From: Corallococcus praedator
Lineage (GTDB): Bacteria; Myxococcota; Myxococcia; Myxococcales; Myxococcaceae
Direction of reading: 5' to 3'
Assembly: GCF_003612125.1 (NCBI RefSeq)
Contig: NZ_RAWI01000003.1
Span: 1-64,000, forward strand
DNA: 64,000 bases
Shown here: positions 1 through 64,000 of the stretch, piece by piece
Position numbering within the stretch: the stretch's first letter is position 1
Layout of the letters: each line of letters opens with the position of its first letter
Made by a program: the position numbers and the translations under genes
Notes under the pieces: generated by a model
What the model saw: the letters and a program-made list of their open reading frames with translations, nothing else
The model's database searches: none
Told to the model about the DNA's origin: nothing

Positions 1-576
1 GCCCCGCCCCGGCGCTTCGCCGCCCCCCCGGCGCGTTACTGGGGCTGGATGGCCGGAGCGCTCGCGGCCTCCGTGCTGCTGGTGGTGCTGGTGCCCCTCG
101 TGAAGGGCCCCGTCCCGGGCCCGGTGTCCGCCGAGGAAGGCCTCAAGGGTTCGGGGCGCCTCTCCCTGGAGCTGGCCGTGGTGGCCCGGGGTCTGGACGG
201 CGGGCTGCGCCGGTTGGATGCCGGCGCCGACGTCGCGAAGGACGAGGTGCTGCTCGTGCGCTACCACGCCACCGAGTCCGGCACCGCGCTGCTCTACCAG
301 CAGCGGCCGGGCCAGCCTCCGGAGCTGCTGGGGCACTTCCCCCTGCAGGCCGGCACGCACGACCTGGAGGGCCCGGAGGGGCTTGCAGGGGTGAGCCTGG
401 AGGCGGACGAGGGCCCGCTGTCCCTGGTCCTGGTGGCCTTCACCTCCTGGGAGCCCGCCTCGGAGGCGGACGCGCTCGCGGCCCTGGGAACGGACGCGGC
501 GCAGGATTCCCACCCCGGAACGGTCGCGCGGTTCGACGTGCGCGTCCAGGCAGGTCAGACTTCGCGCCAACCGTGA
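1..576 (+). CDS. Membrane-anchored protein, 3' fragment (anti-sigma-like or envelope protein)
   Basis: The reading frame is open from the first base, so the N-terminus lies outside the window. The visible part has a short Pro/Arg-rich stretch, then one strongly hydrophobic helix (about bases 49-105, LAASVLLVVLVPLV core), then a soluble domain of about 150 residues with alternating beta-like segments. This layout (cytoplasmic stub, one helix, periplasmic domain) is common in myxobacterial anti-sigma factors and their partners, but no zinc-finger region is visible and the assignment is inference. The stop overlaps the GTG start of the caspase-like gene by 4 bp (GTGA), so the two are probably translated together. 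The ATG at base 49 lies inside the helix-proximal region and is unlikely to be the true start. Confidence 0.55.
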   Translation, partial: APPRRFAAPPARYWGWMAGALAASVLLVVLVPLVKGPVPGPVSAEEGLKGSGRLSLELAVVARGLDGGLRRLDAGADVAKDEVLLVRYHATESGTALLYQQRPGQPPELLGHFPLQAGTHDLEGPEGLAGVSLEADEGPLSLVLVAFTSWEPASEADALAALGTDAAQDSHPGTVARFDVRVQAGQTSRQP

Positions 577-2219
577 GGCGCCTCCTCCTTCTGCTCTTCG
601 CCACCCTCACCGCCTGCGCGGGTCCCTCCGCCACGGCCGGTGACAAGGGTGGGCTCGTGCCGCTGCGGCTCGACGCGGCGGACCTGTCGCGCGCGTACAC
701 GCCCCGGCGCTTCGCGCTGCTGGTGGGCGTGTCGTCGTTCGACGATGCCCAGTGGCGCGCCCTGCGCTTCTCCGCCAAGGACGCCACCGACCTGGGGCGG
801 GTGCTGAAGGATCCCTCGCGCGGCCACTTCGATCAGGTGCGCGTCCTCACCCGTCCGGAGGAGACGACGAAGGAGGCCATCCTCGCGGCGCTGGGCCAGC
901 TGCGGCGCGAAGCCACCCGCCCGGATGACGTGGTGCTGGTGTACCTGTCCGCGCACGGCACGCTCGCGCGCGACGGCCGGGGCGAGCTCACCCGCTACCT
1001 CGTCACCCGCGACGCGGCCTTCCGCGCCATTCCCCAGACGGCGCTGTCCATGGACGCGCTGAAGGCGGAGTTCGAACGGCTGCCCAGCCGCCGGCGGCTG
1101 CTGGTGCTGGCCACCTGCCACAGTGGCAGCGGCAAGTCGCTGTTGCCCCGCGAGCTGGAGGTGGAGCTGGCCGGCATCAAGGACGGCTTCTACGCACGCC
1201 CCCTGGAGGAGTCCTCGCGCGCCTCCATGGTGTTCGCCGCGAGCGACTGGGGCGAAACGGCGCGCGAGGACGCGGGCCTGCGCAACGACATCTACACGCA
1301 CTTCCTCATCGAGGGCCTGGGCGGCGCCGCGGACCGCAACGCGGATGGCGCCGTCACCGCCACGGAGGCCCACGACTATTCGCGCCGCCGCACCTTCGCC
1401 TTCACCCAGGGCCGGCAGCGGCCGTCGGCGGAGATTCTGGAGGTGGGCGCGGATCCGGTCATCCTCGCGGGCCGCATCGACCGGACGGGCCAGCCGGAGC
1501 TGTTCTCCTACAACCCGCGCCTGGACGGCTTCACGCTCAAGGTGGACGGCGAGGCGCGCCTGGAGCTGCCCGGCGGCGCCGCGGTGGGAGCAGGCCGGCG
1601 CACGGTGGAGCTCACCAAGGGCGACGCGGTCCTCGTGCGGCGCGAGGTGGACGTGGCCCGGGGCGAACGCCTGCCCCTGGAGCGCCTGCTGTCGGAGGCC
1701 CTTCCGCGCCGCGCGCTGTCGCTCGTGGGCGGGATGGTGTCGTTCGTTGACGGCAAGAGCCGCCGCGAATTGCTGCCCGCCGCGCCCCAGGTGGGCGTGG
1801 TGCTGCGGTTGGAGGACGCGCCGCTCCAGGACCTGGGGCTGCTCCTGGACGCGAGCCTGGGCCGGGGCCGGCGCACGCTCCAACTGGCGCCCGGCAGCGA
1901 AATGCCCTTCGGCTACACCACGCTCACCCTGGGCGTGGCGGTGCCGTACCTCTGGCGCTGGGAGCGGCTGACGCTCTTCGCGGGGCCGCGTGTGGCCGCG
2001 CTGTACCTTCGCAGGTCCTTTGAAGTGGAAGCCTTCTCTGGGGGCCAGCGCTACTTCACCGTCAGCCCGGGTGTGGTGGGCGGACTGGCCTGGCGCCTGG
2101 GCGAACGTCTGGAATTGACCGCGCAGGGCCACGGCATGCTGACGTACGTGGTGGTGGACGGACAGGGACAGGCCGTGGGCTTCATCGGCGGACACGCCGG
2201 CGTGGGGTACCGCTTCTGA
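573..2219 (+). CDS. Caspase-like (peptidase C14) lipoprotein with C-terminal beta-rich domain
   Basis: 548 residues, GTG start. An N-terminal lipobox (LFATLTACAG) predicts an exported lipoprotein. A caspase/metacaspase-type fold follows: the first strand FALLVGVSSF near residue 48, catalytic His128 in LVYLSAHG and catalytic Cys182 in VLATCHSG, then an acidic segment DRNADGAVT typical of bacterial C14 proteins. After about residue 300 comes a region with PEGA/carbohydrate-like strands, then alternating hydrophobic strands ending in YRF that may form a small outer-membrane-type barrel. His and Cys are both present, so proteolysis is plausible; the substrate is unknown. It overlaps the upstream gene by 4 bp and the downstream lipoprotein gene by 1-3 bp (TGATG), so this is a tight operon of envelope proteins. 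Confidence 0.85.
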   Translation: MRRLLLLLFATLTACAGPSATAGDKGGLVPLRLDAADLSRAYTPRRFALLVGVSSFDDAQWRALRFSAKDATDLGRVLKDPSRGHFDQVRVLTRPEETTKEAILAALGQLRREATRPDDVVLVYLSAHGTLARDGRGELTRYLVTRDAAFRAIPQTALSMDALKAEFERLPSRRRLLVLATCHSGSGKSLLPRELEVELAGIKDGFYARPLEESSRASMVFAASDWGETAREDAGLRNDIYTHFLIEGLGGAADRNADGAVTATEAHDYSRRRTFAFTQGRQRPSAEILEVGADPVILAGRIDRTGQPELFSYNPRLDGFTLKVDGEARLELPGGAAVGAGRRTVELTKGDAVLVRREVDVARGERLPLERLLSEALPRRALSLVGGMVSFVDGKSRRELLPAAPQVGVVLRLEDAPLQDLGLLLDASLGRGRRTLQLAPGSEMPFGYTTLTLGVAVPYLWRWERLTLFAGPRVAALYLRRSFEVEAFSGGQRYFTVSPGVVGGLAWRLGERLELTAQGHGMLTYVVVDGQGQAVGFIGGHAGVGYRF

Positions 2220-3139
2220 TGCGTCGCGCACTCTTGCTCCTGAAGCTCACCTGTCCCGTGCTCGCGCTGGGCCTGGGCGCCTGCGGCAACCTGGACAACA
2301 CGCCGTTCCGCGTGGGCACCGTGCACGGCCGGCTCACGGAGTTCGACCCGGCCGTCGCGCTGGTGTCCCTGGTGGGCGCGCCCGACCTGCGCGCCACCGT
2401 GGAGCCGGACGGCCACTTCACGCTGGAGGACGCGCCCGCGGGCCCGGGGGAGCTCTTCATCGTGGCCACCGCCGACAAGGCCGCGCGCGTGCCCCTCACC
2501 GTGCAGGGCGGACAGTCCGTGCAGGTGGCGGACGTCGCGCCCCAGCCGGCCCACACCCTCTCCGTGAAGGTGAAGTCGCGGGGCAGCCTGAAGGTGAACG
2601 AGGCCCGGCTGTCCGTCGCGGGCACGCCCTATGAAGCGCTGCCGCTGGACAGCGGCAGCAGGCGGCGCGTGGGGCCGCTGCCGGACGGCTGCTACGACGT
2701 GCGCGTCTCCGCGCCCGACTTCACCACGGCGGTCGGCCAGGGCTGCGTGGGCCCGGGCGAACAGAAGCCCTTGAAGCTGGAGCTGGTTCCCAAGGAGGCC
2801 TGGGGCCAGAAGGGCTGCGCGGAGACCGGCTGTGATGCTGACAGCCATTGCGCGCCCAACGGCCGGTGCGTGGGGTGCCTGGATGACTCGCAGTGCGCCG
2901 CGCCGCTCGCCTGCCGGGGTCAGCGCTGCGAAGGCCCCGGGGCCGCCTGCGCGTCCTGCGAGGGCACCTGGCAGTGCGCTCCGTCCACGCAATGCGAGGA
3001 CGTCCCGGGCGACCTGATGGCCTGCGTGGCGGAGTGTGGCGTTGGCATGCCCCCGTGCGCGGAAGGGCTGACGTGCCAGGACGGCCGCTGCCTGCCGGAT
3101 CCGGCCCGCTTCGCCACCTGCGCGGAGTGGCCGCGGTAG
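2219..3139 (+). CDS. Lipoprotein with carboxypeptidase-regulatory-like domain and Cys-rich tail
   Basis: 306 residues. Lipobox LALGLGACGN near residue 20 predicts a lipoprotein. The middle (about residues 30-190) has strands resembling Cna-B/carboxypeptidase regulatory domains (GRLTEFDPAVALVSL, EPDGHFTLEDAPAG). The last third holds about 18 cysteines in closely spaced C-x(2-8)-C patterns (NGRCVGCLDDSQC, GLTCQDGRC) like the disulfide-rich repeats common in Myxococcota surface proteins. The start ATG overlaps the upstream stop. Role unknown; it is probably a surface-exposed partner of the caspase-like protein because the genes are coupled. Confidence 0.75.
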   Translation: MRRALLLLKLTCPVLALGLGACGNLDNTPFRVGTVHGRLTEFDPAVALVSLVGAPDLRATVEPDGHFTLEDAPAGPGELFIVATADKAARVPLTVQGGQSVQVADVAPQPAHTLSVKVKSRGSLKVNEARLSVAGTPYEALPLDSGSRRRVGPLPDGCYDVRVSAPDFTTAVGQGCVGPGEQKPLKLELVPKEAWGQKGCAETGCDADSHCAPNGRCVGCLDDSQCAAPLACRGQRCEGPGAACASCEGTWQCAPSTQCEDVPGDLMACVAECGVGMPPCAEGLTCQDGRCLPDPARFATCAEWPR

Positions 3140-3213
3140 ACCGTGGGACGTGGCCGTTCCCGGCCGGGGCGGGTCCTTTGGGTGCGTTCTCCCCTTTCTC
3201 CCAAGGTTCCTGC

Positions 3214-4143
3214 ATGCCCTCCTTGCGTCAACTGACCTCTTCCCTCCTGCTGGCCACGGGGCTGCTGTTCACCGCGGCCTGCGGCGACGACACGGCCCGC
3301 GTCACGCTGAAGCTGACCGATGCTCCGGGCGACGGCATCGAAAAGGCGGTCGTCACCATCTCCAAGGTCTACCTGAAGGGCAGCGTGGACGGTGAAGAGG
3401 GCAAGGGCGACGTCGTCCTGCTGAGCGAGCCCGTCACCACCGACCTGCTCACCCTGGCCAATGACACCGCGGACCTGGTGAAGGACGCGGAGGTGCCCAC
3501 GGGAACCTACAAGGAGCTGCGCTTCGTCATCACGGGCGGCTACATCCAGGTGAAGCAGGACGGCCAGAGCCGCATCTTCGCCACCTCCGCCAACTACGAG
3601 GGCCTGCCCGAGGGCGCCCAGGTGGACGGCGACCTGCAGATGCCGAGCGCCAGCAGCTCCGGCCTCAAGGTGAAGTTCGACAAGGACGCGGACGTCACCA
3701 TCACCAGCGATGACGACCAGAAGGTCATCCTGGTGGACTTCGACGTCGCGCAGAGCTTCGGCAAGGAGGCCGGCAACTCCGGCAAGTGGGTCATGCGCCC
3801 CATCATCAAGGGCGCCGACATGCAGTTCTCCGGCAACGTGGAGGTCACCCTCCAGTTGGGTGGCGGCGTGTCGTTCCCCGTGCCGGGAACGACCCAACTG
3901 TCCAGCTTCTCCGCGGTGCTCATCAACGCCGACGGCAGCCGCGAGACGATGCCCTTCACCCTCACCACGGACTCCGTCGCCGTGGCGGACTTCAAGTACC
4001 TGCTGCCCGGCACCTACCAGGTGGACGTGGTGGCGCCCACGGGCGTGAGCTTCACGACGGACATCGCGCGCCCGGCGGCCACCAGCGTCAGCTCGGGCGT
4101 CGAATCCGACGTGCACTTCACGCTCACGTCCCTCGACTTCTAG
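3214..4143 (+). CDS. DUF4382-domain lipoprotein
   Basis: 309 residues from the ATG at 3214. That start gives a clean lipoprotein signal (LLLATGLLFTAACGDD); longer in-frame extensions run back into the upstream gene without a signal. The domain begins TARVTLKLTDAPGDGIEKAV with the VYLKG strand that is characteristic of DUF4382 proteins. The rest is beta-rich with a second repeat-like segment near the C-terminus (VDVVAPTGVSF). DUF4382 proteins are exported and of unknown function. It lies 74 bp after the Cys-rich lipoprotein gene and converges on the YceI gene with an 18-bp gap. Confidence 0.85.
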   Translation: MPSLRQLTSSLLLATGLLFTAACGDDTARVTLKLTDAPGDGIEKAVVTISKVYLKGSVDGEEGKGDVVLLSEPVTTDLLTLANDTADLVKDAEVPTGTYKELRFVITGGYIQVKQDGQSRIFATSANYEGLPEGAQVDGDLQMPSASSSGLKVKFDKDADVTITSDDDQKVILVDFDVAQSFGKEAGNSGKWVMRPIIKGADMQFSGNVEVTLQLGGGVSFPVPGTTQLSSFSAVLINADGSRETMPFTLTTDSVAVADFKYLLPGTYQVDVVAPTGVSFTTDIARPAATSVSSGVESDVHFTLTSLDF

Positions 4144-4161
4144 TCCGCTGTCCGTTCCGGC

Positions 4162-4713
4162 TCAGGCGGCCTTGTCGGTCGCCTGGGCCTTCGCGGCCTG
4201 GACTTCGAGGGCAATCTCAATCTTCTCGCCCACCAGCACGCCGCCCGCCTCCAGCGCCTGGTTCCACGTCAGCCCGAAGTCACTGCGATTGATGGACGTC
4301 TTCGCCTCGAAGGCGGCCTTGGTGTTGCCCCAGGGATCCTTGGCCACCCCGAGCTGCTCGGCCTCCAGGACGACCTCGCGGGTGATGCCACGAATGGTGA
4401 GGTTGCCCGTCACCCGCAGGCCGTCGCCGGACGCCTTCTCCACCTTCGTACTCTGGAAGGTGATGGCCGGGAACTTCGCCACGTCGAAGAAGTCCGGCGA
4501 GCGCAGGTGGTTGTCGCGCTGCTCGACGCCCGAGTGGATGCTCGCCGCCTCGATGCTCACGGACACCGAGGACGCCGTCGGATCCTGCTCATCCAGCGTC
4601 AGCGTGCCGCTGAACTTCTGGAAGCTGCCGCGCACCTTCGCGACCACCATGTGCCGCACGCTGAAGTGGATGCCCGTGTGGGTCGTGTCGATGTTCCAGA
4701 GGGTCTGAGCCAT
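4162..4713 (-). CDS. YceI family lipid-binding protein (cytoplasmic type)
   Basis: 183 residues. YceI proteins form an extended lipocalin-like barrel that binds polyisoprenoid or amphiphilic ligands. Family landmarks are the start WNIDTTHTGIHFSVRHM, the segment LRSPDFFDVAKFPAITFQS, the GNLTIRGITREV strand and a C-terminal VGEKIEIALEV strand. No signal peptide is present, unlike E. coli YceI, so it should stay in the cytoplasm. I place the start at the second of two in-frame ATGs because AAGGAA lies 7 nt upstream of it; the other ATG (4719) is too close to that site. It is divergent from a LysR gene with a candidate operator between them, so LysR control is likely. Confidence 0.9.
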   Translation of the reverse strand: MAQTLWNIDTTHTGIHFSVRHMVVAKVRGSFQKFSGTLTLDEQDPTASSVSVSIEAASIHSGVEQRDNHLRSPDFFDVAKFPAITFQSTKVEKASGDGLRVTGNLTIRGITREVVLEAEQLGVAKDPWGNTKAAFEAKTSINRSDFGLTWNQALEAGGVLVGEKIEIALEVQAAKAQATDKAA

Positions 4714-4806
4714 GGTCATGTTCCTTTTCGTCGGAAGGGGTGTTCAACGAGGAGCAAGGTAGCGGCGCGGGGGCATCCGGATTAGACGGCACGAACAGGA
4801 TGGACT

Positions 4807-4822
4807 GTTCCACCCCTGGGAC
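4807..4822. promoter_or_regulatory. Candidate LysR operator, copy 1 (T-N11-A palindrome)
   Basis: The sequence GTTCCACCCCTGGGAC is an imperfect palindrome (GTTCC-N6-GGGAC) with the T-N11-A spacing of LysR-type boxes. It sits in the divergent YceI/LysR gap, 24 bp before the LysR start. The same 16-mer occurs in reverse orientation before the pirin gene with one difference. Function is inferred from repetition and position. Confidence 0.6.
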
Positions 4823-4846
4823 AGTGCCCGCGTCCCGGAGCGCCCC

Positions 4847-5755
4847 ATGGACCTCAACGAACTCCTCGTCTTCGCCCGGGTGGTGCAGGCCGGCAGCTTC
4901 ACGGCGGCGGCGCGCGCGCTGCGCATGCCCAAGTCCACCGTGAGCCGGAAGGTGTCGGAGCTGGAGGAACGCGTGGGCGCGCAGCTGTTGCAGCGCACCA
5001 CGCGCCAGCTTCACCTGACGGAGGTGGGCCGGGCGTACTACGCGCACTGTGAGCGCATCGTCGCGGAAGCGGAGGCCGCGGAGCTGGCGGTGACGCGCCT
5101 GCAGGCGGGCCCGCACGGGCTCTTGCGCGTGACGACGCCGCTGTCCCTCAACTTCCTCGCGCCGCTGGTGTCGAAGTTCCTGGAGCGCTACCCGGACGTG
5201 CAGATGGAGCTGCTGTGCACGGACCGGGCGGTGGACCTGATGGAGGAAGGCTTCGACCTGGCGGTGCGGGCCGGGCGCCTGCCGGACTCCTCGCTGATGG
5301 CGCGCAGGCTGGGCGACATCGCGCGCGTCGTCGTCGCCTCGCCGGAGTACCTCCAGCAGAAGGGCGAGCCCCGGACGCCCGCGGACCTGGCGAAGCATGA
5401 CTGCCTGCTCTTCGGCACGGAGCTGCAGGGGAACGTCTGGACGCTGCATGCGGGGGGGCGGGCCGTCGAGGTCAAGGTCTCCGGGCGACTGGTCGTGAAC
5501 GAGCCGGACATGCTGCACGCGGTGACGCTGGCGGGCTCCGGGGTCGCGCTGCTGCCCGGCCTGCACTGCGTGGAGGACCTGGACTCCGGGAAACTGCAAC
5601 GCGTGCTGCCGGACTGGAGCTCGGCCGGGGCGCCGGTGCACGCCGTCTACCCGCCCACGCGGCACCACGTGCCCAAGGTGATGGCCTTCGTGGAGGTGCT
5701 GCGCGAGCACTGGCCCACGCTGCGTCAGGAGTCACCGAAGCGCGCGAAACGCTGA
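4847..5755 (+). CDS. LysR family transcriptional regulator
   Basis: 302 residues, the usual LTTR length. The N-terminal winged helix-turn-helix is clear (residues about 1-60: LLVFARVVQAGSFTAAARAL, then PKSTVSRKVSELEERVGAQL). The effector-binding region follows from about residue 90 (GLLRVTTPLSLNFLAPLV). The overall pattern is of the subgroup that often sits beside pirin, YceI or quinone-related genes and responds to small aromatic or redox signals; the ligand is unknown. It is flanked by two copies of a 16-bp palindrome, one upstream of itself and YceI and one before the pirin gene, so it probably controls all three genes including its own. Confidence 0.92.
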   Translation: MDLNELLVFARVVQAGSFTAAARALRMPKSTVSRKVSELEERVGAQLLQRTTRQLHLTEVGRAYYAHCERIVAEAEAAELAVTRLQAGPHGLLRVTTPLSLNFLAPLVSKFLERYPDVQMELLCTDRAVDLMEEGFDLAVRAGRLPDSSLMARRLGDIARVVVASPEYLQQKGEPRTPADLAKHDCLLFGTELQGNVWTLHAGGRAVEVKVSGRLVVNEPDMLHAVTLAGSGVALLPGLHCVEDLDSGKLQRVLPDWSSAGAPVHAVYPPTRHHVPKVMAFVEVLREHWPTLRQESPKRAKR

Positions 5756-5772
5756 GACAGCGTCCGCGTTTC

Positions 5773-5788
5773 GTCCCATGGGTGGAAC
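5773..5788. promoter_or_regulatory. Candidate LysR operator, copy 2
   Basis: GTCCCATGGGTGGAAC; its reverse complement GTTCCACCCATGGGAC matches copy 1 at 15 of 16 positions and keeps the T-N11-A spacing. It lies 75 bp upstream of the pirin ATG. Confidence 0.6.
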
Positions 5789-5863
5789 GATGTGTCCCGG
5801 GGTTCGAGTCTGGCCAGGTGGGGTGCGCAGGCGCATTGTGTTTCTCGAAAGGAAGCACACACC

Positions 5864-6559
5864 ATGATCAACGTTCGACCCTCTGAAGCGCGCGGACATG
5901 CCAACCACGGCTGGCTGGATTCCCACCACACCTTCTCGTTCGCCAGCTACTTCGACCCCGACCACATGGGGTTCCGCGCCCTGCGCGTCATCAACGAGGA
6001 CCGTGTCACGTCCGGCGAGGGCTTCGACACGCATCCGCACCGGGACATGGAGATCATCACCTACCCGCTCAGCGGCGCCATCGCGCACCGGGACAGCACG
6101 GGAGGCAATGGCCTGCTGCGCGCCGGTGAGGTGCAGCGCATGACGGCCGGCACGGGCGTGATGCACAGCGAGATGAACGGCTCCAACGAGGACGTCCACT
6201 TCCTGCAGATCTGGATCATCCCCGACAAGAAGGGCCTGAAGCCTGAATATGAGCAGAAGTTCTTCCCGGAGAACGACAGGCAGGGCCGCTGGCGCGTGGT
6301 GGCGAGCCCCGACGCCCGCGACGGCAGCCTCACCGTGCACCAGGACGTGCTGCTGTCCAGCACGCTGCTGAGCGCGGGGCAGAAGGCGGAGTACACGCTG
6401 CCCAAGGGCCGTCACGCCTGGGTGCAGGTGGCCCGGGGCGCGGGCACGCTCAACGGCGTGGCGCTGAAGGCCGGCGACGGCGTCGCCGTGTCGGATGAGT
6501 CGAGCCTCGTGCTCGTCGCCTCCGAGCCCATGGAGGCCCTGCTGTTCGACCTGGCGTGA
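5864..6559 (+). CDS. Pirin family protein (bicupin)
   Basis: 231 residues from the ATG at 5864, which has AAAGGAAG 8-16 nt upstream; the frame is open further back but has no ribosome site there. The cupin-1 metal-site motif is present (DTHPHRDMEIITYPLSG, HRDS, with MHSEMNGS later), as is the pirin signature at the start (HGWLDSHHTFSFASYFDPDHMGFRALRVINED compressed across residues 15-45). Pirins bind Fe and some act as quercetinases or redox-sensitive co-regulators; the activity here is not determined. It is probably regulated by the adjacent LysR protein, and it ends before a strong bidirectional terminator. Confidence 0.92.
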   Translation: MINVRPSEARGHANHGWLDSHHTFSFASYFDPDHMGFRALRVINEDRVTSGEGFDTHPHRDMEIITYPLSGAIAHRDSTGGNGLLRAGEVQRMTAGTGVMHSEMNGSNEDVHFLQIWIIPDKKGLKPEYEQKFFPENDRQGRWRVVASPDARDGSLTVHQDVLLSSTLLSAGQKAEYTLPKGRHAWVQVARGAGTLNGVALKAGDGVAVSDESSLVLVASEPMEALLFDLA

Positions 6560-6574
6560 GCCCGGGACGAAGAA

Positions 6575-6609
6575 GGCCCCCGGATCCCTGAGGGATCCGG
6601 GGGCCTTTT
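6575..6609. terminator. Bidirectional intrinsic terminator
   Basis: A perfect 14-bp stem (6575-6588 paired with 6592-6605) with a TGA loop is followed by TTTT on the plus strand. It separates the convergent pirin and beta-helix genes. Confidence 0.88.
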
Positions 6610-6613
6610 GTCT

Positions 6614-8188
6614 TTACGGCGTGAAGGACGTGGTGTTGGGCACGGGAGGAATCGCGACGGCCTGCCCGTACACGAGCGTGTTGCCCGTCACGGTGCCGGT
6701 CGCGTTGAGCTTGCTGGCATCCAGCAGCGTTCCGCGAAGCCCTTCCGCGTTGAAGGTGCACCCGGCCGAATCACAGTCATAGGCGACCAGCTTCGCGGCG
6801 TTGCTGGAGTAGACGGCGATGTTCTTCGCCGTCGTGGCGCCGGAGTGCATGAAGAAGTGGCCGTCGCGCGGCTGGTAGCTGGACACGTTCTCCACGCGCG
6901 GGCCCGGCGTGACGGACTGCCACAGGCGGAAGTTGCGCTTGCACTCCGCGGCGACGGTGTTCCGGATGAGCATGTTGCGCACCTTGGTATCGACGCAGCC
7001 ATCCTGCGAGCCCCGGAAGTAGCTGTCCTCCAGGAGGACGTCGCTCGCGGAGCTCTCCCCGTCGATGCCGTCCCCCTGCGTGTAGCCCGTCTGCATGCCG
7101 ATGACGTTCATCACGGTGGCGCGGCGGAGCGTCACGTTGTTCGTGGTGTCGTAGAGCGCGATGCCCACGGGGTAGTCACTCCCCTGCCCGCCAATCTGCT
7201 CCGGCTCCATGTCCACGTAGACATCCTCCACCAGCGAGTGGTTCGTGCCGGAGGCGAGGAAGATGCCGCCGCGCGTGAACTGGAGGATCATCGCGTCGCG
7301 GATGGTCAGGTTCGTGAAGGCCGCGGTGCTGGAGCGCTCCACGTCCACGCAGGTGGCCAGGTTCTCCGCGCGGAACTGGCTGAGCGTCACGTTGGACACG
7401 GGGTACGCGCCCTTGAACGCGAAGCACGTGCCCAGGTGGCGGAACTCCAGGTTGTGGAAGACCAGGTTGCTGGCGCGCACCTGGAAGGCCACCGGCCCCG
7501 ACTTCGCGCGGGTGGAGGCCTCGAAGGTGGACTGGAAGAGGGGCCGCCCCTCCACGCCCTTGACGGTGACGGGAGCGCCCACCGCGCCGCCCTGGGACAC
7601 CGTGGTGCCGGTGCCGTAGGTGCCCCCGTGGATGCACACCGTCCCGCCCGGGCCCACCGCCTGGATGAACGTGTTGAGGTTCGCGAGCGTGCCCGCGCTC
7701 TGCGCCGTCAGGCCGTCCTTCGTCCCCGCGCCGGTGACGGTGATGTGGCGCACCGCCGTCCCCGTGCACTCGTCCGCCGTCGGGGTCGCGGACAGGCCAT
7801 TGGAATACGTGGAGGTCGTCTCCCCGGTGGAGCCCTTGATGCGCACGTGGAACTCGTAGCGGGTGCCATTGGTCAGCCCCGTCACGGCGAGCGTCGTCGC
7901 GGTCCCCGCGCCCCGGTAGGCCCAGCTTCCCCCCGCCACGCGGAAGCGCACCTGGTAGCCCTGCGTGCCCGCGGGACCCACGCTCCAGCGCAGCGTCACC
8001 TGCCCATCGCCCGGCACCGCCTCCAGGAGCGTGGGCGCGGTCAGCGCCGCCTCGTGGGTACCGTACGTCCCGTCCGCTTCGACGGGCCCCTCCCCTTCCG
8101 CCTGGGGACCACAGGAGAGCGAGAGCAGGACCGCTCCCGTGAAACACAGCATGCGACCGCGGGTCTGGAAGCGTTTCAAGGACTTCAT
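6614..8188 (-). CDS. Lipoprotein with fibronectin type III and right-handed parallel beta-helix domains
   Basis: 524 residues, starting at the ATG at 8188, where the signal (MLCFTGAVLLSLSC, lipid Cys26) is intact. An FnIII domain follows (about residues 50-140; APTLLEAVPGDGQVTLRW, GYQVRFRV, GTRYEFHVRI). From about residue 145 the chain shows the short repeated strand/turn pattern of parallel beta-helix proteins, with several ladder segments such as VFHNLEFRHLG, TNLTIRDAMI, NVTLRRATVM and MLIRNTVAAE. This is the architecture of secreted polysaccharide lyases or surface carbohydrate-binding proteins. No catalytic set can be fixed by eye. It converges with pirin and lies 8 bp after the DUF2378 gene on the same strand. 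Confidence 0.8.
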   Translation of the reverse strand: MKSLKRFQTRGRMLCFTGAVLLSLSCGPQAEGEGPVEADGTYGTHEAALTAPTLLEAVPGDGQVTLRWSVGPAGTQGYQVRFRVAGGSWAYRGAGTATTLAVTGLTNGTRYEFHVRIKGSTGETTSTYSNGLSATPTADECTGTAVRHITVTGAGTKDGLTAQSAGTLANLNTFIQAVGPGGTVCIHGGTYGTGTTVSQGGAVGAPVTVKGVEGRPLFQSTFEASTRAKSGPVAFQVRASNLVFHNLEFRHLGTCFAFKGAYPVSNVTLSQFRAENLATCVDVERSSTAAFTNLTIRDAMILQFTRGGIFLASGTNHSLVEDVYVDMEPEQIGGQGSDYPVGIALYDTTNNVTLRRATVMNVIGMQTGYTQGDGIDGESSASDVLLEDSYFRGSQDGCVDTKVRNMLIRNTVAAECKRNFRLWQSVTPGPRVENVSSYQPRDGHFFMHSGATTAKNIAVYSSNAAKLVAYDCDSAGCTFNAEGLRGTLLDASKLNATGTVTGNTLVYGQAVAIPPVPNTTSFTP

Positions 8189-8196
8189 GGAAGTGC

Positions 8197-8739
8197 TCAA
8201 GGGTCCCAGCGAACGCGGTAGGAGCAGGCCTGACCGTCGAAGTCGAAGTGCTCCACGCGCAGGTTGCGGGCCCCGGCCCGGGCCAGTCCTGCTTCGAGGA
8301 TGCCCCGCAGGTAGCCCGGGTTCCCGTTGCACTCGCTCACGCGGATGAGGTGGTGCGCGGGGCCCTGGGTGAGCAGCTCGCTCTTCTGGTAGTTGTTCAC
8401 GTTCTCGAAGCTCTCCTGGATGCGGACGACCACCCGCTCGGGTCCGAAGATGGGCCACATGGAGATGAGCGCCTTGCCCAGTTGGGTCTGCGCCATTCCC
8501 TGGATGATGCCGCTGCCGATGCGCCGGTAGCCCTCCTCCACCTCGACGTCCGGATGCAGGTGCTGCACGGTGATGCGCAGGGCTTCGGCGAACACGGTCC
8601 GGGAGGTGTTGCTGGGCGCCTCCGCGTCCAGATCCAACCCTGCCTCGCTCAGCTTGTCTTTCAGGTCTGGCGTGAGACGGTCGCCAATGGAACGGAAGAG
8701 CCCCTCAATCGTATGGCGATACACAATCTCTTCAGCCAC
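8197..8739 (-). CDS. DUF2378 (TIGR02265) family protein
   Basis: 180 residues. The opening VYRHTIEGLFRSIGDRLTP, the centre YRRIGSGIIQGMAQTQLGKAL and the tail segment VRVSECNGNPGYLRGILEAGL-like region fit the myxobacteria-restricted TIGR02265 family, which is found in many paralogous copies per genome. Function unknown. No signal peptide or membrane helix, so it is probably cytoplasmic. It is a good taxonomic marker for Myxococcota. It precedes the beta-helix lipoprotein gene by 8 bp on the same strand and could share its transcript. Confidence 0.82.
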   Translation of the reverse strand: MAEEIVYRHTIEGLFRSIGDRLTPDLKDKLSEAGLDLDAEAPSNTSRTVFAEALRITVQHLHPDVEVEEGYRRIGSGIIQGMAQTQLGKALISMWPIFGPERVVVRIQESFENVNNYQKSELLTQGPAHHLIRVSECNGNPGYLRGILEAGLARAGARNLRVEHFDFDGQACSYRVRWDP

Positions 8740-9034
8740 GTTTCACCTGTCCACTTCGCGGCGGTCCCAGTTCCGCCGTACCCGGCCCCAGCGTAGCGCA
8801 TTCCCGCCGGGATCCCGAAGGGGCCCCGTCAACACGGAGGCCCCGAAACACCAAGGCTCGCGCACGGGGCCGCCGGGGGACAGGACGTAGCGGATCTGGT
8901 TACAAGCGCGCCCCCTCGGGCCCTTGTGTACAACCCGATTTTCGTCGTTTCCGGCACGCGCCTATAGGGTGTTCCCGGAAACCCTGGAGTTCCGCAGCGC
9001 TGTTGTCACGCACCGACCGGGTCAGGAGCAGGGA
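8740..9034. other. Divergent intergenic region
   Basis: 295 bp between the DUF2378 gene (-) and the small membrane protein gene (+). A possible -10-like TATAGG occurs near 8962-8967, but no convincing -35 pairs with it. No gene-like frame or strong hairpin was seen. Confidence 0.4.
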
Positions 9035-9397
9035 ATGTCGCCAACGGTGAAGTGGGTCCTCGGAGCCCTCGTGGGGTTGCCCCTGATGTGCTGCGGCTGC
9101 GGGGGCATGTGGTTCAAGAGCCAGTTTCCCTACGACGAGGCGCTGGCCCGGGTGACGACTCATCCGTCGGTCATCAAGTCCCTGGGTGCTCCCGTCAGCG
9201 GCGCCTTCTTCTTCTCGGGCAACACCCGTTCGCGAAACGACGACGCGGTCGCCGAGATGAAGATCGACCTCTCCGGTAGCAAACAGAACGCCGTGCTGGA
9301 GGTGAGGGCCGTGCAGACCAGCAAGGTCTGGGGCTTCAGCCGGCTGCGCGTGGTGCCCCGGAACGGCGACGTGATCAACCTCGTCGGGGGGCCCTGA
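9035..9397 (+). CDS. Small membrane-anchored protein, Coa1-like
   Basis: 120 residues from the ATG at 9035, preceded by CAGGAGCAGGG. One N-terminal helix (WVLGALVGLPLMCCGCGGMWF) is followed by a soluble segment of about 95 residues: a short helix (YDEALARVTTHPSVIKSLG), then strands (GAFFFSGNTRS, AVAEMKIDLSG, AVLEVRAVQTS, FSRLRVVPRNG). This is the layout of the cytochrome-oxidase-assembly-1 (Coa1/DUF) domain common in bacterial membrane proteins. The match is by pattern only. It converges with the PIG-V-like gene and is probably monocistronic. Confidence 0.55.
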   Translation: MSPTVKWVLGALVGLPLMCCGCGGMWFKSQFPYDEALARVTTHPSVIKSLGAPVSGAFFFSGNTRSRNDDAVAEMKIDLSGSKQNAVLEVRAVQTSKVWGFSRLRVVPRNGDVINLVGGP

Positions 9398-9406
9398 CCG
9401 CCGCGT

Positions 9407-10519
9407 TCAATAGGCCCACCGGCCAATGGCATACGCGTGGGTGACCTTGTGGTTGAGCCACACGCACAGCACGGCCACCGTCCAGCGCACCCATGCGGGT
9501 CGGGTGGCCAGCCAGTCCCCCGCGAGGAACAACACGGGGAAGAGCACCGCGCCGAAGCGGAACGCATTGCCCAGGTCGCCCTGGGGCAGCATCACCAGCA
9601 GCGACAGCAGGGCATACAGGCCCAGGGCCCGGTCGCGGCGAAGCAGCGCCAGCGCGGCGGCAAGCCACAGCGCGCCGAAGGCATGTCGCAGGAGCAGCCA
9701 GCCATTGAATCCCTTGTGCCAGGGATTGCCCAGCCACAAGCCCCGGACGGCGCCCCACACGGAGTCGACGTGGTTCCATTCACGCTGCGCCTTCATGAAC
9801 ATGAAGGGATCGCCGGCCCTCGCCCACTCGAAGGCCAGCAGGCCGCCGAAGGCCAGCAGTGCCAGGGCCCCCAGCGCTGCGAAGCGCAGGGCACGGCTCC
9901 GCCATGAGGGCTCGCGTCCAGCGAGCAGGAGCGCGGCGGTGATGGCCACGAAGACCCCCTGGTTGCGCGTCCACACGCACAACGCCACCAACACGGCGGA
10001 GGAAAGCAGGGCCCCGCGTGCGGCGAACGCCAGCGCGCCAAAGGACAGCAGGAGGAAGAGGCCCTCCGTGTGGTGCGAGTGCAGGGTGAAGCTCGCGGGA
10101 CTGTAGAGCAGGAGGAACCAGCCCCAGCCCGTGCCGGCGGTCAGCGCGCCCACCAGCCTTCCCTGGCGGCTCCAGCGCGTGTTCCAGGCGACGAAGGCGA
10201 GGAGGCACGGCGTGGACAGCAGACAGCCCACGAGCTGCGGCGGGAGCGTCCCTCCCAGCCCCTGACGCAGCAGCCACACCGTGCCCGGGTAGAGCGGCAG
10301 GAAGGCCCAGAGGGGCCACGTGTAGCCTTCGGTGACGAGTCGGCTGTAGAGGTTCGAATCCCAGCGATCCAGCATCTGGAGCAGCGGGATGCCACGGCTG
10401 GAGGACGTCCAGGCCCACAGCCCGAAGTGGTGGACCAGCATCGCCACCGTGAGTCCCCATGGGGCCCAGACGGAAGGCGTGGCGACCCGTGGCGAAGGGG
10501 CTTGCGGCGAAAGACTCAT
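9407..10519 (-). CDS. PIG-V-like GT-C mannosyltransferase family membrane protein
   Basis: 370 residues with about nine hydrophobic helices. The segment WDSNLYSRLVTEGYTW after the first helix matches the WD-x-x-(W/F)Y-x-x-(I/L)-x-x-x-GY pattern of PIG-V/GT76 proteins. The loop HSHHTEGLFLLLSF and the later NPWHKGFNGWL are also typical. Family members transfer mannose from a lipid-phosphate donor on the outer face of the membrane; donor and acceptor here are unknown. I use the ATG at 10519; extending the frame further upstream adds a low-complexity stretch that overlaps the SIR2-like gene start. It is divergent from that gene (about 140 bp gap). Confidence 0.7.
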   Translation of the reverse strand: MSLSPQAPSPRVATPSVWAPWGLTVAMLVHHFGLWAWTSSSRGIPLLQMLDRWDSNLYSRLVTEGYTWPLWAFLPLYPGTVWLLRQGLGGTLPPQLVGCLLSTPCLLAFVAWNTRWSRQGRLVGALTAGTGWGWFLLLYSPASFTLHSHHTEGLFLLLSFGALAFAARGALLSSAVLVALCVWTRNQGVFVAITAALLLAGREPSWRSRALRFAALGALALLAFGGLLAFEWARAGDPFMFMKAQREWNHVDSVWGAVRGLWLGNPWHKGFNGWLLLRHAFGALWLAAALALLRRDRALGLYALLSLLVMLPQGDLGNAFRFGAVLFPVLFLAGDWLATRPAWVRWTVAVLCVWLNHKVTHAYAIGRWAY

Positions 10520-10658
10520 GCGAGGGGCTCCACGAACGGCCAGCGTGTAGCCGGGGCATTGCTCCAGCACAAGCGTTCCCCATGGGAGAAAGGCCCGCCC
10601 GAAAACCGGAAAGGAGAAGCGGCCGGACCGGGCTATCGTGCGACCCAAGAGGGGCACC

Positions 10659-12578
10659 ATGAACTTCCCGAGGGAGCTGGTCGAGGCGGTCCGCAGGCAC
10701 CAGGTCGTCCCATTCGTGGGCGCCGGCATCAGCATGGGGGTGAAGCGGGGCATGTTCCCCTCCTGGCCCCGCCTGCTGGAGGGGCTCGCGGAGCGGATGC
10801 AGGAGGAGTCCCTTCCGGAGCCGGCCATCAAGGAGGTGAACCAGCGCATCGCGCAGGGGGACTACCTCACCGCCGCGGAGCTGGCCTTCAAGGACCTGGG
10901 GGCCTACCGCTTCAACCGCTTCCTGCGCGAGCGCTTCCGCGTGCGCCGGCCATCCGACGCGGACCTCTCCGTCATCCAGGCCCTCTGGAAGCTGCGTCCT
11001 CCGGTGGTGATGACGCCCAACTACGACGACGTGCTGCTCTGGGGCCGCGAGGATGCCGAAGCCGTCTCCAATGATCAGGACGACGAACTCAACCTGATGG
11101 ACGCCGAGGCATCCCCTGAGACTCCGCGCGTCTGGTATCTGCACGGCACCGTCCACCGACTGGCCACGCTGGTGTTGGCCGGCGCTGATTACAAGCGCCT
11201 GTATGGGGATGGCTCCCAGCCGACCGGCTATTCGCAGTACACGAACGCGCTGGTGCGCCTGCGGGAGTGGATCCGCTCCAAGCCGTTTCTGTATATGGGC
11301 TTCAGCTTCAGCGACCCGTACGTGCTCAAGCAGTTGGAGCACGTCATCGGCATCACGCGGGGCCGGCAGATGCCCAGCTTCGCGCTGATGAAGAAGGGGT
11401 CCATCGACCGCGGGGCGCTGTGGCCGAAGTACAACATCCAGCTCGTGGAGTACGAGGACCACGGTGCGCCGCTCGCGGAGTTCCTGCGCGGCCTGGGGGA
11501 GGCGGCCTTCGGTCCCAGTCGGGTGAGCCTGAGCACGGACCTGGAAGCGCTGCCTTTTGGAATCGCGCCGGCACCGCCGCAGGCCATGTCGCCCCCCATC
11601 CCGGGGCCCGCGCCCGTGGTGCCCACGCCGGAAGCGCTGCCCATCGTGGCCCGCCCTGCCCTGGAGCAGGAATACGCGCGCATCCTCCAGGGACAGCACC
11701 GGCTGGTATTGCTCTCCCCGGAGGACGGAGGCACCCGAGCGCTCGCGCGCCGCGTGGCGGCCCGGTACGGCAACCGCGTCACCTGGCTTGCGCCGCCCAA
11801 CGTCCCCGACTGCACCGAGGCGGAGTACTGCCGCGCCCTGGTTGGGGACGACACGGGTGCGAACACGGTGACGAGCTTCGACGCGTTGGTGGAGCACCTG
11901 CGGGCGAAGGCGGCGCGGCTGGGCCGGGAGCACCTGATCATCCTGCGTTACGAGTGGGGACCGTTCGACCACCTGACGGCGTTGGGACGGCACCTGCGGC
12001 GGATGATGGATGAGCCGTCCAAGGTGCAGTTCCACTTCCTCATCGCGGGCGGCGAGCGCTCCGCGTGGCTCCTGCACAACATGCAGAGCTTCTCCGTGTT
12101 CAAGGACGCGCCGCGCCGCGAGGTGCCGGACCTCACGGTGGAGGAGATTCGCCAGTTCCTGGACAGCGGAGGGCACGGAGGAGCGCGCTGGGCGCAGGGG
12201 CTCCACGAGGCTACCGGCGGGCATCCGGGACTGTTGCGCGAGGTGATGATCACCGACGGTGCGCTGGACGCGGAGTCCATCACCGGGAAGCTCGTGCGCG
12301 GTCCGTCACTCCGGGGCGCCGTGCTGGAGTGCCTGCGCGAGGACGAGCGCAATGGCTACACAGGGGAGCGCGGCTGCCAGTCGGTGCTCACGAAGCTGTT
12401 GGACGGACAGCGCGTAGAGGACCTGGAGCCACTCGACCACCGGGTGGAGTATCCGGAGGTCCGACTGTACTTCGCGGGGCTCGTGCGCAGTGACGCAGCG
12501 GGCAGGACGGTGCCACGGTGCAAGGCCGTGGAGCAGGTCGCGCGCAAAGTGCTGGCACGCAAGGATGCCAGGCCTTGA
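10659..12578 (+). CDS. SIR2-like domain protein with degenerate STAND-type C-terminal half
   Basis: 639 residues. ATG at 10659 with AAGAGGGG upstream. The N-terminal SIR2-like domain has the NAD-site GAGIS (residues 21-25), TPNYD with Asn121, LHG with His162, and GFSFSD (214-219). Asn and His correspond to the catalytic pair of SIR2-type NAD hydrolases such as ThsA, so NAD consumption is plausible. A Pro-rich linker (about 310-335) leads to a STAND/AAA-like half with a degraded P-loop (SPEDGGTRAL, no Lys), a Walker-B-like LIILRYEW and the ATGGHPGLL signature of STAND ATPases, then a winged-helix-like end. No membrane helix. The stop overlaps the TTG start of the WD40 gene (TTGA), so the two products are made together. 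The likely role is effector of a two-protein stress or defence sensor; this is inference. Confidence 0.85.
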   Translation: MNFPRELVEAVRRHQVVPFVGAGISMGVKRGMFPSWPRLLEGLAERMQEESLPEPAIKEVNQRIAQGDYLTAAELAFKDLGAYRFNRFLRERFRVRRPSDADLSVIQALWKLRPPVVMTPNYDDVLLWGREDAEAVSNDQDDELNLMDAEASPETPRVWYLHGTVHRLATLVLAGADYKRLYGDGSQPTGYSQYTNALVRLREWIRSKPFLYMGFSFSDPYVLKQLEHVIGITRGRQMPSFALMKKGSIDRGALWPKYNIQLVEYEDHGAPLAEFLRGLGEAAFGPSRVSLSTDLEALPFGIAPAPPQAMSPPIPGPAPVVPTPEALPIVARPALEQEYARILQGQHRLVLLSPEDGGTRALARRVAARYGNRVTWLAPPNVPDCTEAEYCRALVGDDTGANTVTSFDALVEHLRAKAARLGREHLIILRYEWGPFDHLTALGRHLRRMMDEPSKVQFHFLIAGGERSAWLLHNMQSFSVFKDAPRREVPDLTVEEIRQFLDSGGHGGARWAQGLHEATGGHPGLLREVMITDGALDAESITGKLVRGPSLRGAVLECLREDERNGYTGERGCQSVLTKLLDGQRVEDLEPLDHRVEYPEVRLYFAGLVRSDAAGRTVPRCKAVEQVARKVLARKDARP

Positions 12579-15500
12579 GCCGATACACCTGGGCGCTCTG
12601 CATCGCCGTGGTGTTGATGGCCACGGGGGCGGCGGCGGAGACACTCGAGCCGCTCGTTCCGGAGGGTGAGCCCGAAAGCATTCTCAAGGGGGCGGAGTGG
12701 TCTTCCGTGGGAGCCGTTTTCTCCGTGGCCTTCAGTCCGGACGGAAGCATCCTCGCTTCGGGCTCCCTCGACCAGACAGTCCACCTGTGGGACGTGGCCA
12801 CCGGACGCGAACTGCGGTTCCTGAAGGGACATACCGCGAGTATCCGCTCCGTGGCCTTCAGCCCGGACGGGCGCACCCTTGTCTCAGGCAGTCGTGACAG
12901 GACCGTTCGTTTGTGGGATGTGGCCACGGGCCGGGAACTACGACGTCTGGGGGAAAGCCAGGAGCCCATCCTCTCGGTGGCCTTCAGCCCGAACGGAGCC
13001 ACCGTTGCCATGGCGGGCGAGAGCAACACCGTACGTCTGTGGAACGTGACCACGGGGACTGAACAGCAGCGGATGGAAGGGCATCTCGGGTTCGTCCGCT
13101 CCGCGATCTTCAGCCCAGACGGAAGCGAACTCGCAACCAACGGTGATGACCAGACGATCCGCGTGTGGGACGTGGCCACGGGCCGTGAGCGCAAACGCTT
13201 GTTAAACACCCCCCCCCAGGTCACATCGATCGCCTTCAGTCCAGATGGGTACACACTCGCCTCCGGCAGTCGGGATGGCACGGTGCGACAGTGGAACATC
13301 GCCGACTGGGACATGGTGCAGCGGCTGTGGGGACATTTCGGCGAGGTGTCCTCGGTGGTCTTCAGTCCGGACGGACGCACCTTCGCCTCCTGCGGCGATG
13401 ACAAGACCGTTCGACTCTGGAACGTCGCCACCGGACGCGAGATTCGGCGCATGGAGGGACACGCCGCGTCTGTCTATTCCGTGGTCTTCAGCCCGGATGG
13501 GCGCACCCTTGCATCAAGCAGCAAGGATCAGACGGTCCGGCGGTGGGACGTCGCTACCGGCCGTGAACTCCAGAGGCTGGAGGGACAACACTCCGCCGAG
13601 GTCTTCTCCCTGGCTATCAGCCAGGACGGGCGCACCCTTGCATCGGGCAGCGATGACAACACAGTCCGGTTGTGGGACATGATCACCGGCCGCGAGTTGC
13701 ACAACCTGACGGGCCATTCCGCCGACGTCCATTCCGTGGCCTTCAGCCCGGACGGGCGCACCCTCGCATCGGGCAGCGATGACAAAACAGTCCGGCTGTG
13801 GGACGTGGCAACCGGACGCGAACAGCCTTCGCTGGCTGAGTTCTCCTCATCCATCCAATCGCTCGCCTATAGCCCTGACGGACGTCTCCTCGCCACGGAC
13901 GACGGAGAAGAGGCGGTGCAACTGTGGGATGTGGCCACCCACGGTGAACTGCGACGATTGGAAGGTCATTCTGCTACCATCAATTCAATAGCCTTCAGTC
14001 CCGATGGGCGAACCCTGGCCTCGGGGAGCGCTGACAACACGATCCGGCTGTGGGACGTGGCCACGGGGCGCGAGCTGCGACGCATCGAGGAACTCGCATC
14101 CATCTTCGGGACGCTGGCCTTCAGTCCCGACGGACGAACCCTGGCCTCGGGGAGCGCTGACAACACCGTCCGGCTGTGGGACGTGGCCACGGGGCGCGAG
14201 CGTCGGCGACTGAAAGGCCATGCCAACTTTGTGACCTCCCTCCGCTTCAGTCCGGACGGGCGAACCCTGGCTTCATCGAGCCTCGACAAGACCATCAAGT
14301 TCTGGAACACCGCGACCGGAAACAACTCGCGAACCCTGACGCTGACCAGCCATGTCCTGGCGCTCGCCTTCGCGCCCGATGGAAACACTCTGGCTTCAGG
14401 CGATAGCGACGGAGCGGTGCGCCTGTGGTCTACCCAGGGCGGAAAGGCCCTCCGGGGCCTGATGCGGGGAGCTAGCAAGGGATGGCTGGGCCACATTGAA
14501 GGCCAACCTGTCTTCCGTCATGACGACGGTCGATTCCTCTACCAACGACAGGCGGATGGCGCACTCGAACCCATCGCGCCGCCAGAGTCCCCAATGCGCC
14601 CCCGCCTTTCCACGCACGCCGTGCCTGGCAAAGCTCCGGGAGATTTCGGGGATGCCGGAAGCATCACCGTTACCCTTACCAACGCTCTGGGCGCGGAGCG
14701 AGCCTACTGGCTCCGGATCGAGCCCGTGGAAATCCCTGCCGGATTGATCCTCCAGACGCCGCCCCCTCTGCTGCGTCTGGACGCCGGTAAGTCCGTGGAG
14801 CTTCAGGTGGGGCTCTCTTATTTGAGGCCCGAGGGCAGTGATTTCCCTCCGGTCTCGCTCGCCCGCTTCAGAGTCGCCCACGCCTTCGGGACGGAGCCTG
14901 CGGTCGAGGTCCGCATCCCGTTGCGTACGCCCCAGTTGGAGCTGACGAATGCCCCCTCCATCGAAGACAAGACCCTGAGCGTCAGCATCAAGAACACGGG
15001 GACACAAGCCGTCGGGCCGCTTCTCTTCAAGAGCACCTTCGCGGTGGGCGAGACGACGCAGGCCGGTCCCCAGCAGGAACTCAGCCTCGGGGAAGACCAG
15101 GAACAGACGCTGAAGTTCGCCGTCCCGCCTGCCTTCCTGGAGAAGGGCCGGTTCTCCTTCAACCTCGACGCGAGCTATCAGCAGTGGCCCCGCACGTGGA
15201 CCTTCTCGGAACCCGACGTGAAGGTCACCCGTCCCTACACGCTCTATGTGGCGCTGGCCCTGGGGACGCTCCTCCTCTTCGCTGGCGTGTACTACGCGCG
15301 CGTCTACCGCAACCCCCTGGTGGTGGACGCCCAGCGCTCTCCCTCCGCGATCAAGGGCTATCCCCTGGAACAGATGGTCGCGGCGGATCAAGCCTTGCGG
15401 CGAGCAAAGCGGCTCGACTCCGTGGTGACGGCCGCGGGCATCCCCGTCACCCGATGGGAGCGTGCGCTCCGAGGCTCCAGGGAACCCCACGTCGTGGCCA

Positions 15501-16939
15501 CCGCCTTCGCGGAAGCCATTGGCGGCAGGCTCGGCCCGAGCCTGGGCACGAACACCTGGGCGCTCACCCTGCCCACCCTCCGACTGCGCTTCTCGCGGGA
15601 CACCGCCGTCGTCGTCATCGATGGGACGCGCCTGGAGTCTGGCGAGGCCGAGCGCCGCATGGCGGATGTCTTCCAGGAGGGCCAGGGTCCCAGCCAGGTG
15701 CTCGTGTTGGACCGCACGGAGTCGCAGAACGCACGTCAGGTGCTCGAAGGCGTGCCGGGTGTCCGCGCGGTCGTGCTGTCCGCCAACGCCCTGCGGGACC
15801 TGCTCCTCGCGGATGAACCCGTGCGCCTGCTGGAGACCACCATCTCCGAACAGGTCGCCGTCTCCGAACTGTCGCCCTATCAGGTGGCTGGCGGCGTGAA
15901 GGTGGACCACCTCTTCTTCGGCCGTGAGCGTGAGGTGCGCGCCATCACCGATCGCACCGTCCGCAACTTCCTCGTGGTGGGCCAACGGCAGATGGGCAAG
16001 AGCAGCCTCCTGCTCGCCTCACTCCGGCGGCTCCAGGCGCGCTCGGACCTGGACGCCTGCTACGTGGAACTCGCGGACGCGGATCTGCACCGCCGAATCG
16101 TCCGGGAACGCGAGCGCATGCCGCCAGCCGGTGCCGCCCTCCCCTCCTTCGAGGAGGTCGCCGCCGGAACGATTTCACGGCCCCGCGTGTGGCTCGTCGA
16201 CGAGGCCGACGACTTCATCAAGACCGAAGCCCAGTCAGGCTTCCCGGTGTTGCAGGCCATGCGCGCGCTGGCCGAGGAAGGCCGCGCGTACTTCATCCTC
16301 GCGGGCTTCTGGGACCTCTACCGGGCCGTGGTGCTCGACGAGAAGCAGCCCCTGCGCAACTTCGGTGAACACCTCCGCCTGGAACCGCTGGATCCACGGT
16401 CAGCATTGTCACTGGTCACCGAACCCATGGTGGCCCTGGGCCTCCACTGGGATGTCCCCTCCACCCCCGAGCACCTGCTGGAACAGGCCGGACGCCGGGC
16501 CAACCTGTTGGTGCTGGCCTGCAAGGGATTGGTCGAATCCATCCCCTCCGACCTCCACACCCTCACGCGCGAGCACCTGGAGCGCGTCCTCCGCGAGGAC
16601 GAGGACCTGCGCGACCAGGGCCGGCGCTGGCGGGGAGACCACCCGCTTCACCGCGCCGTGGTGCGACAGGCCCTGCTGCTGGGACGCCCCACGCGCGGAG
16701 AAGTACGACAGGCCCTGCTCGCCCACGACGCGGACATCCGCGCGGTGGACTTCGACGAGGCCATGGACCATCGCGAGCTGAGCTACGTCCTGGTGCCGGA
16801 CGGAGACGGACGTCTGTACTGCCCCGTGCCGCTCATGCAGCGCTACATTGAATCCGAGCGGAGCCTGGAGACAGGCCTCACCGAGGACCTCAAGGACCTG
16901 CGCAGCAAGGGACTGGCCGAAGTGCCCAAGCCCGCCTGA
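12575..16939 (+). CDS. Transmembrane WD40-repeat sensor with cytosolic P-loop ATPase (nSTAND-like)
   Basis: 1454 residues. I choose the TTG at 12575 because it gives a full signal peptide (about 21 residues, ending ATGAAA) and overlaps the upstream stop; the ATG about 45 nt later would truncate the signal. Layout: signal, 14 WD40 blades (about residues 45-625), beta-sandwich-like region (about 660-880), one membrane helix (about 888-908), an alpha/beta domain of unknown type (about 920-1110), a P-loop ATPase with Walker A GQRQMGKSS (Lys1142) and Walker B VWLVDEAD (Asp1209-Glu1210), then a winged-helix-like tail. Topology should place the propellers outside the cytoplasm and the ATPase inside. 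Coupled to the SIR2-like gene. The blades are unusually alike, and a C9 tract lies at 13209-13217. The function is inferred. Confidence 0.85.
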   Translation: MSRYTWALCIAVVLMATGAAAETLEPLVPEGEPESILKGAEWSSVGAVFSVAFSPDGSILASGSLDQTVHLWDVATGRELRFLKGHTASIRSVAFSPDGRTLVSGSRDRTVRLWDVATGRELRRLGESQEPILSVAFSPNGATVAMAGESNTVRLWNVTTGTEQQRMEGHLGFVRSAIFSPDGSELATNGDDQTIRVWDVATGRERKRLLNTPPQVTSIAFSPDGYTLASGSRDGTVRQWNIADWDMVQRLWGHFGEVSSVVFSPDGRTFASCGDDKTVRLWNVATGREIRRMEGHAASVYSVVFSPDGRTLASSSKDQTVRRWDVATGRELQRLEGQHSAEVFSLAISQDGRTLASGSDDNTVRLWDMITGRELHNLTGHSADVHSVAFSPDGRTLASGSDDKTVRLWDVATGREQPSLAEFSSSIQSLAYSPDGRLLATDDGEEAVQLWDVATHGELRRLEGHSATINSIAFSPDGRTLASGSADNTIRLWDVATGRELRRIEELASIFGTLAFSPDGRTLASGSADNTVRLWDVATGRERRRLKGHANFVTSLRFSPDGRTLASSSLDKTIKFWNTATGNNSRTLTLTSHVLALAFAPDGNTLASGDSDGAVRLWSTQGGKALRGLMRGASKGWLGHIEGQPVFRHDDGRFLYQRQADGALEPIAPPESPMRPRLSTHAVPGKAPGDFGDAGSITVTLTNALGAERAYWLRIEPVEIPAGLILQTPPPLLRLDAGKSVELQVGLSYLRPEGSDFPPVSLARFRVAHAFGTEPAVEVRIPLRTPQLELTNAPSIEDKTLSVSIKNTGTQAVGPLLFKSTFAVGETTQAGPQQELSLGEDQEQTLKFAVPPAFLEKGRFSFNLDASYQQWPRTWTFSEPDVKVTRPYTLYVALALGTLLLFAGVYYARVYRNPLVVDAQRSPSAIKGYPLEQMVAADQALRRAKRLDSVVTAAGIPVTRWERALRGSREPHVVATAFAEAIGGRLGPSLGTNTWALTLPTLRLRFSRDTAVVVIDGTRLESGEAERRMADVFQEGQGPSQVLVLDRTESQNARQVLEGVPGVRAVVLSANALRDLLLADEPVRLLETTISEQVAVSELSPYQVAGGVKVDHLFFGREREVRAITDRTVRNFLVVGQRQMGKSSLLLASLRRLQARSDLDACYVELADADLHRRIVRERERMPPAGAALPSFEEVAAGTISRPRVWLVDEADDFIKTEAQSGFPVLQAMRALAEEGRAYFILAGFWDLYRAVVLDEKQPLRNFGEHLRLEPLDPRSALSLVTEPMVALGLHWDVPSTPEHLLEQAGRRANLLVLACKGLVESIPSDLHTLTREHLERVLREDEDLRDQGRRWRGDHPLHRAVVRQALLLGRPTRGEVRQALLAHDADIRAVDFDEAMDHRELSYVLVPDGDGRLYCPVPLMQRYIESERSLETGLTEDLKDLRSKGLAEVPKPA
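12716..14450 (+). repeat. 14 tandem WD40 repeats (two seven-bladed propellers)
   Basis: The unit is 42 residues (126 nt) with the pattern SVAFSPDGRTLASGS, then TVRLWDVATGRELRR. Adjacent blades 11 (13991-14074) and 12 (14117-14200) match at 80 of 84 nt, while the outer blades diverge. This points to recent duplication or homogenisation within the array. Confidence 0.9.
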
Positions 16940-16946
16940 CGCACGC

Positions 16947-18179
16947 TCACTCCGCGCGCATCGCCTCCACCGGATCCAACTGCGCCGCACGCGCCGCCGG
17001 GTAGATGCCGAACAGCAGCCCCACCCCGGAGCTCATGAACAGCGACAGCGCCACCGCCCAGGTGGGCACCACCGCCGGCACGCTGATGACCCACTTGGCC
17101 AGCATCGTCAGGCCGTAGCCCAGCCCCACGCCCAGCAGGCCCCCTAGCAGCGCCAGCATCACCGCCTCGGTCGCGAACTGCGCCAGGATGCGTCTGCGCT
17201 TCGCGCCCAGCGCCTTGCGCACACCAATCTCGCGCGTCCGCTCCATCACCGACACCAGCATGATGTTGAGGATGCCGATGCCGCCCACCAGGAGGGACAG
17301 CAGGCACACGCCGAAGCTGGCGGCGCGGATGACCGTGGACAGCTCATTCACCATCCGCGTCATCGACTCGTTGGTGTGGATCTCGAAGTCGGAGGGCAGG
17401 CCCTCGTGCACGGCCCGCCTGCGCCGCATCAACACCGTCACCTCGTCCTGCGCCCGGCCCATCACCTCCGCCGAGTGGGCCTGGATCTTCACGTCCAGCG
17501 AGCGGTCCTTTCCATAGAGCGTCTGGAAGGTGCTCATCGGAATGAAGACGATGTTGTCCATGCTCATCAGGCCCAGGTAGCTGCCGCGCGCCTGCAACAG
17601 CCCCACGACCGTGAAGGGGCGGTTCTGGATGCGCACGGTGCGCCCCAGCGCGTCGCGCTTCTCCGGGAAGAGCGCCTCCGCCACGTCCACGCCCAGCACG
17701 GCCACGTAGCGCGTCTCCTTGTGGTCCATGTCGTTGAGGAAGCGCCCATCCGACACCGTCAGCGAACTCGTATCCGCCGCTTCCGGCGTGGCGCCCTTGA
17801 TCTCCACCGTGGGCCGCGTCTGCGCCGACGCTGACGCCACCTTCTGGCCCCACTGCGGAAGGCTGGCGGACGCCTGCGCCACCGACGGGCAGGACTCGCG
17901 GATGGCCTCCACATCCTCCAGCGTGACGTTCTTGCGCTTCGCGTACTGCTGCCAGTCGTAGCGCCCCAGCCCCAACGGCCACTTGTTCAACTCGAACGTG
18001 TTGGAGCCCAGCTGCGCCAGGTCTCCGTTCACCTTCAGGTGCAGGCCCTCGATGAGCGCCATCATCACGATGACGGTGGTGACCCCGATGACGATGCCCA
18101 GCAGCGTGAGCAGCGAGCGCAGCGGGTTGCCCAGGAGCGTCGAGAGCGCGAGGCGCAGGTTGTCCAGGAGCACGGGCAT
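16947..18179 (-). CDS. ABC transporter permease, MacB/FtsX type (second of pair)
   Basis: 410 residues. N-terminal helix at LLGIVIGVTTVIVMMALIEG, a periplasmic MacB_PCD-type domain (about 50-280), then three C-terminal helices of the FtsX fold (ASFGVCLLSLLVGGIGILNIMLVSVMERTREIGVRKALGAK and the final pair). The Arg-Glu-Ile-Gly-x-Arg-(K/R)-Ala-Leu-Gly motif contacts the ATPase. These permeases drive mechanotransmission for efflux of peptides, lipids or siderophores. The gene follows its paralogue by 6 bp on the same strand. No ABC ATPase gene is in the window. It converges with the WD40 gene, 7 bp between stops. Confidence 0.92.
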   Translation of the reverse strand: MPVLLDNLRLALSTLLGNPLRSLLTLLGIVIGVTTVIVMMALIEGLHLKVNGDLAQLGSNTFELNKWPLGLGRYDWQQYAKRKNVTLEDVEAIRESCPSVAQASASLPQWGQKVASASAQTRPTVEIKGATPEAADTSSLTVSDGRFLNDMDHKETRYVAVLGVDVAEALFPEKRDALGRTVRIQNRPFTVVGLLQARGSYLGLMSMDNIVFIPMSTFQTLYGKDRSLDVKIQAHSAEVMGRAQDEVTVLMRRRRAVHEGLPSDFEIHTNESMTRMVNELSTVIRAASFGVCLLSLLVGGIGILNIMLVSVMERTREIGVRKALGAKRRRILAQFATEAVMLALLGGLLGVGLGYGLTMLAKWVISVPAVVPTWAVALSLFMSSGVGLLFGIYPAARAAQLDPVEAMRAE

Positions 18180-18185
18180 GGGTGC

Positions 18186-19412
18186 CTACTCGTAACGGAG
18201 GGCTTCCACCGGATCCAGGTTCGCGGCACGCGCGGCCGGCCAGATGCCGAACAGCAGCCCCACCACGGCGGAGAAGAGGATGCTGCTCACCACCGTGAGC
18301 GGCTGGACCGCCGCGGCCAGCGGACTGAAGAGGGACACCAGCTGGGCCGCCGCCAATCCCACCGCCGTGCCCAGCGTTCCGCCCAGCGCGGACACCGCCG
18401 ACGCCTCCATGAGGAACTGCAGGATGATGGTGCGCCGATGGGCTCCCAGTGCCCGGCGGACGCCGATTTCGCGGGTCCGCTCGCGCACGGACACCAGCAT
18501 GATGTTCATGATGCCAATGCCTCCCACGAGCAGACAGATGAGGCCCACTCCCACCGCCACGCCATAGAGCGCCCCGGTGAGCTGCGCGTAGGTGTTCGCC
18601 AGCATCTCCGGACGGTTGAGCGTGAAGTCATCCGGCTGCCCGGGGGGCGTGCCCCGCACGCGGCGCAGGATGCTCACCAACTGCTGCTCCGCCTGCTGCA
18701 CATGCTCGGGCCGGTCCACCTTCATGGAGATGGACAGCGACTTCTCCTGGCCAAAGCGATCCACGAAGGTGCGGAAGGGCACGAACACCCGCAGGTCCTG
18801 GTTCGTGTCCAGCATCCGGCCCTTGGGCGACAACGTCCCCACCACCCGGAACGCCCTGCCCTCGATGCGCACCTGACGCCCCAGCGCGGGCACCTTCGGA
18901 AACAGCGCGGCCACCACCTCCGAGCCGAGCACCGCCACCGCCTGCCCCGAAGCGTCGTCCTCCGGCGTGAGGAAGCGCCCCGTCTTCACCTCCAACGCTG
19001 TCGTCTCCTGGTAGTCCTGCGTGACGCCCGCGATCTCCACCTTGGAGACCTGCTCGCCGTCCGCGGCCACGTCCGCCTGGCGTTGAACATGCGGCGAGGT
19101 ATGGCTGATGAACGTGGCCTGCAACCGCACCTGCTCCACCTGCTGCACCGTGAGCGGCTTGCGCTTGCGGTACATCCACCAGTCCCCGGTCATCACCCAG
19201 GGAAAGCGAGACGCGACCACGGTGTGCGGCCCCAGCGACGCGAGCTGACGCTCGAAGGAGCTGTTGAGGCCCTGGATGATGCCCACGATGGCCAGGAGCG
19301 TGGCCACGCCAATCCCGATGCCCAGCGTCGTGAGCCCCGTGCGCAGGCGGTTCGCCGCCAGGGAGAAGAGCGCGATGCGCGCCCCCTCATAGACATCCAC
19401 CCGCAGGCTCAT
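18186..19412 (-). CDS. ABC transporter permease, MacB/FtsX type (first of pair)
   Basis: 408 residues. Same architecture as its downstream paralogue: N-terminal helix (LTTLGIGIGVATLLAIVGIIQG), MacB_PCD-like periplasmic domain and FtsX core with VSVRERTREIGVRRALGAH. The two share the ending DPVEA(M/L)R-x-E. A pair of distinct permeases suggests a heterodimeric transporter, with its ATPase and membrane-fusion partner encoded elsewhere. Gene order and 6-bp spacing indicate one transcript reading toward 16947; the promoter probably lies in 19413-19578. Confidence 0.92.
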   Translation of the reverse strand: MSLRVDVYEGARIALFSLAANRLRTGLTTLGIGIGVATLLAIVGIIQGLNSSFERQLASLGPHTVVASRFPWVMTGDWWMYRKRKPLTVQQVEQVRLQATFISHTSPHVQRQADVAADGEQVSKVEIAGVTQDYQETTALEVKTGRFLTPEDDASGQAVAVLGSEVVAALFPKVPALGRQVRIEGRAFRVVGTLSPKGRMLDTNQDLRVFVPFRTFVDRFGQEKSLSISMKVDRPEHVQQAEQQLVSILRRVRGTPPGQPDDFTLNRPEMLANTYAQLTGALYGVAVGVGLICLLVGGIGIMNIMLVSVRERTREIGVRRALGAHRRTIILQFLMEASAVSALGGTLGTAVGLAAAQLVSLFSPLAAAVQPLTVVSSILFSAVVGLLFGIWPAARAANLDPVEALRYE

Positions 19413-19578
19413 GAGGAGACTCCCGCACGCCGAGCCGGCCGGACGCGGCGCACCGTCAGCGCCAGGGCCCTGTCACCACCTGCCCTCGGGGCTCGTCTCT
19501 TCTCGTGTTCCATGAAATCCGCGACAACGTATCAGTGACGGGGAGGTGGGACCAGCGACCGTGGCCGCGCGTGAAGCT

Positions 19579-21312
19579 TCACGGCGTGAGCTGGTAGAGC
19601 CGGTACTCGTCATCGGAGTACAGCAGGGTGAACTCGGGGTGCGCCGGGTCCGTCGCCTCGAACACCGCGTGCGTGGCGCCGTAGCGGGAGCCCAGCCCCC
19701 GCAGGCGCGCGGCGTCCGAGTTCTGGTAGCCCTGCTTGAGCACCGCGCGCATCGCGTTCACGCGCTCCTCCCAGGTCTTGCCTCCGTTGTCGCGCGTGGC
19801 GAGCACGTCGAAGGGCTGGCACCCGCAGAGCGCTTCCATGCGCTGCTTCCAGTCCAGCATGAAGGCCAGGCTGAAGGAGCCCTCCGCCCCGTCCTTGTAC
19901 GTGGTGAACGTGGCGCGCTTCGCCCCGAAGCGGAACGCCAGGTCCCACTCGTGGAAGAAGGGGGGAAGCACCACCAGCGCGTCCTTCGGCAGGTGCTGCT
20001 CCGACCACGCCATCATCCGCCAGCCCTTGTACATGTCCAGGCGGGGCAGGAAGTTGGGCGGCACCTTGAAGTAGTAGATCCGGATCGCGAGGATGAGCGG
20101 CGCGGCGATGACTCCCAGCGCCACGGGCCAGCGCAGCCCCATGGGACGGGGAGGCGTCCGCGCGGCGGGCCGCAGCAGGAAGACCGCCAGCATCGCCGGG
20201 AAGGACACCTCCAACTGGACGGTGGAGAAGCCCAGGTACAAGAGCGCCGCCGCCACTCCGGGGAGCTTGCGCTCGCCGGGCGCGGGCCATGTCTCCAGGA
20301 GCCACGCCGCGCCACAGACGGCCGCGAGGTAGGGCACGAAGCGCAGGACCTCCAGCAGGTGCAGGTGCAGCGCCGTGGGCAGGTGCAGCACCTCCGTGCC
20401 CAGCACGCCCAGGACACAGGTGAAGGCCACGCCGCACAGGTACGCCTCCACCGGGCGGCTGCGGTGCGCGCGCAGGGACAGGCCCAGCACGACCAGGGGC
20501 ACCAGCAGCTGCAACCACACGACGGCGGTCCAGTCGCGCGGATAGTGGTGCCAGCTCACCAGCACGCGCGTCAGCAGCACCCATTCGTCGGGCGGCGGGA
20601 AAGGCACCCCGGCGGCGGCCCCCTGACGCAGCATGGGCACCAGCAGCGGTGAGGCCGCGAGCATGCACAGCAGCGGGCCGGTGACGATCGCCAGGCGCTT
20701 CTCGCGGTCGAAGAGCGCGGCGAACCACAACAGGATGGCCGCATGGATGGCCGTGGTGGGGTGGATGAGGAACACCAGCCCCGTGAGCACGAAGGCGGCG
20801 CCATAGCGGCGCTTCACCCCCAGCACCAGCGCGAACAGCAGCGGCCCCAGCGACACGGTGCGGTTGAGCACCAGCTCGTCCAGCATGGGGATGCCCGCGT
20901 AGCTGCGCGGAATCAACACCGACAGCATCGCGACCGTCGCCACCCACTCCGAATACCGGCCCGGATAGAGAGCGCGCGCCAGGGCAGAGGTGCCCGCCAG
21001 CATCAGCGCGACGGACGCGATGTGGACGACGGCGTACAGCACCTCCACCGGAACGTGGCGCACCAGCGGCACCTGCAGCGTCCAGAAGAAGCTCGGGTGG
21101 TTGGCCGCCGCCTCGATGAGCGGATCCCCCTTGAGCAACGACGGATCCAACTCCCGCAGCAGGAAGCCCAGGTGGATGGCGTGGTCGACGATGCCGAAGG
21201 AGTAGCCGTTGATGACGAACCAGGTGCAGGTGAAGAGCGCCAGCACCGCCAGCCGGAACCCCCAGCTCACCCGTTCCTGAAACACTTCTGGCCGAGGGAC
21301 TTCCGCTGACAT
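19579..21312 (-). CDS. Polytopic membrane protein, possible GT-C-type enzyme
   Basis: 577 residues from the ATG at 21312, which opens an amphipathic leader and a first helix (FRLAVLALFTCTWFVINGYSF). Ten or more hydrophobic segments follow. After helix 1 comes an acidic loop (VDHAIHLGFLLRELDPSLL), similar in position to the donor-binding loop of GT-C transferases, and the C-terminal about 130 residues are soluble (LPPFFHEWDLAFRFGAKR, ATHAVFEATDPAHPEF). No recognised family by eye; a GT-C glycosyltransferase or related lipid-linked enzyme is a reasonable guess. It is divergent from the MFS gene by 189 bp. Confidence 0.6.
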   Translation of the reverse strand: MSAEVPRPEVFQERVSWGFRLAVLALFTCTWFVINGYSFGIVDHAIHLGFLLRELDPSLLKGDPLIEAAANHPSFFWTLQVPLVRHVPVEVLYAVVHIASVALMLAGTSALARALYPGRYSEWVATVAMLSVLIPRSYAGIPMLDELVLNRTVSLGPLLFALVLGVKRRYGAAFVLTGLVFLIHPTTAIHAAILLWFAALFDREKRLAIVTGPLLCMLAASPLLVPMLRQGAAAGVPFPPPDEWVLLTRVLVSWHHYPRDWTAVVWLQLLVPLVVLGLSLRAHRSRPVEAYLCGVAFTCVLGVLGTEVLHLPTALHLHLLEVLRFVPYLAAVCGAAWLLETWPAPGERKLPGVAAALLYLGFSTVQLEVSFPAMLAVFLLRPAARTPPRPMGLRWPVALGVIAAPLILAIRIYYFKVPPNFLPRLDMYKGWRMMAWSEQHLPKDALVVLPPFFHEWDLAFRFGAKRATFTTYKDGAEGSFSLAFMLDWKQRMEALCGCQPFDVLATRDNGGKTWEERVNAMRAVLKQGYQNSDAARLRGLGSRYGATHAVFEATDPAHPEFTLLYSDDEYRLYQLTP

Positions 21313-21501
21313 GACTTGCGTTGCTCTCCGGCAGCCAGGCACGTGCCCCGAACCGCTCCATCTCTCTACCGCAAGTTCGCGGGTATCGGGGAGTATCTGG
21401 GGCTTCCGGGCCTTCCTTTTTTGTGAGATGCAGGGAGGGCTTGTGCGTGTGACACGCGGCGAGGCATTCGTCGCGGAGCGCCGCCCTCCTGGAAGACTCG
21501 C

Positions 21502-22878
21502 ATGACCGAGCCCGTCGGCCACTCCCGCCGTTTCCTGTTGCTCTGGGTCGCCCAGACGGTGTCGCTCGTCGGCTCGCACCTCACGGCGTTCGGCCTGGGC
21601 GTCTGGGTGTATCAGAGCACCCAGTCGACAATGATGTATTCACTGGTGGCCCTGGCCAACCTGGCCCCGCGGGTGCTCTTCGCGCCGCTGATGGGCGGGT
21701 TCGTGGACCGCCGCGACCTGCGCTCCGTGTTGATCGCCGGCCATGTCGGCGCCGGGGTCTGCTCGGTGGCCATCGCCCTGCTCTTCTTCACCGGGCGGCT
21801 GGAGGTCGCGGCCATCATCGGCCTGTTGACGCTGGCGGCCGTCTTCAACGCCATCCACCTGCCTGCCTTCAGCAAGGCCACGGCCCTGCTGGTGCCGCCC
21901 GAAGGCCTGGGCAAGGCCAACGGGCTCACGCAGCTGGGGGTCGCCCTGGGGTATCTGGTGGCGCCGCTGATGGCGGGCATGCTGATGCCCCACATCGGGG
22001 TGCTGGGCATCCTGCTCATCGACCTGACGACCTTCGTGTTCGCCGTCGCCGTGCTGGGCGGCCTGCGGCTCATCCCCTTCGACACCTCCGTGGGAACCCA
22101 GGGCCATGCGTCCGACCCGCTCCTGTTCCTGCGGGACGCGGCCGAGGGCTGGCGCTACATCCGCGCGCGCCGGGGGCTGCTGGTCCTGCTGCTGCTCATC
22201 ACCGCGATGAGCTTCAACCTGGGGATGATCCAGCTGCTCATCACCCCGCTGATGCTGTCCTTCGCCAGCGTGCCGGTGCTGTCCCTGGTCCTCTTCACCG
22301 GAGGCATGGGCATGGTGGTGGGCAGCGTCGCCATGATGTCGTGGGGTGGCCCCCGCCGTCGCGCCCAGGGCGTGCTCGGGTTCCTGCTGCTCCAGGGGGT
22401 GTTCCTGCTCGTCGGCTCGCTGCGGCCCCTGGCGCCGCTGGTGGCGGCCGGGGCCTTCGGGGTGCTGCTCACCGTCCCGCTCATCACCGCGTGCGACCAG
22501 TCCATCTGGCAGCGGCTCATCCCCACGGAGATCCACGGGCGCGTGATGGCCGTGCACTCGGCGGTGTCCGGGGCGTCGGTGCCGGTGGCCTACCTGCTGG
22601 CGGGTCCGCTGGCGGATCGCGTCTTCGAGCCCTGGATGATGCCGGGAGGCCTCTTGGCCGGAAGCGTCGGTCCCCTGATTGGCGTGGGTCAGGGCCGGGG
22701 TATCGGGCTCATCTTCGCGGTGCTGGGCTTCGCCACGTTCCTGTTCGTCGCGCTCGCGGCCCTCTCCTCCAGCCTGCGCCGCGTCGAGGATGCGCCCGCG
22801 GTGCCCGTCGCCTCCGCGCCGCCCGCGGAGGACAACCCGCCAGCTCTGGCCAAGGCCGCGGGCTCGGAGCGCTCCTGA
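21502..22878 (+). CDS. MFS transporter
   Basis: 458 residues, 10-12 hydrophobic helices. The opening FLLLWVAQTVSLVGSHLTAFGLGVWVY and the loop FAPLMGGFVDRRDLRSVLIAG are typical of the MFS_3/drug-efflux-like subgroup that sits in many secondary-metabolite and macrolide-efflux loci (MefA-like). The C-terminal tail is Pro/Ala-rich and cytoplasmic. Substrate unknown. Export of a small molecule, possibly the product of the nearby NRPS/PKS, is a guess based only on distance (2.6 kb). Confidence 0.88.
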   Translation: MTEPVGHSRRFLLLWVAQTVSLVGSHLTAFGLGVWVYQSTQSTMMYSLVALANLAPRVLFAPLMGGFVDRRDLRSVLIAGHVGAGVCSVAIALLFFTGRLEVAAIIGLLTLAAVFNAIHLPAFSKATALLVPPEGLGKANGLTQLGVALGYLVAPLMAGMLMPHIGVLGILLIDLTTFVFAVAVLGGLRLIPFDTSVGTQGHASDPLLFLRDAAEGWRYIRARRGLLVLLLLITAMSFNLGMIQLLITPLMLSFASVPVLSLVLFTGGMGMVVGSVAMMSWGGPRRRAQGVLGFLLLQGVFLLVGSLRPLAPLVAAGAFGVLLTVPLITACDQSIWQRLIPTEIHGRVMAVHSAVSGASVPVAYLLAGPLADRVFEPWMMPGGLLAGSVGPLIGVGQGRGIGLIFAVLGFATFLFVALAALSSSLRRVEDAPAVPVASAPPAEDNPPALAKAAGSERS

Positions 22879-22894
22879 CCGGAGGCCGCCGCGC

Positions 22895-23848
22895 CTACCC
22901 GCGCGAGGCCTGCTTCGGCTGGGAGACCGGCGAGAGGGGACGCACCTCGTCCCGCATCGGGAGCGACACCGTCCGGCCCTGCGCTTCCGCGGGAAGGGCC
23001 ACGTCCGGCAGGCGGTCCAGGCGCTGCCGCAGCCGCGCCAGACCCCAGAGCATGCGCAGGGCGTCCATGCCGGGGACGATCTTCGAGCCTTCAACGTCCG
23101 CCCAGTCGATGGGGACCTCCAGCGCCCGGGCCTGACGCCGCTTCATCAACGCCAGCAATTCCACATCCAGCAGCCAGCGCTCTTCCTTCAACACCGGCAG
23201 CAGCGGCTTGAGCAGCGAGGCGCGGAAGAACTTCACCCCGCATTGGGTGTCATAGAAACGCAGCTGGAATTGTAAATCTGTGAAGGTCGCGAAGAGCCGG
23301 CCCTGGAGGTGACGGAAGAGATTGCGGCTCACCTGCCGCCCCGCCATGAGGATGCGAGACCCGGCCAACACATCCACGTCCGGGGACGCCGCCGCCAGGG
23401 CCGCCAGCCGGAAGAAGTCCGCCGCGCCCACCGAGCCATCCGCGTCCAGGAATGCCAGCCACGCCGCCTCGGGTGAGACACTCCGCCAGCCGCGCCGGAT
23501 GGCGGACCCCTTGCCACCGTTGCGCTCGGCGGCCACGTAGGAGACGCGGTGGGGGGAGCCTGCCCGTGCCAGCATCGTCTGGGCGGCCGTCACACAGGCG
23601 CGCATCCGCTGCGCGTGTTCCGGGGTGCTGCCATCGTCGGAGACGATGATCTCCACCACGGGGAAGGGCTGTCCGATGCCCGCCTGGACCAGCTCCCCCA
23701 CGTAGGGAGGAAGCCGCTCGCCTTCATTATATGCAGGGATGATGACGCTGACGGTGACCGGGCTCACGTCATCAGCATACACACCTTTTAGACTGATTTC
23801 TCCTGTTTTATTAAATAAACCGGTTGAGACAGGAGTCTGCATATTCAT
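22895..23848 (-). CDS. ALG5-like glycosyltransferase family 2 (polyprenyl-phosphate glucosyltransferase-like)
   Basis: 317 residues. GT2 core: VSVIIPAYNEGERLPP, VSDDGS, RNGGKGSAIRRG, catalytic DADGS. The second half carries features specific to dolichyl-phosphate glucosyltransferases (ALG5 type): DTQCGVKFFRAS, EERWLLDVELL and VEGSKIVPG. It would load glucose (or another sugar) on a polyprenyl phosphate at the cytosolic face. No C-terminal membrane helices are seen. The first about 27 residues lie in unusually AT-rich DNA without a good ribosome site, so the real start may be a GTG at 23767. It is divergent from an ALG10-like gene. Confidence 0.85.
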   Translation of the reverse strand: MNMQTPVSTGLFNKTGEISLKGVYADDVSPVTVSVIIPAYNEGERLPPYVGELVQAGIGQPFPVVEIIVSDDGSTPEHAQRMRACVTAAQTMLARAGSPHRVSYVAAERNGGKGSAIRRGWRSVSPEAAWLAFLDADGSVGAADFFRLAALAAASPDVDVLAGSRILMAGRQVSRNLFRHLQGRLFATFTDLQFQLRFYDTQCGVKFFRASLLKPLLPVLKEERWLLDVELLALMKRRQARALEVPIDWADVEGSKIVPGMDALRMLWGLARLRQRLDRLPDVALPAEAQGRTVSLPMRDEVRPLSPVSQPKQASRG

Positions 23849-23902
23849 GGGAGGTGGCGGAAGACGCCGATAGCAAGTCTCTCTGAATGTCCCGTATTAT
23901 CG

Positions 23903-25237
23903 ATGTCCATGATGGACACCGAACGGGCCCCCGCTGGCGCCCTCCCGCATTCACCGGAGGCCGCGTCGCCGCCTCTTGTTACCTCCTGGATTGGCTCGCG
24001 CGCCGAAACCCTGGGCGCCGCCGCGATCATCATCCTCACGTGCCTGTGGGCCTTCCTGCGCCTGCGCAACGGCGAAGTGGCCGCGGACGAAGGGGTGCAT
24101 GGCCTGCAGATCGTGACCCTGGCGGGTGGCAAGCTGGAGATCGCCAAGGGCCTGACGATGTTTCCCGGGTATCACGTCGTGCTGGTGCTGCTGGCCGGGC
24201 TGACGGGGGCGCGCACGTCCACGGGCATCCGGACGCTGAGCATCCTGGTGAGCCTGCCCGTCATCCCCATCTTCTACCTGCTGATGCGACAGGTGAACCC
24301 CCGCTTCTCCGCGGTGGCGACGCTCCAGCTGGCCTTCCTGCCCATCCTGTTCCCGTTCTTCTTCCTGCTCTACACGGACGCGTTCTCCCTGCTGCTGGTG
24401 CTGGTGTCGGTGCTGCTGGTGTTGCGCCAGCGCCGCAAGGCCGCGGCCGCCGTCGCCATCTTCTCCGTGCTCGTCCGGCAGACGAACATCATCTGTCTGG
24501 CGTTCGTGCTGGGGCTGGCCTACCTGGAGGATCACGGGCTCACGCTGTCCCGGCAGCAGCTGGTGTCGTTCCTGCGCCGGCACCTGCTCTTCGTCGTCGG
24601 ACTGGTGGGGTTCGCCGCCTTCGTGGTGTTCAACGGCGGGGTGGCCGTGGGGGACCGTTCCGCGCACCCGCTCAAGTTCACCCTGGGCAACGTGTACCTG
24701 TTCCTCTTCCTCTACTTCTTCCTGTCGCTGCCCACGAACCTGGCGGCCCTGCCCGCCGCCCTTTCGGGCCTGAAGGACAAGCGCGTCCTGGCCTTCGCGG
24801 TGCTGCTGTACGGGGTGTTCATGTACACATTCGTGAATACCCACCCCTACAACCAGCTCAGCGTGGAGGCCTTCCGCTTCTCCGACGACGCGAAGTTCGT
24901 GGGACAGGCGCCCTTCCTGCGCAATCAGTTGCTGCACATCGCGACCCAGGGGGCCCTTCCCAAGACGCTGTTCTTCATCCCGGTGCTGCTCTCCAGCCTG
25001 CTGCTGCTGAAGCTGAAGCTGGTGCAGCCGCGCTTCCTGCTCATCTACCCGCTGACGCTCCTGCTGCTCACGCCGTCCTGGCTCATCGAGCAGCGCTACT
25101 GCCTGGTCCCCCTGGCGCTGTTGCTGATGGCCCGCGAGCGCACCTCCCCGAAGCTCGAATACGCCACCGCCGCGCTGGCCTTCGTGGGCGCCGTGTTCTT
25201 CGCCTACGGAATCGACCAGTACCTGTTCTTCCTCTGA
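23903..25237 (+). CDS. ALG10/DIE2-like membrane glycosyltransferase
   Basis: 444 residues with about ten helices. It resembles eukaryotic ALG10 (dolichyl-phosphate-glucose-dependent glucosyltransferase) in several ordered motifs: ADEGVHGLQ in the first large loop where ALG10 has MDE-x-x-H-x-x-Q, FPGYHVVL for LPGLY, FFFLLYTDAFSLLLVL for the FFNFLYYTE region, and VRQTNIICLAF for FRQTNIIW. A later THPYNQ fits the HPY segment. GT-C enzymes of this type transfer a sugar from lipid-phosphate donors; the neighbouring ALG5-like enzyme could make the donor. Acceptor unknown; the adjacent biosynthetic cluster is one possibility. Confidence 0.72.
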   Translation: MSMMDTERAPAGALPHSPEAASPPLVTSWIGSRAETLGAAAIIILTCLWAFLRLRNGEVAADEGVHGLQIVTLAGGKLEIAKGLTMFPGYHVVLVLLAGLTGARTSTGIRTLSILVSLPVIPIFYLLMRQVNPRFSAVATLQLAFLPILFPFFFLLYTDAFSLLLVLVSVLLVLRQRRKAAAAVAIFSVLVRQTNIICLAFVLGLAYLEDHGLTLSRQQLVSFLRRHLLFVVGLVGFAAFVVFNGGVAVGDRSAHPLKFTLGNVYLFLFLYFFLSLPTNLAALPAALSGLKDKRVLAFAVLLYGVFMYTFVNTHPYNQLSVEAFRFSDDAKFVGQAPFLRNQLLHIATQGALPKTLFFIPVLLSSLLLLKLKLVQPRFLLIYPLTLLLLTPSWLIEQRYCLVPLALLLMARERTSPKLEYATAALAFVGAVFFAYGIDQYLFFL

Positions 25238-25312
25238 GAACAGGGCCCACGGGCCTTCACGTCACATCGGGGTGAAACGGCGAAACCCACTGAGACGTTT
25301 TTCCGGTGAGTA

Positions 25313-25342
25313 TTGACAGTCCAGTGAGACCCGGTTTATCAG
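25313..25342 (+). promoter_or_regulatory. Candidate sigma70 promoter for the NRPS/PKS operon
   Basis: Consensus TTGACA at 25313-25318, an 18-bp spacer, then TATCAG at 25337-25342 (4 of 6 to TATAAT). It sits 147 bp before the chosen NRPS start in an unusually AT-rich stretch. Confidence 0.5.
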
Positions 25343-25360
25343 AATGACTTGGTGTGCCAT

Positions 25361-25387
25361 CACCGGGAAGGGTGCTTCTTCCCGGTG
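25361..25387 (+). promoter_or_regulatory. Leader hairpin upstream of the NRPS gene
   Basis: A perfect 10-bp stem (CACCGGGAAG at 25361-25370 with CTTCCCGGTG at 25378-25387) and a 7-nt loop. No T-tract follows, so it is not a standard terminator. It lies in the predicted 5' leader and may affect mRNA stability or readthrough. Confidence 0.4.
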
Positions 25388-25489
25388 CTGCGACGACATC
25401 CTCACGCCCCTCCGACAGGCATTTACCCCGTCACCTGGGAGCGGCTCCTGTCGCCGACTCTTGGGGATTCGACCCTTCGTCCCGCCGTG

Positions 25490-31939
<6,450 letters not shown>

Positions 31940-31946
31940 GCGGCCC

Positions 31947-34900
31947 ATGATGGACGAGCAGAATCCCCCGGACGCAATCGACGAGCTGGCCATCGCCATC
32001 GTCGGCATGGCCGGTCGCTTTCCCGGGTCCTCCGACGTGGAGGCCTTCTGGCGCAACCTGCGCGACGGCGTGGAGGGCATCCGCGCCTTCACGGACGAGG
32101 AGCTTCGAGCCCGGGGCGTGCCGGAGTCCGCGCTGCGCTCGCCGGACTTCGTCAGGTCCGGCGCGGTGCTGGAAGGCGTGGACCTCTTCGACGCGGGCTT
32201 CTTCGGGTACTCGCCCCGCGAGGCCGCGCTGATGGACCCGCAGCACCGCGCGTTCCTGGAGTGCGCGTGGGAGGCGCTGGAGCGCTCGGGCTTCGATCCC
32301 GAGACGTCCCGCTCCGTCGGCGTCTTCGCCGGCACCAGCCTCAGCACGTACCTGCTCTTCAACCTGCTCACGCACCGCGAGCTCATCGAAGCCGGCGACA
32401 CCTTCCAGGTGATGATCGGCAACGACAAGGACTTCCTCGCCACGCGGCTCGCGTACCACCTGGACCTGCGAGGCCCCAGCCTCGACGTGCAGACGGGGTG
32501 CTCCACGTCACTGGTGGCGACCCACCTCGCGTGTCAGGCACTGCTGGGCTTCCAGTGCGACGTGGCCGTCGCGGGCGGCGTCTCCGTGGATGTGCCCCAG
32601 CGCACCGGCTACACGCATCAGGCGGGCGGCATCGCCTCTCCGGACGGCCACTGCCGGCCCTTCGACGCGCAGGGACAGGGCACCGTCTTCGGCAGCGGCG
32701 TGGGCATCGTGGTGCTCAAGCGGTTGGAGGACGCGCTCAGGGACGGCAATCCCATCCACGCCATCATCCGTGGCTCCGCCATCAACAACGACGGCGCGTC
32801 GAAGCTGGGCTTCACCGCGCCCAGCGTGGAGGGCCAGGTGGAGGTCATCGCCCGCGCCCAGGCCATGGCCGGTGTCACGCCGGATCAGATTGAGTACGTG
32901 GAGACGCACGGCACCGGCACGCTGCTGGGAGACCCCATCGAGGTCTCCGCGCTGACGCAGGTGTTCCGCGAGTCCACCGATGCCACCCGGTTCTGCGCGC
33001 TGGGGTCGGTGAAGTCGAACATCGGGCACCTGGATGCCGCGGCCGGCGTGGCGGGCCTCATCAAGGCCACGCTCGCGGTGGAGCACGGCCTCATCCCCCC
33101 GACGCTGCACTTCCAGACGCCCAATCCCAACATCGACTGGGAGCACAGCCCCTTCTTCGTCAACGCCGCGCCCCACGCGTGGAGCGCGAAGAACGGCCCC
33201 CGCCGCGCGGGCGTCAGCTCCTTCGGCATCGGCGGCACCAACGCCCACGCCATCCTGGAGCAGCCTCCCGCGCTGCCCGCGAGCGGACCGGGCCGGCCCT
33301 GGAAGCTGCTGGTGCTGTCCGCGAAGACGGAGGGCGCGCTGGACGCCGCGACCGTCCGGCTGGCGGAGCATCTGGAGCGTCACCCCGAGGTGGAGCTGGC
33401 CGACGTGGCCCACACGCTCCAGCGGGGTCGCAAGGCCTTCGCCCACCGCCGCTTCCTCGTGTGCGAGGACACGCGGGATGCCGCCGCGGTGCTCGCGTCG
33501 GGAGATCCGGAGCGGCTGGTCACGGCGAATGACCGGCTCGAGGACCGGTCGGTGGTCTTCATGTTCCCCGGCGGCGGCGCGCAGTACCTGCGCATGGGCG
33601 AGGCGCTGTACGCGCAGGAGCCCGTGTTCCGCGAGCACTTCGATGCGTGCGCGGCCCTGCTGAAACGCCACGCGGGTCTGAACCTGCACGACATCGTCTA
33701 CCCGGCGAGGACGGCCGAGGAGACGGAAGGCAAGCTGACGCGGACCTCCACCGCCCTGCCCGCGCTCTTCGTCGTCGAGTACGCGCTCGCGAAGCTGTGG
33801 ATGTCCTGGGGCATCGAGCCGCAGGCGATGATCGGCCACAGCGTGGGCGAGTACGTCGCGGCCTGCCTTGCCGGGGTCTTCTCGCTGGAGGACGCGCTCA
33901 AGCTGGTCTGCGAGCGCGGGCGGCTCTTCGAGCGACTGCCCCGGGGCGAGATGGTGAGCGTGTCCCTGTCCGAGGAGGCCATGCGGCCCCTGCTGGGAGA
34001 CCACCTCTCGCTCGCGGCCCTCAACGGGCCGGAGCAGTGCGTGGTCGCGGGAGACAGCGCGGCGGTGGAGCGGCTCGTCGCGGAGCTGGGCACGCGGGGC
34101 GTCGAGTTCCGCCGACTGCACATCGACGTGGCGGCCCACTCGCACCTCGTGGAGCCCATCCTGCCGGCCTTCGGGACGTTCCTCGCGAAGCTCAAGCTGG
34201 GAGCGCCCACGCGGCCGTTCGTCTCCGGCGTGAGTGGGACGTGGATCACCCCGGCGGAGGCGACGAGCCCGGACTACTGGGTGCGCCACCTGCGCCACAC
34301 GGTGCGGTTCGGCCAGGGGATTCAAACGCTGCTCACGGAGCCGAAGCACGTGCTCCTGGAGGTCGGCCCGGGCCGCACGCTCAGCTCCCTGGCGCGCTTG
34401 CAGATCGACCGCGCGTCCACGGTCCTCACCGCCGCGTCCATGCGCTCCACGCGCGAGACGCAGCCGGATGGCGCCTTCCTGCTCACCACCCTGGGTCGGC
34501 TGTGGCAGGCCGGCGTTCGCATCCCGTGGTCGCGCGTCCACGCGGATGAACAGCGCCGCTACGTGGTGCTGCCCACCTACCCCTTCGAGCGGCGTCGGCA
34601 CTGGATGGATCCGCGTCCCGTGCACACGGCCACTCCGGTGGCCACGCTCCAGAAGCGGCCGGACATCGGAGACTGGTTCTACCTGCCCTCTTGGAAGCGG
34701 GCCCTTCCGCCCGCGCCGCCCACGGAGTTCGTGTCCCAGCGCTGGCTGCTCTTCGTGGATGCGCAGGGGTTGGGACAACAGTTGGCCCACCGGCTCCAGG
34801 AGGCAGGCCACAGCGTCACCACCGTTTCGGAGGGCACGTCCTTCGGCCGCGCGGGGGAGTCGGCGTATGAGCTTCAGCCGGACCGCCGGGACGACTACGC

Positions 34901-36533
34901 GTCGCTGATGGCTTCGCTCACCGAGGAGGACCGGCTGCCCGAGCGCATCGTCCACCTGTGGAGCGTGGACGGCTCTTCTGAGACGGAACGGGAGCGCGTG
35001 CAGCAGCTCGGCTTCACCAGCCTGCTCCTGCTCGCGCAGGCGCTGGGGTCGCTGTCCCAGTCCGTGCGCCATCTCGATGTCCTCTCCACCGGTGTGCAGG
35101 CCGTCACCGGACATGAAGCGCTGTGCCCGGAGAAGGCCACTGTGCTGGGGCCGTGCCGCGTGCTTCCTCGCGAGATGCCGCAGTTGACGTGCCGGAGCAT
35201 CGATGTGGAGCTGGGGCGTACGGAGGCACTGGTCGAGCGACTGCTCGCGGAGCTGGCGGTCCCGGTGGCGGGCGCGACCATCGCCCTCCGGGGACACCAC
35301 CGCTGGGAGCAGGGCTTCGAACCCGTGAAGCTGCCTCCCACGGTGTCCCGGCTGCGGCAGCGCGGCACATACCTCATCACCGGTGGACTCGGTGGCATCG
35401 GCCTGGTGCTCGCGGAGCACCTCGCGCGCACGGTGCAGGCGCGGCTCGTGCTGCTCGGACGCTCCGCCTTTCCCGAACGTGCGGAGTGGGCGGGCTGGCT
35501 CGCCACGCACGGCGAGGCGGACGCGACCAGCCACCGCATCCAGCAGCTCCAGGCACTGGAAGCACTTGGCGCGGAAGTGCTCGTGCTGCGCGCGGACGTG
35601 GGCGATGCCTCGCGGATGGAGGCCGTGCTCCAACAGGCGCGGGACACCTTCGGCGAACTCCACGGTGTCATCCACGCGGCGGGCGTTCCGGCGGGCGGAC
35701 TGAGCCAGTTCAAGACGGCCGACTCCATGGCCACGGTCTTCCGGGCGAAGCTCCAGGGCACCCGGGTACTGCATGCGCTGCTGCGCGGCACGCCGTTGGA
35801 CTTCTTCATGCTGTGCTCATCGCGCACGGCCATCGTCGGGGACTTCGGCCAGGTCGAGCACTGCGCGGCCAATGCCTTCCTGGATGCCTTCGCCCAGGAG
35901 CGCGCGGCGGAGGGCGACGGACCGGTGTTCGCGGTGGGCTGGGACACGTGGCAGGAGGTGGGCCAGGCCGTCACCACCGCGATGCCGGACTCGCTGAAGC
36001 ACCTTCGTGACGCCCTGTTGGAACACGGCCTGAAGTCGGACGAGGGCCGTCGGGTGTTCGACCGCGTCCTGGGCGCGAAGCTGCCGCAGGTGCTGGTGTC
36101 CACGCAGGACCTTTCCGCCGTGCTCGCGAACAACCCCAATCCCTTCCAGGTCCAGGACCTGATGCCCTCACTCACGGACGCGCTGTCGTCCGCGGCGGCC
36201 GCCGGGGACGTGGAGGTCGCGGGCGGGGACACGGGGCAGAAGCTGGCGTCCATCTGGCAGCGGCTCCTGGGGGTGGAGCGGGTGAACCCCCACGACAACT
36301 TCTTCGACCTGGGCGGCAACTCGCTCATCGGGTTGAAGGTCATCGCGGAAGTGAAGCGCTCGATGGGCGTGGACCTGCCCGTCGTCAAACTCTTCGAGAA
36401 CCCCACCCTGGGCGCGCTGACCCGGTTGCTGGGCGGCGGCCCGGAGCCTGAAGCAGCCCCCACCTTCACGGAGCGCCGCACGCGCGGCGCCCAGCGCAGG
36501 GAGCGGTTCCAGCGCAAGCTGGATCCGAAGTAG
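31947..36533 (+). CDS. Type I PKS module KS-AT-KR-ACP with altered KR
   Basis: 1528 residues; ATG at 31947, and AAGGAG overlaps the NRPS stop. KS: Cys185 in TGCSTSL, HGTGT and NIGHLDAAAG. AT: Ser632 in GHSVGEY; where malonyl-type enzymes have HAFH and methylmalonyl-type YASH, it reads VAAHS, so the extender unit cannot be read from the motif. KR: NADPH site GGLGGIG near residue 1146 and Ser in LCSSRTA, but the catalytic Tyr position in the GQ-x-x-Y-x-AAN motif is His1305 (GQVEHCAAN, codon CAC at 35859), so reduction may be lost. ACP: Ser1459 in GGNSL. No DH or ER. The module would extend the acyl-glycine by one ketide and probably leave a keto group. Confidence 0.93.
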   Translation: MMDEQNPPDAIDELAIAIVGMAGRFPGSSDVEAFWRNLRDGVEGIRAFTDEELRARGVPESALRSPDFVRSGAVLEGVDLFDAGFFGYSPREAALMDPQHRAFLECAWEALERSGFDPETSRSVGVFAGTSLSTYLLFNLLTHRELIEAGDTFQVMIGNDKDFLATRLAYHLDLRGPSLDVQTGCSTSLVATHLACQALLGFQCDVAVAGGVSVDVPQRTGYTHQAGGIASPDGHCRPFDAQGQGTVFGSGVGIVVLKRLEDALRDGNPIHAIIRGSAINNDGASKLGFTAPSVEGQVEVIARAQAMAGVTPDQIEYVETHGTGTLLGDPIEVSALTQVFRESTDATRFCALGSVKSNIGHLDAAAGVAGLIKATLAVEHGLIPPTLHFQTPNPNIDWEHSPFFVNAAPHAWSAKNGPRRAGVSSFGIGGTNAHAILEQPPALPASGPGRPWKLLVLSAKTEGALDAATVRLAEHLERHPEVELADVAHTLQRGRKAFAHRRFLVCEDTRDAAAVLASGDPERLVTANDRLEDRSVVFMFPGGGAQYLRMGEALYAQEPVFREHFDACAALLKRHAGLNLHDIVYPARTAEETEGKLTRTSTALPALFVVEYALAKLWMSWGIEPQAMIGHSVGEYVAACLAGVFSLEDALKLVCERGRLFERLPRGEMVSVSLSEEAMRPLLGDHLSLAALNGPEQCVVAGDSAAVERLVAELGTRGVEFRRLHIDVAAHSHLVEPILPAFGTFLAKLKLGAPTRPFVSGVSGTWITPAEATSPDYWVRHLRHTVRFGQGIQTLLTEPKHVLLEVGPGRTLSSLARLQIDRASTVLTAASMRSTRETQPDGAFLLTTLGRLWQAGVRIPWSRVHADEQRRYVVLPTYPFERRRHWMDPRPVHTATPVATLQKRPDIGDWFYLPSWKRALPPAPPTEFVSQRWLLFVDAQGLGQQLAHRLQEAGHSVTTVSEGTSFGRAGESAYELQPDRRDDYASLMASLTEEDRLPERIVHLWSVDGSSETERERVQQLGFTSLLLLAQALGSLSQSVRHLDVLSTGVQAVTGHEALCPEKATVLGPCRVLPREMPQLTCRSIDVELGRTEALVERLLAELAVPVAGATIALRGHHRWEQGFEPVKLPPTVSRLRQRGTYLITGGLGGIGLVLAEHLARTVQARLVLLGRSAFPERAEWAGWLATHGEADATSHRIQQLQALEALGAEVLVLRADVGDASRMEAVLQQARDTFGELHGVIHAAGVPAGGLSQFKTADSMATVFRAKLQGTRVLHALLRGTPLDFFMLCSSRTAIVGDFGQVEHCAANAFLDAFAQERAAEGDGPVFAVGWDTWQEVGQAVTTAMPDSLKHLRDALLEHGLKSDEGRRVFDRVLGAKLPQVLVSTQDLSAVLANNPNPFQVQDLMPSLTDALSSAAAAGDVEVAGGDTGQKLASIWQRLLGVERVNPHDNFFDLGGNSLIGLKVIAEVKRSMGVDLPVVKLFENPTLGALTRLLGGGPEPEAAPTFTERRTRGAQRRERFQRKLDPK

Positions 36534-36543
36534 GAGTCACCTC

Positions 36544-39500
36544 ATGGCGGACACCTTGACCGGCGCTGAAGTCGCCATCGTCGGCATCGCGGGACGCTTT
36601 CCCGGCGCGAAGGACCTGGACGAGTACTGGCGCAACATCTGCGACGGCGTCGAGTCCATCGTCCGGTACACGGATGAAGAGCTGCTCGCGCTCGGCGCGG
36701 ACCCCACGCTGCTGCGCACGCCAGGCTTCGTGAAGGCGGCGGCACGGCTGGAGGACTGCACCCGCTTCGACGCCGGCTTCTTCAGCTACACCCCGCGCGA
36801 GGTGGAGCTGATGGATCCGCAGCAGCGCCTCTTCCTGGAGTGCGCTTGGGAGGCCCTGGAAGGCGCGGGCCACCGGGGCACGCCGGACGAAGAGCTGCTC
36901 GTGGGCGTCTTCGGCGGCGCGGCCCTGAGCACCTACCTGCTGGTGAACCTGGCCTCCAATCCGACGGTGCTGCGCTCGGTGGATCCGCTCCAGCTCAACC
37001 TGGGCAACGCCGGCAGCTTCCTCACCACGCGCGTCTCCTACAAGTTGGATCTGAAGGGGCCCAGCTTCAACGTGGAGAGCGCCTGCTCCACGTCGCTCGT
37101 CGCGGTCCACGTCGCCTGCCAGAGCCTGCTCAATGGCGAGTGCGACCTGGCGCTCGCGGGCGGCGTCTCCATCAACCTCACGCAGCAGTACGGCTACCCG
37201 TTCATCGAGGGCGGCATCCTCTCACCGGACGGCCACTGCCGGCCCTTCGACGCGGACGCGCGGGGCATCGTCTTTGGCAGCGGCGCGGGCGTGGTGGCGC
37301 TGCGCCGCCTGTCGGATGCGCTGGCGGACGGGGACTTCATCCACGCGGTCATCAAGGGCTCGGCCGTCAACAACGATGGCGCGAACAAGGTGGGCTACAC
37401 CGCGCCCAGCGTGGACGGACAGGCGGAGGTCATCGCCGAAGCCCTGGGCAGCGCGGACGTCTCCCCGGAGTCCATCGCGTACGTCGAAGCGCACGGCACC
37501 GGCACCTCGCTGGGAGACCCCATCGAGGTCCAGGCGCTCAACAAGGCCTTCGGTGGCACCGATGCGCCGAAGCGCTCCTGTGCCCTGGGTTCGGTGAAGG
37601 CGAACATCGGTCACCTGGATGCGGCGGCCGGCGTCGCCGGATTGATCAAGACGGTGCTGGCGCTGCGTCACCGCAAGCTGCCGCCCAGCCTCCACTTCGA
37701 GCAACCCAACCCGCACATCCCCTGGAACAACGGCCCCTTCTTCGTCAACACGGACCTGAAGGAGTGGAAGGCCGGCAAGGAGCCGCGCCGCGCGGGTGTC
37801 AGCGCGTTCGGCATGGGCGGCACCAACGCGCACCTCGTGTTGGAAGAGGCTCCGGCGAGGGACACCGCTCCCGCCGCGCGTGCGACGCAGTTGCTGGTCC
37901 TGTCCGCGAAGACGCCCACGGCGTTGGACGCGATGACCGCGAACCTCGCCGCACACCTGCGCGCGCGGCCCACGACCTCCCTGGCCGACGTGGCCCACAC
38001 CCTCCAGACGGGGCGTCGGCGGTTCGCGCACCGGCGGGCGGTGGTCTGCGACAGCGTGTCGGACGCGGTGGAAGCGCTCGCGGGCGAGTCGCGCGCGCGG
38101 CGTCAGCTCACCGGCACCGAGGAGCGCACGGCGAGGCCCGTGGTCTTCCTCTTCCCGGGACAGGGCACGCAGTCCGTGCGGATGGCGGCGGACGTGTACC
38201 GGGGCGAGCCGGTGTTCCGCGAGCAGGTGGACGCCTGCGCGGCGCTGCTGAAGCCTTACCTGGGCTTCGACCTGCGGCAGGTGCTCTACCCCGCCACGGA
38301 GGCCACGGCCGACGCCGCACGCCAGCTCGAAACGACGCGGGTGACGCAGCCCGCGCTGTTCACCGTGGAGTACGCGCTCGCGAAGCTGTGGATGTCCTGG
38401 GGCATCGAGCCACAGGCGATGATCGGCCACAGCGTCGGTGAGTACGTCGCGGCCTGCCTCGCGGGCGTCTTCTCGCTGGAGGACGCGCTCAAGCTGGTGG
38501 TGGAGCGCAGCCAGCTGATGCAGGAGCTGCCGGGCGGCACGATGCTGTCCGTGGCGCTGCCGGAAGCGGAGCTGTCGCCGCTCCTGCCCCCGGACGTGTC
38601 GCTGGCGGCGGTCAACGCGCCCTCCTTCTGCGTCGTCGCGGGCCCCACGCCCGCCGTGGAAGCGCTCCGGGTCCAGCTCCTCGACAGGAAGGTGGCCTGC
38701 CGGGTGCTGAAGACGTCGCACGCCTTCCACTCGGGGATGATGGAGCCCCTCCTGGAGCCGTTCGCCGCCCGGGTGCGAAAGCTCACGCTCAAGGCCCCGC
38801 GCATCCCCTACGTGTCCAACGTCACCGGGACGTGGATCACCCCGGCGGAAGCCACCTCGCCGAAGTACTGGGCCACGCACCTGCGTCAGGCCGTGCGCTT
38901 CGCCGCGGGCCTGGAGACGCTGCTCCAGCAGCCCGACCGGGTGCTGCTCGAAGTCGGGCCAGGCCGCACCCTCACCACCTTCGCCAACCAGTTGGGGAAA
39001 GTGCGAGGCGTCCGCGTATCGGCCATCACCACCCTGCGCCATCCGGACGACGCGCAGTCCGACCTGAACGTGCTGCATGGGGCGATGGGCCAGTTGTGGA
39101 TGGAGGGCGTGGAGCCGGACTGGAAGCGCTACCACCGGGGCGAGTCCCGCCGCCGCATACCGCTGCCGACCTACCCCTTCGAGCGGCGCCGCTACTGGAT
39201 TGAGGCCAGCCACGTCCCGACGGTGGCCACCGGGGTGTCGACGGAAGTCTCCGCGGCCACCGTGGTTCCGGATGTGTCCGCGACCCAGCACCCGCGTCCC
39301 GCGCTGCGCACCACCTACGTCGCGCCCCGCACCGAGCAGGAGGGCGCCATCGTCCGCATCCTCCAGGACGTGCTGGGCATCGACCCGGTGGGCATCCACG
39401 ACAGCTTCTTCGACCTGGGGGGCCACTCGCTGCTGGCCACCGCCGTCGTCGGGCGATTGCGCGACACCTTCGGCGTGACGGTGCCGCTCCAGTCGCTGTT

Positions 39501-40932
39501 CGAAGCCCCTACCGCCAGCCAGCTCGCGGCGCTCCTGAACAACCTGGGCGTGGCCCAGGAGCCTCGGCACGAGGACGCGGCGAAGGATGCCCTCGTGCGT
39601 GCGCTGACCGCGCTCCAGGAGCAGCAGGCCGCGCCCAGGGAGCCGGAAGCGCCCACCGGCGTGGCCGTCCAGACATCCGCAAGCACCCGGCCGCTCCACG
39701 TGCTCATCCTGGCCATGGAGTACACGCCCAACATCGCGGGCGGCGTGGGCACGTATGTCTATGAGCTGGCCAACGGGCTCGCGCGCTCCGGCCACCGGGT
39801 GACGGTGCTGTCCTATACGCCCGGGGAAGCCCGCGTCGTGCGCCAGCCCAACGGCGTGACGGTGCACATGGTGCCGCCCGGCAAGGCGAGCTTCGCCCAG
39901 GCGGCGCACCTGACGCTGGTGCAGGGCATCCGCGCCTTCAACGAGGACCTGTACCAGTACGGCCGCGCGCGCATCGCGGAGGAGAAGCCGGACCTCCTGC
40001 ACTTCCACCAATGGCATACACACGAGGCCGCGCGCCGGCTGGGCCGTGAGTCAGGCGTGCCCGTCATCGGCACCAGCCACTACATCTCCGAGCCCGTGGA
40101 GCGGTGGTGGGGACAACAGCCGGACCCGGAGATCGTCGAACAGGAGCGCAGCTTCTACGACGGCGGCACCCACGTCGTGTCCGTGAGCGCCTCCATGAGC
40201 ACGCTCATCCGCGAGCAGTACCGCCTGCCTTTGGAGAAGCTCCACACCATCCACTGCGCGATGGAGCTGGAGCCCTTCATGAAGTCACCGCACGGCGCGG
40301 ACGCCTTCGCGAAGCTGCGCGCCACGGTGGCGGGGCCAGAGACGCGCGTCGTCCTCTACACCGGGCGCCTCCACCCGATGAAGGGCATCCCCGCGCTCTT
40401 CGCCTCCGCCGAGCGCGTGCTCGCCGCGAGGCCGGACACCGTCTACCTGCTCGCGGGCGGCACGGACTCGCGCGAGTCCACGCAGATGGTTCACCAGTTG
40501 CGCGAGCAATACGCGCCCCTGCTCGGCCGCATCAAGCTGCTGGGCAAGCTGCCGCGCTCGCAACTGGGGCTCCTGCACCGCATCGCGGACGTAGCGGTGG
40601 TGCCGTCCATCTACGAGCCCTTCGGCTACACCGCCATCGAGACCATGGCCTCCGGCGTCCCGCTGGTGGCCACCGACGTCGGAGGGTTGTCGGAGATCCT
40701 CCAGCACGGAGAGTCCGGCCTCCACGTCCCCGTCCGCCCCGTCTCCGGCAGCGAGCTGCATGAAGTGGAAGTCGCGCAGCTCGCCAACGCCACGCTCGCC
40801 CTCCTGAACGATCCGGCACGCGCCCGGAAGCTGGGCGACGCAGGCCAGCGCCGCGTGGCCGACCTCTTCGGCCTGGAGCGGATGATCACCGCCAACATCG
40901 CCCTCTACCGCCGCGTCCTCGGCGCCCCCTGA
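36544..40932 (+). CDS. PKS-glycosyltransferase fusion: KS-AT-ACP-GT4
   Basis: 1462 residues. GGAG overlaps the upstream stop. KS: Cys181 in SACSTSL, HGTGT, NIGHLDAAAG. AT: Ser630 in GHSVGEY and the malonyl-type HAFH (His726 region). No reductive domains. ACP: Ser962 in GGHSLLA. After a Pro/Ala-rich linker (about 1025-1048) comes a full GT-B glycosyltransferase of family 4 type (about 1050-1455): PNIAGGVGTYVYELA, the sugar-nucleotide EX7E motif in YEPFGYTAIE (Glu1358/Glu1366), and VATDVGGLSEIL. A glycosyltransferase covalently joined behind the last carrier domain suggests that the carrier-bound chain, or a freshly released one, is glycosylated on the assembly line. The frame is continuous with no stop. 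No thioesterase domain. Confidence 0.93.
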   Translation: MADTLTGAEVAIVGIAGRFPGAKDLDEYWRNICDGVESIVRYTDEELLALGADPTLLRTPGFVKAAARLEDCTRFDAGFFSYTPREVELMDPQQRLFLECAWEALEGAGHRGTPDEELLVGVFGGAALSTYLLVNLASNPTVLRSVDPLQLNLGNAGSFLTTRVSYKLDLKGPSFNVESACSTSLVAVHVACQSLLNGECDLALAGGVSINLTQQYGYPFIEGGILSPDGHCRPFDADARGIVFGSGAGVVALRRLSDALADGDFIHAVIKGSAVNNDGANKVGYTAPSVDGQAEVIAEALGSADVSPESIAYVEAHGTGTSLGDPIEVQALNKAFGGTDAPKRSCALGSVKANIGHLDAAAGVAGLIKTVLALRHRKLPPSLHFEQPNPHIPWNNGPFFVNTDLKEWKAGKEPRRAGVSAFGMGGTNAHLVLEEAPARDTAPAARATQLLVLSAKTPTALDAMTANLAAHLRARPTTSLADVAHTLQTGRRRFAHRRAVVCDSVSDAVEALAGESRARRQLTGTEERTARPVVFLFPGQGTQSVRMAADVYRGEPVFREQVDACAALLKPYLGFDLRQVLYPATEATADAARQLETTRVTQPALFTVEYALAKLWMSWGIEPQAMIGHSVGEYVAACLAGVFSLEDALKLVVERSQLMQELPGGTMLSVALPEAELSPLLPPDVSLAAVNAPSFCVVAGPTPAVEALRVQLLDRKVACRVLKTSHAFHSGMMEPLLEPFAARVRKLTLKAPRIPYVSNVTGTWITPAEATSPKYWATHLRQAVRFAAGLETLLQQPDRVLLEVGPGRTLTTFANQLGKVRGVRVSAITTLRHPDDAQSDLNVLHGAMGQLWMEGVEPDWKRYHRGESRRRIPLPTYPFERRRYWIEASHVPTVATGVSTEVSAATVVPDVSATQHPRPALRTTYVAPRTEQEGAIVRILQDVLGIDPVGIHDSFFDLGGHSLLATAVVGRLRDTFGVTVPLQSLFEAPTASQLAALLNNLGVAQEPRHEDAAKDALVRALTALQEQQAAPREPEAPTGVAVQTSASTRPLHVLILAMEYTPNIAGGVGTYVYELANGLARSGHRVTVLSYTPGEARVVRQPNGVTVHMVPPGKASFAQAAHLTLVQGIRAFNEDLYQYGRARIAEEKPDLLHFHQWHTHEAARRLGRESGVPVIGTSHYISEPVERWWGQQPDPEIVEQERSFYDGGTHVVSVSASMSTLIREQYRLPLEKLHTIHCAMELEPFMKSPHGADAFAKLRATVAGPETRVVLYTGRLHPMKGIPALFASAERVLAARPDTVYLLAGGTDSRESTQMVHQLREQYAPLLGRIKLLGKLPRSQLGLLHRIADVAVVPSIYEPFGYTAIETMASGVPLVATDVGGLSEILQHGESGLHVPVRPVSGSELHEVEVAQLANATLALLNDPARARKLGDAGQRRVADLFGLERMITANIALYRRVLGAP

Positions 40933-40958
40933 ACCGCCCCGCCCTTTCGAGATCCGCC

Positions 40959-41735
40959 ATGGAGCCCACCCCGAACGCCACCGAGTCCTGGCTCTCCCAC
41001 CACACCCCGAGGCCGGAGGCGCGCGTGCGCCTGTTCTGCCTGCCGCATGCAGGCGGAGGGGCCTCGCTGTTCCGCACGTGGGCACCGCACCTGGCGCCCG
41101 ACGTGGAGGTGCTCCCCGTCCAGCTCCCGGGCCGGGAGAACCGCCTGCGCGAGACGCCCCTCACGGAGGTGCCCGCGCTGGTGGAGCAACTGGTGGACGT
41201 GGTGCGAGCGCGGCAGGACAAGCCCTTCGCCCTGTTCGGTCACAGCATGGGGGCGCTCCTGGCCTTCGAGCTGGCCCGGGCTCTGCGCCGCCACGGGCTC
41301 CCCGAGCCGCTGCACCTGTTCCTCGCAAGCTACACCGCGCCGCAATTGCTGACGCGCACCCCGCCCAAGGCACGGACGCACGAAGCGGATCCGGAAGTGG
41401 TGCGGGCCCTGCTCACCGAGCGGGGCATCCCCGAGTCGATGGGCGAGGAGCTGAAGCAGTTGGTCCTGCCGTCGCTGCTGGCGGACACGGCCGTCTGCGA
41501 AAGCTACCAGTACACCGAGGAGGCTCCGCTGGAGTGCCCGGTGTCCGCGTTCCGGGGCAGCGAGGACTACGTGCAGGAGCACCACCTGGAGGGCTGGCGC
41601 GAGCAGACGCGCGGTCCGTTCACGGCCCGCTCCTTCCTGGGCGACCACTTCTTCCTCCGGGACACGCCCCGGGGACTTTTGCAGGCCCTGCGCCGAGCGC
41701 TCGCGAGCCCTGCGGGTTCCGCTCGGGCGGCCTGA
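40959..41735 (+). CDS. Type II thioesterase (alpha/beta hydrolase)
   Basis: 258 residues, RifR-like. Landmarks: FCLPHAGGGASLFRTW at the start, LPGRENRL, nucleophile Ser96 in GHSMGALLAFELA, an Asp in RGSEDY and His in GDHFFL. Type II enzymes free stalled carrier domains of the assembly line by removing wrong or dead acyl groups. Because no integrated thioesterase exists in this cluster, it might also release the final product. It begins 26 bp after the fusion gene. Confidence 0.93.
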   Translation: MEPTPNATESWLSHHTPRPEARVRLFCLPHAGGGASLFRTWAPHLAPDVEVLPVQLPGRENRLRETPLTEVPALVEQLVDVVRARQDKPFALFGHSMGALLAFELARALRRHGLPEPLHLFLASYTAPQLLTRTPPKARTHEADPEVVRALLTERGIPESMGEELKQLVLPSLLADTAVCESYQYTEEAPLECPVSAFRGSEDYVQEHHLEGWREQTRGPFTARSFLGDHFFLRDTPRGLLQALRRALASPAGSARAA

Positions 41736-41775
41736 AGCACCCTTTCCCCTTCCTCAACTCAAGGAGTCTGCAGCG

Positions 41776-42093
41776 ATGAAGTTCCTCATCTTCGCCAAGG
41801 ATCGTCAGAGCGGCCCGCAGCCCCCGGATCCGGTCGCCCTCAACCGCGACGTGCGCGACTGGGTCGGCGCGCGGCTGATGGATGGCACCATGGACTGCGC
41901 GTACTACGTGCTGCCCAAGATGGGCATGTGCATCCTCAACGCCGAGTCGCACGAGGCGTTGTTGACGCGGCTGCGCGAGTGGCCCTCGTTCCCCTACCAG
42001 GAGTTCGAGGTGCACATGCTCGCGGACGTGCGACACGGCATCGACAACAACTTCGAGCGGCTGAAGAAGGCCGCCGCGCCGCAGGAAGCCTGA
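41776..42093 (+). CDS. Small protein, muconolactone isomerase-like (dimeric alpha/beta barrel type)
   Basis: 105 residues. AAGGAG lies 9-14 nt before the ATG. It has the beta-alpha-beta pattern of small ferredoxin-fold dimers (KFLIFAKDRQ; VRDWVGARLMDGTMDCAYYVLPKMGMCIL; ESHEALLTRLREWP; YQEFEVHMLADV). This resembles muconolactone isomerase and related small cyclase or isomerase proteins. No catalytic residues can be assigned. Its place between the thioesterase and the dioxygenase suggests tailoring or cyclisation of the polyketide-glycine product. Confidence 0.6.
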   Translation: MKFLIFAKDRQSGPQPPDPVALNRDVRDWVGARLMDGTMDCAYYVLPKMGMCILNAESHEALLTRLREWPSFPYQEFEVHMLADVRHGIDNNFERLKKAAAPQEA

Positions 42094-42111
42094 GAAAGGC
42101 CGGGAGCCCCC

Positions 42112-42981
42112 ATGAGCACCAGTGCCGCGATGAAGCGCCCCGAGCCGCAAGCGCCCGAGCGCATCCCGATGATGTCCCGCCAGGAGTTCTACGCCAGCAT
42201 CGGCGGCCTGGATAAGCCGGTCATCTTCGTGGACGCCATGAAGGACTGGCCCTCCACGGCGAAGTGGACGTTCGACTACTTCCGCGACGCGCACGGCGAC
42301 AAGGAAGTGACGGTGGAGTGGCTCAAGTACGCGCACGGAGACAAGACCTCCGTGAAGCGCACCGGCACGGTGAAGAAGGTGAAGCTGCGCGAGTACGTGG
42401 ACGCGCTGAAGGCCCGGAACGAGCCGGAGGTGGGCTACCTCATCGGCAAGGACATGTACGCCGTCCTGCCGGAGCTGCTGGCTGACCTGCGCTTCCCCAA
42501 CTACGCGTCCCAGAAGCGCCTGACGGAGCAGCTCTTCTTCATGGGGCCCAAGGGGTCCTTCACGCAGCTGCACCTGGACCGCGCGCACAACCTGCACGCC
42601 CAGATTGTCGGCAGCAAGCAATGGCAGCTCTACTCCCCGGCGAGAGACGCGCAGCTGCGGCCCCGGAAGCTGGACTTCGTCTGGTCGGTGGTCAGTGAGT
42701 ACGACCTGGTGCCCGGCGGAGGCAATCCAGACGTGCTGCCCAACGGCGTGGCGCCGGACTACGACTTCACGCTGGAGGCCGGGGAGATTCTGTATGTGCC
42801 CTACGGCTGGTGGCACCGGGTGCTCACCACGGAGGCCTCCATCTCCACGAACCTGTGGTGGTGGACCTATTCGATGCTGGGCCGGATTGGCCCGGTGCTC
42901 GTGCCGTCACTGGCCAAGGGCTTCGTGAAGGGCCTGAAGAAGAAGTCCATCCGCCGTGGCTACTACGGCGACAAGGGCTGA
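42112..42981 (+). CDS. JmjC/cupin-8 Fe(II)/2-oxoglutarate dioxygenase-like protein
   Basis: 289 residues. Metal-binding HxD (His154/Asp156 in TQLHLDRAHN) and distal His235 (GWWHRV) form the facial triad; the aromatic-rich end (NLWWWTYSMLG) is typical of bacterial cupin-8 proteins. Such enzymes hydroxylate amino acids or small molecules. Eighteen bases separate it from the 105-residue protein gene, so it is almost surely part of the same operon, acting late on the fatty acyl-glycine-ketide product. It is the last gene before a 126-bp gap and the start of a block with different base composition. Confidence 0.85.
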   Translation: MSTSAAMKRPEPQAPERIPMMSRQEFYASIGGLDKPVIFVDAMKDWPSTAKWTFDYFRDAHGDKEVTVEWLKYAHGDKTSVKRTGTVKKVKLREYVDALKARNEPEVGYLIGKDMYAVLPELLADLRFPNYASQKRLTEQLFFMGPKGSFTQLHLDRAHNLHAQIVGSKQWQLYSPARDAQLRPRKLDFVWSVVSEYDLVPGGGNPDVLPNGVAPDYDFTLEAGEILYVPYGWWHRVLTTEASISTNLWWWTYSMLGRIGPVLVPSLAKGFVKGLKKKSIRRGYYGDKG

Positions 42982-43107
42982 CACCTATCAGAGCCAGGCG
43001 GCTGAAGCGGTAGTGCCGGAAGCGGCAGCAGTCAGGAGTCACGAGGCTATACTGCCGCCCGGTCCGTGGCGCGAGAGTCCCAAATGCCCGGCCACGGGAG
43101 GAGGGGC

Positions 43108-44040
43108 ATGCGCAAGCGCCAGTCCGAGAAGGGATTCATTCTCACCGACGAGGCATCGATCGAGATGGAGTTGGAGCGCCTCCTTCCTGGAGTGCGGGAG
43201 GCGTTGGAGGCACTGCTTTCGTTCGACACGACCCCCAAGGGTGCGGATCACGAGGCGTGCACGAGATGGCTTGAAGGACGCCTCTCTGCGCTGGGTTTCG
43301 ATTGCCAATTGCATCGGCCCATCGACGAAGCCCCGGCCCTGCTCGAAGCACACCGGCCAGCCCGAGGCATGGGAGGGCATGTGGTAATGTACGGCCACTA
43401 TGATGTGACCTCCCGCCTTCATGGAACACACGGTGGCCCCACTCAAGCGCCTGTATTGCTCGAAAGGGACGGTCGCTGGTGGGGTCAGGGTGTGAGTGAC
43501 AACAAAGGTGCTCTCACCGCTCGCCTCGTGGCATTGGCCCTCATCGAGGACACACCAGCGCTGACCTGGTTCATCCAGGGTGAAGAAGAAACCGGCTCAT
43601 CGGCGGCCCGACGAATCATGGGCAAGCGACTGCCAGGAATCGAAGCCGACCTCTGGCTGGACGAGACCGGATACCACGACCATGAGGACGGAACACTCCG
43701 GCTTATTGCTCGCAAGATCGGCCCGGAACGCACGGGAAGCGAGCCCCCCGATGTAGCGCTGCAGGCCCTGATCGACAGCCTGGGTCAGCTCGCCGGATGT
43801 TGGGGGATTAGCGCTCGACTGGAGGTGCGTGGACTGAACAAAGCGGCGGTTTTGGGTGGATGCCCCTTCAACCAGAGCCTCCCGGTGGGTGCCCGCTATT
43901 TCGCGCTAGGCGTCAATGACTCACACTCCCGCATCCATGACGCGAATGAGTCAGTCCCCCTGTGGACCTTCCCGCTCCATGCCGAGGAGCTGCGGGCGGT
44001 GTTCCAGTGGATCAAGCAGCTTCCCTTTCGGGGGGCCTGA
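43108..44040 (+). CDS. M20-type metallopeptidase lacking the lid domain
   Basis: 310 residues from the ATG at 43108, which has GGGAGGAGGGG just upstream; two earlier in-frame starts lack such a site. A di-zinc M20 core is present: GHYDV (His97/Asp99), GVSDNKGAL (Asp131), GEEETGS (Glu159-161) and a late SRIHDANES with the last metal His. The usual dimerisation/lid domain (about 110 residues) between the third motif and the last is replaced by about 60 residues, so the protein is about 90-120 residues shorter than most M20 enzymes. Likely an aminoacyl or N-acyl hydrolase; substrate unknown. The stop overlaps the next gene's ATG, so the two are coupled. Confidence 0.82.
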   Translation: MRKRQSEKGFILTDEASIEMELERLLPGVREALEALLSFDTTPKGADHEACTRWLEGRLSALGFDCQLHRPIDEAPALLEAHRPARGMGGHVVMYGHYDVTSRLHGTHGGPTQAPVLLERDGRWWGQGVSDNKGALTARLVALALIEDTPALTWFIQGEEETGSSAARRIMGKRLPGIEADLWLDETGYHDHEDGTLRLIARKIGPERTGSEPPDVALQALIDSLGQLAGCWGISARLEVRGLNKAAVLGGCPFNQSLPVGARYFALGVNDSHSRIHDANESVPLWTFPLHAEELRAVFQWIKQLPFRGA

Positions 44041-46331
44041 TGCTGCCTCGACTCGGACCAGAGACAGTGCGAGCGTACCTCGCGCGACTTGGCAACCCCG
44101 GTGTCTCGCTGGATGCCAATGGACTGTCCTCTCTGCTGCGGGCCCACCTCCGCGCGCTGCCGTTCCACAACCTCGCGCTGCTGGCCGGAGAAGCAACTGC
44201 TCCCGGAGATTCTCCGGTCGAGGCGGCGGTGGAGGGAAACCTCGCCGGGCTTGGCGGCACCTGCCACCTGCTGACAACTCCATTCATCGCGCTCCTTCGA
44301 ACCCTGGGCTTTGAGGCGTGGCTCGCGGGAGCCACCGTTCGCGAAACCGGCAACCATGTGGTCGGGGTGGTCCGACTGCCAGAAGGAAGATTCATCGTCG
44401 ATGTCGGAAGTGGGCATCCCTGCATGCATCCGCTCCCCCTGGACGGAGCAGGATTTGACTTCACTGCTTACGGAACCACCTTTCGCTTCGAACGGGATGG
44501 GCACGAAGGACACCGGCTGCGGCGTACCCTGCCCAATGGACAGGGGGAGACCGTCTATCGCCTCACGCCGGAGCCCCGTTCGCATGACTCATTCTTTCAA
44601 CCCGAGACCAGCCCTTCACTCCAAGCAGTCAGGCTGAGCGAGTGGGCCCTGGCTTCGGTCCAGGATGGCCGCTATCAACGTTTCGCGGGCGGACTCGCAA
44701 GCACGCGTCCGGTGCCTGGATGGGAGGCCATGGCCGAGTTGCTGCACATCACCTTCGGGCTGCCCGAGTCGTTGATCCGACAAGCCCTCCATGCATTGCG
44801 GCGGCGAGTCCCCGACCTCTTGGAGGGAGTCCGGAATCCCCGCCCTTCCCCGCGCATCATCGTGTCATTGGCCGTCACCGACCGAGCCGAAAGCACTGCG
44901 GAGTTGCTCGAGTCCCTCATTGGGAACCTCGGCGCTCGTGAGGAGGGCTCGGTGGGAGTGCTCATCCTAGACAACGGGCAAGGACGAGATCAGGAACGCG
45001 AAGCGGCGCTCGAAGTGATACTTGAGAGTTCCCGCAGCAGGGGACTTCAAGTCACCCGCCTGAAGGCACGCGACGAACTTAAGCGCCTCGCCCCATCCCA
45101 GCGATGCGGCCTGCTCCCCTGCGGCCTCAATGTCCCGCTCCCCATTGGCGCCTCCCGCGCCCTCCAGACATCGCTCCTACACGAGCACTTGCGCACGGGC
45201 GTTCTCGGGCTGCCTCACCCAGGCGATGGCGGAGGGCCGGTGGCCGTCTGGATGCTGGATGACGACCTGTCCTTCCGAAGGCTTCGTGGCACATCCGAAG
45301 GGTTCGTGGAGGAACCCGTGAAGGACCTGCTCGACCGGGTCGAAGCGCTCTGGGCACAGCACCCTGAGGTATCCGTCGCGCTTGGCACCTGCACGGGGGC
45401 CCCTCCCATTCCGGGCTATGCGACCCTCCGCGTCCAGATGCATGACCTGGCCGGCAACCTCCGGGAGATGGCGGAACGAGAGCCCAACACAAACTGGGCT
45501 CCCGCACCGGGGCCTCGCCACCTGCCCGACTACTACTACGATCATGCCCGAGGCTCGGCGGATCACCTCCGGGCAGCCTTTCCCTGGACGCCGCCGGGAC
45601 GTGCGCCCTGGCGGGTGCGAGACGCCTTCCGAACCCTCTGCGTGGCGTTCACCCGGGTGCCTCACGGGCAGCAGGTCACCCGCCCCGTGCTCTACCAGCC
45701 GGTAGAGACCCTGGCACCGAGCCGCCACCGGGGGGGCAACGCGCTGTTCCTCGACCTGGACGCACTTGTGGCGGCACCCTACCCCGTGCTTCGTGGCGAG
45801 GATGGGGTGATGACTCGACGTGCCGACACGCTCTGGGCCCACCTTATCGCGCGGGAGCCCCTGCTCCGTCTCGTGCAGGCGGAGCTGGACCTGCTCCACG
45901 GTCGCCGCGACGGGGATGGAAACTCGCCGCTCGCCACACATCAACCGGACGTCATCGCGCTTCGTGGTTTCGTGGAAGGCCAGGAGCGAGGCGTGGTGCT
46001 CGCAAGGCTCCTGGAACACAAGTCCCCCGAGCCCCCCCCCGCTGTCGAGCAAGAGGTCTCTTCACGGCGCGACCTGCTCGCCCACGGACGGGAAGCCTTG
46101 CGGCGGGAGGCAGAGCAGGCCCGGAGCGCGCTGACCCGTCCCGAGGCATGGTGGTGGCGCGACGAGGAAGATGCCGCGACGGCCCGGGCCTGCGCTGTCG
46201 CGCTAGAGCAGGTAGAACTGCTGGCGGGCGCCGTGGACGCACTCGCGGATCCATCGCTGCCTGAACGACTGGCGGACTTCGCGCGGCACGTGGTCTCGAT
46301 CCTGCCAACCTGGAGGACGACATGGGACTGA
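44040..46331 (+). CDS. Fusion of arylamine N-acetyltransferase-like and glycosyltransferase-like domains
   Basis: 763 residues; the ATG overlaps the upstream stop. Residues about 1-270 match arylamine N-acetyltransferases, with the triad Cys75 (LGGTCHLL), His106 (GNHVVGV) and Asp121 (IVDVGSG), very near the numbering of bacterial NATs (Cys69-His107-Asp122). From about residue 280 a GT-A-like nucleotide-sugar transferase domain follows (PRIIVSLAVTDRAEST, VWMLDDDLSFRRL with an acidic cluster). The last about 150 residues are helical. NAT homologues can act as amide synthases (RifF type). I know of no such fusion in standard pathways. A run of nine C's at 46032-46040 encodes Pro-Pro-Pro. Confidence 0.75.
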   Translation: MLPRLGPETVRAYLARLGNPGVSLDANGLSSLLRAHLRALPFHNLALLAGEATAPGDSPVEAAVEGNLAGLGGTCHLLTTPFIALLRTLGFEAWLAGATVRETGNHVVGVVRLPEGRFIVDVGSGHPCMHPLPLDGAGFDFTAYGTTFRFERDGHEGHRLRRTLPNGQGETVYRLTPEPRSHDSFFQPETSPSLQAVRLSEWALASVQDGRYQRFAGGLASTRPVPGWEAMAELLHITFGLPESLIRQALHALRRRVPDLLEGVRNPRPSPRIIVSLAVTDRAESTAELLESLIGNLGAREEGSVGVLILDNGQGRDQEREAALEVILESSRSRGLQVTRLKARDELKRLAPSQRCGLLPCGLNVPLPIGASRALQTSLLHEHLRTGVLGLPHPGDGGGPVAVWMLDDDLSFRRLRGTSEGFVEEPVKDLLDRVEALWAQHPEVSVALGTCTGAPPIPGYATLRVQMHDLAGNLREMAEREPNTNWAPAPGPRHLPDYYYDHARGSADHLRAAFPWTPPGRAPWRVRDAFRTLCVAFTRVPHGQQVTRPVLYQPVETLAPSRHRGGNALFLDLDALVAAPYPVLRGEDGVMTRRADTLWAHLIAREPLLRLVQAELDLLHGRRDGDGNSPLATHQPDVIALRGFVEGQERGVVLARLLEHKSPEPPPAVEQEVSSRRDLLAHGREALRREAEQARSALTRPEAWWWRDEEDAATARACAVALEQVELLAGAVDALADPSLPERLADFARHVVSILPTWRTTWD

Positions 46332-47368
46332 AATTCCTCGTCACCGGCGGGTACTTTGATTCCTCCGGCGAAGGGGTTGTCTGGCACGTCGACCTGGAGA
46401 GTGAGCGGGCGGAGCCATTCATCCGCTGGATCCCCCCGGAGCACCTGCACGTGCCACGTAAGGGCTTTGCGGGTGGGTGCAGGGCAAGCGATGGTCACCT
46501 CTACGTCGCCGCGCACTGTGCCGTTGTCCGCGTCGACCTGTCACGAGCGGAGGTCTCGGGGGTGCTGCATCAGCCAAGCTTCAATGACATCCATCACGTC
46601 TCCGAGTCGTCAGGACGCTTGTACATCGCCAATACGGGTCTGGATGCCGTGGACCTCCTCAACCTGGAGGGGCGCTTCATCGGCTCACATGCATTACTGC
46701 CAACCTGGGCAAACCATCGGAGGATGGGAGGACAGGATCCGGCCCATTGGGATGAGGTGTTGAACACCGGTTGGAGCGGCGAGGCTCCAGCTCAGTGGCC
46801 CTCACCGCGGCCAGGGGATGGCTACCATGATCTCGGGGCCCAGCGGGGAGGCGCACCCTTTGCCCGACTCAAGGTTCCAGACCACCTCCATCCGAACCAT
46901 GTCTGCCCGACCTTGACGCAGACACTGGTAACCTGTCTTTACGATGGCACGGTGCGCGATCTCCGCACATTCGAGACGGTGTTGACCCTGGCCGGGATGA
47001 ACCCCCACGACGGCTTCCTCTCAGCCGACACGTTCTGGCTGACAACCATCGACGGGCGGGTGCACACCGCCCCAATGAGGGATGGCCGGGTCGCGGGAGA
47101 GTCCAAGGTGCGACGCAGCGTCTTCGAGACGGGCCATGCGGGCTGGTGCCGAGGATTGTGGACGAATGGCCGCCTGCTGGTCGTGGGACTCACGGAGCTC
47201 CGACGAAATCGAATGCCTCGCCATCACTGGGCGGATCGGGATCCAGAAGGCACGGAGACCTCCCTGCTGTTGTTGGAGCTTTCCGAAGGACGCCTGCTCG
47301 CGCGCGTAGATCTCACTGACGGCGAACGGCACTCCAAAATCTATAGCATCCTGCCATTGGAGACCTGA
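46322..47368 (+). CDS. Predicted beta-propeller protein
   Basis: 348 residues; overlaps the NAT/GT gene end by 10 bp. Repeated strand blocks such as GHLYVAAHCAVVRVDL, GRLYIANTGLDAVDLLNL, QTLVTCLYDGTVRDL, GRLLVVGLTEL and LLLLELSEGRLL fit an NHL/6-bladed propeller of the kind used as lactonase-like or binding domains. No signal peptide or metal motif is obvious. It is likely part of the same pathway as the flanking peptidase and transferase genes; role unknown. Confidence 0.6.
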   Translation: MGLKFLVTGGYFDSSGEGVVWHVDLESERAEPFIRWIPPEHLHVPRKGFAGGCRASDGHLYVAAHCAVVRVDLSRAEVSGVLHQPSFNDIHHVSESSGRLYIANTGLDAVDLLNLEGRFIGSHALLPTWANHRRMGGQDPAHWDEVLNTGWSGEAPAQWPSPRPGDGYHDLGAQRGGAPFARLKVPDHLHPNHVCPTLTQTLVTCLYDGTVRDLRTFETVLTLAGMNPHDGFLSADTFWLTTIDGRVHTAPMRDGRVAGESKVRRSVFETGHAGWCRGLWTNGRLLVVGLTELRRNRMPRHHWADRDPEGTETSLLLLELSEGRLLARVDLTDGERHSKIYSILPLET

Positions 47369-47429
47369 GATGAGCGTGCGTCGGGAGCAGACTGCCGAGA
47401 ACGCGACAGCCTGTGACAGGGGAGGACCA

Positions 47430-48353
47430 ATGACCCACGTGCTCATGCTGCATCGGGTGATGCCGAACCAGCCAACGGCGTTTAGTCTGCCGTCCTGCTA
47501 CCGGCTGCGTGGAACGGCACTCACGCCTGAAGAATTCGGCCGGGTGCTGGAGACTGGCCCCTTCCGAGCGCTTGATGAGGTGGTGGATGCACTCAGTCGC
47601 GGGGAACCACCTCCTCCGGGGCAGGTGCTCACCTTCGATGATGGTTACCGCGAGTGGGGAGAGGTTGTCGCACCCAGGCTTGAGGAGCAGGGGCACCGCG
47701 CGACCTTCTTCGTCTGTCCGGCGTTCCTCTCGGAGGCGAAGGAGGCCCATCCGGTGGATGTCTTCTATTGGCTGCTCGACCATGCAGAGTGCCCACGCTT
47801 CGAGTGCCCACTGCCCGATGGCACCCTGGTGCAGGGCTCCCTCGAAAGCCAAGAGGGCAAGAGCACATTGGTCACCGGAGCGTTGAAGCGCTTCGTGGTA
47901 CGGGGCGAGCGTGCCCAGGTCCGTGAGGTTCTTCGGGAGCTGGCGCAGGCACTGCGTATCGAGGTGCCTGATGGGCTGGCAAAAACGCTCTACCCCTCGG
48001 AGCGTGAGTTGGAGGGATTGGCGTCGGCCGGGCATCTGCTGGGCGGACACGGAGTGAGCCATCAGCACCTGCCAGTCTTGAGCAAGGCCGAGGCGGCGTT
48101 GGAGATTTCCAATGCCCTGGCATGGGTTGCGAGACTGTCGGGCGGGCACCCTGCGCCGTTCGCATATCCGGATGGCGCCTTCGATCCGGCCACCGAACAT
48201 CGCGTCGCGCAGGCAGGTGCCACGTGTGCCCTCACCTGCGTTCCGGGAGCCGTCACGCGCGAGTCAGCCCTCTTCCGATTGCCCCGGGAGTTCGTGACTC
48301 CCTGGCATCCACGGGTCGCCGTCCCTCCTGCTCCAAGTGGGGGCGCCGCTTGA
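47430..48353 (+). CDS. Polysaccharide deacetylase (NodB-like) family protein
   Basis: 307 residues from the ATG at 47430, which follows GGGGAGGA; an earlier ATG at 47370 has no site and overlaps the propeller end. NodB motifs: TFDDGY (Asp70/Asp71), HxxxH-type metal motif in GGHGVSHQHL, RATFFVCP and the C-terminal FAYPDGAF. The enzyme would remove N-acetyl groups from an amino sugar or related substrate. No signal peptide, so it is cytoplasmic or works on a lipid-linked or small-molecule sugar. It lies in a run of sugar-modifying genes. Confidence 0.83.
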   Translation: MTHVLMLHRVMPNQPTAFSLPSCYRLRGTALTPEEFGRVLETGPFRALDEVVDALSRGEPPPPGQVLTFDDGYREWGEVVAPRLEEQGHRATFFVCPAFLSEAKEAHPVDVFYWLLDHAECPRFECPLPDGTLVQGSLESQEGKSTLVTGALKRFVVRGERAQVREVLRELAQALRIEVPDGLAKTLYPSERELEGLASAGHLLGGHGVSHQHLPVLSKAEAALEISNALAWVARLSGGHPAPFAYPDGAFDPATEHRVAQAGATCALTCVPGAVTRESALFRLPREFVTPWHPRVAVPPAPSGGAA

Positions 48354-48429
48354 GACTCCCCTTGCGGATGCCCGTGTACGATGCTCGCGGAGTCCTGGCC
48401 CTCGCCCACGGATTACCGGTGATACGGAC

Positions 48430-49392
48430 ATGAGGAAGTGCGTACTGGTGACCGGTGGCGCCGGATTCATCGGCTCCCATGTGGTGGAAGCCCTGCTCTG
48501 TGAAGGGCGCGAAGTCGTCGTCCTTGATGACCTGTCGGCGGGACGAATGGACAACCTTCCAGCGCGTGAACCCCGTCTGGAGATCCTCGTGGGCTCGATC
48601 CTCGACCCGGAGTTGTGCACCAGGGGGATGCGTCACTGCGAGGCCGTCGTGCACCTGGCGGCCCTCAATTCCGTGCAGAGATCGCTGCACGATCCCAAGT
48701 CGGTGGTTGACGTCAACGTGATGGGCTCCCTCAATGTGCTGGAGGCCGCGCGGGCCGCCGGCGTGTCACGAGTCGTCTACGCGAGCAGCAGTTCCGTATA
48801 CGGAGCATCCATGACGCTGCCAAAACGGGAGGACCAACCGATGGCCGCAGGCAGCCCCTACGCGGCGACAAAGGCGGCTCTGGAGCAACTCGCCCAGGCC
48901 TGGACACGCGGGTTCGGGCTCCCGACGGTAGGCCTGCGCTTCTTCAATGTCTTTGGCCCCCGGCAGAGGCCCCACTCTCCCTATGCGGCAGTCGTCCCCC
49001 GATTCATCGAAGCCAGCCTGCGCGGAGGCGAATGCGTCATCCATGGAGATGGGGAGCAGACGCGCGACTTCAGCTATGTGGAGAACGTGGTCGTGGCGAA
49101 CCTGCGAGCGTTGGTCGCGGGGGAGGCTTGTTTCGGAAACGTGTACAACATCGCCGCAGGGGGACGGATCTCCGTCCAGGCGCTCCACGAGGCGATCGCC
49201 ACCCTCTTGAAGCGTGTGCAGCCTCCGCGCTACGAACCCTGGCGTCGGGGGGATACGCGGCACAGTCAGGCCGATGGCACGGCAGCAGCGCGGGACCTGG
49301 GTTGGATCCCGAGCGTGACCTTCGAACAAGGGCTTCGGCGGACAGTTGCCTGGTATGCCGAGCGCGAAGAGTCTTGGTGGCGCGACGGGTGA
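48430..49392 (+). CDS. NAD-dependent epimerase/dehydratase (UDP-glucose 4-epimerase-like SDR)
   Basis: 320 residues. ATG at 48430; the ribosome site is weak. Extended SDR: GGAGFIGSH at residues 9-17, Ser119-122 (SSSSVYG), catalytic Tyr144 and Lys148 (YAATK), plus GLRFFNVFGPRQRP and the substrate-binding end GDGEQTRDFSYV. It interconverts or dehydrates NDP-sugars, supplying a modified sugar to the adjacent transferases. The exact sugar cannot be inferred. It converges with the P-loop gene (12-bp gap). Confidence 0.9.
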   Translation: MRKCVLVTGGAGFIGSHVVEALLCEGREVVVLDDLSAGRMDNLPAREPRLEILVGSILDPELCTRGMRHCEAVVHLAALNSVQRSLHDPKSVVDVNVMGSLNVLEAARAAGVSRVVYASSSSVYGASMTLPKREDQPMAAGSPYAATKAALEQLAQAWTRGFGLPTVGLRFFNVFGPRQRPHSPYAAVVPRFIEASLRGGECVIHGDGEQTRDFSYVENVVVANLRALVAGEACFGNVYNIAAGGRISVQALHEAIATLLKRVQPPRYEPWRRGDTRHSQADGTAAARDLGWIPSVTFEQGLRRTVAWYAEREESWWRDG

Positions 49393-49404
49393 GCGCGCAC
49401 GACG

Positions 49405-49881
49405 CTACCCCGGAGAAAGCGCCCCTGTCAGCAGCGTGACCGGCAGTCCCAGCGCCTTCCACCGGGCATGTTCTTCATACCAATGGAGAGCATCATCCAG
49501 CCGCATGGGGCGACTGCCGGGCATGTGAAAGGGAAGACGTCCCAAGAACTGGCGTTCCCAGACGTCTTTCGGGGGAAGCAGCAGCAAGACCTCCTCATCT
49601 TGGGAGAGGGGAAACAGCGACTTCTCCTCCACCATCGCCATGATGACAACCAGTGGAGGCAGCCCGTCGTTGGCGGGATCCAGTTCCACCCTCCGGATGG
49701 CCTGGATCACCAGGGACTTGGCCTGCATCATTCCCTGGCGTGGCTTCGTGGGGTCGACCAAGGGGTGGAGCATCTGCGCGAGTTCCAGGACGCGTGGCGC
49801 AGGAGAAAGGGCCTGGAGGCCCAGCGCCCAGGTCGTCTTCCCCGCAGCAGGAGGCCCCACCAGCCAGGACAGACGTTTCAT
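49405..49881 (-). CDS. P-loop kinase-like protein
   Basis: 158 residues. An N-terminal Walker A (GPPAAGKTTWA, residues 9-19) and little else; a later strand LPPLVVIMAMVEE may hold the Walker B acidic residues, and LLPPKDVWERQF is typical of nucleoside/small-molecule kinase-like proteins. Likely phosphorylates a small substrate or acts as a nucleotide switch. It is the last gene of a three-gene minus-strand operon, overlapping the GT2 gene by 4 bp. Confidence 0.62.
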   Translation of the reverse strand: MKRLSWLVGPPAAGKTTWALGLQALSPAPRVLELAQMLHPLVDPTKPRQGMMQAKSLVIQAIRRVELDPANDGLPPLVVIMAMVEEKSLFPLSQDEEVLLLLPPKDVWERQFLGRLPFHMPGSRPMRLDDALHWYEEHARWKALGLPVTLLTGALSPG

Positions 49882-50633
49882 GGCTCCACCCCGAACAACC
49901 GTCGCGCGCGCTCCCTGAAGGCAGACACCCGCTCGGGCCCCATGATCCCAGCGTGCTTGACGAGAAAAGCCCGCATTCCGGCCACGTTGGTGGGCGAGCC
50001 CGCGGTGGACAGGCGGAGTTCCGGATGAACGTGGAAATACACCCGAGGTCGCGTGTTGCGTCCGTACCGGAGCCCCGGAAGTGATGCCAGCCGGATGCCG
50101 AGATCCATGTCGTGGAAGGAAGGCAGGGCTGGATCAAAACCTCCCGACTGGAGAAACGCCGCTCGGGAGATGAACAGGTTCGACCCCCGGAGACCTGGAT
50201 TGCGAACCAGGAAGTCGTCCGGATGAAGGATGGCCGGTGGAACCTTTTCCGGCACCACCTCCTGCGTGCCCTCCTGCTGTCGGACCTTGAGGAAGGCGGT
50301 AAGCACCAGATCCAGCCGCTCGGTGAGCGCCAGCTGTTCGGCCTCAGCCAGATAGGCAGGGTCCCAGGCGTCGTCATCATCGAGGAAGGCAAGGAACCGT
50401 CCCTGTGCCAGCGAAGCGCCCAGGTTGCGGGCGCGCGCCGCCCCGTGAGGCGCCTCGTGACGGACCCACCGCACCCCTGCGCTGGGAACGAAAGGATGGG
50501 GCACGTCTCCATCATCAATGACGAACACCTCGTCTGGACGACGGGTCTGTTCCGCCACACAGGTCAAGGCTCGCCGCAGGAGGGCCGGACGATGTCGTGT
50601 CGGGATGATGACGGAGAGCGTGCAGTGACTCAC
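49878..50633 (-). CDS. Glycosyltransferase family 2
   Basis: 251 residues. GT-A core: LSVIIPTRHRPALLRRAL, VFVIDDGD, GAARARNLGAS, and a four-Asp metal site FLDDDDAW with acceptor motif SFHDMDLGIRL. No membrane helices. It transfers a sugar from an NDP donor to an unknown acceptor. The start overlaps the stop of the preceding gene in the operon (50630-50633), and the end overlaps the P-loop gene, so the three are coupled. Confidence 0.88.
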   Translation of the reverse strand: MSHCTLSVIIPTRHRPALLRRALTCVAEQTRRPDEVFVIDDGDVPHPFVPSAGVRWVRHEAPHGAARARNLGASLAQGRFLAFLDDDDAWDPAYLAEAEQLALTERLDLVLTAFLKVRQQEGTQEVVPEKVPPAILHPDDFLVRNPGLRGSNLFISRAAFLQSGGFDPALPSFHDMDLGIRLASLPGLRYGRNTRPRVYFHVHPELRLSTAGSPTNVAGMRAFLVKHAGIMGPERVSAFRERARRLFGVEP

Positions 50634-51802
50634 CGGTGCGCTCGCTGTCGAGATGGCTGGGCAGCCAGAATCCTCCGAACCTCTTCGGCGGCTGCCGCGC
50701 CGCCTGGAGGACCGAGTCTCCGCAGGAAGACCTCCTGAGCCGTTACCTGTCGCACAAGCTCCGAGGGGCTTCGGTTGAGTTGCGCCACCACCCGCTCGCG
50801 CACCAAGGCCCGAGCCTTGACGTCGGCATCGAAGCGAGCCACCAACTCCAGCAGCCGGGCCGTTCCCTCCGCCTCCGGAACCAATGGATCAACAGGATGA
50901 TCCGGGTACAGCTCCGTGAGGTTCAGGCCTTGAGGTGCCAGTCCGTGCTCCTGGTAGACGGCGAGCTGACAGACCTGCGTGAGATTCTGGGGAGGGAGAA
51001 AACTGGTGGGGATGCCCAGCGCGAAACCCTCGAAGGGCGCATTCAGTCCCGGCGAGGTCAGGAACTGACTGGAGGAGGCCAGCATGGCCAGATACTGCTC
51101 CTGGGCCAAGGTCTCCACCCGCAGGCCGCCATCGGCACCTTCTTCCCGGATGCGTGCGACAGCCTTTGCTCCAGTTGCGACAGTCACTGCCTCGAAGCCC
51201 AGTCCTGCGAGAGGCAGTACCTCCCGCAGCAAGCGCGTCATGGTGGACGGATAGCAGGTGTTCTTCCCAGGGATGATGTCCGGGGAGTAAGCGCCGCCGT
51301 AATTCACCAGGAGGTGGGGCGTGGCGCGCCGATGCTGTCGGAGTAGGGAGCTGGCGATGAGCGGCCCCACAATCTTCGGCGCAATCATTCCCCGGCCATA
51401 CCGTTCGAGGGCCTCATCCACCCCCGGAAAGTTCTCGATGATGTAGCCACTGGCCTGACGCATGGCGGGAGTCATCCGTCGCTTCATCCAGAACAGGATG
51501 TCGACGAAAACCAGGGGTAGCTTCAGCTCCTGTACGAGACCGATATTGGTGTTGTTGGAGACGGCGAGATACAGGTCGGCGGCTGCTAGGACGGAAGCAT
51601 GCTGGCGCACTGATGCGGGATCCTTCACATCACAAGGAAGAACCCGGTCGAACGTCGCAGGATCGCATTGCTCCCGCACCGGCCCGGTGGCCAGCACCGT
51701 GAACGAGGCCTCCGGCAGATGACGCGCCAGCGCCCGAAGCGCGGAGATGGCTCCGTAACAGAACGGGTTGGGGTCACAGATGATCTGGAGCGATCGGCCC
51801 AT
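50630..51802 (-). CDS. GT-B-like protein (possible glycosyltransferase)
   Basis: 390 residues from the ATG at 51802; frames further upstream lack support and run into the tRNA region. The C-terminal segment TSPGLNAPFEGFALGIPTSFLPPQNLTQ, shown here in pieces (SPGLNAP, FEGFALG, FLPPQN), resembles the donor-binding end of MurG-like or nucleoside glucuronosyl-type GT-B enzymes. The N-terminus begins LQIICDPNPFCYGAISAL. No close family can be named with confidence. It is first gene of the minus-strand operon with the GT2 and P-loop genes. Confidence 0.55.
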   Translation of the reverse strand: MGRSLQIICDPNPFCYGAISALRALARHLPEASFTVLATGPVREQCDPATFDRVLPCDVKDPASVRQHASVLAAADLYLAVSNNTNIGLVQELKLPLVFVDILFWMKRRMTPAMRQASGYIIENFPGVDEALERYGRGMIAPKIVGPLIASSLLRQHRRATPHLLVNYGGAYSPDIIPGKNTCYPSTMTRLLREVLPLAGLGFEAVTVATGAKAVARIREEGADGGLRVETLAQEQYLAMLASSSQFLTSPGLNAPFEGFALGIPTSFLPPQNLTQVCQLAVYQEHGLAPQGLNLTELYPDHPVDPLVPEAEGTARLLELVARFDADVKARALVRERVVAQLNRSPSELVRQVTAQEVFLRRLGPPGGAAAAEEVRRILAAQPSRQRAHR

Positions 51803-51908
51803 GGGACGACTGACTCTAATGGCGTCGCCCCTCTCACCGCGCTGCCTCCTGGCTGCGTTGATGGTCAGTGAGCGAAGGGCCGCATCACCAGAGCCCACCC
51901 ACCGAAAC

Positions 51909-51942
51909 GAAAAAAGCCCCCGAATCTTTCGATTCGGGGGCT
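51909..51942 (-). terminator. Terminator of tRNA-Leu
   Basis: A perfect 12-bp stem (51915-51926 with 51931-51942) and 4-nt loop is followed on the minus strand by a T6 run (plus-strand A-run at 51909-51914). It lies just after the tRNA 3' end. Confidence 0.85.
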
Positions 51943-51953
51943 CTTCTTCGGAG

Positions 51954-52035
51954 TGCCCAGGGCGGGACTCGAACCCGCACGCCTCACGGCGCCACCACCT
52001 CAAGATGGTGTGTCTACCAATTCCACCACCTGGGC
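51954..52035 (-). tRNA. tRNA-Leu (anticodon GAG)
   Basis: Read on the minus strand: 7-bp acceptor stem GCCCAGG/CCTGGGC, D-arm with AATTGGTAGACA, anticodon stem CCATC/GGTGG around loop TTGAGGT (anticodon GAG), a long class-II variable arm, T-arm with GTTCGAGTC. The discriminator base is A. No encoded CCA. Confidence 0.92.
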
Positions 52036-52049
52036 CTGCTCGCGGGGCT

Positions 52050-52078
52050 CATCTACCGAACCCCGCTGACTCGCGCAA
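52050..52078 (-). promoter_or_regulatory. Candidate tRNA-Leu promoter
   Basis: On the minus strand TTGCGC (52073-52078), 17-bp spacer, TAGATG (52050-52055), placing initiation about 8 nt before the tRNA 5' end. Both hexamers match weakly; spacing and position support it. Confidence 0.35.
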
Positions 52079-52119
52079 CGACAAAATCACCGACGCGCGA
52101 GCTTGAAACGAACTGACGA

Positions 52120-52551
52120 CTACGGCGCGGGCGTCGTCGGCGCGGGAGCCGGCTGGCCCTCGGCCGGCGGGGTCGCCGTGCGCTCCTGCTCGACACTGCC
52201 CGGAACCGCAGGCGCTGGCGTCGTCGCCGGTGCCGCACCCGTACCAGGGGCCGCACCCGGCGTCGCCGGTGCCGTGGCCGCCGGAGGAGGCGATGCGACC
52301 GAGCCCCCCGCCGCCACGGAACCGCGCAGGCCCACGAACGACAGGCCCAGCGACGTCAGGAAGAACAAGCCGGCGCAGATGCCCGTCAGCTTGCTCAGGA
52401 AGGTCACCGCTCCGCGCCCACCAAAGGCGCTCGTCGCGGCGCCGCCACCCAGGGCGGAACCCATGCCGGCGTCCTTCCCCGGCTGTAGCAAGATGACGAA
52501 GATCATGAACACGCAGAGCAGGACGTGCACGATCGTAAAGAAGGTCAGCAT
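52120..52551 (-). CDS. secG: Preprotein translocase subunit SecG
   Basis: 143 residues. Two membrane helices (FFTIVHVLLCVFMIFVILLQPG and FLSKLTGICAGLFFLTSLGL) joined by the GMGSALGGG-type loop of SecG. The Pro/Ala/Thr-rich tail of about 65 residues is long, as in other myxobacteria. SecG enhances SecYE-dependent export. It is the last gene of a gap-pgk-tpiA-secG run, an order known in several bacteria. Confidence 0.93.
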   Translation of the reverse strand: MLTFFTIVHVLLCVFMIFVILLQPGKDAGMGSALGGGAATSAFGGRGAVTFLSKLTGICAGLFFLTSLGLSFVGLRGSVAAGGSVASPPPAATAPATPGAAPGTGAAPATTPAPAVPGSVEQERTATPPAEGQPAPAPTTPAP

Positions 52552-52636
52552 GGGGCTTCCAGACGCTCCGTGGAAAGAGGGCGCACCCTACACAAAGTGG
52601 TCAACGGGTGACAACTTCCAACTGGGATAACTTCCT

Positions 52637-53407
52637 CTAGCCCGCTGCCTTCACGATGGCCACGAAGTCGGCCGCCTTGAGGCTCGCTCCCCCGACCAGC
52701 GCCCCGTCCACGTCCGGCTGTCCCAGCAATTCCGCCGCGTTGTCCGGCTTCACGCTGCCGCCGTACTGGATGCGCACCCGCCCCGCCGTCCCCTCGTCGT
52801 ACAGCCGGCCCAGCAGGCCCCGGATCGCCGCGTGGACCTCCTGCGCCTGCGCCGTCGTCGCCGTCCGGCCCGTCCCGATGGCCCACACCGGCTCGTACGC
52901 CATCACGAACGTCGCCACGTCCGCCGCCGTGAAGCCCTCCAGCGCCCCGCGCACCTGACGCTCCACCACTTCCAGCGTCTGGTTCGCCTCGCGCTCGGCC
53001 AGCGTCTCGCCCACGCAGACGATGGGCGTCATGCCCGCGGCCTTCACGGCCTTCGCCCGCTTGTTCACCGTGGCGTCCGTCTCACCGAAGAACTGCCGGC
53101 GCTCCGAGTGCCCCACGATGACGTAGGCACACCCCAGCTCCGCCACCATCCCCGCGGAGATCTCCCCGGTGAAGGCGCCGGACGCCTCCCAGTGGCAGTT
53201 CTGCGCCGCCAACTGGATGGGCGCGCCCTCCAGCGCGATGTGCACGGGCTGCAACGCCACGAACGGAGGCGCGATCACCACCTCCACCGTGTCACCCAGC
53301 GCCGCCACCGCGCCGCGAAGCTCCCGCACCAACGCGAGCGCCTCCGGCACCGCCTTGTTCATCTTCCAGTTGCCAGCGACGATCTTCCGACGAGCGTGGG
53401 CCGTCAT
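52637..53407 (-). CDS. tpiA: Triosephosphate isomerase
   Basis: 256 residues from the ATG at 53407; further frame upstream overlaps pgk and is spurious. All landmarks are present: GNWKMNK, active His in IVGHSERR, active Glu in [11 protein letters not shown] and the phosphate-gripping YGGSVKPDN and GALVGGASL. It interconverts dihydroxyacetone phosphate and glyceraldehyde 3-phosphate in glycolysis. It lies 50 bp after pgk and is probably co-transcribed with it. Confidence 0.97.
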
Positions 53408-53457
53408 GGTGTCTCCCCCGGTAGCGAGCGTTTGAGGAACTGCGGGTGCGTTGCCGC

Positions 53458-54651
53458 CTACTTCGTCTCCAGCGCCTTGATGCCCGGCAGCTCCTTGCCC
53501 TCCAGGAACTCCAGCGACGCCCCGCCGCCCGTGGACACGTGGCTCATCTTGTCCGCGTAGCCCATCTGCTCCACCGCCGCCGCGCTGTCGCCACCGCCGA
53601 TGACCGTCGTGGCCTGCGTGTTGATGGACATGGCCACCGCCACCGACTTCGTGCCTTCCGCGAACTTCGCCACCTCGAAGACGCCCATGGGCCCGTTCCA
53701 CACCACCGTCTTCGCGTCGCGGATGCGCTGCGTGAACATCGCGCGCGTCTTGGGCCCGATGTCCAGACCCATCATGTCCGCCGGGATGACCTGGTCGGGC
53801 GTCTCCTTGGCCACGCTGTCCGCCGTGGGCCCCGTGCCGACGATGTGGTCGATGGGCAGCACCAGCGGCGTCTTCAGCCGCTTCGCCGTGTCCAAGAGCT
53901 TCGCCGCCAGCGCCAGCTTGTCGCCCTCCTCCACCCGGCTCTTGCCCACTTCGATGCCCTGCGCCTTGAGGAAGGTGTACGCCATCGCGCCGCCCACGAG
54001 CAGCGCGTCCACCTTGGGCAGCAGGCTCTCGATGACCTTGATCTTGTCGCTCACCTTGGAGCCGCCCAGGATGGCCACGAAGGGCTTCGCCGGGTTCTTG
54101 AGCACCTTGTCGCCCAGGTACTCGATCTCCTTGCGCATCAGGAAGCCGGCCGCCTTCTCCTTCACGAACGGCACCATGCCCGCCGTGGACGCGTGCGCGC
54201 GGTGCGCCGTGCCGAACGCGTCGTTGACGTAGACGTCCGCCAGCGCCGCCAGCTCGCGCGAGAAGGCCTCGTCGTTGGCTTCCTCCTCCTTGTGGAAGCG
54301 CAGGTTCTCCAGGAGGACCACCTGCCCTTCCTTCAGCTCCTTCACCTGCTTCTTCACGCCGTCGCCCACGCTGTCATCCGTGAGGATGACCTCGTGCTTG
54401 CCGCCCAGCAGCTCCACGAGCTTCGCGGCCACCGGCTCCAGCGACAGCTTGGGGTCCGGGCCCTTGGGCCGACCGAGGTGGGACGCCAGGATGACCTTGC
54501 CGCCCATCTCCAGCGCGCGCTTGATGGTGGGAAGCGCCTCGCGGATGCGGGTGTCGTCGGTGATGCGGCGGCCCTCCATGGGGACGTTGAAGTCCACGCG
54601 GATGAAGACGCGCTTGCCGGTCAACTGCAGGTCATCGATGTAGCGGATCAT
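53458..54651 (-). CDS. pgk: Phosphoglycerate kinase
   Basis: 397 residues. Characteristic start ([20 protein letters not shown]), the SHLGRPKG segment, [12 protein letters not shown] and the C-terminal [11 protein letters not shown] and [14 protein letters not shown]. It makes ATP from 1,3-bisphosphoglycerate. Second gene of the glycolytic operon; 67 bp after gap. Confidence 0.97.
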
Positions 54652-54718
54652 CTTTTGGTGCCCCTTGCCCTGTCTCGGTCAGCCCAACGGTGCCGGAATG
54701 CGAAGCCGTGCCTGACGA

Positions 54719-55729
54719 CTACAGGCCCTTGGACACGAGGAACTTCGCCGTGTCGACCATGCGGTTGGAGAAGCCCCACTCGTTGTCGTACCAGGCCATG
54801 ACCTTGAGCATGGTGTCGCCCATCACGAAGCAGTTCGTGGCGTCGAAGATGGCCGAGTGCGGGTTGCCGTTGTAGTCCACCGACACCGTCTGCGCGTCGC
54901 TGAACTCCAGCACGCCCTTGAGCTGCGTGGCCGCCGCCTTGCGGAACGCCTCGATGACCGCTTCCGCGGTGACCTTCTTGGTGGTGTTCACCGTCAGGTC
55001 CACCAGCGACACGTTCGGGGTGGGCACGCGCACGGAGATGCCGTGCATCTTGCCCTTGAGCTCCGGGATGACCTCACCGATGGCCTTCGCGGCGCCGGTG
55101 CTGGTGGGGATCATGGAGAGCGCGGCGGCGCGGGCGCGGCGCATGTCCTCGTGGGTGAGGTCCAAGATGCGCTGGTCGTTGGTGTAGCTGTGCACCGTCG
55201 TCATCAGGCCGTGCTCGATGCCGAAGTTGTCCACCAGCACCTTGGCGATGGGCGCCAGGCAGTTGGTGGTGCACGAGGCGTTGGACACGATGTGGTGCTT
55301 CTTCGCGTCGTACTGATCGTGGTTGATGCCGTACGCGATGGTCAGGTCCGGGCCCTTGGCCGGCGCGGAGATGATGACCTTCTTCGCGCCCGCCTTGAGG
55401 TGCTTCTCCGCGCCCTCGCGGCCGGTGAAGCGGCCCGTGCACTCCAGGACCACGTCCACGTCCATCGACTTCCAGGGCAGCGCCGTGGGGTCCTTCTCCG
55501 CGGTGACGGCGATCTCCCGCCCGTCCACCACGATGCCCTTGTCCGTCGCCTTCACCTCGCCCGGCCACGTGCGGTGCACGGAGTCGTACTTGAACAGGTG
55601 GGCCAGCGCCGACGGCTTGTCGAGGTCGTTGATGGCGACGATCTCGAGGTCTTCCTTGCGGCTGAGCGCGGCGCGAAGGATGCAGCGACCGATACGTCCG
55701 AAGCCGTTGATGGCGATCTTGGTGGCCAT
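54719..55729 (-). CDS. gap: Glyceraldehyde-3-phosphate dehydrogenase, type I
   Basis: 336 residues from the ATG at 55729; upstream extension is not supported. NAD site INGFGRIGRCILRA, catalytic Cys in SNASCTTNCLAP, HSYTNDQRILDLTHED, TSTGAAKAIGEV and WYDNEWGFS. It converts glyceraldehyde 3-phosphate to 1,3-bisphosphoglycerate. First gene of the gap-pgk-tpiA-secG run; its promoter likely overlaps the end of the upstream amidase gene. Confidence 0.97.
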   Translation of the reverse strand: MATKIAINGFGRIGRCILRAALSRKEDLEIVAINDLDKPSALAHLFKYDSVHRTWPGEVKATDKGIVVDGREIAVTAEKDPTALPWKSMDVDVVLECTGRFTGREGAEKHLKAGAKKVIISAPAKGPDLTIAYGINHDQYDAKKHHIVSNASCTTNCLAPIAKVLVDNFGIEHGLMTTVHSYTNDQRILDLTHEDMRRARAAALSMIPTSTGAAKAIGEVIPELKGKMHGISVRVPTPNVSLVDLTVNTTKKVTAEAVIEAFRKAAATQLKGVLEFSDAQTVSVDYNGNPHSAIFDATNCFVMGDTMLKVMAWYDNEWGFSNRMVDTAKFLVSKGL

Positions 55730-55804
55730 GGTGTCCGTTCTCCTGGTCAGCAGGAGTGGGCCCTCACGGCCCACCCGTCATGAGTCTCGTAAAGAAGGCG
55801 GGCG

Positions 55805-55833
55805 ACCGTAGGCAGGCGCCCCCGCCGAGTCAA
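55805..55833 (-). promoter_or_regulatory. Candidate promoter of the gap operon
   Basis: On the minus strand TTGACT (55828-55833), 17-bp spacer, TACGGT (55805-55810), about 76 bp before the gap ATG. The -35 overlaps the amidase stop codon. Confidence 0.5.
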
Positions 55834-58709
55834 CGCTTCGCGTGGGCCTTCGCGCGCGCACGCCGGAGCTGAACAATCACCCCGACCAACAGCCAGAGCC
55901 CGGAGGCCGTTCCCGCCTCCGCCGCCCCGCATCCACAGCCGGTGTCCGCCTTGCCGAAATATTCGTTTGGCAGCAACGGAACGACCGTCGGTTCGGGAGG
56001 GGGCGGCTCCACCGGCGGATCCACGGGAGGATGGGGATTGCGCTCCTGGACCGCCACGCAGGACGTCAGCGGCCGGGGACTCACCGCCGGCGTCACCTCC
56101 GCGTCCGGCAGGGGGGGCGCCGGGGCGAGCCCCGTCGTCGCCAGGAACGCGCCCACCAGCCGCGACCGCTCCCGGTTCGACGCGAGGCCCTCGAAGGGGA
56201 AGCCCAGCACCAGCACCTGTCCCGCCGGCGCCGTGCCGGACACCAGCCCCGCGCCCAGCGCCGTCCCGGCGTAGCGCAGCACGTCCCTGCCCCCGCCCGT
56301 CGGCGCCAGCACGTCGGTGACGCCCACCGGATAGGCCCCGAGCGTCCCGTCGTCCAGCGGCGTGGCGGTCAGGTCCGAGAGGAAGCCGCCCACCGAGCCC
56401 TCCAGCCGAAGCACCGGCGCCCCCGTGCCGATGGAGGCCCTCAGGATGTCTGAAAGGAAGAGCTGATCCTCCGCGCTGCCCGCCGCGAGCGCGGACACGG
56501 TGCGGCCACCCGACAGCATCAAGTGTCCGCCCCCGGTGACGAACGCGCGCAGGGCGTCCTGTTCGGTGCGCGTCAGCCCCGCGCCCTCCACGCCGCCGCG
56601 CCCGGTGGACCAGTCCACCAGTTGGTAGCCCGAAGGGGACACGAGCCCTGTCGCCACCGCGTTGCCCGTCGCGCTGTCGAAGGCCACCGCCGCCTGGGCG
56701 AACGCCGCGCCGTGCTGGCGCAGGTAGCTGCCGTCGTTCATCGCCTCCAGGTAGACGCGCAGCGGGGCGGACAAATCATACGGCGTCAGCGTCTCACCGC
56801 AGGCCACCGTCGCGTCCAGCCGCTCGTACGCGTTGACGAGCAGCGCGCGCGGGGCATCCCCCACGCGCACGCCCACCGTGGCGGACGGGAACGATTCGCC
56901 GCCCGCGTTCACCGCGGCGACGCGGAAGTAGCGCAGCGTGCCGGCGGCCAGCGTGACGGTGGCCTCGGTGTTCGTCACCGCCGTGCCCTCGTCCCATGCC
57001 CGGCCATCCGCGCTCTGGTAGAGGCGGTAGCCCGTCGGCGCATCCGTGCCCTGCTCCGAGGCGACCTGCGGCGGCGCGGTCCACTTCACCTCCACCGCGC
57101 CCGGCGTCGCGTTGCGCGCGGCCACCGCGCCCGGGGCCTCCGGCGGCAGGTGCACCGCCACGCTGTCACGGGCCGCGAAGTACTTGATGAGGCCCTGCAC
57201 GATGGCGCGCGCGGCCACGTGGCGGATGCGGGCCTCCTTGAGCTTCGCCGCGTCCGCCGTGTTGTCGTGGTACGCCATCTCCAGCAGCACGCTGGGCATC
57301 TCCGGGTTGTGCGTGGGGTTCACCTCGCCCAGGTTCGCCGAGCGCAGGGTGCGCACCCGCCAGGCCGGATCCACCTCGCGCTTCAGGTCCGTCTCAATCT
57401 GCGCTAGCAGCGCCCTGGCCATCACGTCGCTGTCCTTCACGCCCGTGAAGTTGAGGGTGCCGTCCACCGGGTTCGGCCCGTAGACGTACGCCTCCGTGCC
57501 CACCACGTTGCCGGTGGTGGACGCGTTGGTGTGCCACGCCACGTAGACGGCGTCCTCGCCCTCCTCGTGCAGCCACGCGGCGAAGCGCGGCCGGGCCGTC
57601 ACGTCCGCGTTGCGCTCGTTGGACAGCGCATTGGCCCCCGTCGGTGCGTACACGGTGAAGGGCGCCCCGCTGTACTGCACGTGGTAGCGCGCGCTCTCCT
57701 CGAAGCGCGGACGCGGAAGCGGTCCCTGCGCCGCGTCTCCCATGAGCCCCCGGCCGCCGCCCAGCCGCACCGCGTCCACCGACAGCGTCGCGCCCGTGCC
57801 CGCCGCCGAGTCGTTCCGCAGCTCCACCGCGCCCGAGTCCGGGTGTTGCCCCGCCTTGAAGTAGAAGCGGCCCAGCAGCACCCATGTCCCGCCGTGGCGG
57901 CGCTGGTTCACGCGGAAGTGACTCTCCCCGCCCGCGTGCTTCACGACGTAGTGCGCATCCTGCGCGCGCGTAGGGTCCGCGCCGTAGGAGACATAGACGT
58001 TGTAGGCCGCGTCCGCCGGCACGTCCGGCGTCCACGTCGCGCTCGCGGTGACGGTGGCCGCCGTGTCCAGCGTGCGCGTGGTGCCCAGCGTGAAAGGCTC
58101 CACGTTGTTGGCCATGGGCACGGGCGGAGCGCCCCAGCCCTTCTGTTCGGAGGCATGGAAGCGCCCAGCGTCACCAGCCTCCGCGTAGCCCGCCTGACCG
58201 TCATCCACGATGGCGAGCAGCGGGTTCAGGTCCGTCTCCCGCACCGGCACCACCGTGGCGCCCGCGCCCACCAGCAGGGGCAGCAGCTCCTGGGACACCA
58301 CCTCCGCGGAGATGAAGTCCTCCACCACGCCCCAGGTGTTGCCCCGCTGCGTCGCCCAGCGCTTCAGCCCGTTGTCCCGGTAGAAGCCGTGTCCCGGGCT
58401 CAGGTAGATGACCTTGCCGGACAGCGCGCCCTCGCCCAGGCGCGTCTGCGGCACGCCGGCCGTCTTCACGTTGGCTTTGGCGCCCCGCGCTTCACGCCGC
58501 ACCACCGGTGGTTCCTGGGAGGACAGCCGGTGCTGCTCGTGCGCCCGGGGCTCCGGTGCTGGCAGATAGTGAACACCCGGCGGCTCCAGGCCCAGATCAT
58601 CCCCCTCGAAGCTCGGGGGGGCGGCGGCCTGCGCTCGCGCGACGGCACCGGTGCACAGCAGGGCCAGCGCCACCGAGCGCGACCAGGACGGAAAGGACGT
58701 TCGCATCAC
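55830..58709 (-). CDS. N-acetylmuramoyl-L-alanine amidase with golvesin-like, FnIII and MYXO-CTERM parts
   Basis: 959 residues. Signal peptide ending ARAQAAA (about residue 30). Amidase_3 zinc site: His107 in YLSPGHGFY, a Glu in VVEDFISAEV and a His in VAWHTNAS; the catalytic Glu is in LLEMAYHDN. Between the first and second zinc motifs a domain of about 130 residues resembling golvesin-type CBM is inserted (ATWTPDVPADAAYNVYVSY, GGTWVLLGRFYFKAG). An FnIII domain and a DUF-like region follow. The end carries a MYXO-CTERM sorting tail: Cys pair TGCGCG, a hydrophobic helix (ASGLWLLVGVIVQL), then a basic RRARAKAHAKR end, so it should be processed by a myxosortase and surface-anchored. It would cleave peptidoglycan cross-link stems. 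Confidence 0.9.
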   Translation of the reverse strand: MMRTSFPSWSRSVALALLCTGAVARAQAAAPPSFEGDDLGLEPPGVHYLPAPEPRAHEQHRLSSQEPPVVRREARGAKANVKTAGVPQTRLGEGALSGKVIYLSPGHGFYRDNGLKRWATQRGNTWGVVEDFISAEVVSQELLPLLVGAGATVVPVRETDLNPLLAIVDDGQAGYAEAGDAGRFHASEQKGWGAPPVPMANNVEPFTLGTTRTLDTAATVTASATWTPDVPADAAYNVYVSYGADPTRAQDAHYVVKHAGGESHFRVNQRRHGGTWVLLGRFYFKAGQHPDSGAVELRNDSAAGTGATLSVDAVRLGGGRGLMGDAAQGPLPRPRFEESARYHVQYSGAPFTVYAPTGANALSNERNADVTARPRFAAWLHEEGEDAVYVAWHTNASTTGNVVGTEAYVYGPNPVDGTLNFTGVKDSDVMARALLAQIETDLKREVDPAWRVRTLRSANLGEVNPTHNPEMPSVLLEMAYHDNTADAAKLKEARIRHVAARAIVQGLIKYFAARDSVAVHLPPEAPGAVAARNATPGAVEVKWTAPPQVASEQGTDAPTGYRLYQSADGRAWDEGTAVTNTEATVTLAAGTLRYFRVAAVNAGGESFPSATVGVRVGDAPRALLVNAYERLDATVACGETLTPYDLSAPLRVYLEAMNDGSYLRQHGAAFAQAAVAFDSATGNAVATGLVSPSGYQLVDWSTGRGGVEGAGLTRTEQDALRAFVTGGGHLMLSGGRTVSALAAGSAEDQLFLSDILRASIGTGAPVLRLEGSVGGFLSDLTATPLDDGTLGAYPVGVTDVLAPTGGGRDVLRYAGTALGAGLVSGTAPAGQVLVLGFPFEGLASNRERSRLVGAFLATTGLAPAPPLPDAEVTPAVSPRPLTSCVAVQERNPHPPVDPPVEPPPPEPTVVPLLPNEYFGKADTGCGCGAAEAGTASGLWLLVGVIVQLRRARAKAHAKR

Positions 58710-58786
58710 GCGGCCGACCTTACCCGTTCACTCAGGAGCGGCAATCGGACCCGTGGGTGCTAGCCTGCCGCACCCTTCACCCTCCG

Positions 58787-59431
58787 ATGACCGTTCCTGC
58801 ACCACACCGTCCCCAGTTTCCCTCCCGCCGCAGCAACGGACTGTTCGCCTCGTTCGGACATGCGTGGGCGGGCCTCATCCACACCGTCGCCTGGCAGCGC
58901 AACATGCGCATCCACCTCATCTCCGGCGTGCTGGTGGGGCTGGTGGGCAGCGGCATCCCCCTGGGGCTCGCGGAGAAGGTGACGCTCATCTTCTGCGTGC
59001 TGCTCATCTTCTTCGCGGAGATCCTCAACAGCGCGCTGGAGCAGCTGGTCGACCTGGCCGTGCAGCAGTTCGACGAGAAGGCCCGGCTCACCAAGGACGC
59101 GGCCGCCGCGGGCGTGCTCGTGCTCGCCGGGGGCACCGTCGTCATCTTCGCCGCCATCCTCATCAACTACTGGGAGACGGTGCGCACCAACACCGACGCC
59201 ATCTTCCGGCAGGTCGCGCTGGGGCTGCCCCTGGCCGGATGCGCCACGGTGCTCGTGTTGCCCCAGCCTCGGCCCGTGGCCGTCGATGTGCTCGCGTTCC
59301 TCACCGGCTGCGGCCTGCTCGCGCTGACGGCGCCCACCTCCGCCAGCCTCGTCTTCACCGCGCTCACCGCCGCGCTGCTCTTCATCGCCGGAGCGGCGGC
59401 CCGCGAGCGCAGGCGCCATCCCCAGCCCTGA
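58787..59431 (+). CDS. Diacylglycerol kinase / undecaprenol kinase family
   Basis: 214 residues from the ATG at 58787. DgkA core: GLIHTVAWQRNMRIHL, IFFAEILNSALEQLVDL with the catalytic Glu, LTKDAAAAGVLVLAG, with three membrane helices. The C-terminal about 80 residues hold two or three further helices (LPLAGCATVLVL, LTGCGLLAL), longer than E. coli DgkA and like the phosphatase-fused or extended types, but without a phosphatase motif. It phosphorylates lipid alcohols at the membrane. It is divergent from the amidase gene, 77 bp gap. Confidence 0.85.
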   Translation: MTVPAPHRPQFPSRRSNGLFASFGHAWAGLIHTVAWQRNMRIHLISGVLVGLVGSGIPLGLAEKVTLIFCVLLIFFAEILNSALEQLVDLAVQQFDEKARLTKDAAAAGVLVLAGGTVVIFAAILINYWETVRTNTDAIFRQVALGLPLAGCATVLVLPQPRPVAVDVLAFLTGCGLLALTAPTSASLVFTALTAALLFIAGAAARERRRHPQP

Positions 59432-59463
59432 GACACAGCGCGTCAAATCCTGAAGCGTGGAGA

Positions 59464-59487
59464 CAAAAAAACCGGCGGTCGCCGGTT
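59464..59487 (-). terminator. Terminator downstream of the small protein gene
   Basis: A perfect 8-bp stem (AACCGGCG at 59470-59477 with CGCCGGTT at 59480-59487) is followed on the minus strand by T's (A-run at 59464-59471). It would stop transcription of the 59572-59775 gene. Confidence 0.75.
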
Positions 59488-59571
59488 CGCTCCCACCACC
59501 TTGCGGGCGGGGACCCCGGAACCGGTCCGGAGCCCGCTCACCCGCGAGGGTCTGTCGTGCATCCTAACGGG

Positions 59572-59775
59572 CTACGCGCGCTGCTGCCACTCCGGCACGG
59601 CCTCGGGTGTCGGCTGGGTGGCACCTGCCTTGTCGCCCTCCCGCAGGTCGGTGGTGACCAGCTCCAGCAGCTCCGTCGCGATGCCGATGACCTGGTGCGG
59701 CGTGTAGCCGGCTGCGCGCAGCTGATTGAAGAAGGTGCGCGCCAGGATACGGGTGCCCTTTTGGTCGGTGCTCAC
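59572..59775 (-). CDS. Small protein (67 residues), unknown function
   Basis: 67 residues, GTG start with GGAGG at 5-11 nt upstream. Mostly helical: two helices TRILARTFFNQLRAAGY and HQVIGIATELLELVTTDL, then a Pro/Glu-rich tail. No transmembrane segment, Cys or motif. It has its own ribosome site and terminator, so it is probably real. Function unknown. Confidence 0.6.
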   Translation of the reverse strand: MSTDQKGTRILARTFFNQLRAAGYTPHQVIGIATELLELVTTDLREGDKAGATQPTPEAVPEWQQRA

Positions 59776-60106
59776 GGGAATTGCCTCCGGAATCGGGCCC
59801 AGGCCAACGGGCGCCGCGTCATCACTCGGCTGCTGAGTTCAACCGGCGTGCCAGTCGTTCTCTTCCAAACGGATTCCCCAACAGTCCCCAGGGGTTGAAG
59901 CCCGGAAGTGGACGGCACGGGAAGTGGAAGGTGCGAAGGGGGTTACGCACCCGGACGTCCGCTCCGCCCGCGAAGGGGAAGCAGGGTGCATCAGCGGGTA
60001 CGCACCTACCCTGGGGCCTGCGGACGAGCGTCTCGTCTTTTCAAGTGCTTGCATTCCCTGGGGTGGCTGGAGCACATACGCGCCCCCACCGAGGAGCAAA
60101 ACCAAG
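59776..60106. other. Intergenic region with no gene seen
   Basis: 331 bp between divergent genes. A short palindrome CAAGTGCTTG (about 60040) and a purine-rich GAGGAGC ribosome site for the next gene are visible. I looked for cobalamin, GEMM and other riboswitch cores and saw none. No gene-like frame. Confidence 0.45.
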
Positions 60107-61702
60107 ATGGCGTACCGGGTGAACAACATCGGGCTGTGGCTGGACGAGCCGGAGGAGCTGCTCGGCCAGCGCGCCGCGGAGAAGCTGGGGGTCACCCGGA
60201 GCGACCTCTCCTCCGTGCGCGTGGTGCGCTCGGTGCTGGATGCGCGCAAGAAGGGCAGCCCGCGCTACATCTACACGCTGGAGGTGGAGCTGGCGCCGGG
60301 CAGGAAGGCGCCGAAGCTGCCGCCGGATGTCAGCGAAGCGCCGCCCCCGCCGGAGCTGCTGCCGCGCGTGAAGGAGCCGGAGAAGCTGCCGCTGATCATC
60401 GGCACCGGACCCGCCGGGTTGTTCTGCGCGCTGGGCCTGCTGGAGCGCGGCGTGCGCAGCATCCTCTTGGAGCGCGGCCGCGAGGTGGTGACGCGCCGCA
60501 AGGACGTGGCGAAGCTCATGCGCGACGGGTCCCTGGATCCGGAGAGCAACATGAACTTCGGCGAGGGCGGCGCGGGCGCGTACACGGACGGCAAGCTGTC
60601 CACGCGCATCAACCACCCCATGGTGCGCAAGGTCATCGAGGCGTTCGCCCGCTACGGCGCGCCGGATCACATCCTCATCGAGGGCAAGCCGCACATCGGC
60701 TCGGACCTGCTGCCCGGCGCGGTGGCGAAGCTGCGCGACGAGCTCATCGCGGGCGGCTGCCAGGTGCACTTCGAGCAGCGCGTGGACGACCTGCTCTACC
60801 GCGACGGCCACATCGCGGGCGTGAAGATGGCGGACGGGCGCACGCTGGAGAGCGACCGCGTCATCCTGGCGCCGGGCAACTCCGCGCGCGAGCTGTACGA
60901 GCGCTTCGCCGCCGACGGACAGGTGAGCGTGGAGGCCAAGCCCTTCGCGCTGGGCTTCCGCGCGGAGCACCCGCAGTCGCTCATCAACGGCATCCAGTAC
61001 GGCGCCGCCGCGAAGCACTCGAAGCTGCCGCCCGCGGACTACAAGCTGGCGGAGAACCTGGACGTGGACGGCGAGGTGCGCGGCGTCTACTCGTTCTGCA
61101 TGTGCCCCGGCGGCATCGTGGTGCCCACGCCCACGCAGGACGGGCTGCAGTGCACCAACGGCATGAGCAACTCGCGGCGCAACGCGAAGTTCGCCAACGC
61201 GGGCATCGTCGTGTCCGTGTCCGTGGCCGACTTCGAGCGCGAGGGCTTCCGGGGTCCGCTGGCGGGCCTGGAGTTCCAGCGCCACTGGGAGGAGAAGGCC
61301 TACAAGCTGGGCGGAGGCCGCTTCTTCGCGCCCGCGCAGACCATCCCGGACTACCTGGCCGGCCGCGTGAAGAAGGACCCCGGTGACACCAGCTACCGCC
61401 CGGGCCTGGCGCACACGGACCTGAATCAACTGTTCCCGGAGCGGCTGACGCAGTCGCTCAAGGCGGCGCTGCGCACCTTCGACAAGAAGATGCGCGGCTT
61501 CATCAGCGACGAGGGCAAGCTCATCGGCATCGAGAGCCGCACCAGCTCTCCGGTGCGCATCACCCGGGGCAACGACCTGCAGTCGGTGTCCATGCGCGGC
61601 CTGTATCCGGCGGGCGAGGGCTGCGGCTACGCGGGCGGCATCGTGTCCTCCGCCATTGATGGACTGCGCATCGCTGAGCAGATTGCCACCGAGCTGACTT
61701 GA
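60107..61702 (+). CDS. FAD-dependent oxidoreductase, COG2509-type
   Basis: 531 residues from the ATG at 60107 (GAGGAG 10 nt upstream). After an N-terminal domain of about 90 residues the FAD-binding site LIIGTGPAGLFCALGLLERG appears (GTGPAG at about 99-104). Other landmarks: NMNFGEGGAGAYTDGKLSTR, LAPGNSARELYE, GVYSFCMCPGG and the end PAGEGCGYAGGIVSSAIDGLR. This fits the uncharacterised bacterial/archaeal family of FAD-dependent dehydrogenases. Substrate unknown. It is followed by a small membrane protein gene 45 bp later. Confidence 0.88.
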   Translation: MAYRVNNIGLWLDEPEELLGQRAAEKLGVTRSDLSSVRVVRSVLDARKKGSPRYIYTLEVELAPGRKAPKLPPDVSEAPPPPELLPRVKEPEKLPLIIGTGPAGLFCALGLLERGVRSILLERGREVVTRRKDVAKLMRDGSLDPESNMNFGEGGAGAYTDGKLSTRINHPMVRKVIEAFARYGAPDHILIEGKPHIGSDLLPGAVAKLRDELIAGGCQVHFEQRVDDLLYRDGHIAGVKMADGRTLESDRVILAPGNSARELYERFAADGQVSVEAKPFALGFRAEHPQSLINGIQYGAAAKHSKLPPADYKLAENLDVDGEVRGVYSFCMCPGGIVVPTPTQDGLQCTNGMSNSRRNAKFANAGIVVSVSVADFEREGFRGPLAGLEFQRHWEEKAYKLGGGRFFAPAQTIPDYLAGRVKKDPGDTSYRPGLAHTDLNQLFPERLTQSLKAALRTFDKKMRGFISDEGKLIGIESRTSSPVRITRGNDLQSVSMRGLYPAGEGCGYAGGIVSSAIDGLRIAEQIATELT

Positions 61703-61747
61703 GGTCCCCTCCCCTTCCGGGCAGGGTGGCCGGGGAGGGAAGAACCC

Positions 61748-62119
61748 ATGGCGTACCGCGTGCGCACCCCTGACGGAGAGCTGATGTTCCCCTCGCTGGG
61801 CGACATCGAGCGCGCCTACGTGCAGGGGCTGGTGGACCCCGACGACGAGGTGCGCGAGGACGGCTCGGAGAAGTGGCGCAAGGCGTCCTCGCTGCCCGTC
61901 CTGGCCCACGCCCGCAGGCCCCAGGCCGCGAAGGACTCCCGGGCCCAGACGCTCACGGTGCTGGGCGCGGTGGCGGTGGGCGTGTTCGCGCTCGTGCTGC
62001 TTGTCATGGGCAGTTCCTGGAATGTGCGCATGCTGGGCATCGCGTTGGCCCTGGTGGTCAGCGGAATGCTCACGCGGGTGACGTTCAAGGCCTACAAGCG
62101 GCCCCCGCCCGTCCCCTGA
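61748..62119 (+). CDS. GYF_2-like domain membrane protein
   Basis: 123 residues; GGGGAGGGA precedes the ATG. The N-terminal about 50 residues (YRVRTPDGELMFPSLGDIERAYVQGLV, WRKASSLPVL) resemble GYF_2/DUF4339-type domains, then two membrane helices (LTVLGAVAVGVFALVLLVMG, MLGIALALVVSGMLT). These are found in many unknown bacterial membrane proteins. Function unknown. Confidence 0.65.
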   Translation: MAYRVRTPDGELMFPSLGDIERAYVQGLVDPDDEVREDGSEKWRKASSLPVLAHARRPQAAKDSRAQTLTVLGAVAVGVFALVLLVMGSSWNVRMLGIALALVVSGMLTRVTFKAYKRPPPVP

Positions 62120-62213
62120 CGCCGCTTCCTCCCCTGCCCTCCGGGGCAGCGGGAAGGCCCCCGCCGACAGCAGGCCCCACACGGCCCATCTTCCAGGGAA
62201 GGCGCCCTCCAGG

Positions 62214-63386
62214 GTGCCTTCCATCGCGCTGGAGGAGGACCGCACCTTGCTCAGCACCTACCTGTCCCGAGAAGCCGCCCGGAAGCTTCGCCATGGAGCG
62301 CCCTGGCTGCGCCGCGAGGACATCGTCTCCATGGAGGGCGAGCCGGAGCCCGGCACGCCCATGCAGCTCAAGGACGAGGATGGACAGGTCCTGGGCCTGG
62401 GTGACGTGGACCTGGAGGCGTCCTACGCCGTGCGCCGCCTGGGCCTGCCGGACGAGGCCGTGGAGGGGCTCATCCCCCGCCACGTGCGCCACGCCTTCGA
62501 GCGCCGCGCGCGCCTGGTGGACGACCCGCGCTTCTGCCGCATCGTCAACGACGACGGCGACGGGCTGCCCGGCCTCATCGTGGACCGGTATGATCAGCAC
62601 TTCGTCGTGCAGACGCTCACGCGCTCCATGGACGCGCGCCAGGAGGAGATCACCCGCACGCTGGGCGAGGTGACGGGAGCGGCCTCCGTGCTGCTGCGCA
62701 ACGACACGCACCGGCGCAAGGCCCTGGGCCTGCCCGCGCAGCGACCGCACGTGATGTACGGGACGCCGCCGCGCTGGTGCCGCCTGCTGGAGATGGGCGC
62801 GCGCTTCACCGTGGACCTCACGTACGGCCGGGGCACGGGCTACGGGTATGATCACCGCGAGCTGCGCCGCTTCCTGGGCCGCACCGGCAACGGGGACCGC
62901 GTGCTGGATGTGGCCTGCAACGTGGGCGGCCTCTTCGTCCACGCGGGCAGACATGGGGCCAAGCAGATCCTCGCCTTCGACGGCAACGCGGACTCCGCGG
63001 ACCTGGCGCGCGAGAACGCGGAGGCGAACGGACTGCTCGGCAGGGTGACGGTGGAACAGGGCGAGCCCCTGGCCGTGCTGCGGGCCCTCAAGGACACCTT
63101 CGACCTGGTGCTGCTGGACACGCTGGGGGTGGCCGCCGAGGAGGACTTCATCGAACAGGTGCGCCTGGCCCTCCGGCGCACCCGCCATGGCGGCAGGCTC
63201 CTGGTGGTCGGTTATCACCCACCGCTGGCCCTGGGGTCGTTCACGGAGGCCGTGGCCACGGCGTGTGAGCTGGAGGCGCGCATCGCCTTCCGGCTGGTGC
63301 GGATGGGCCTGCCGCCCGACCACCCGGTGCCGGTCGGCTCCCCGGGCGCCGAGTACCTGGAGGCGGTGGCGCTCGAGGTGAGCTGA
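62214..63386 (+). CDS. RlmI-like SAM-dependent methyltransferase with altered motif IV
   Basis: 390 residues, GTG start. An N-terminal PUA-like region (about 10-80) precedes the EEHD/RlmI-type core: RIVNDDGDGLPGLIVDRYD, TYGRGTGYGYDHRELRRFL and the SAM loop DVACNVGGLFVHAG with acidic LAFDGN. RlmI and its relatives methylate C5 of cytosine in 23S rRNA. In this protein motif IV, normally Asp-Pro-Pro, reads LLDTLGV, and the later Ser-Cys-Ser region reads VVGYHPP. The catalytic set is therefore changed, and the activity may differ. Confidence 0.82.
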   Translation: MPSIALEEDRTLLSTYLSREAARKLRHGAPWLRREDIVSMEGEPEPGTPMQLKDEDGQVLGLGDVDLEASYAVRRLGLPDEAVEGLIPRHVRHAFERRARLVDDPRFCRIVNDDGDGLPGLIVDRYDQHFVVQTLTRSMDARQEEITRTLGEVTGAASVLLRNDTHRRKALGLPAQRPHVMYGTPPRWCRLLEMGARFTVDLTYGRGTGYGYDHRELRRFLGRTGNGDRVLDVACNVGGLFVHAGRHGAKQILAFDGNADSADLARENAEANGLLGRVTVEQGEPLAVLRALKDTFDLVLLDTLGVAAEEDFIEQVRLALRRTRHGGRLLVVGYHPPLALGSFTEAVATACELEARIAFRLVRMGLPPDHPVPVGSPGAEYLEAVALEVS

Positions 63387-63459
63387 GCGGACACCCGAGG
63401 GGCCCTGAGCGACTTGTCTCGCCTGGAGGGCCCCCTCCGGTGGTAGTGTCCGCGCCGCG

Positions 63460-64000
63460 ATGACTACCGAAAACGAAACCCAGGCCGCGTCTTCCACCCC
63501 GGAGGCTTCCGTCGAGACCGTCCGCAAGGTGTACGCGGTCGACCTGCGCGAGAAGGACCGCGTCAACACCGTCTTCCGCGTCACCAAGAAGGAGAAGGTG
63601 AACGCGCGCAGCGGCAAGGTGTTCCTCTCGCTGTCCCTGGCCGACAAGAGCGGCACCGTCGACGCCCGCGTCTTCGACAAGGTGGACGCGCTCGAGCCCA
63701 CGTTCCAGAGCGGCGACTACGTCCTCGTGCAGGGCGGCGTCATCGTCTTCCACGGCCGCACCCAGGTGGTGGTGGAGGCCGTGGAGCGGCTGGATCCGGA
63801 GCCGCTCGACCCCAAGGAGTTCGAGCCGCCCGCGGCCCCTCCCGCCGAGGCGAAGCCCGCCGCGGAGGCCAAGGAGCCCCGCGAAGCGAAGGAGCCGCGC
63901 GAAGCGAAGGAGCCCAGGGAGGCCAAGGCCCCCGAGGCGGCGAAGGAGCCCCGCGAGCCCAAGCCGGAAGCCCGTCACGAGGGCGGCGGTGGCCCGCGCG
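63460..64000 (+). CDS. YhaM-like OB-fold protein, 5' part (cut by window edge)
   Basis: Open to the end of the window (180 codons); no stop. ATG at 63460. Residues about 20-110 form an OB-fold of the type at the N-terminus of YhaM 3'-5' exoribonucleases (KDRVNTVFRVTKKEKVN, GKVFLSLSLADKSGTVDAR, DYVLVQGGVIVFHGRTQVV). A charged linker with repeats of Glu-Ala-Lys-Glu-Pro-Arg follows. The HD nuclease domain, if present, lies outside the window. Confidence 0.75.
   Translation, partial: MTTENETQAASSTPEASVETVRKVYAVDLREKDRVNTVFRVTKKEKVNARSGKVFLSLSLADKSGTVDARVFDKVDALEPTFQSGDYVLVQGGVIVFHGRTQVVVEAVERLDPEPLDPKEFEPPAAPPAEAKPAAEAKEPREAKEPREAKEPREAKAPEAAKEPREPKPEARHEGGGGPR
63865..63918 (+). repeat. Three tandem 18-bp repeats in a linker
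   Basis: Three copies of Glu-Ala-Lys-Glu-Pro-Arg, then degenerate ones to about 63950. Such runs can change length by slippage. Confidence 0.7.

Follow-up and report, generated by a model that had tools for sequence, protein, structure and literature searches.

MitB of mitomycin biosynthesis is a free-standing, acyl carrier protein (ACP)-dependent glycosyltransferase (GT) whose target is AHBA bound to a discrete ACP (PMC8621148), while the fungal proteins EfuA and FsoA are fusions of a terpene cyclase with a GT whose domains work non-consecutively and are more active when fused (PMC12667498). Chain release onto free trehalose has been described for TreC and Pks13, where it is carried out by an alpha/beta hydrolase or a thioesterase (TE) (PMC10682982). 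A bacterial PKS-GT fusion was not found in the open-access full-text literature, a restriction that makes this weak evidence. Here we analyzed a 64,000-nucleotide stretch of Corallococcus praedator contig NZ_RAWI01000003.1 (the window), in which one ORF joins a PKS module to a GT4-type GT. Like MitB, the protein brings together a GT and a carrier protein in a natural product pathway, but in three of 18 related clusters the GT and a type I PKS module form a single polypeptide, and an ACP-bound acceptor is only putative. With EfuA and FsoA it shares the joining of a scaffold-building enzyme to a GT that would decorate its product, the difference being that those proteins are fungal and have a terpene cyclase in place of the PKS.

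The ORF is a single open frame from ATG to stop encoding 1462 amino acids, a KS-AT-ACP module followed by a complete GT (Table 1), and every one of these domains exceeded its Pfam cut-off by a wide margin. Pfam matches to the KS in a search with the whole protein covered residues 9-386 (1.7e-67 and 9.5e-46), and all motifs of the PKS half were present (ACSTS, VEAHGTGT, GHLDAAAG, GHSVGEY/HAFHS and LGGHSL). KS, AT and ACP thus occur in one protein with their catalytic residues, as in cis-AT type I PKS extension modules, and the HAFH motif of the AT presumably reflects malonyl-type specificity. In the GT half, both Glyco_transf_4 (residues 1066-1243, 1.2e-24) and Glycos_transf_1 (residues 1265-1435, 1.3e-26) scored above their Pfam cut-offs, and the motifs GGVGTY, TGRLHPMKG and EPFGYTAIE (EX7E) were retained; the Gly-rich N-terminal loop, the EX7E motif and GT4 matches in Foldseek place this half among the GT4 enzymes of GT-B fold. 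No TE, TD or comparable release domain fused behind the last ACP was detected by Pfam; the GT occupies this position.

Table 1. Features of the cluster in the window, with the evidence for each assignment
Feature	Position	Strand	Evidence
Two MacB-like permease genes, edge of the 26-kb block in common with Archangium	16947..19412	-	Pfam, collinear blastn 16945-42971
Polytopic membrane protein with DUF6798, within the block in common with Archangium	19579..21579	-	Pfam PF20604, hydropathy
MFS exporter	21502..22878	+	Pfam PF07690; homologues in several split clusters
GT2, polyprenyl-phosphate-sugar-synthase-like, divergent	22895..23848	-	Pfam PF00535; in NCBIfam/PDB weakly similar to undecaprenyl-phosphate sugar transferases
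ALG10-like polytopic GT-C glycosyltransferase	23903..25237	+	Pfam PF04922, 98.7 bits vs cut-off 27; orthologues only in G007 and G060
FAAL-ACP-C-A-(luciferase-like monooxygenase, MOX)-PCP loading/NRPS protein	25349..31939	+	Pfam; NCBIfam TIGR04020 (MOX)
Upstream PKS, KS-AT-KR-ACP	31950..36533	+	Pfam, motif
Fused protein, KS-AT-ACP-GT4	36544..40932	+	One frame and Pfam domains; also fused in G007 and in Archangium lansinium
Ketosynthase domain (KS), residues 9-435, catalytic Cys-His-His motifs intact	36568..37848	+	Pfam PF00109/PF02801, motifs
Acyltransferase domain (AT), residues 534-856, HAFH motif	38143..39111	+	Pfam PF00698 (8e-56), motif
Acyl carrier protein (ACP), residues 935-998, LGGHSL	39346..39537	+	Pfam PF00550 / PP-binding (2.1e-19)
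ACP-GT linker, about 51 residues, contains KDALVRALTALQE	39538..39693	+	Alignment, split-PKS tails, dN/dS, AF2 model
GT4 glycosyltransferase domain (GT-B; retaining by family), residues 1051-1462	39694..40929	+	Pfam, NCBIfam, PDB profile matches, Foldseek
Stand-alone thioesterase (TE), type II, closest to RifR	40959..41735	+	Pfam PF00975, PDB match 3fla
Cupin/JmjC-type putative hydroxylase	42112..42981	+	Pfam PF13621; orthologues in clusters

The fusion was searched for in 59 related genomes and in 96 genomes of the family. Two homologous full-length fusions were found, one in a MAG of the same genus (PMG_225, G007; 93.6% amino acid identity to the window protein) and one in Archangium lansinium (G060; 85.6%), which is assembled as a single 13.8-Mb contig. 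The frame was open across the junction in all three of these independent assemblies. Pairwise dN/dS values by domain (Nei-Gojobori) were 0.05 (KS), 0.18 (AT), 0.04 (ACP), 0.12 (GT) and 0.44 (linker) between the window and the MAG, and 0.19, 0.33, 0.08, 0.16 and 0.53, respectively, between the window and Archangium. Because the domain values are low compared to the linker, both halves of the fused protein are by this measure under purifying selection, i.e. maintained as protein, which together with the agreement of the three assemblies rules out a frame error where the two halves meet. We conclude that the fusion exists as such and is inherited. The preliminary description of the window, which reported a KS-AT-ACP module continuous with an intact GT-B glycosyltransferase in one 1462-residue protein, placed the junction near 39600-39700 and asked for the frame to be verified there and for homologous fusions to be sought, was thus borne out as an observation, and its placement of the junction agrees with the linker at 39541-39693.

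Including these three, the genomes that carry the same GT, which forms a narrow clade, number 18 of the 195 Myxococcota genomes and belong without exception to the Myxococcaceae (18 of the 96 searched); Myxococcus xanthus AM003 is one of them. A KS-AT-ACP protein orthologous to that of the window precedes the GT in every one of the 18 clusters, either fused or immediately adjacent. Fifteen clusters encode the GT as a separate gene with its ATG 12-34 nt after the PKS stop, among them those of C. llansteffanensis, M. xanthus AM003, M. eversor, M. qinghaiensis, the AM401 Myxococcus species and Pyxidicoccus fallax (in which the GT is broken across two contigs). These split clusters in Myxococcus, Corallococcus and Pyxidicoccus have the gene order KS-AT-KR-ACP, KS-AT-ACP, GT, TE, cupin in common with the fused ones and their GTs are 60-71% identical to the fused GT, the difference being the short intergenic gap in place of a covalent connection. 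The preliminary description had named separate genes in all close relatives as a finding that would refute it; most relatives do have separate genes, but not all, and fusion is not obligatory among the orthologous clusters (three fused, 15 split). No further PKS-GT4 fusion involving a related GT was found outside the fused clade in the survey of 195 Myxococcota genomes. With the same GT and the same module present in both states, these clusters form a natural set for measuring directly what covalent attachment of a GT does to an assembly line. C. llansteffanensis, whose cluster is split, belongs to the same genus as the window genome.

The fused trio was monophyletic with support of 100/100 in both the GT and the PKS tree and, being a single clade in both, points to one change of state. 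The fusion as an ancestral or general state is not supported, given 15 split clusters out of 18 and the placement of the fused trio in one clade. With weak support (88/92 for the GT tree, 83/81 for the PKS tree), a split cluster (G074) was the sister of the trio, so that parsimony favors fusion over fission as the direction of change. In the split PKS proteins, the conserved tail DPEVxALLRMLAEL forms the C-terminus, about 30 residues past the ACP, and in the alignment the fused linker holds the homologous segment KDALVRALTALQE, followed by about 20 more residues and then the GT, so that the tail was read through. The fusion would most simply be a derived variant that arose by one stop-loss event. 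The GT of G074 has an altered motif, EPFPYTALE, in which both glutamates are retained.

A collinear block of 26 kb (16945-42971) with 82-86% nucleotide identity in blastn was common to the window and Archangium, and its edges coincide with the last gene on either side. Between these two genomes, phosphoglycerate kinase was 81% identical, while the GT reached 91% and the PKS-GT protein 86%; compared with C. llansteffanensis, phosphoglycerate kinase was 96% and the GT only 70% identical. This mismatch between the GT and a single marker gene, thin evidence taken alone, indicates together with the sharp edges of the block that the fused cluster has probably moved horizontally between Corallococcus and Archangium.

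The genes around the fusion suggest an assembly line that would begin with the FAAL-NRPS protein, whose gene position relative to the PKS genes varies in some Myxococcus and in G074. Its A-domain motifs read as DILQLGMVWK, which we take to be a glycine-type code. The C-A-MOX-PCP arrangement with a Gly-like code resembles MtaG-type NRPS modules, in which the monooxygenase lies inside the A domain. MtaG stands at the end of its line and forms an amide, whereas the module in the window is at the start of the line, after FAAL-ACP. In the upstream PKS, the catalytic Tyr of the KR is replaced by His in all 18 clusters (GQxxH; GQVEHCAAN in the window), while another KR of the same genome keeps the normal Tyr-Asn; judged by this motif, the KR is probably inactive and the first ketide unit unreduced. 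The AT of this protein carries VAAH, neither HAFH nor YASH. A separate TE follows the GT in every cluster whose sequence covered that region, and TE and cupin genes are kept in both fused and split clusters; the cluster in the window also includes a 105-aa ORF. From this gene content we infer a glycosylated lipopeptide-polyketide cluster, which would point to an uncharacterised family of such predicted compounds in 18 of 96 Myxococcaceae genomes.

The best NCBIfam profile for the GT was TIGR02149 (GlgA, Corynebacterium type) with 151 bits, below the curated cut-off of 302, and the GT was not assigned to this glycogen synthase family. Foldseek returned sucrose-phosphate synthase, GlgM, MshA and BshA. 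GlgM, MshA and sucrose-phosphate synthase (6tvp, 3c4q and 6kih), the best structure and profile matches, have the GT-B fold and GT4 motifs in common with the GT, but are about 22-26% identical to it and act on sugar-phosphates or inositol-phosphate. From these profile and structure matches the donor is probably a nucleotide-hexose. As a family, GT4 enzymes draw on nucleotide sugars as donors and are not known to possess residues for acyl transfer, which argues against a GT that itself frees a chain from the carrier protein. An AF2 model of the ACP-linker-GT part reached a mean pLDDT of 74, with ACP and linker poorly determined, residues 1029-1047 at very low confidence and the linker predicted to be partly to largely disordered.

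Because GT and module are fused or strictly adjacent in all 18 clusters, a functional link between the GT and the KS-AT-ACP module is supported, and the product of the assembly line is the most likely substrate of the GT. Since the GT is free-standing in 15 of the 18, the fusion is dispensable for the chemistry. We favor the reading, with a probability of roughly 0.6, that terminal module and GT are normally two adjacent genes that became one by stop loss, and that the sugar is transferred at or after release of the chain. In the proposed sequence, FAAL would activate a fatty acid, the C-A-MOX-PCP module would add an oxidised glycine-like unit and each of the two PKS modules would contribute a ketide unit, the first of them probably left unreduced for lack of the KR tyrosine. 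If the KR is indeed inactive, the terminal chain would be a beta,delta-dioxo thioester; its possible cyclisation to a pyrone would leave an enol that could be glycosylated. The GT4 domain would take a hexose from a nucleotide donor and attach it to what the terminal module has made. Release would occur by spontaneous cyclisation or through the separate TE, although sugar transfer on the ACP is possible. The fusion would provide a 1:1 stoichiometry and a gain in proximity with no new chemical requirement, and does not imply that the chain is ACP-bound when it is glycosylated.

Part of the interpretation in the preliminary description, a real fusion linking GT and module, stood up to the comparison of the 18 clusters; glycosylation of the carrier-bound chain or glycosylation-coupled release did not find support, given the free GTs, the separate TE and the non-consecutive action of EfuA and FsoA (PMC12667498). 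Glycosylation before release, with the fused or docked GT acting on the beta-ketoacyl chain on the terminal ACP, is the less probable but strongest alternative. It would fit the fact that in 18 of 18 clusters the GT is part of the protein bearing the ACP or comes directly after it, the post-ACP tail helix conserved in the split proteins, which could be a docking element, and the precedent of an ACP-dependent GT in MitB (PMC8621148). However, the free GTs add only about 8-12 residues at the N-terminus, less than docking domains usually need, the linker, predicted to be disordered for the most part, is the fastest-evolving part of the protein, and fused scaffold-enzyme/GT proteins can act non-consecutively (PMC12667498). 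No docking element indicating whether the GT sees the ACP was found. A more elaborate version, in which the PKS-borne GT glycosylates the ACP-bound chain in cis and traps a reactive polyketo intermediate before release, after which the ALG10-like lipid-linked-sugar transferase extends the sugar outside the cytoplasmic membrane, appears speculative and rather unlikely.

A neutral read-through, leaving the fused GT non-functional or in a different pathway, would be in line with a single fusion event and a fast-evolving linker, but is very improbable in view of a GT dN/dS of 0.12-0.16, the retention of all catalytic motifs in the fused clade and the horizontal transfer that the fused form appears to have undergone together with its cluster. 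Equally hard to sustain is a release in which the chain is taken off the ACP by a hydroxyl group of the sugar or by the GT: the GT does occupy the usual place of a TE domain in a terminal module that has none fused, and release onto free trehalose is known from TreC and Pks13, yet these employ an alpha/beta hydrolase or TE and no GT (PMC10682982), and the RifR-like TE gene after the GT in all clusters covering the region led us to reject loss of the TE upon takeover of release by the GT as the main reading.

In addition to the assembly line, the fused lineage carries sugar and export genes upstream. The ALG10-like protein exceeds the PF04922 cut-off and thereby falls into the ALG10 (GT59) family, as do proteins in four of 195 Myxococcota genomes, three of which hold the fused clusters; the PF04922 profile found no such gene in split-cluster genomes within this set. 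One lineage of the cluster family is thus equipped with an ALG10-type GT-C enzyme, and with the GT2 it would form a polyprenyl-phosphate-sugar pair that may add more sugar during export. Split clusters encode a GT87 (G011 and G013) or a second GT4 (G015 and G092) instead. This gene content suggests that the product may carry additional sugar attached on the far side of the cytoplasmic membrane, and that the sugar decoration is what varies between lineages.

The window and Archangium lansinium were collinear over 16945-42971 at 82-86% nucleotide identity with abrupt ends, so this 26-kb biosynthetic cluster has apparently moved horizontally. The 789-aa protein was present only in the window and the metagenome-assembled genome PMG_225 among the 8 genomes tested, the Archangium match being weak and partial. 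The ALG10-family gene, here part of a bacterial biosynthetic cluster, was confined among related clusters to the three in which PKS and GT4 are fused; a polyprenyl-phosphate-sugar-synthase-like GT2 gene adjoins it.

The KR of the upstream PKS carried His at the catalytic Tyr position in every one of the 18 orthologous clusters, and most of them also had Cys in place of the Asn that follows; judged from its sequence, this KR is conserved and probably redox-inactive. The second GT4 of two split clusters exhibited 35-38% identity to the first GT4, the ortholog of the fused domain.

Features in and around the clusters (TE, stand-alone thioesterase)
Feature	Location	Strand	Remark
WD40-repeat protein, 1473 aa	window 12518-16939	+	adjoins cluster
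ALG10-family polytopic glycosyltransferase	window 23903-25237	+	PF04922
KR motif GQVEHCAAN	near 35850	+	PKS 31950-36533
789-aa protein	window 43962-46331	+	N-acetyltransferase-like domain
Second GT4 gene	L033 10152-11363; L057 6851-8071		adjoins TE; split clusters of genomes G015, G092

Follow-up and report, generated by a model that had tools for sequence, protein, structure and literature searches.

A stretch of 64,000 nucleotides from Corallococcus praedator (contig NZ_RAWI01000003.1), referred to here as the window, contains eight genes at 43,108-51,802 that form an accessory, horizontally variable unit. The unit probably encodes the biosynthesis of a small glycosylated product. Our leading and still tentative reading is a horizontally variable cassette for a small glycosylated metabolite, built most likely around a nucleobase or a similar heterocycle. 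That the product contains a nucleobase is plausible, though we hold this part loosely.

Gene content and layout

The block holds eight ORFs, five on the forward strand (43,108-49,392) and three on the reverse strand (51,802-49,405), and all eight reading frames are open in the window. The genes and the feature at the right edge are as follows.

43,108-44,040, +: gene 1, short M20 metallopeptidase/deacylase-like protein, 310 aa (PF01546, 45.7 bits)
44,040-46,331, +: gene 2, 763 aa, arylamine N-acetyltransferase-like (NAT) domain plus a GT-A-like domain of ~490 aa (PF00797, 54.2 bits)
46,322-47,368, +: gene 3, propeller-like protein (weak DUF4915/TIGR03032 match alone)
47,430-48,353, +: gene 4, polysaccharide deacetylase (PF01522, 61.7 bits)
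48,430-49,392, +: gene 5, NAD-dependent sugar epimerase (PF01370, 209.7 bits)
49,405-49,881, -: gene 6, P-loop protein (GPPAAGKTTW), small-molecule-kinase-like, 158 aa (weak AAA_33 match)
49,878-50,633, -: gene 7, GT2 glycosyltransferase (PF00535, 76.3 bits)
50,630-51,802, -: gene 8, predicted GT-B-fold transferase, 390 aa, without a Pfam match and weakly CGA-synthase-like (TIGR04467)
51,894-52,035: boundary feature comprising tRNA-Leu(gag) (51,953-52,035, -) and a terminator-like hairpin just past the tRNA

The start of gene 2 is the last base of the gene 1 stop, and 4-base overlaps join gene 8 to gene 7 and gene 7 to gene 6. These start/stop overlaps in both strand groups are operon-like. 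Genes 5 and 6 converge tail to tail and are 12 bases apart. The gene types listed in the initial annotation were recovered using Pfam and NCBIfam, and the small P-loop protein is an addition to them.

The gene 1 motifs HYDV, DNKG, EEETG, DETG and a C-terminal H are invariant in 6 sequences. At 310 aa the protein is too short to accommodate the usual M20 lid domain. Gene 3 is conserved in 8 genomes; its profile matched only WD40 fragments of TLE proteins in the PDB, and weakly, while a plasmid search with the propeller returned none. The best NCBIfam matches of gene 5 and gene 7 were TviC (UDP-GlcNAcA 4-epimerase; 207.5 bits, below the cut-off of 760) and MftF (TIGR03965; 77.7 bits, below the cut-off of 280), respectively. 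The P-loop of gene 6 is kept in 7 sequences, and its profile weakly matched adenylate kinase 9 in the PDB.

Pfam and NCBIfam identified no radical SAM decarboxylase, exporter, regulator or carrier-protein domain in the eight proteins. A capsule/O-antigen locus, which would have counted against the initial interpretation, was rejected because the eight include no flippase, polymerase or ABC exporter/transporter.

Base composition

The GC content of the block is 0.647 versus 0.696 for the remainder of the window, and a value this low was not reached in any of 554 equally long sliding stretches of the window (0/554). The overall drop is modest, as other 1-kb windows go down to 0.63, and the strong signal is in codon position. 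GC3 is 0.727 for the block overall (0.69-0.76 per gene) and 0.85-0.98 in six flanking genes (PKS, TE, the 41,776 ORF, JmjC, secG and pgk). At the left junction it falls from 0.93 in JmjC to 0.69 in gene 1, and the right-hand secG and pgk are again at 0.85-0.98. Both GC3 and the sliding-stretch GC of the window confirm that base use in the block is unlike that of its flanks, as initially claimed.

Distribution and divergence of the cassette

Of 96 family genomes, 7 have gene 8, and the same 7 have gene 2 at full or near-full length. The full cassette occurs in 7/96 family genomes and 3/16 genus genomes. When the phylum was searched, the gene 8 profile identified the same 7/195 genomes and the propeller profile identified those 7 plus one more, G011. 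Among the cassette bearers are C. terminator, the Myxococcaceae MAG PMG_225, Hyalangium versicolor and Archangium violaceum. All eight genes are adjacent in 6/7 genomes, across 4 genera; the seventh cassette (G030/L029, Corallococcus terminator CA054A) is cut by a contig end inside gene 2, before gene 1. A gene 8 search of genome contigs returned 4 loci, every one an already known cassette relative. With 3/16 genus genomes carrying the cassette, the same genes in the same place and composition are not a property of all relatives, and the claim of an accessory block is borne out.

Gene order varies among the cassettes. In G039 and G041, which belong to one genus, the eight genes are co-directional with gene 8 first, while in G005 and G033 two gene groups converge, as they do in the window. 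The cassette proteins are 58-77% identical in other genera. Gene 8 identity is 86-88% within the genus and 69-70% in the other cassette genera, and the corresponding values for Pgk are 98-99% and 78-83%. G026 retains the left neighbours of the window; six cassette proteins compared between G000 and G026 differ by 5-11.5%, and JmjC, the 41,776 ORF and secG differ by 0-1%. As the cassette proteins are more divergent than their neighbours, the cassette would seem either to evolve faster than its surroundings or to have a separate history.

In the same comparison of G000 with G026, third-position changes exceed second-position changes ~3.6-6.2-fold in six cassette genes, an excess which indicates that the cassette proteins are under selection. 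This pattern, together with the eight open frames in the window, argues against a decaying or non-functional remnant of an island, for which the loss of the NAT cysteine in 3/7 cassettes and a deletion of ~70 residues in one of them (L031) could be cited. We consider such a remnant highly improbable.

The additional genome with a propeller match, G011, carries a divergent cassette (L079). Its M20, NAT and GT-A proteins (the last two from separate genes), propeller, deacetylase and P-loop protein are 32-44% identical, a LOG gene is added, and a phage-integrase gene lies ~4 kb away.

The tRNA-Leu edge

Five of the 13 cassette-free genomes of the genus were compared with the window (G018, G021, G023, G025 and G029). 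All five align from ~61 kb down to 51,894-51,904, ending just past the tRNA-Leu gene and the hairpin. Beyond this boundary the five flanks are mutually unrelated, except that G023 and G025 share ~290 bp beside the tRNA and two short matches. Unrelated flanks past a common stop identify the 3' side of the tRNA as a variable site.

The window contains no copy of the tRNA 3' end elsewhere and no direct repeat bracketing the block. No phage integrase was identified among the eight proteins using Pfam (the window begins at contig position 1, which limits the view to the far left). The initial annotation had likewise seen neither an integrase nor an att repeat, and had remarked that the adjacent tRNA-Leu gene is of a kind commonly used for integration. 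A variable site at the tRNA is supported; integration by a recombinase is not, since the window has no integrase or att repeat and none of the four cassettes in other genera adjoins a tRNA. By these features the cassette is not demonstrated to be an integrative island.

The two domains of gene 2

The NAT domain exceeds the PF00797 gathering cut-off of 22.8 bits. The GG.C motif, which we take to mark the catalytic cysteine position of NAT enzymes, is present in the window, G026, G030 and G033. In G041, G005 and G039 the cysteine of GGTC is replaced, and the G005 domain (L031) is also shorter by ~70 residues. These three cassettes are the ones that carry a LOG gene (see below), while the divergent G011 cassette has both LOG and the NAT cysteine. 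The pattern suggests that product variants with and without an acyl step may exist, on a comparison of 3 with 4 cassettes in which two of the three are congeneric. As the cysteine is missing in 3/7 cassettes, amide transfer by NAT is not essential everywhere, and the sugar-amino acid conjugate initially put forward as a possible product was unsupported or too specific.

The NAT domain also bears on whether the block belongs to the adjoining polyketide cluster, with NAT as a chain-releasing amide synthase. Immediately left of the block are PKS, thioesterase and JmjC genes, the same neighbours are found in G026, and GdmF (8ot2) is among the PDB matches (E 3.6e-7). Several observations point the other way: the fall in GC3 at the junction (0.93 to 0.69), the lack of a close JmjC homologue in the cassette-bearing genome G030 (the left flank there lies beyond the contig), the lost NAT cysteine in 3/7 cassettes, and the four cassettes of other genera, which have no thioesterase, JmjC or PKS match in the fetched stretches. 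This explanation was already disfavoured and we regard it as very unlikely.

The C-terminal part of gene 2 matched no Pfam or NCBIfam family, and a PDB profile search with it found no match. It contains the motifs WMLDDD, DYYYD, RGGN and RRxD. The GT-A label is based on these motifs and on the context of a GT2 neighbour, not on the fold (domain model pLDDT 43.4).

Gene 8 and cytosylglucuronate synthase

The best family of gene 8 is TIGR04467 (hydroxymethylcytosylglucuronate/cytosylglucuronate (CGA) synthase), at 42.1 bits. All 7 cassettes score 40-48 bits with this family; across the 195 genomes searched, matches elsewhere are limited to 4 genomes and do not exceed 21.3 bits, and 0/195 genomes pass its cut-off. 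Gene 8 was rejected as a member because 42.1 bits is far from the cut-off of 300.

The predicted gene 8 model has a GT-B fold (pLDDT 81.6) and aligned with 7vm0_B (YojK) at a VIA Z of 23.1, with an rmsd of 3.9 over 315 residues. The matches listed by VIA and Foldseek are all GT-B enzymes, both natural-product and UDP-sugar transferases, with MurG among them. Judged from the model, gene 8 is a putative GT-B-fold enzyme resembling natural-product glycosyltransferases. A PDB profile search with gene 8 found no match. Its nearest matches outside the family are Streptomyces plasmid proteins at 24-26% identity, one of which was linked to gene 8 by profile comparison with 98.6% probability; the neighbourhoods of the Streptomyces proteins are unrelated to the cassette.

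The pathways to blasticidin S and mildiomycin offer a partial parallel. A cluster of this type was rejected, as the eight proteins include no radical SAM decarboxylase (BlsE/MilG) and no MilB/BlsM-type CMP N-glycosidase. To our knowledge these pathways have no counterpart of the GT2, GT-A-like, propeller and M20 genes. The likeness is in gene 8, whose best family is the CGA synthase BlsD/MilC, described as joining free cytosine to UDP-glucuronate (PMC3715490). Such a synthase needs a base and a UDP-sugar as inputs; some sister cassettes encode a UDP-sugar dehydrogenase and a candidate enzyme for releasing the base, which could provide them. The differences are the 42-bit score of gene 8 versus a cut-off of 300, and a LOG protein in 3/7 sisters in place of the CMP hydrolase.

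Additional genes in sister cassettes

A LOG-superfamily gene lies between the propeller and deacetylase genes in 3/7 cassettes (G041, G005 and G039) and is absent from those of the window, G026, G030 and G033. The LOG protein of G005 (L031) matched PF18306 with 131.5 bits and TIGR00725 with 137.9 bits, over the cut-off of 106.9. In the sister loci the motif is GGGAGTLSE or GGGAGTMSE (GGGxGTxxE), not the PGGxGTxxE given as canonical for LOG phosphoribohydrolases (PMC8599513). Among solved structures, the sister LOG is closest to molybdenum-cofactor carriers and one uncharacterised protein. The genome of the window has one distant LOG elsewhere (33% identity).

A LOG enzyme provides the free adenine in angustmycin biosynthesis (PMC8599513), and the likeness to that system (AgmA) is a LOG-superfamily protein that would likewise release a base from a nucleotide. 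Unlike AgmA, the sister LOG is of the TIGR00725/LDcluster4 subfamily and is found only in sister cassettes; no phosphoribosyltransferase-type enzyme was seen.

In 1/7 cassettes, that of G039 (L032), a nucleotide-sugar dehydrogenase gene lies between the deacetylase and epimerase genes (TIGR03026, 304.3 bits; cut-off 189.8). It matches TviB/WecC-type models, and gene 5 is nearest to TviC, which recalls the TviB/TviC aminouronate supply of Vi-type polysaccharides; both are far under the equivalog cut-offs, however, and polymer export genes are absent.

Relatives on plasmids and phages

The GT-A-like domain was also found outside the cassettes. On the Pseudoalteromonas donghaensis plasmid NZ_CP032092, a 1116-aa protein combines a GT2 domain that shares 33% identity with gene 7 and the GT-A-like motifs DDD, DYYYD, RGGN and RRxD. 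Downstream are a RibA-NADAR fusion, an AsnB-like protein and a NAT; the domain fused to RibA is a riboflavin-intermediate N-glycosidase (TIGR02464, 117 bits, over the cut-off). The locus thus resembles the cassette in placing GT2, GT-A-like and NAT beside a candidate base-releasing enzyme. It differs in that GT2 and GT-A are fused with a further region between them, RibA-NADAR and AsnB replace LOG, and the stretch has no propeller, deacetylase, M20 or gene 8 match. A Salinivibrio plasmid locus has two glycosyltransferase genes, with no annotated NAT and no LOG match in the stretch read. In G155 the domain is part of a 1725-aa protein, with no LOG in the stretch read. Weak matches were found in G082, G103 and a second place in G005.

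Three phage-like contigs, which also carry recombinase genes, encode the domain in GT2+GT-A giants of 1800-1960 aa. In each of the three, LOG accompanies the giant, either as a gene a short way downstream or as a fused C-terminal domain, and one giant is then followed by a nucleotide-sugar dehydrogenase. The phage-borne giants match the PHROG moron glycosyltransferase. A region of the giants appears kinase-like in our reading of the sequence, where no Pfam model matches. A search of a phage collection with the L101 giant gave matches in the LOG region only, from Synechococcus phages. From 36 viral-contig loci we read L116 and L117 and set aside the remaining 34, whose matches fall chiefly in the widespread GT2 portion.

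It is possible, though rather doubtful, that the GT-A-like domain marks a new mobile family of nucleobase-sugar assembly systems making diffusible nucleoside-like agents. These would extend from phage giants (GT2, GT-A-like, kinase-like, methyltransferase and further glycosyltransferase parts, sometimes with a terminal LOG) to the eight-gene cassette. Most would pair sugar transferases with a base-freeing enzyme (LOG or RibA/N-glycosidase), and their carriers would be phages, plasmids and a variable site at a tRNA.

Phage carriage can also be explained by modification of a surface or protein glycan. The GT2, GT-A-like and GT-B enzymes, epimerase and deacetylase would build or edit an exposed glycan, and phage carriage and the tRNA-bound variable site would reflect serotype switching or superinfection exclusion. 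Several enzyme classes are common to both readings, the TviC-like epimerase and TviB/WecC-like dehydrogenase are of polysaccharide type, gene 2 relatives lie on three phage-like contigs with recombinase genes, and the giants match a moron glycosyltransferase. On the other hand, no flippase, polymerase, ABC exporter or lipid-carrier transferase was identified in the cassette using Pfam/NCBIfam, it is hard to see what LOG and NAT would do in a glycan pathway, and gene 8 groups with natural-product GT-B enzymes, although MurG is also in the list. We consider glycan modification unlikely, while giving it some weight.

Mobile carriage and patchy presence would also suit a defence system or inter-bacterial weapon, in which the cassette and the phage giants make a nucleotide-derived molecule against phages or competitors. 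Accessory genes have been linked to predation in Corallococcus (PMC6306037). Nevertheless, no PADLOC model matched any of the 8 proteins at E 0.01 and no effector or immunity-like gene was recognised, and this explanation seems improbable.

Proposed function

In the preferred reading, a nucleobase or similar heterocycle would be joined to a sugar. Each step is less certain than the nucleobase itself, and we infer both the substrates and the order. The epimerase, with the nucleotide-sugar dehydrogenase of one sister cassette, would supply a UDP-(amino)uronate. A LOG-type phosphoribohydrolase, encoded within the cassette in three sisters and the divergent locus and elsewhere perhaps that of the host, would free a base from a nucleotide, and the GT-B enzyme of gene 8 would couple base and sugar. 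The deacetylase could expose an amine, which the NAT domain would acylate in cassettes that retain the cysteine. Additional sugars may be attached or transferred by GT2 and the GT-A-like domain, trimming or unmasking of the product may fall to the M20 enzyme, and the P-loop protein may phosphorylate an intermediate or provide self-protection.

Sugar transferases occur repeatedly with base-stripping enzymes (LOG or the RibA-product N-glycosidase) and sugar-nucleotide enzymes, which fits a base-sugar conjugate. CGA synthase is the known example of this kind of coupling. LOG, the dehydrogenase and the resemblance to CGA synthase point to a nucleobase glycoside at least as well as to a sugar-amino acid conjugate. 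A possible lead comes from the antiSMASH 'nucleoside' cluster reported in 1/24 Corallococcus genomes, that of CA054A (PMC6306037). The cassette lies on contig L034 of CA054A, the one strain of that report for which accessions gave a link to a cassette contig. We treat this as no more than a lead, as the cluster may be another locus.

Our literature search found no description of the cassette or its relatives, which is not proof of absence. We would describe it as a horizontally variable, orphan biosynthetic cassette whose logic is possibly nucleoside-like. Corallococcus is a genus valued for antibiotics. If our reading is right, it contains an orphan pathway that is easily overlooked by ordinary cluster finders, there being no PKS, NRPS or RiPP core in the eight genes. 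The unfamiliar GT-A-like domain would provide a sequence handle on a mobile family that occurs on phages and plasmids, and the associations with LOG, N-glycosidase and CGA synthase make the nucleobase hypothesis directly testable with few enzymes.

Variation among related cassettes

The second gene of the cassette encodes an arylamine N-acetyltransferase (NAT)-like domain fused to a GT-A-like domain. The catalytic cysteine of the NAT domain is replaced in L030, L031 and L032; of the close cassettes, these three and no others encode a LOG-superfamily protein, a candidate base-releasing enzyme. Besides the replacement, gene 2 of genome G005 (L031) is missing ~70 residues. In the divergent cassette of genome G011 (L079), a dioxygenase gene sits between the NAT gene and the M20 peptidase-type gene.

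L079 11,377-12,534 (-), PhyH-type dioxygenase (93.7 bits)

Relatives on plasmids and phage-like contigs

Relatives of the GT-A-like domain were found on a plasmid of Pseudoalteromonas donghaensis (NZ_CP032092) and on three phage-like contigs.

L090 7,631-14,150, gene row on NZ_CP032092: GT2 plus GT-A giant, RibA-NADAR fusion, AsnB-like protein, NAT
L115 1,412-8,576, stretch with giant protein
L116 9,965-17,120, stretch with giant protein
L117 10,019-16,179, stretch with giant protein

The plasmid row looks like a small orphan cluster of its own; conjugation genes adjoin it. The giants on the phage-like contigs (1800-1960 aa) join GT2 and GT-A-like regions to a kinase-like region, a methyltransferase region and additional glycosyltransferase regions. 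LOG accompanies them, and all three contigs carry recombinase genes. Gene 8, the GT-B-fold transferase, is about 24-26% like unannotated proteins of three Streptomyces plasmids (L087, L088, L089). A DUF5937 family protein is encoded directly downstream in 3/3 of these plasmids.

Flanks of the cassette

36,544-40,932 (+), last polyketide synthase protein (KS-AT-ACP) with a C-terminal GT4-type glycosyltransferase
51,894-52,035, tRNA-Leu(gag) and terminator, edge of a variable site

A glycosyltransferase is unusual as the terminal part of a polyketide synthase module. This one also matches Pfam GT4-conflict (51.8 bits, cut-off 26). On the opposite flank, the far side of the tRNA-Leu(gag)/terminator site varies across nearly all Corallococcus genomes examined, and the site is a good one to search for further accessory cargo.
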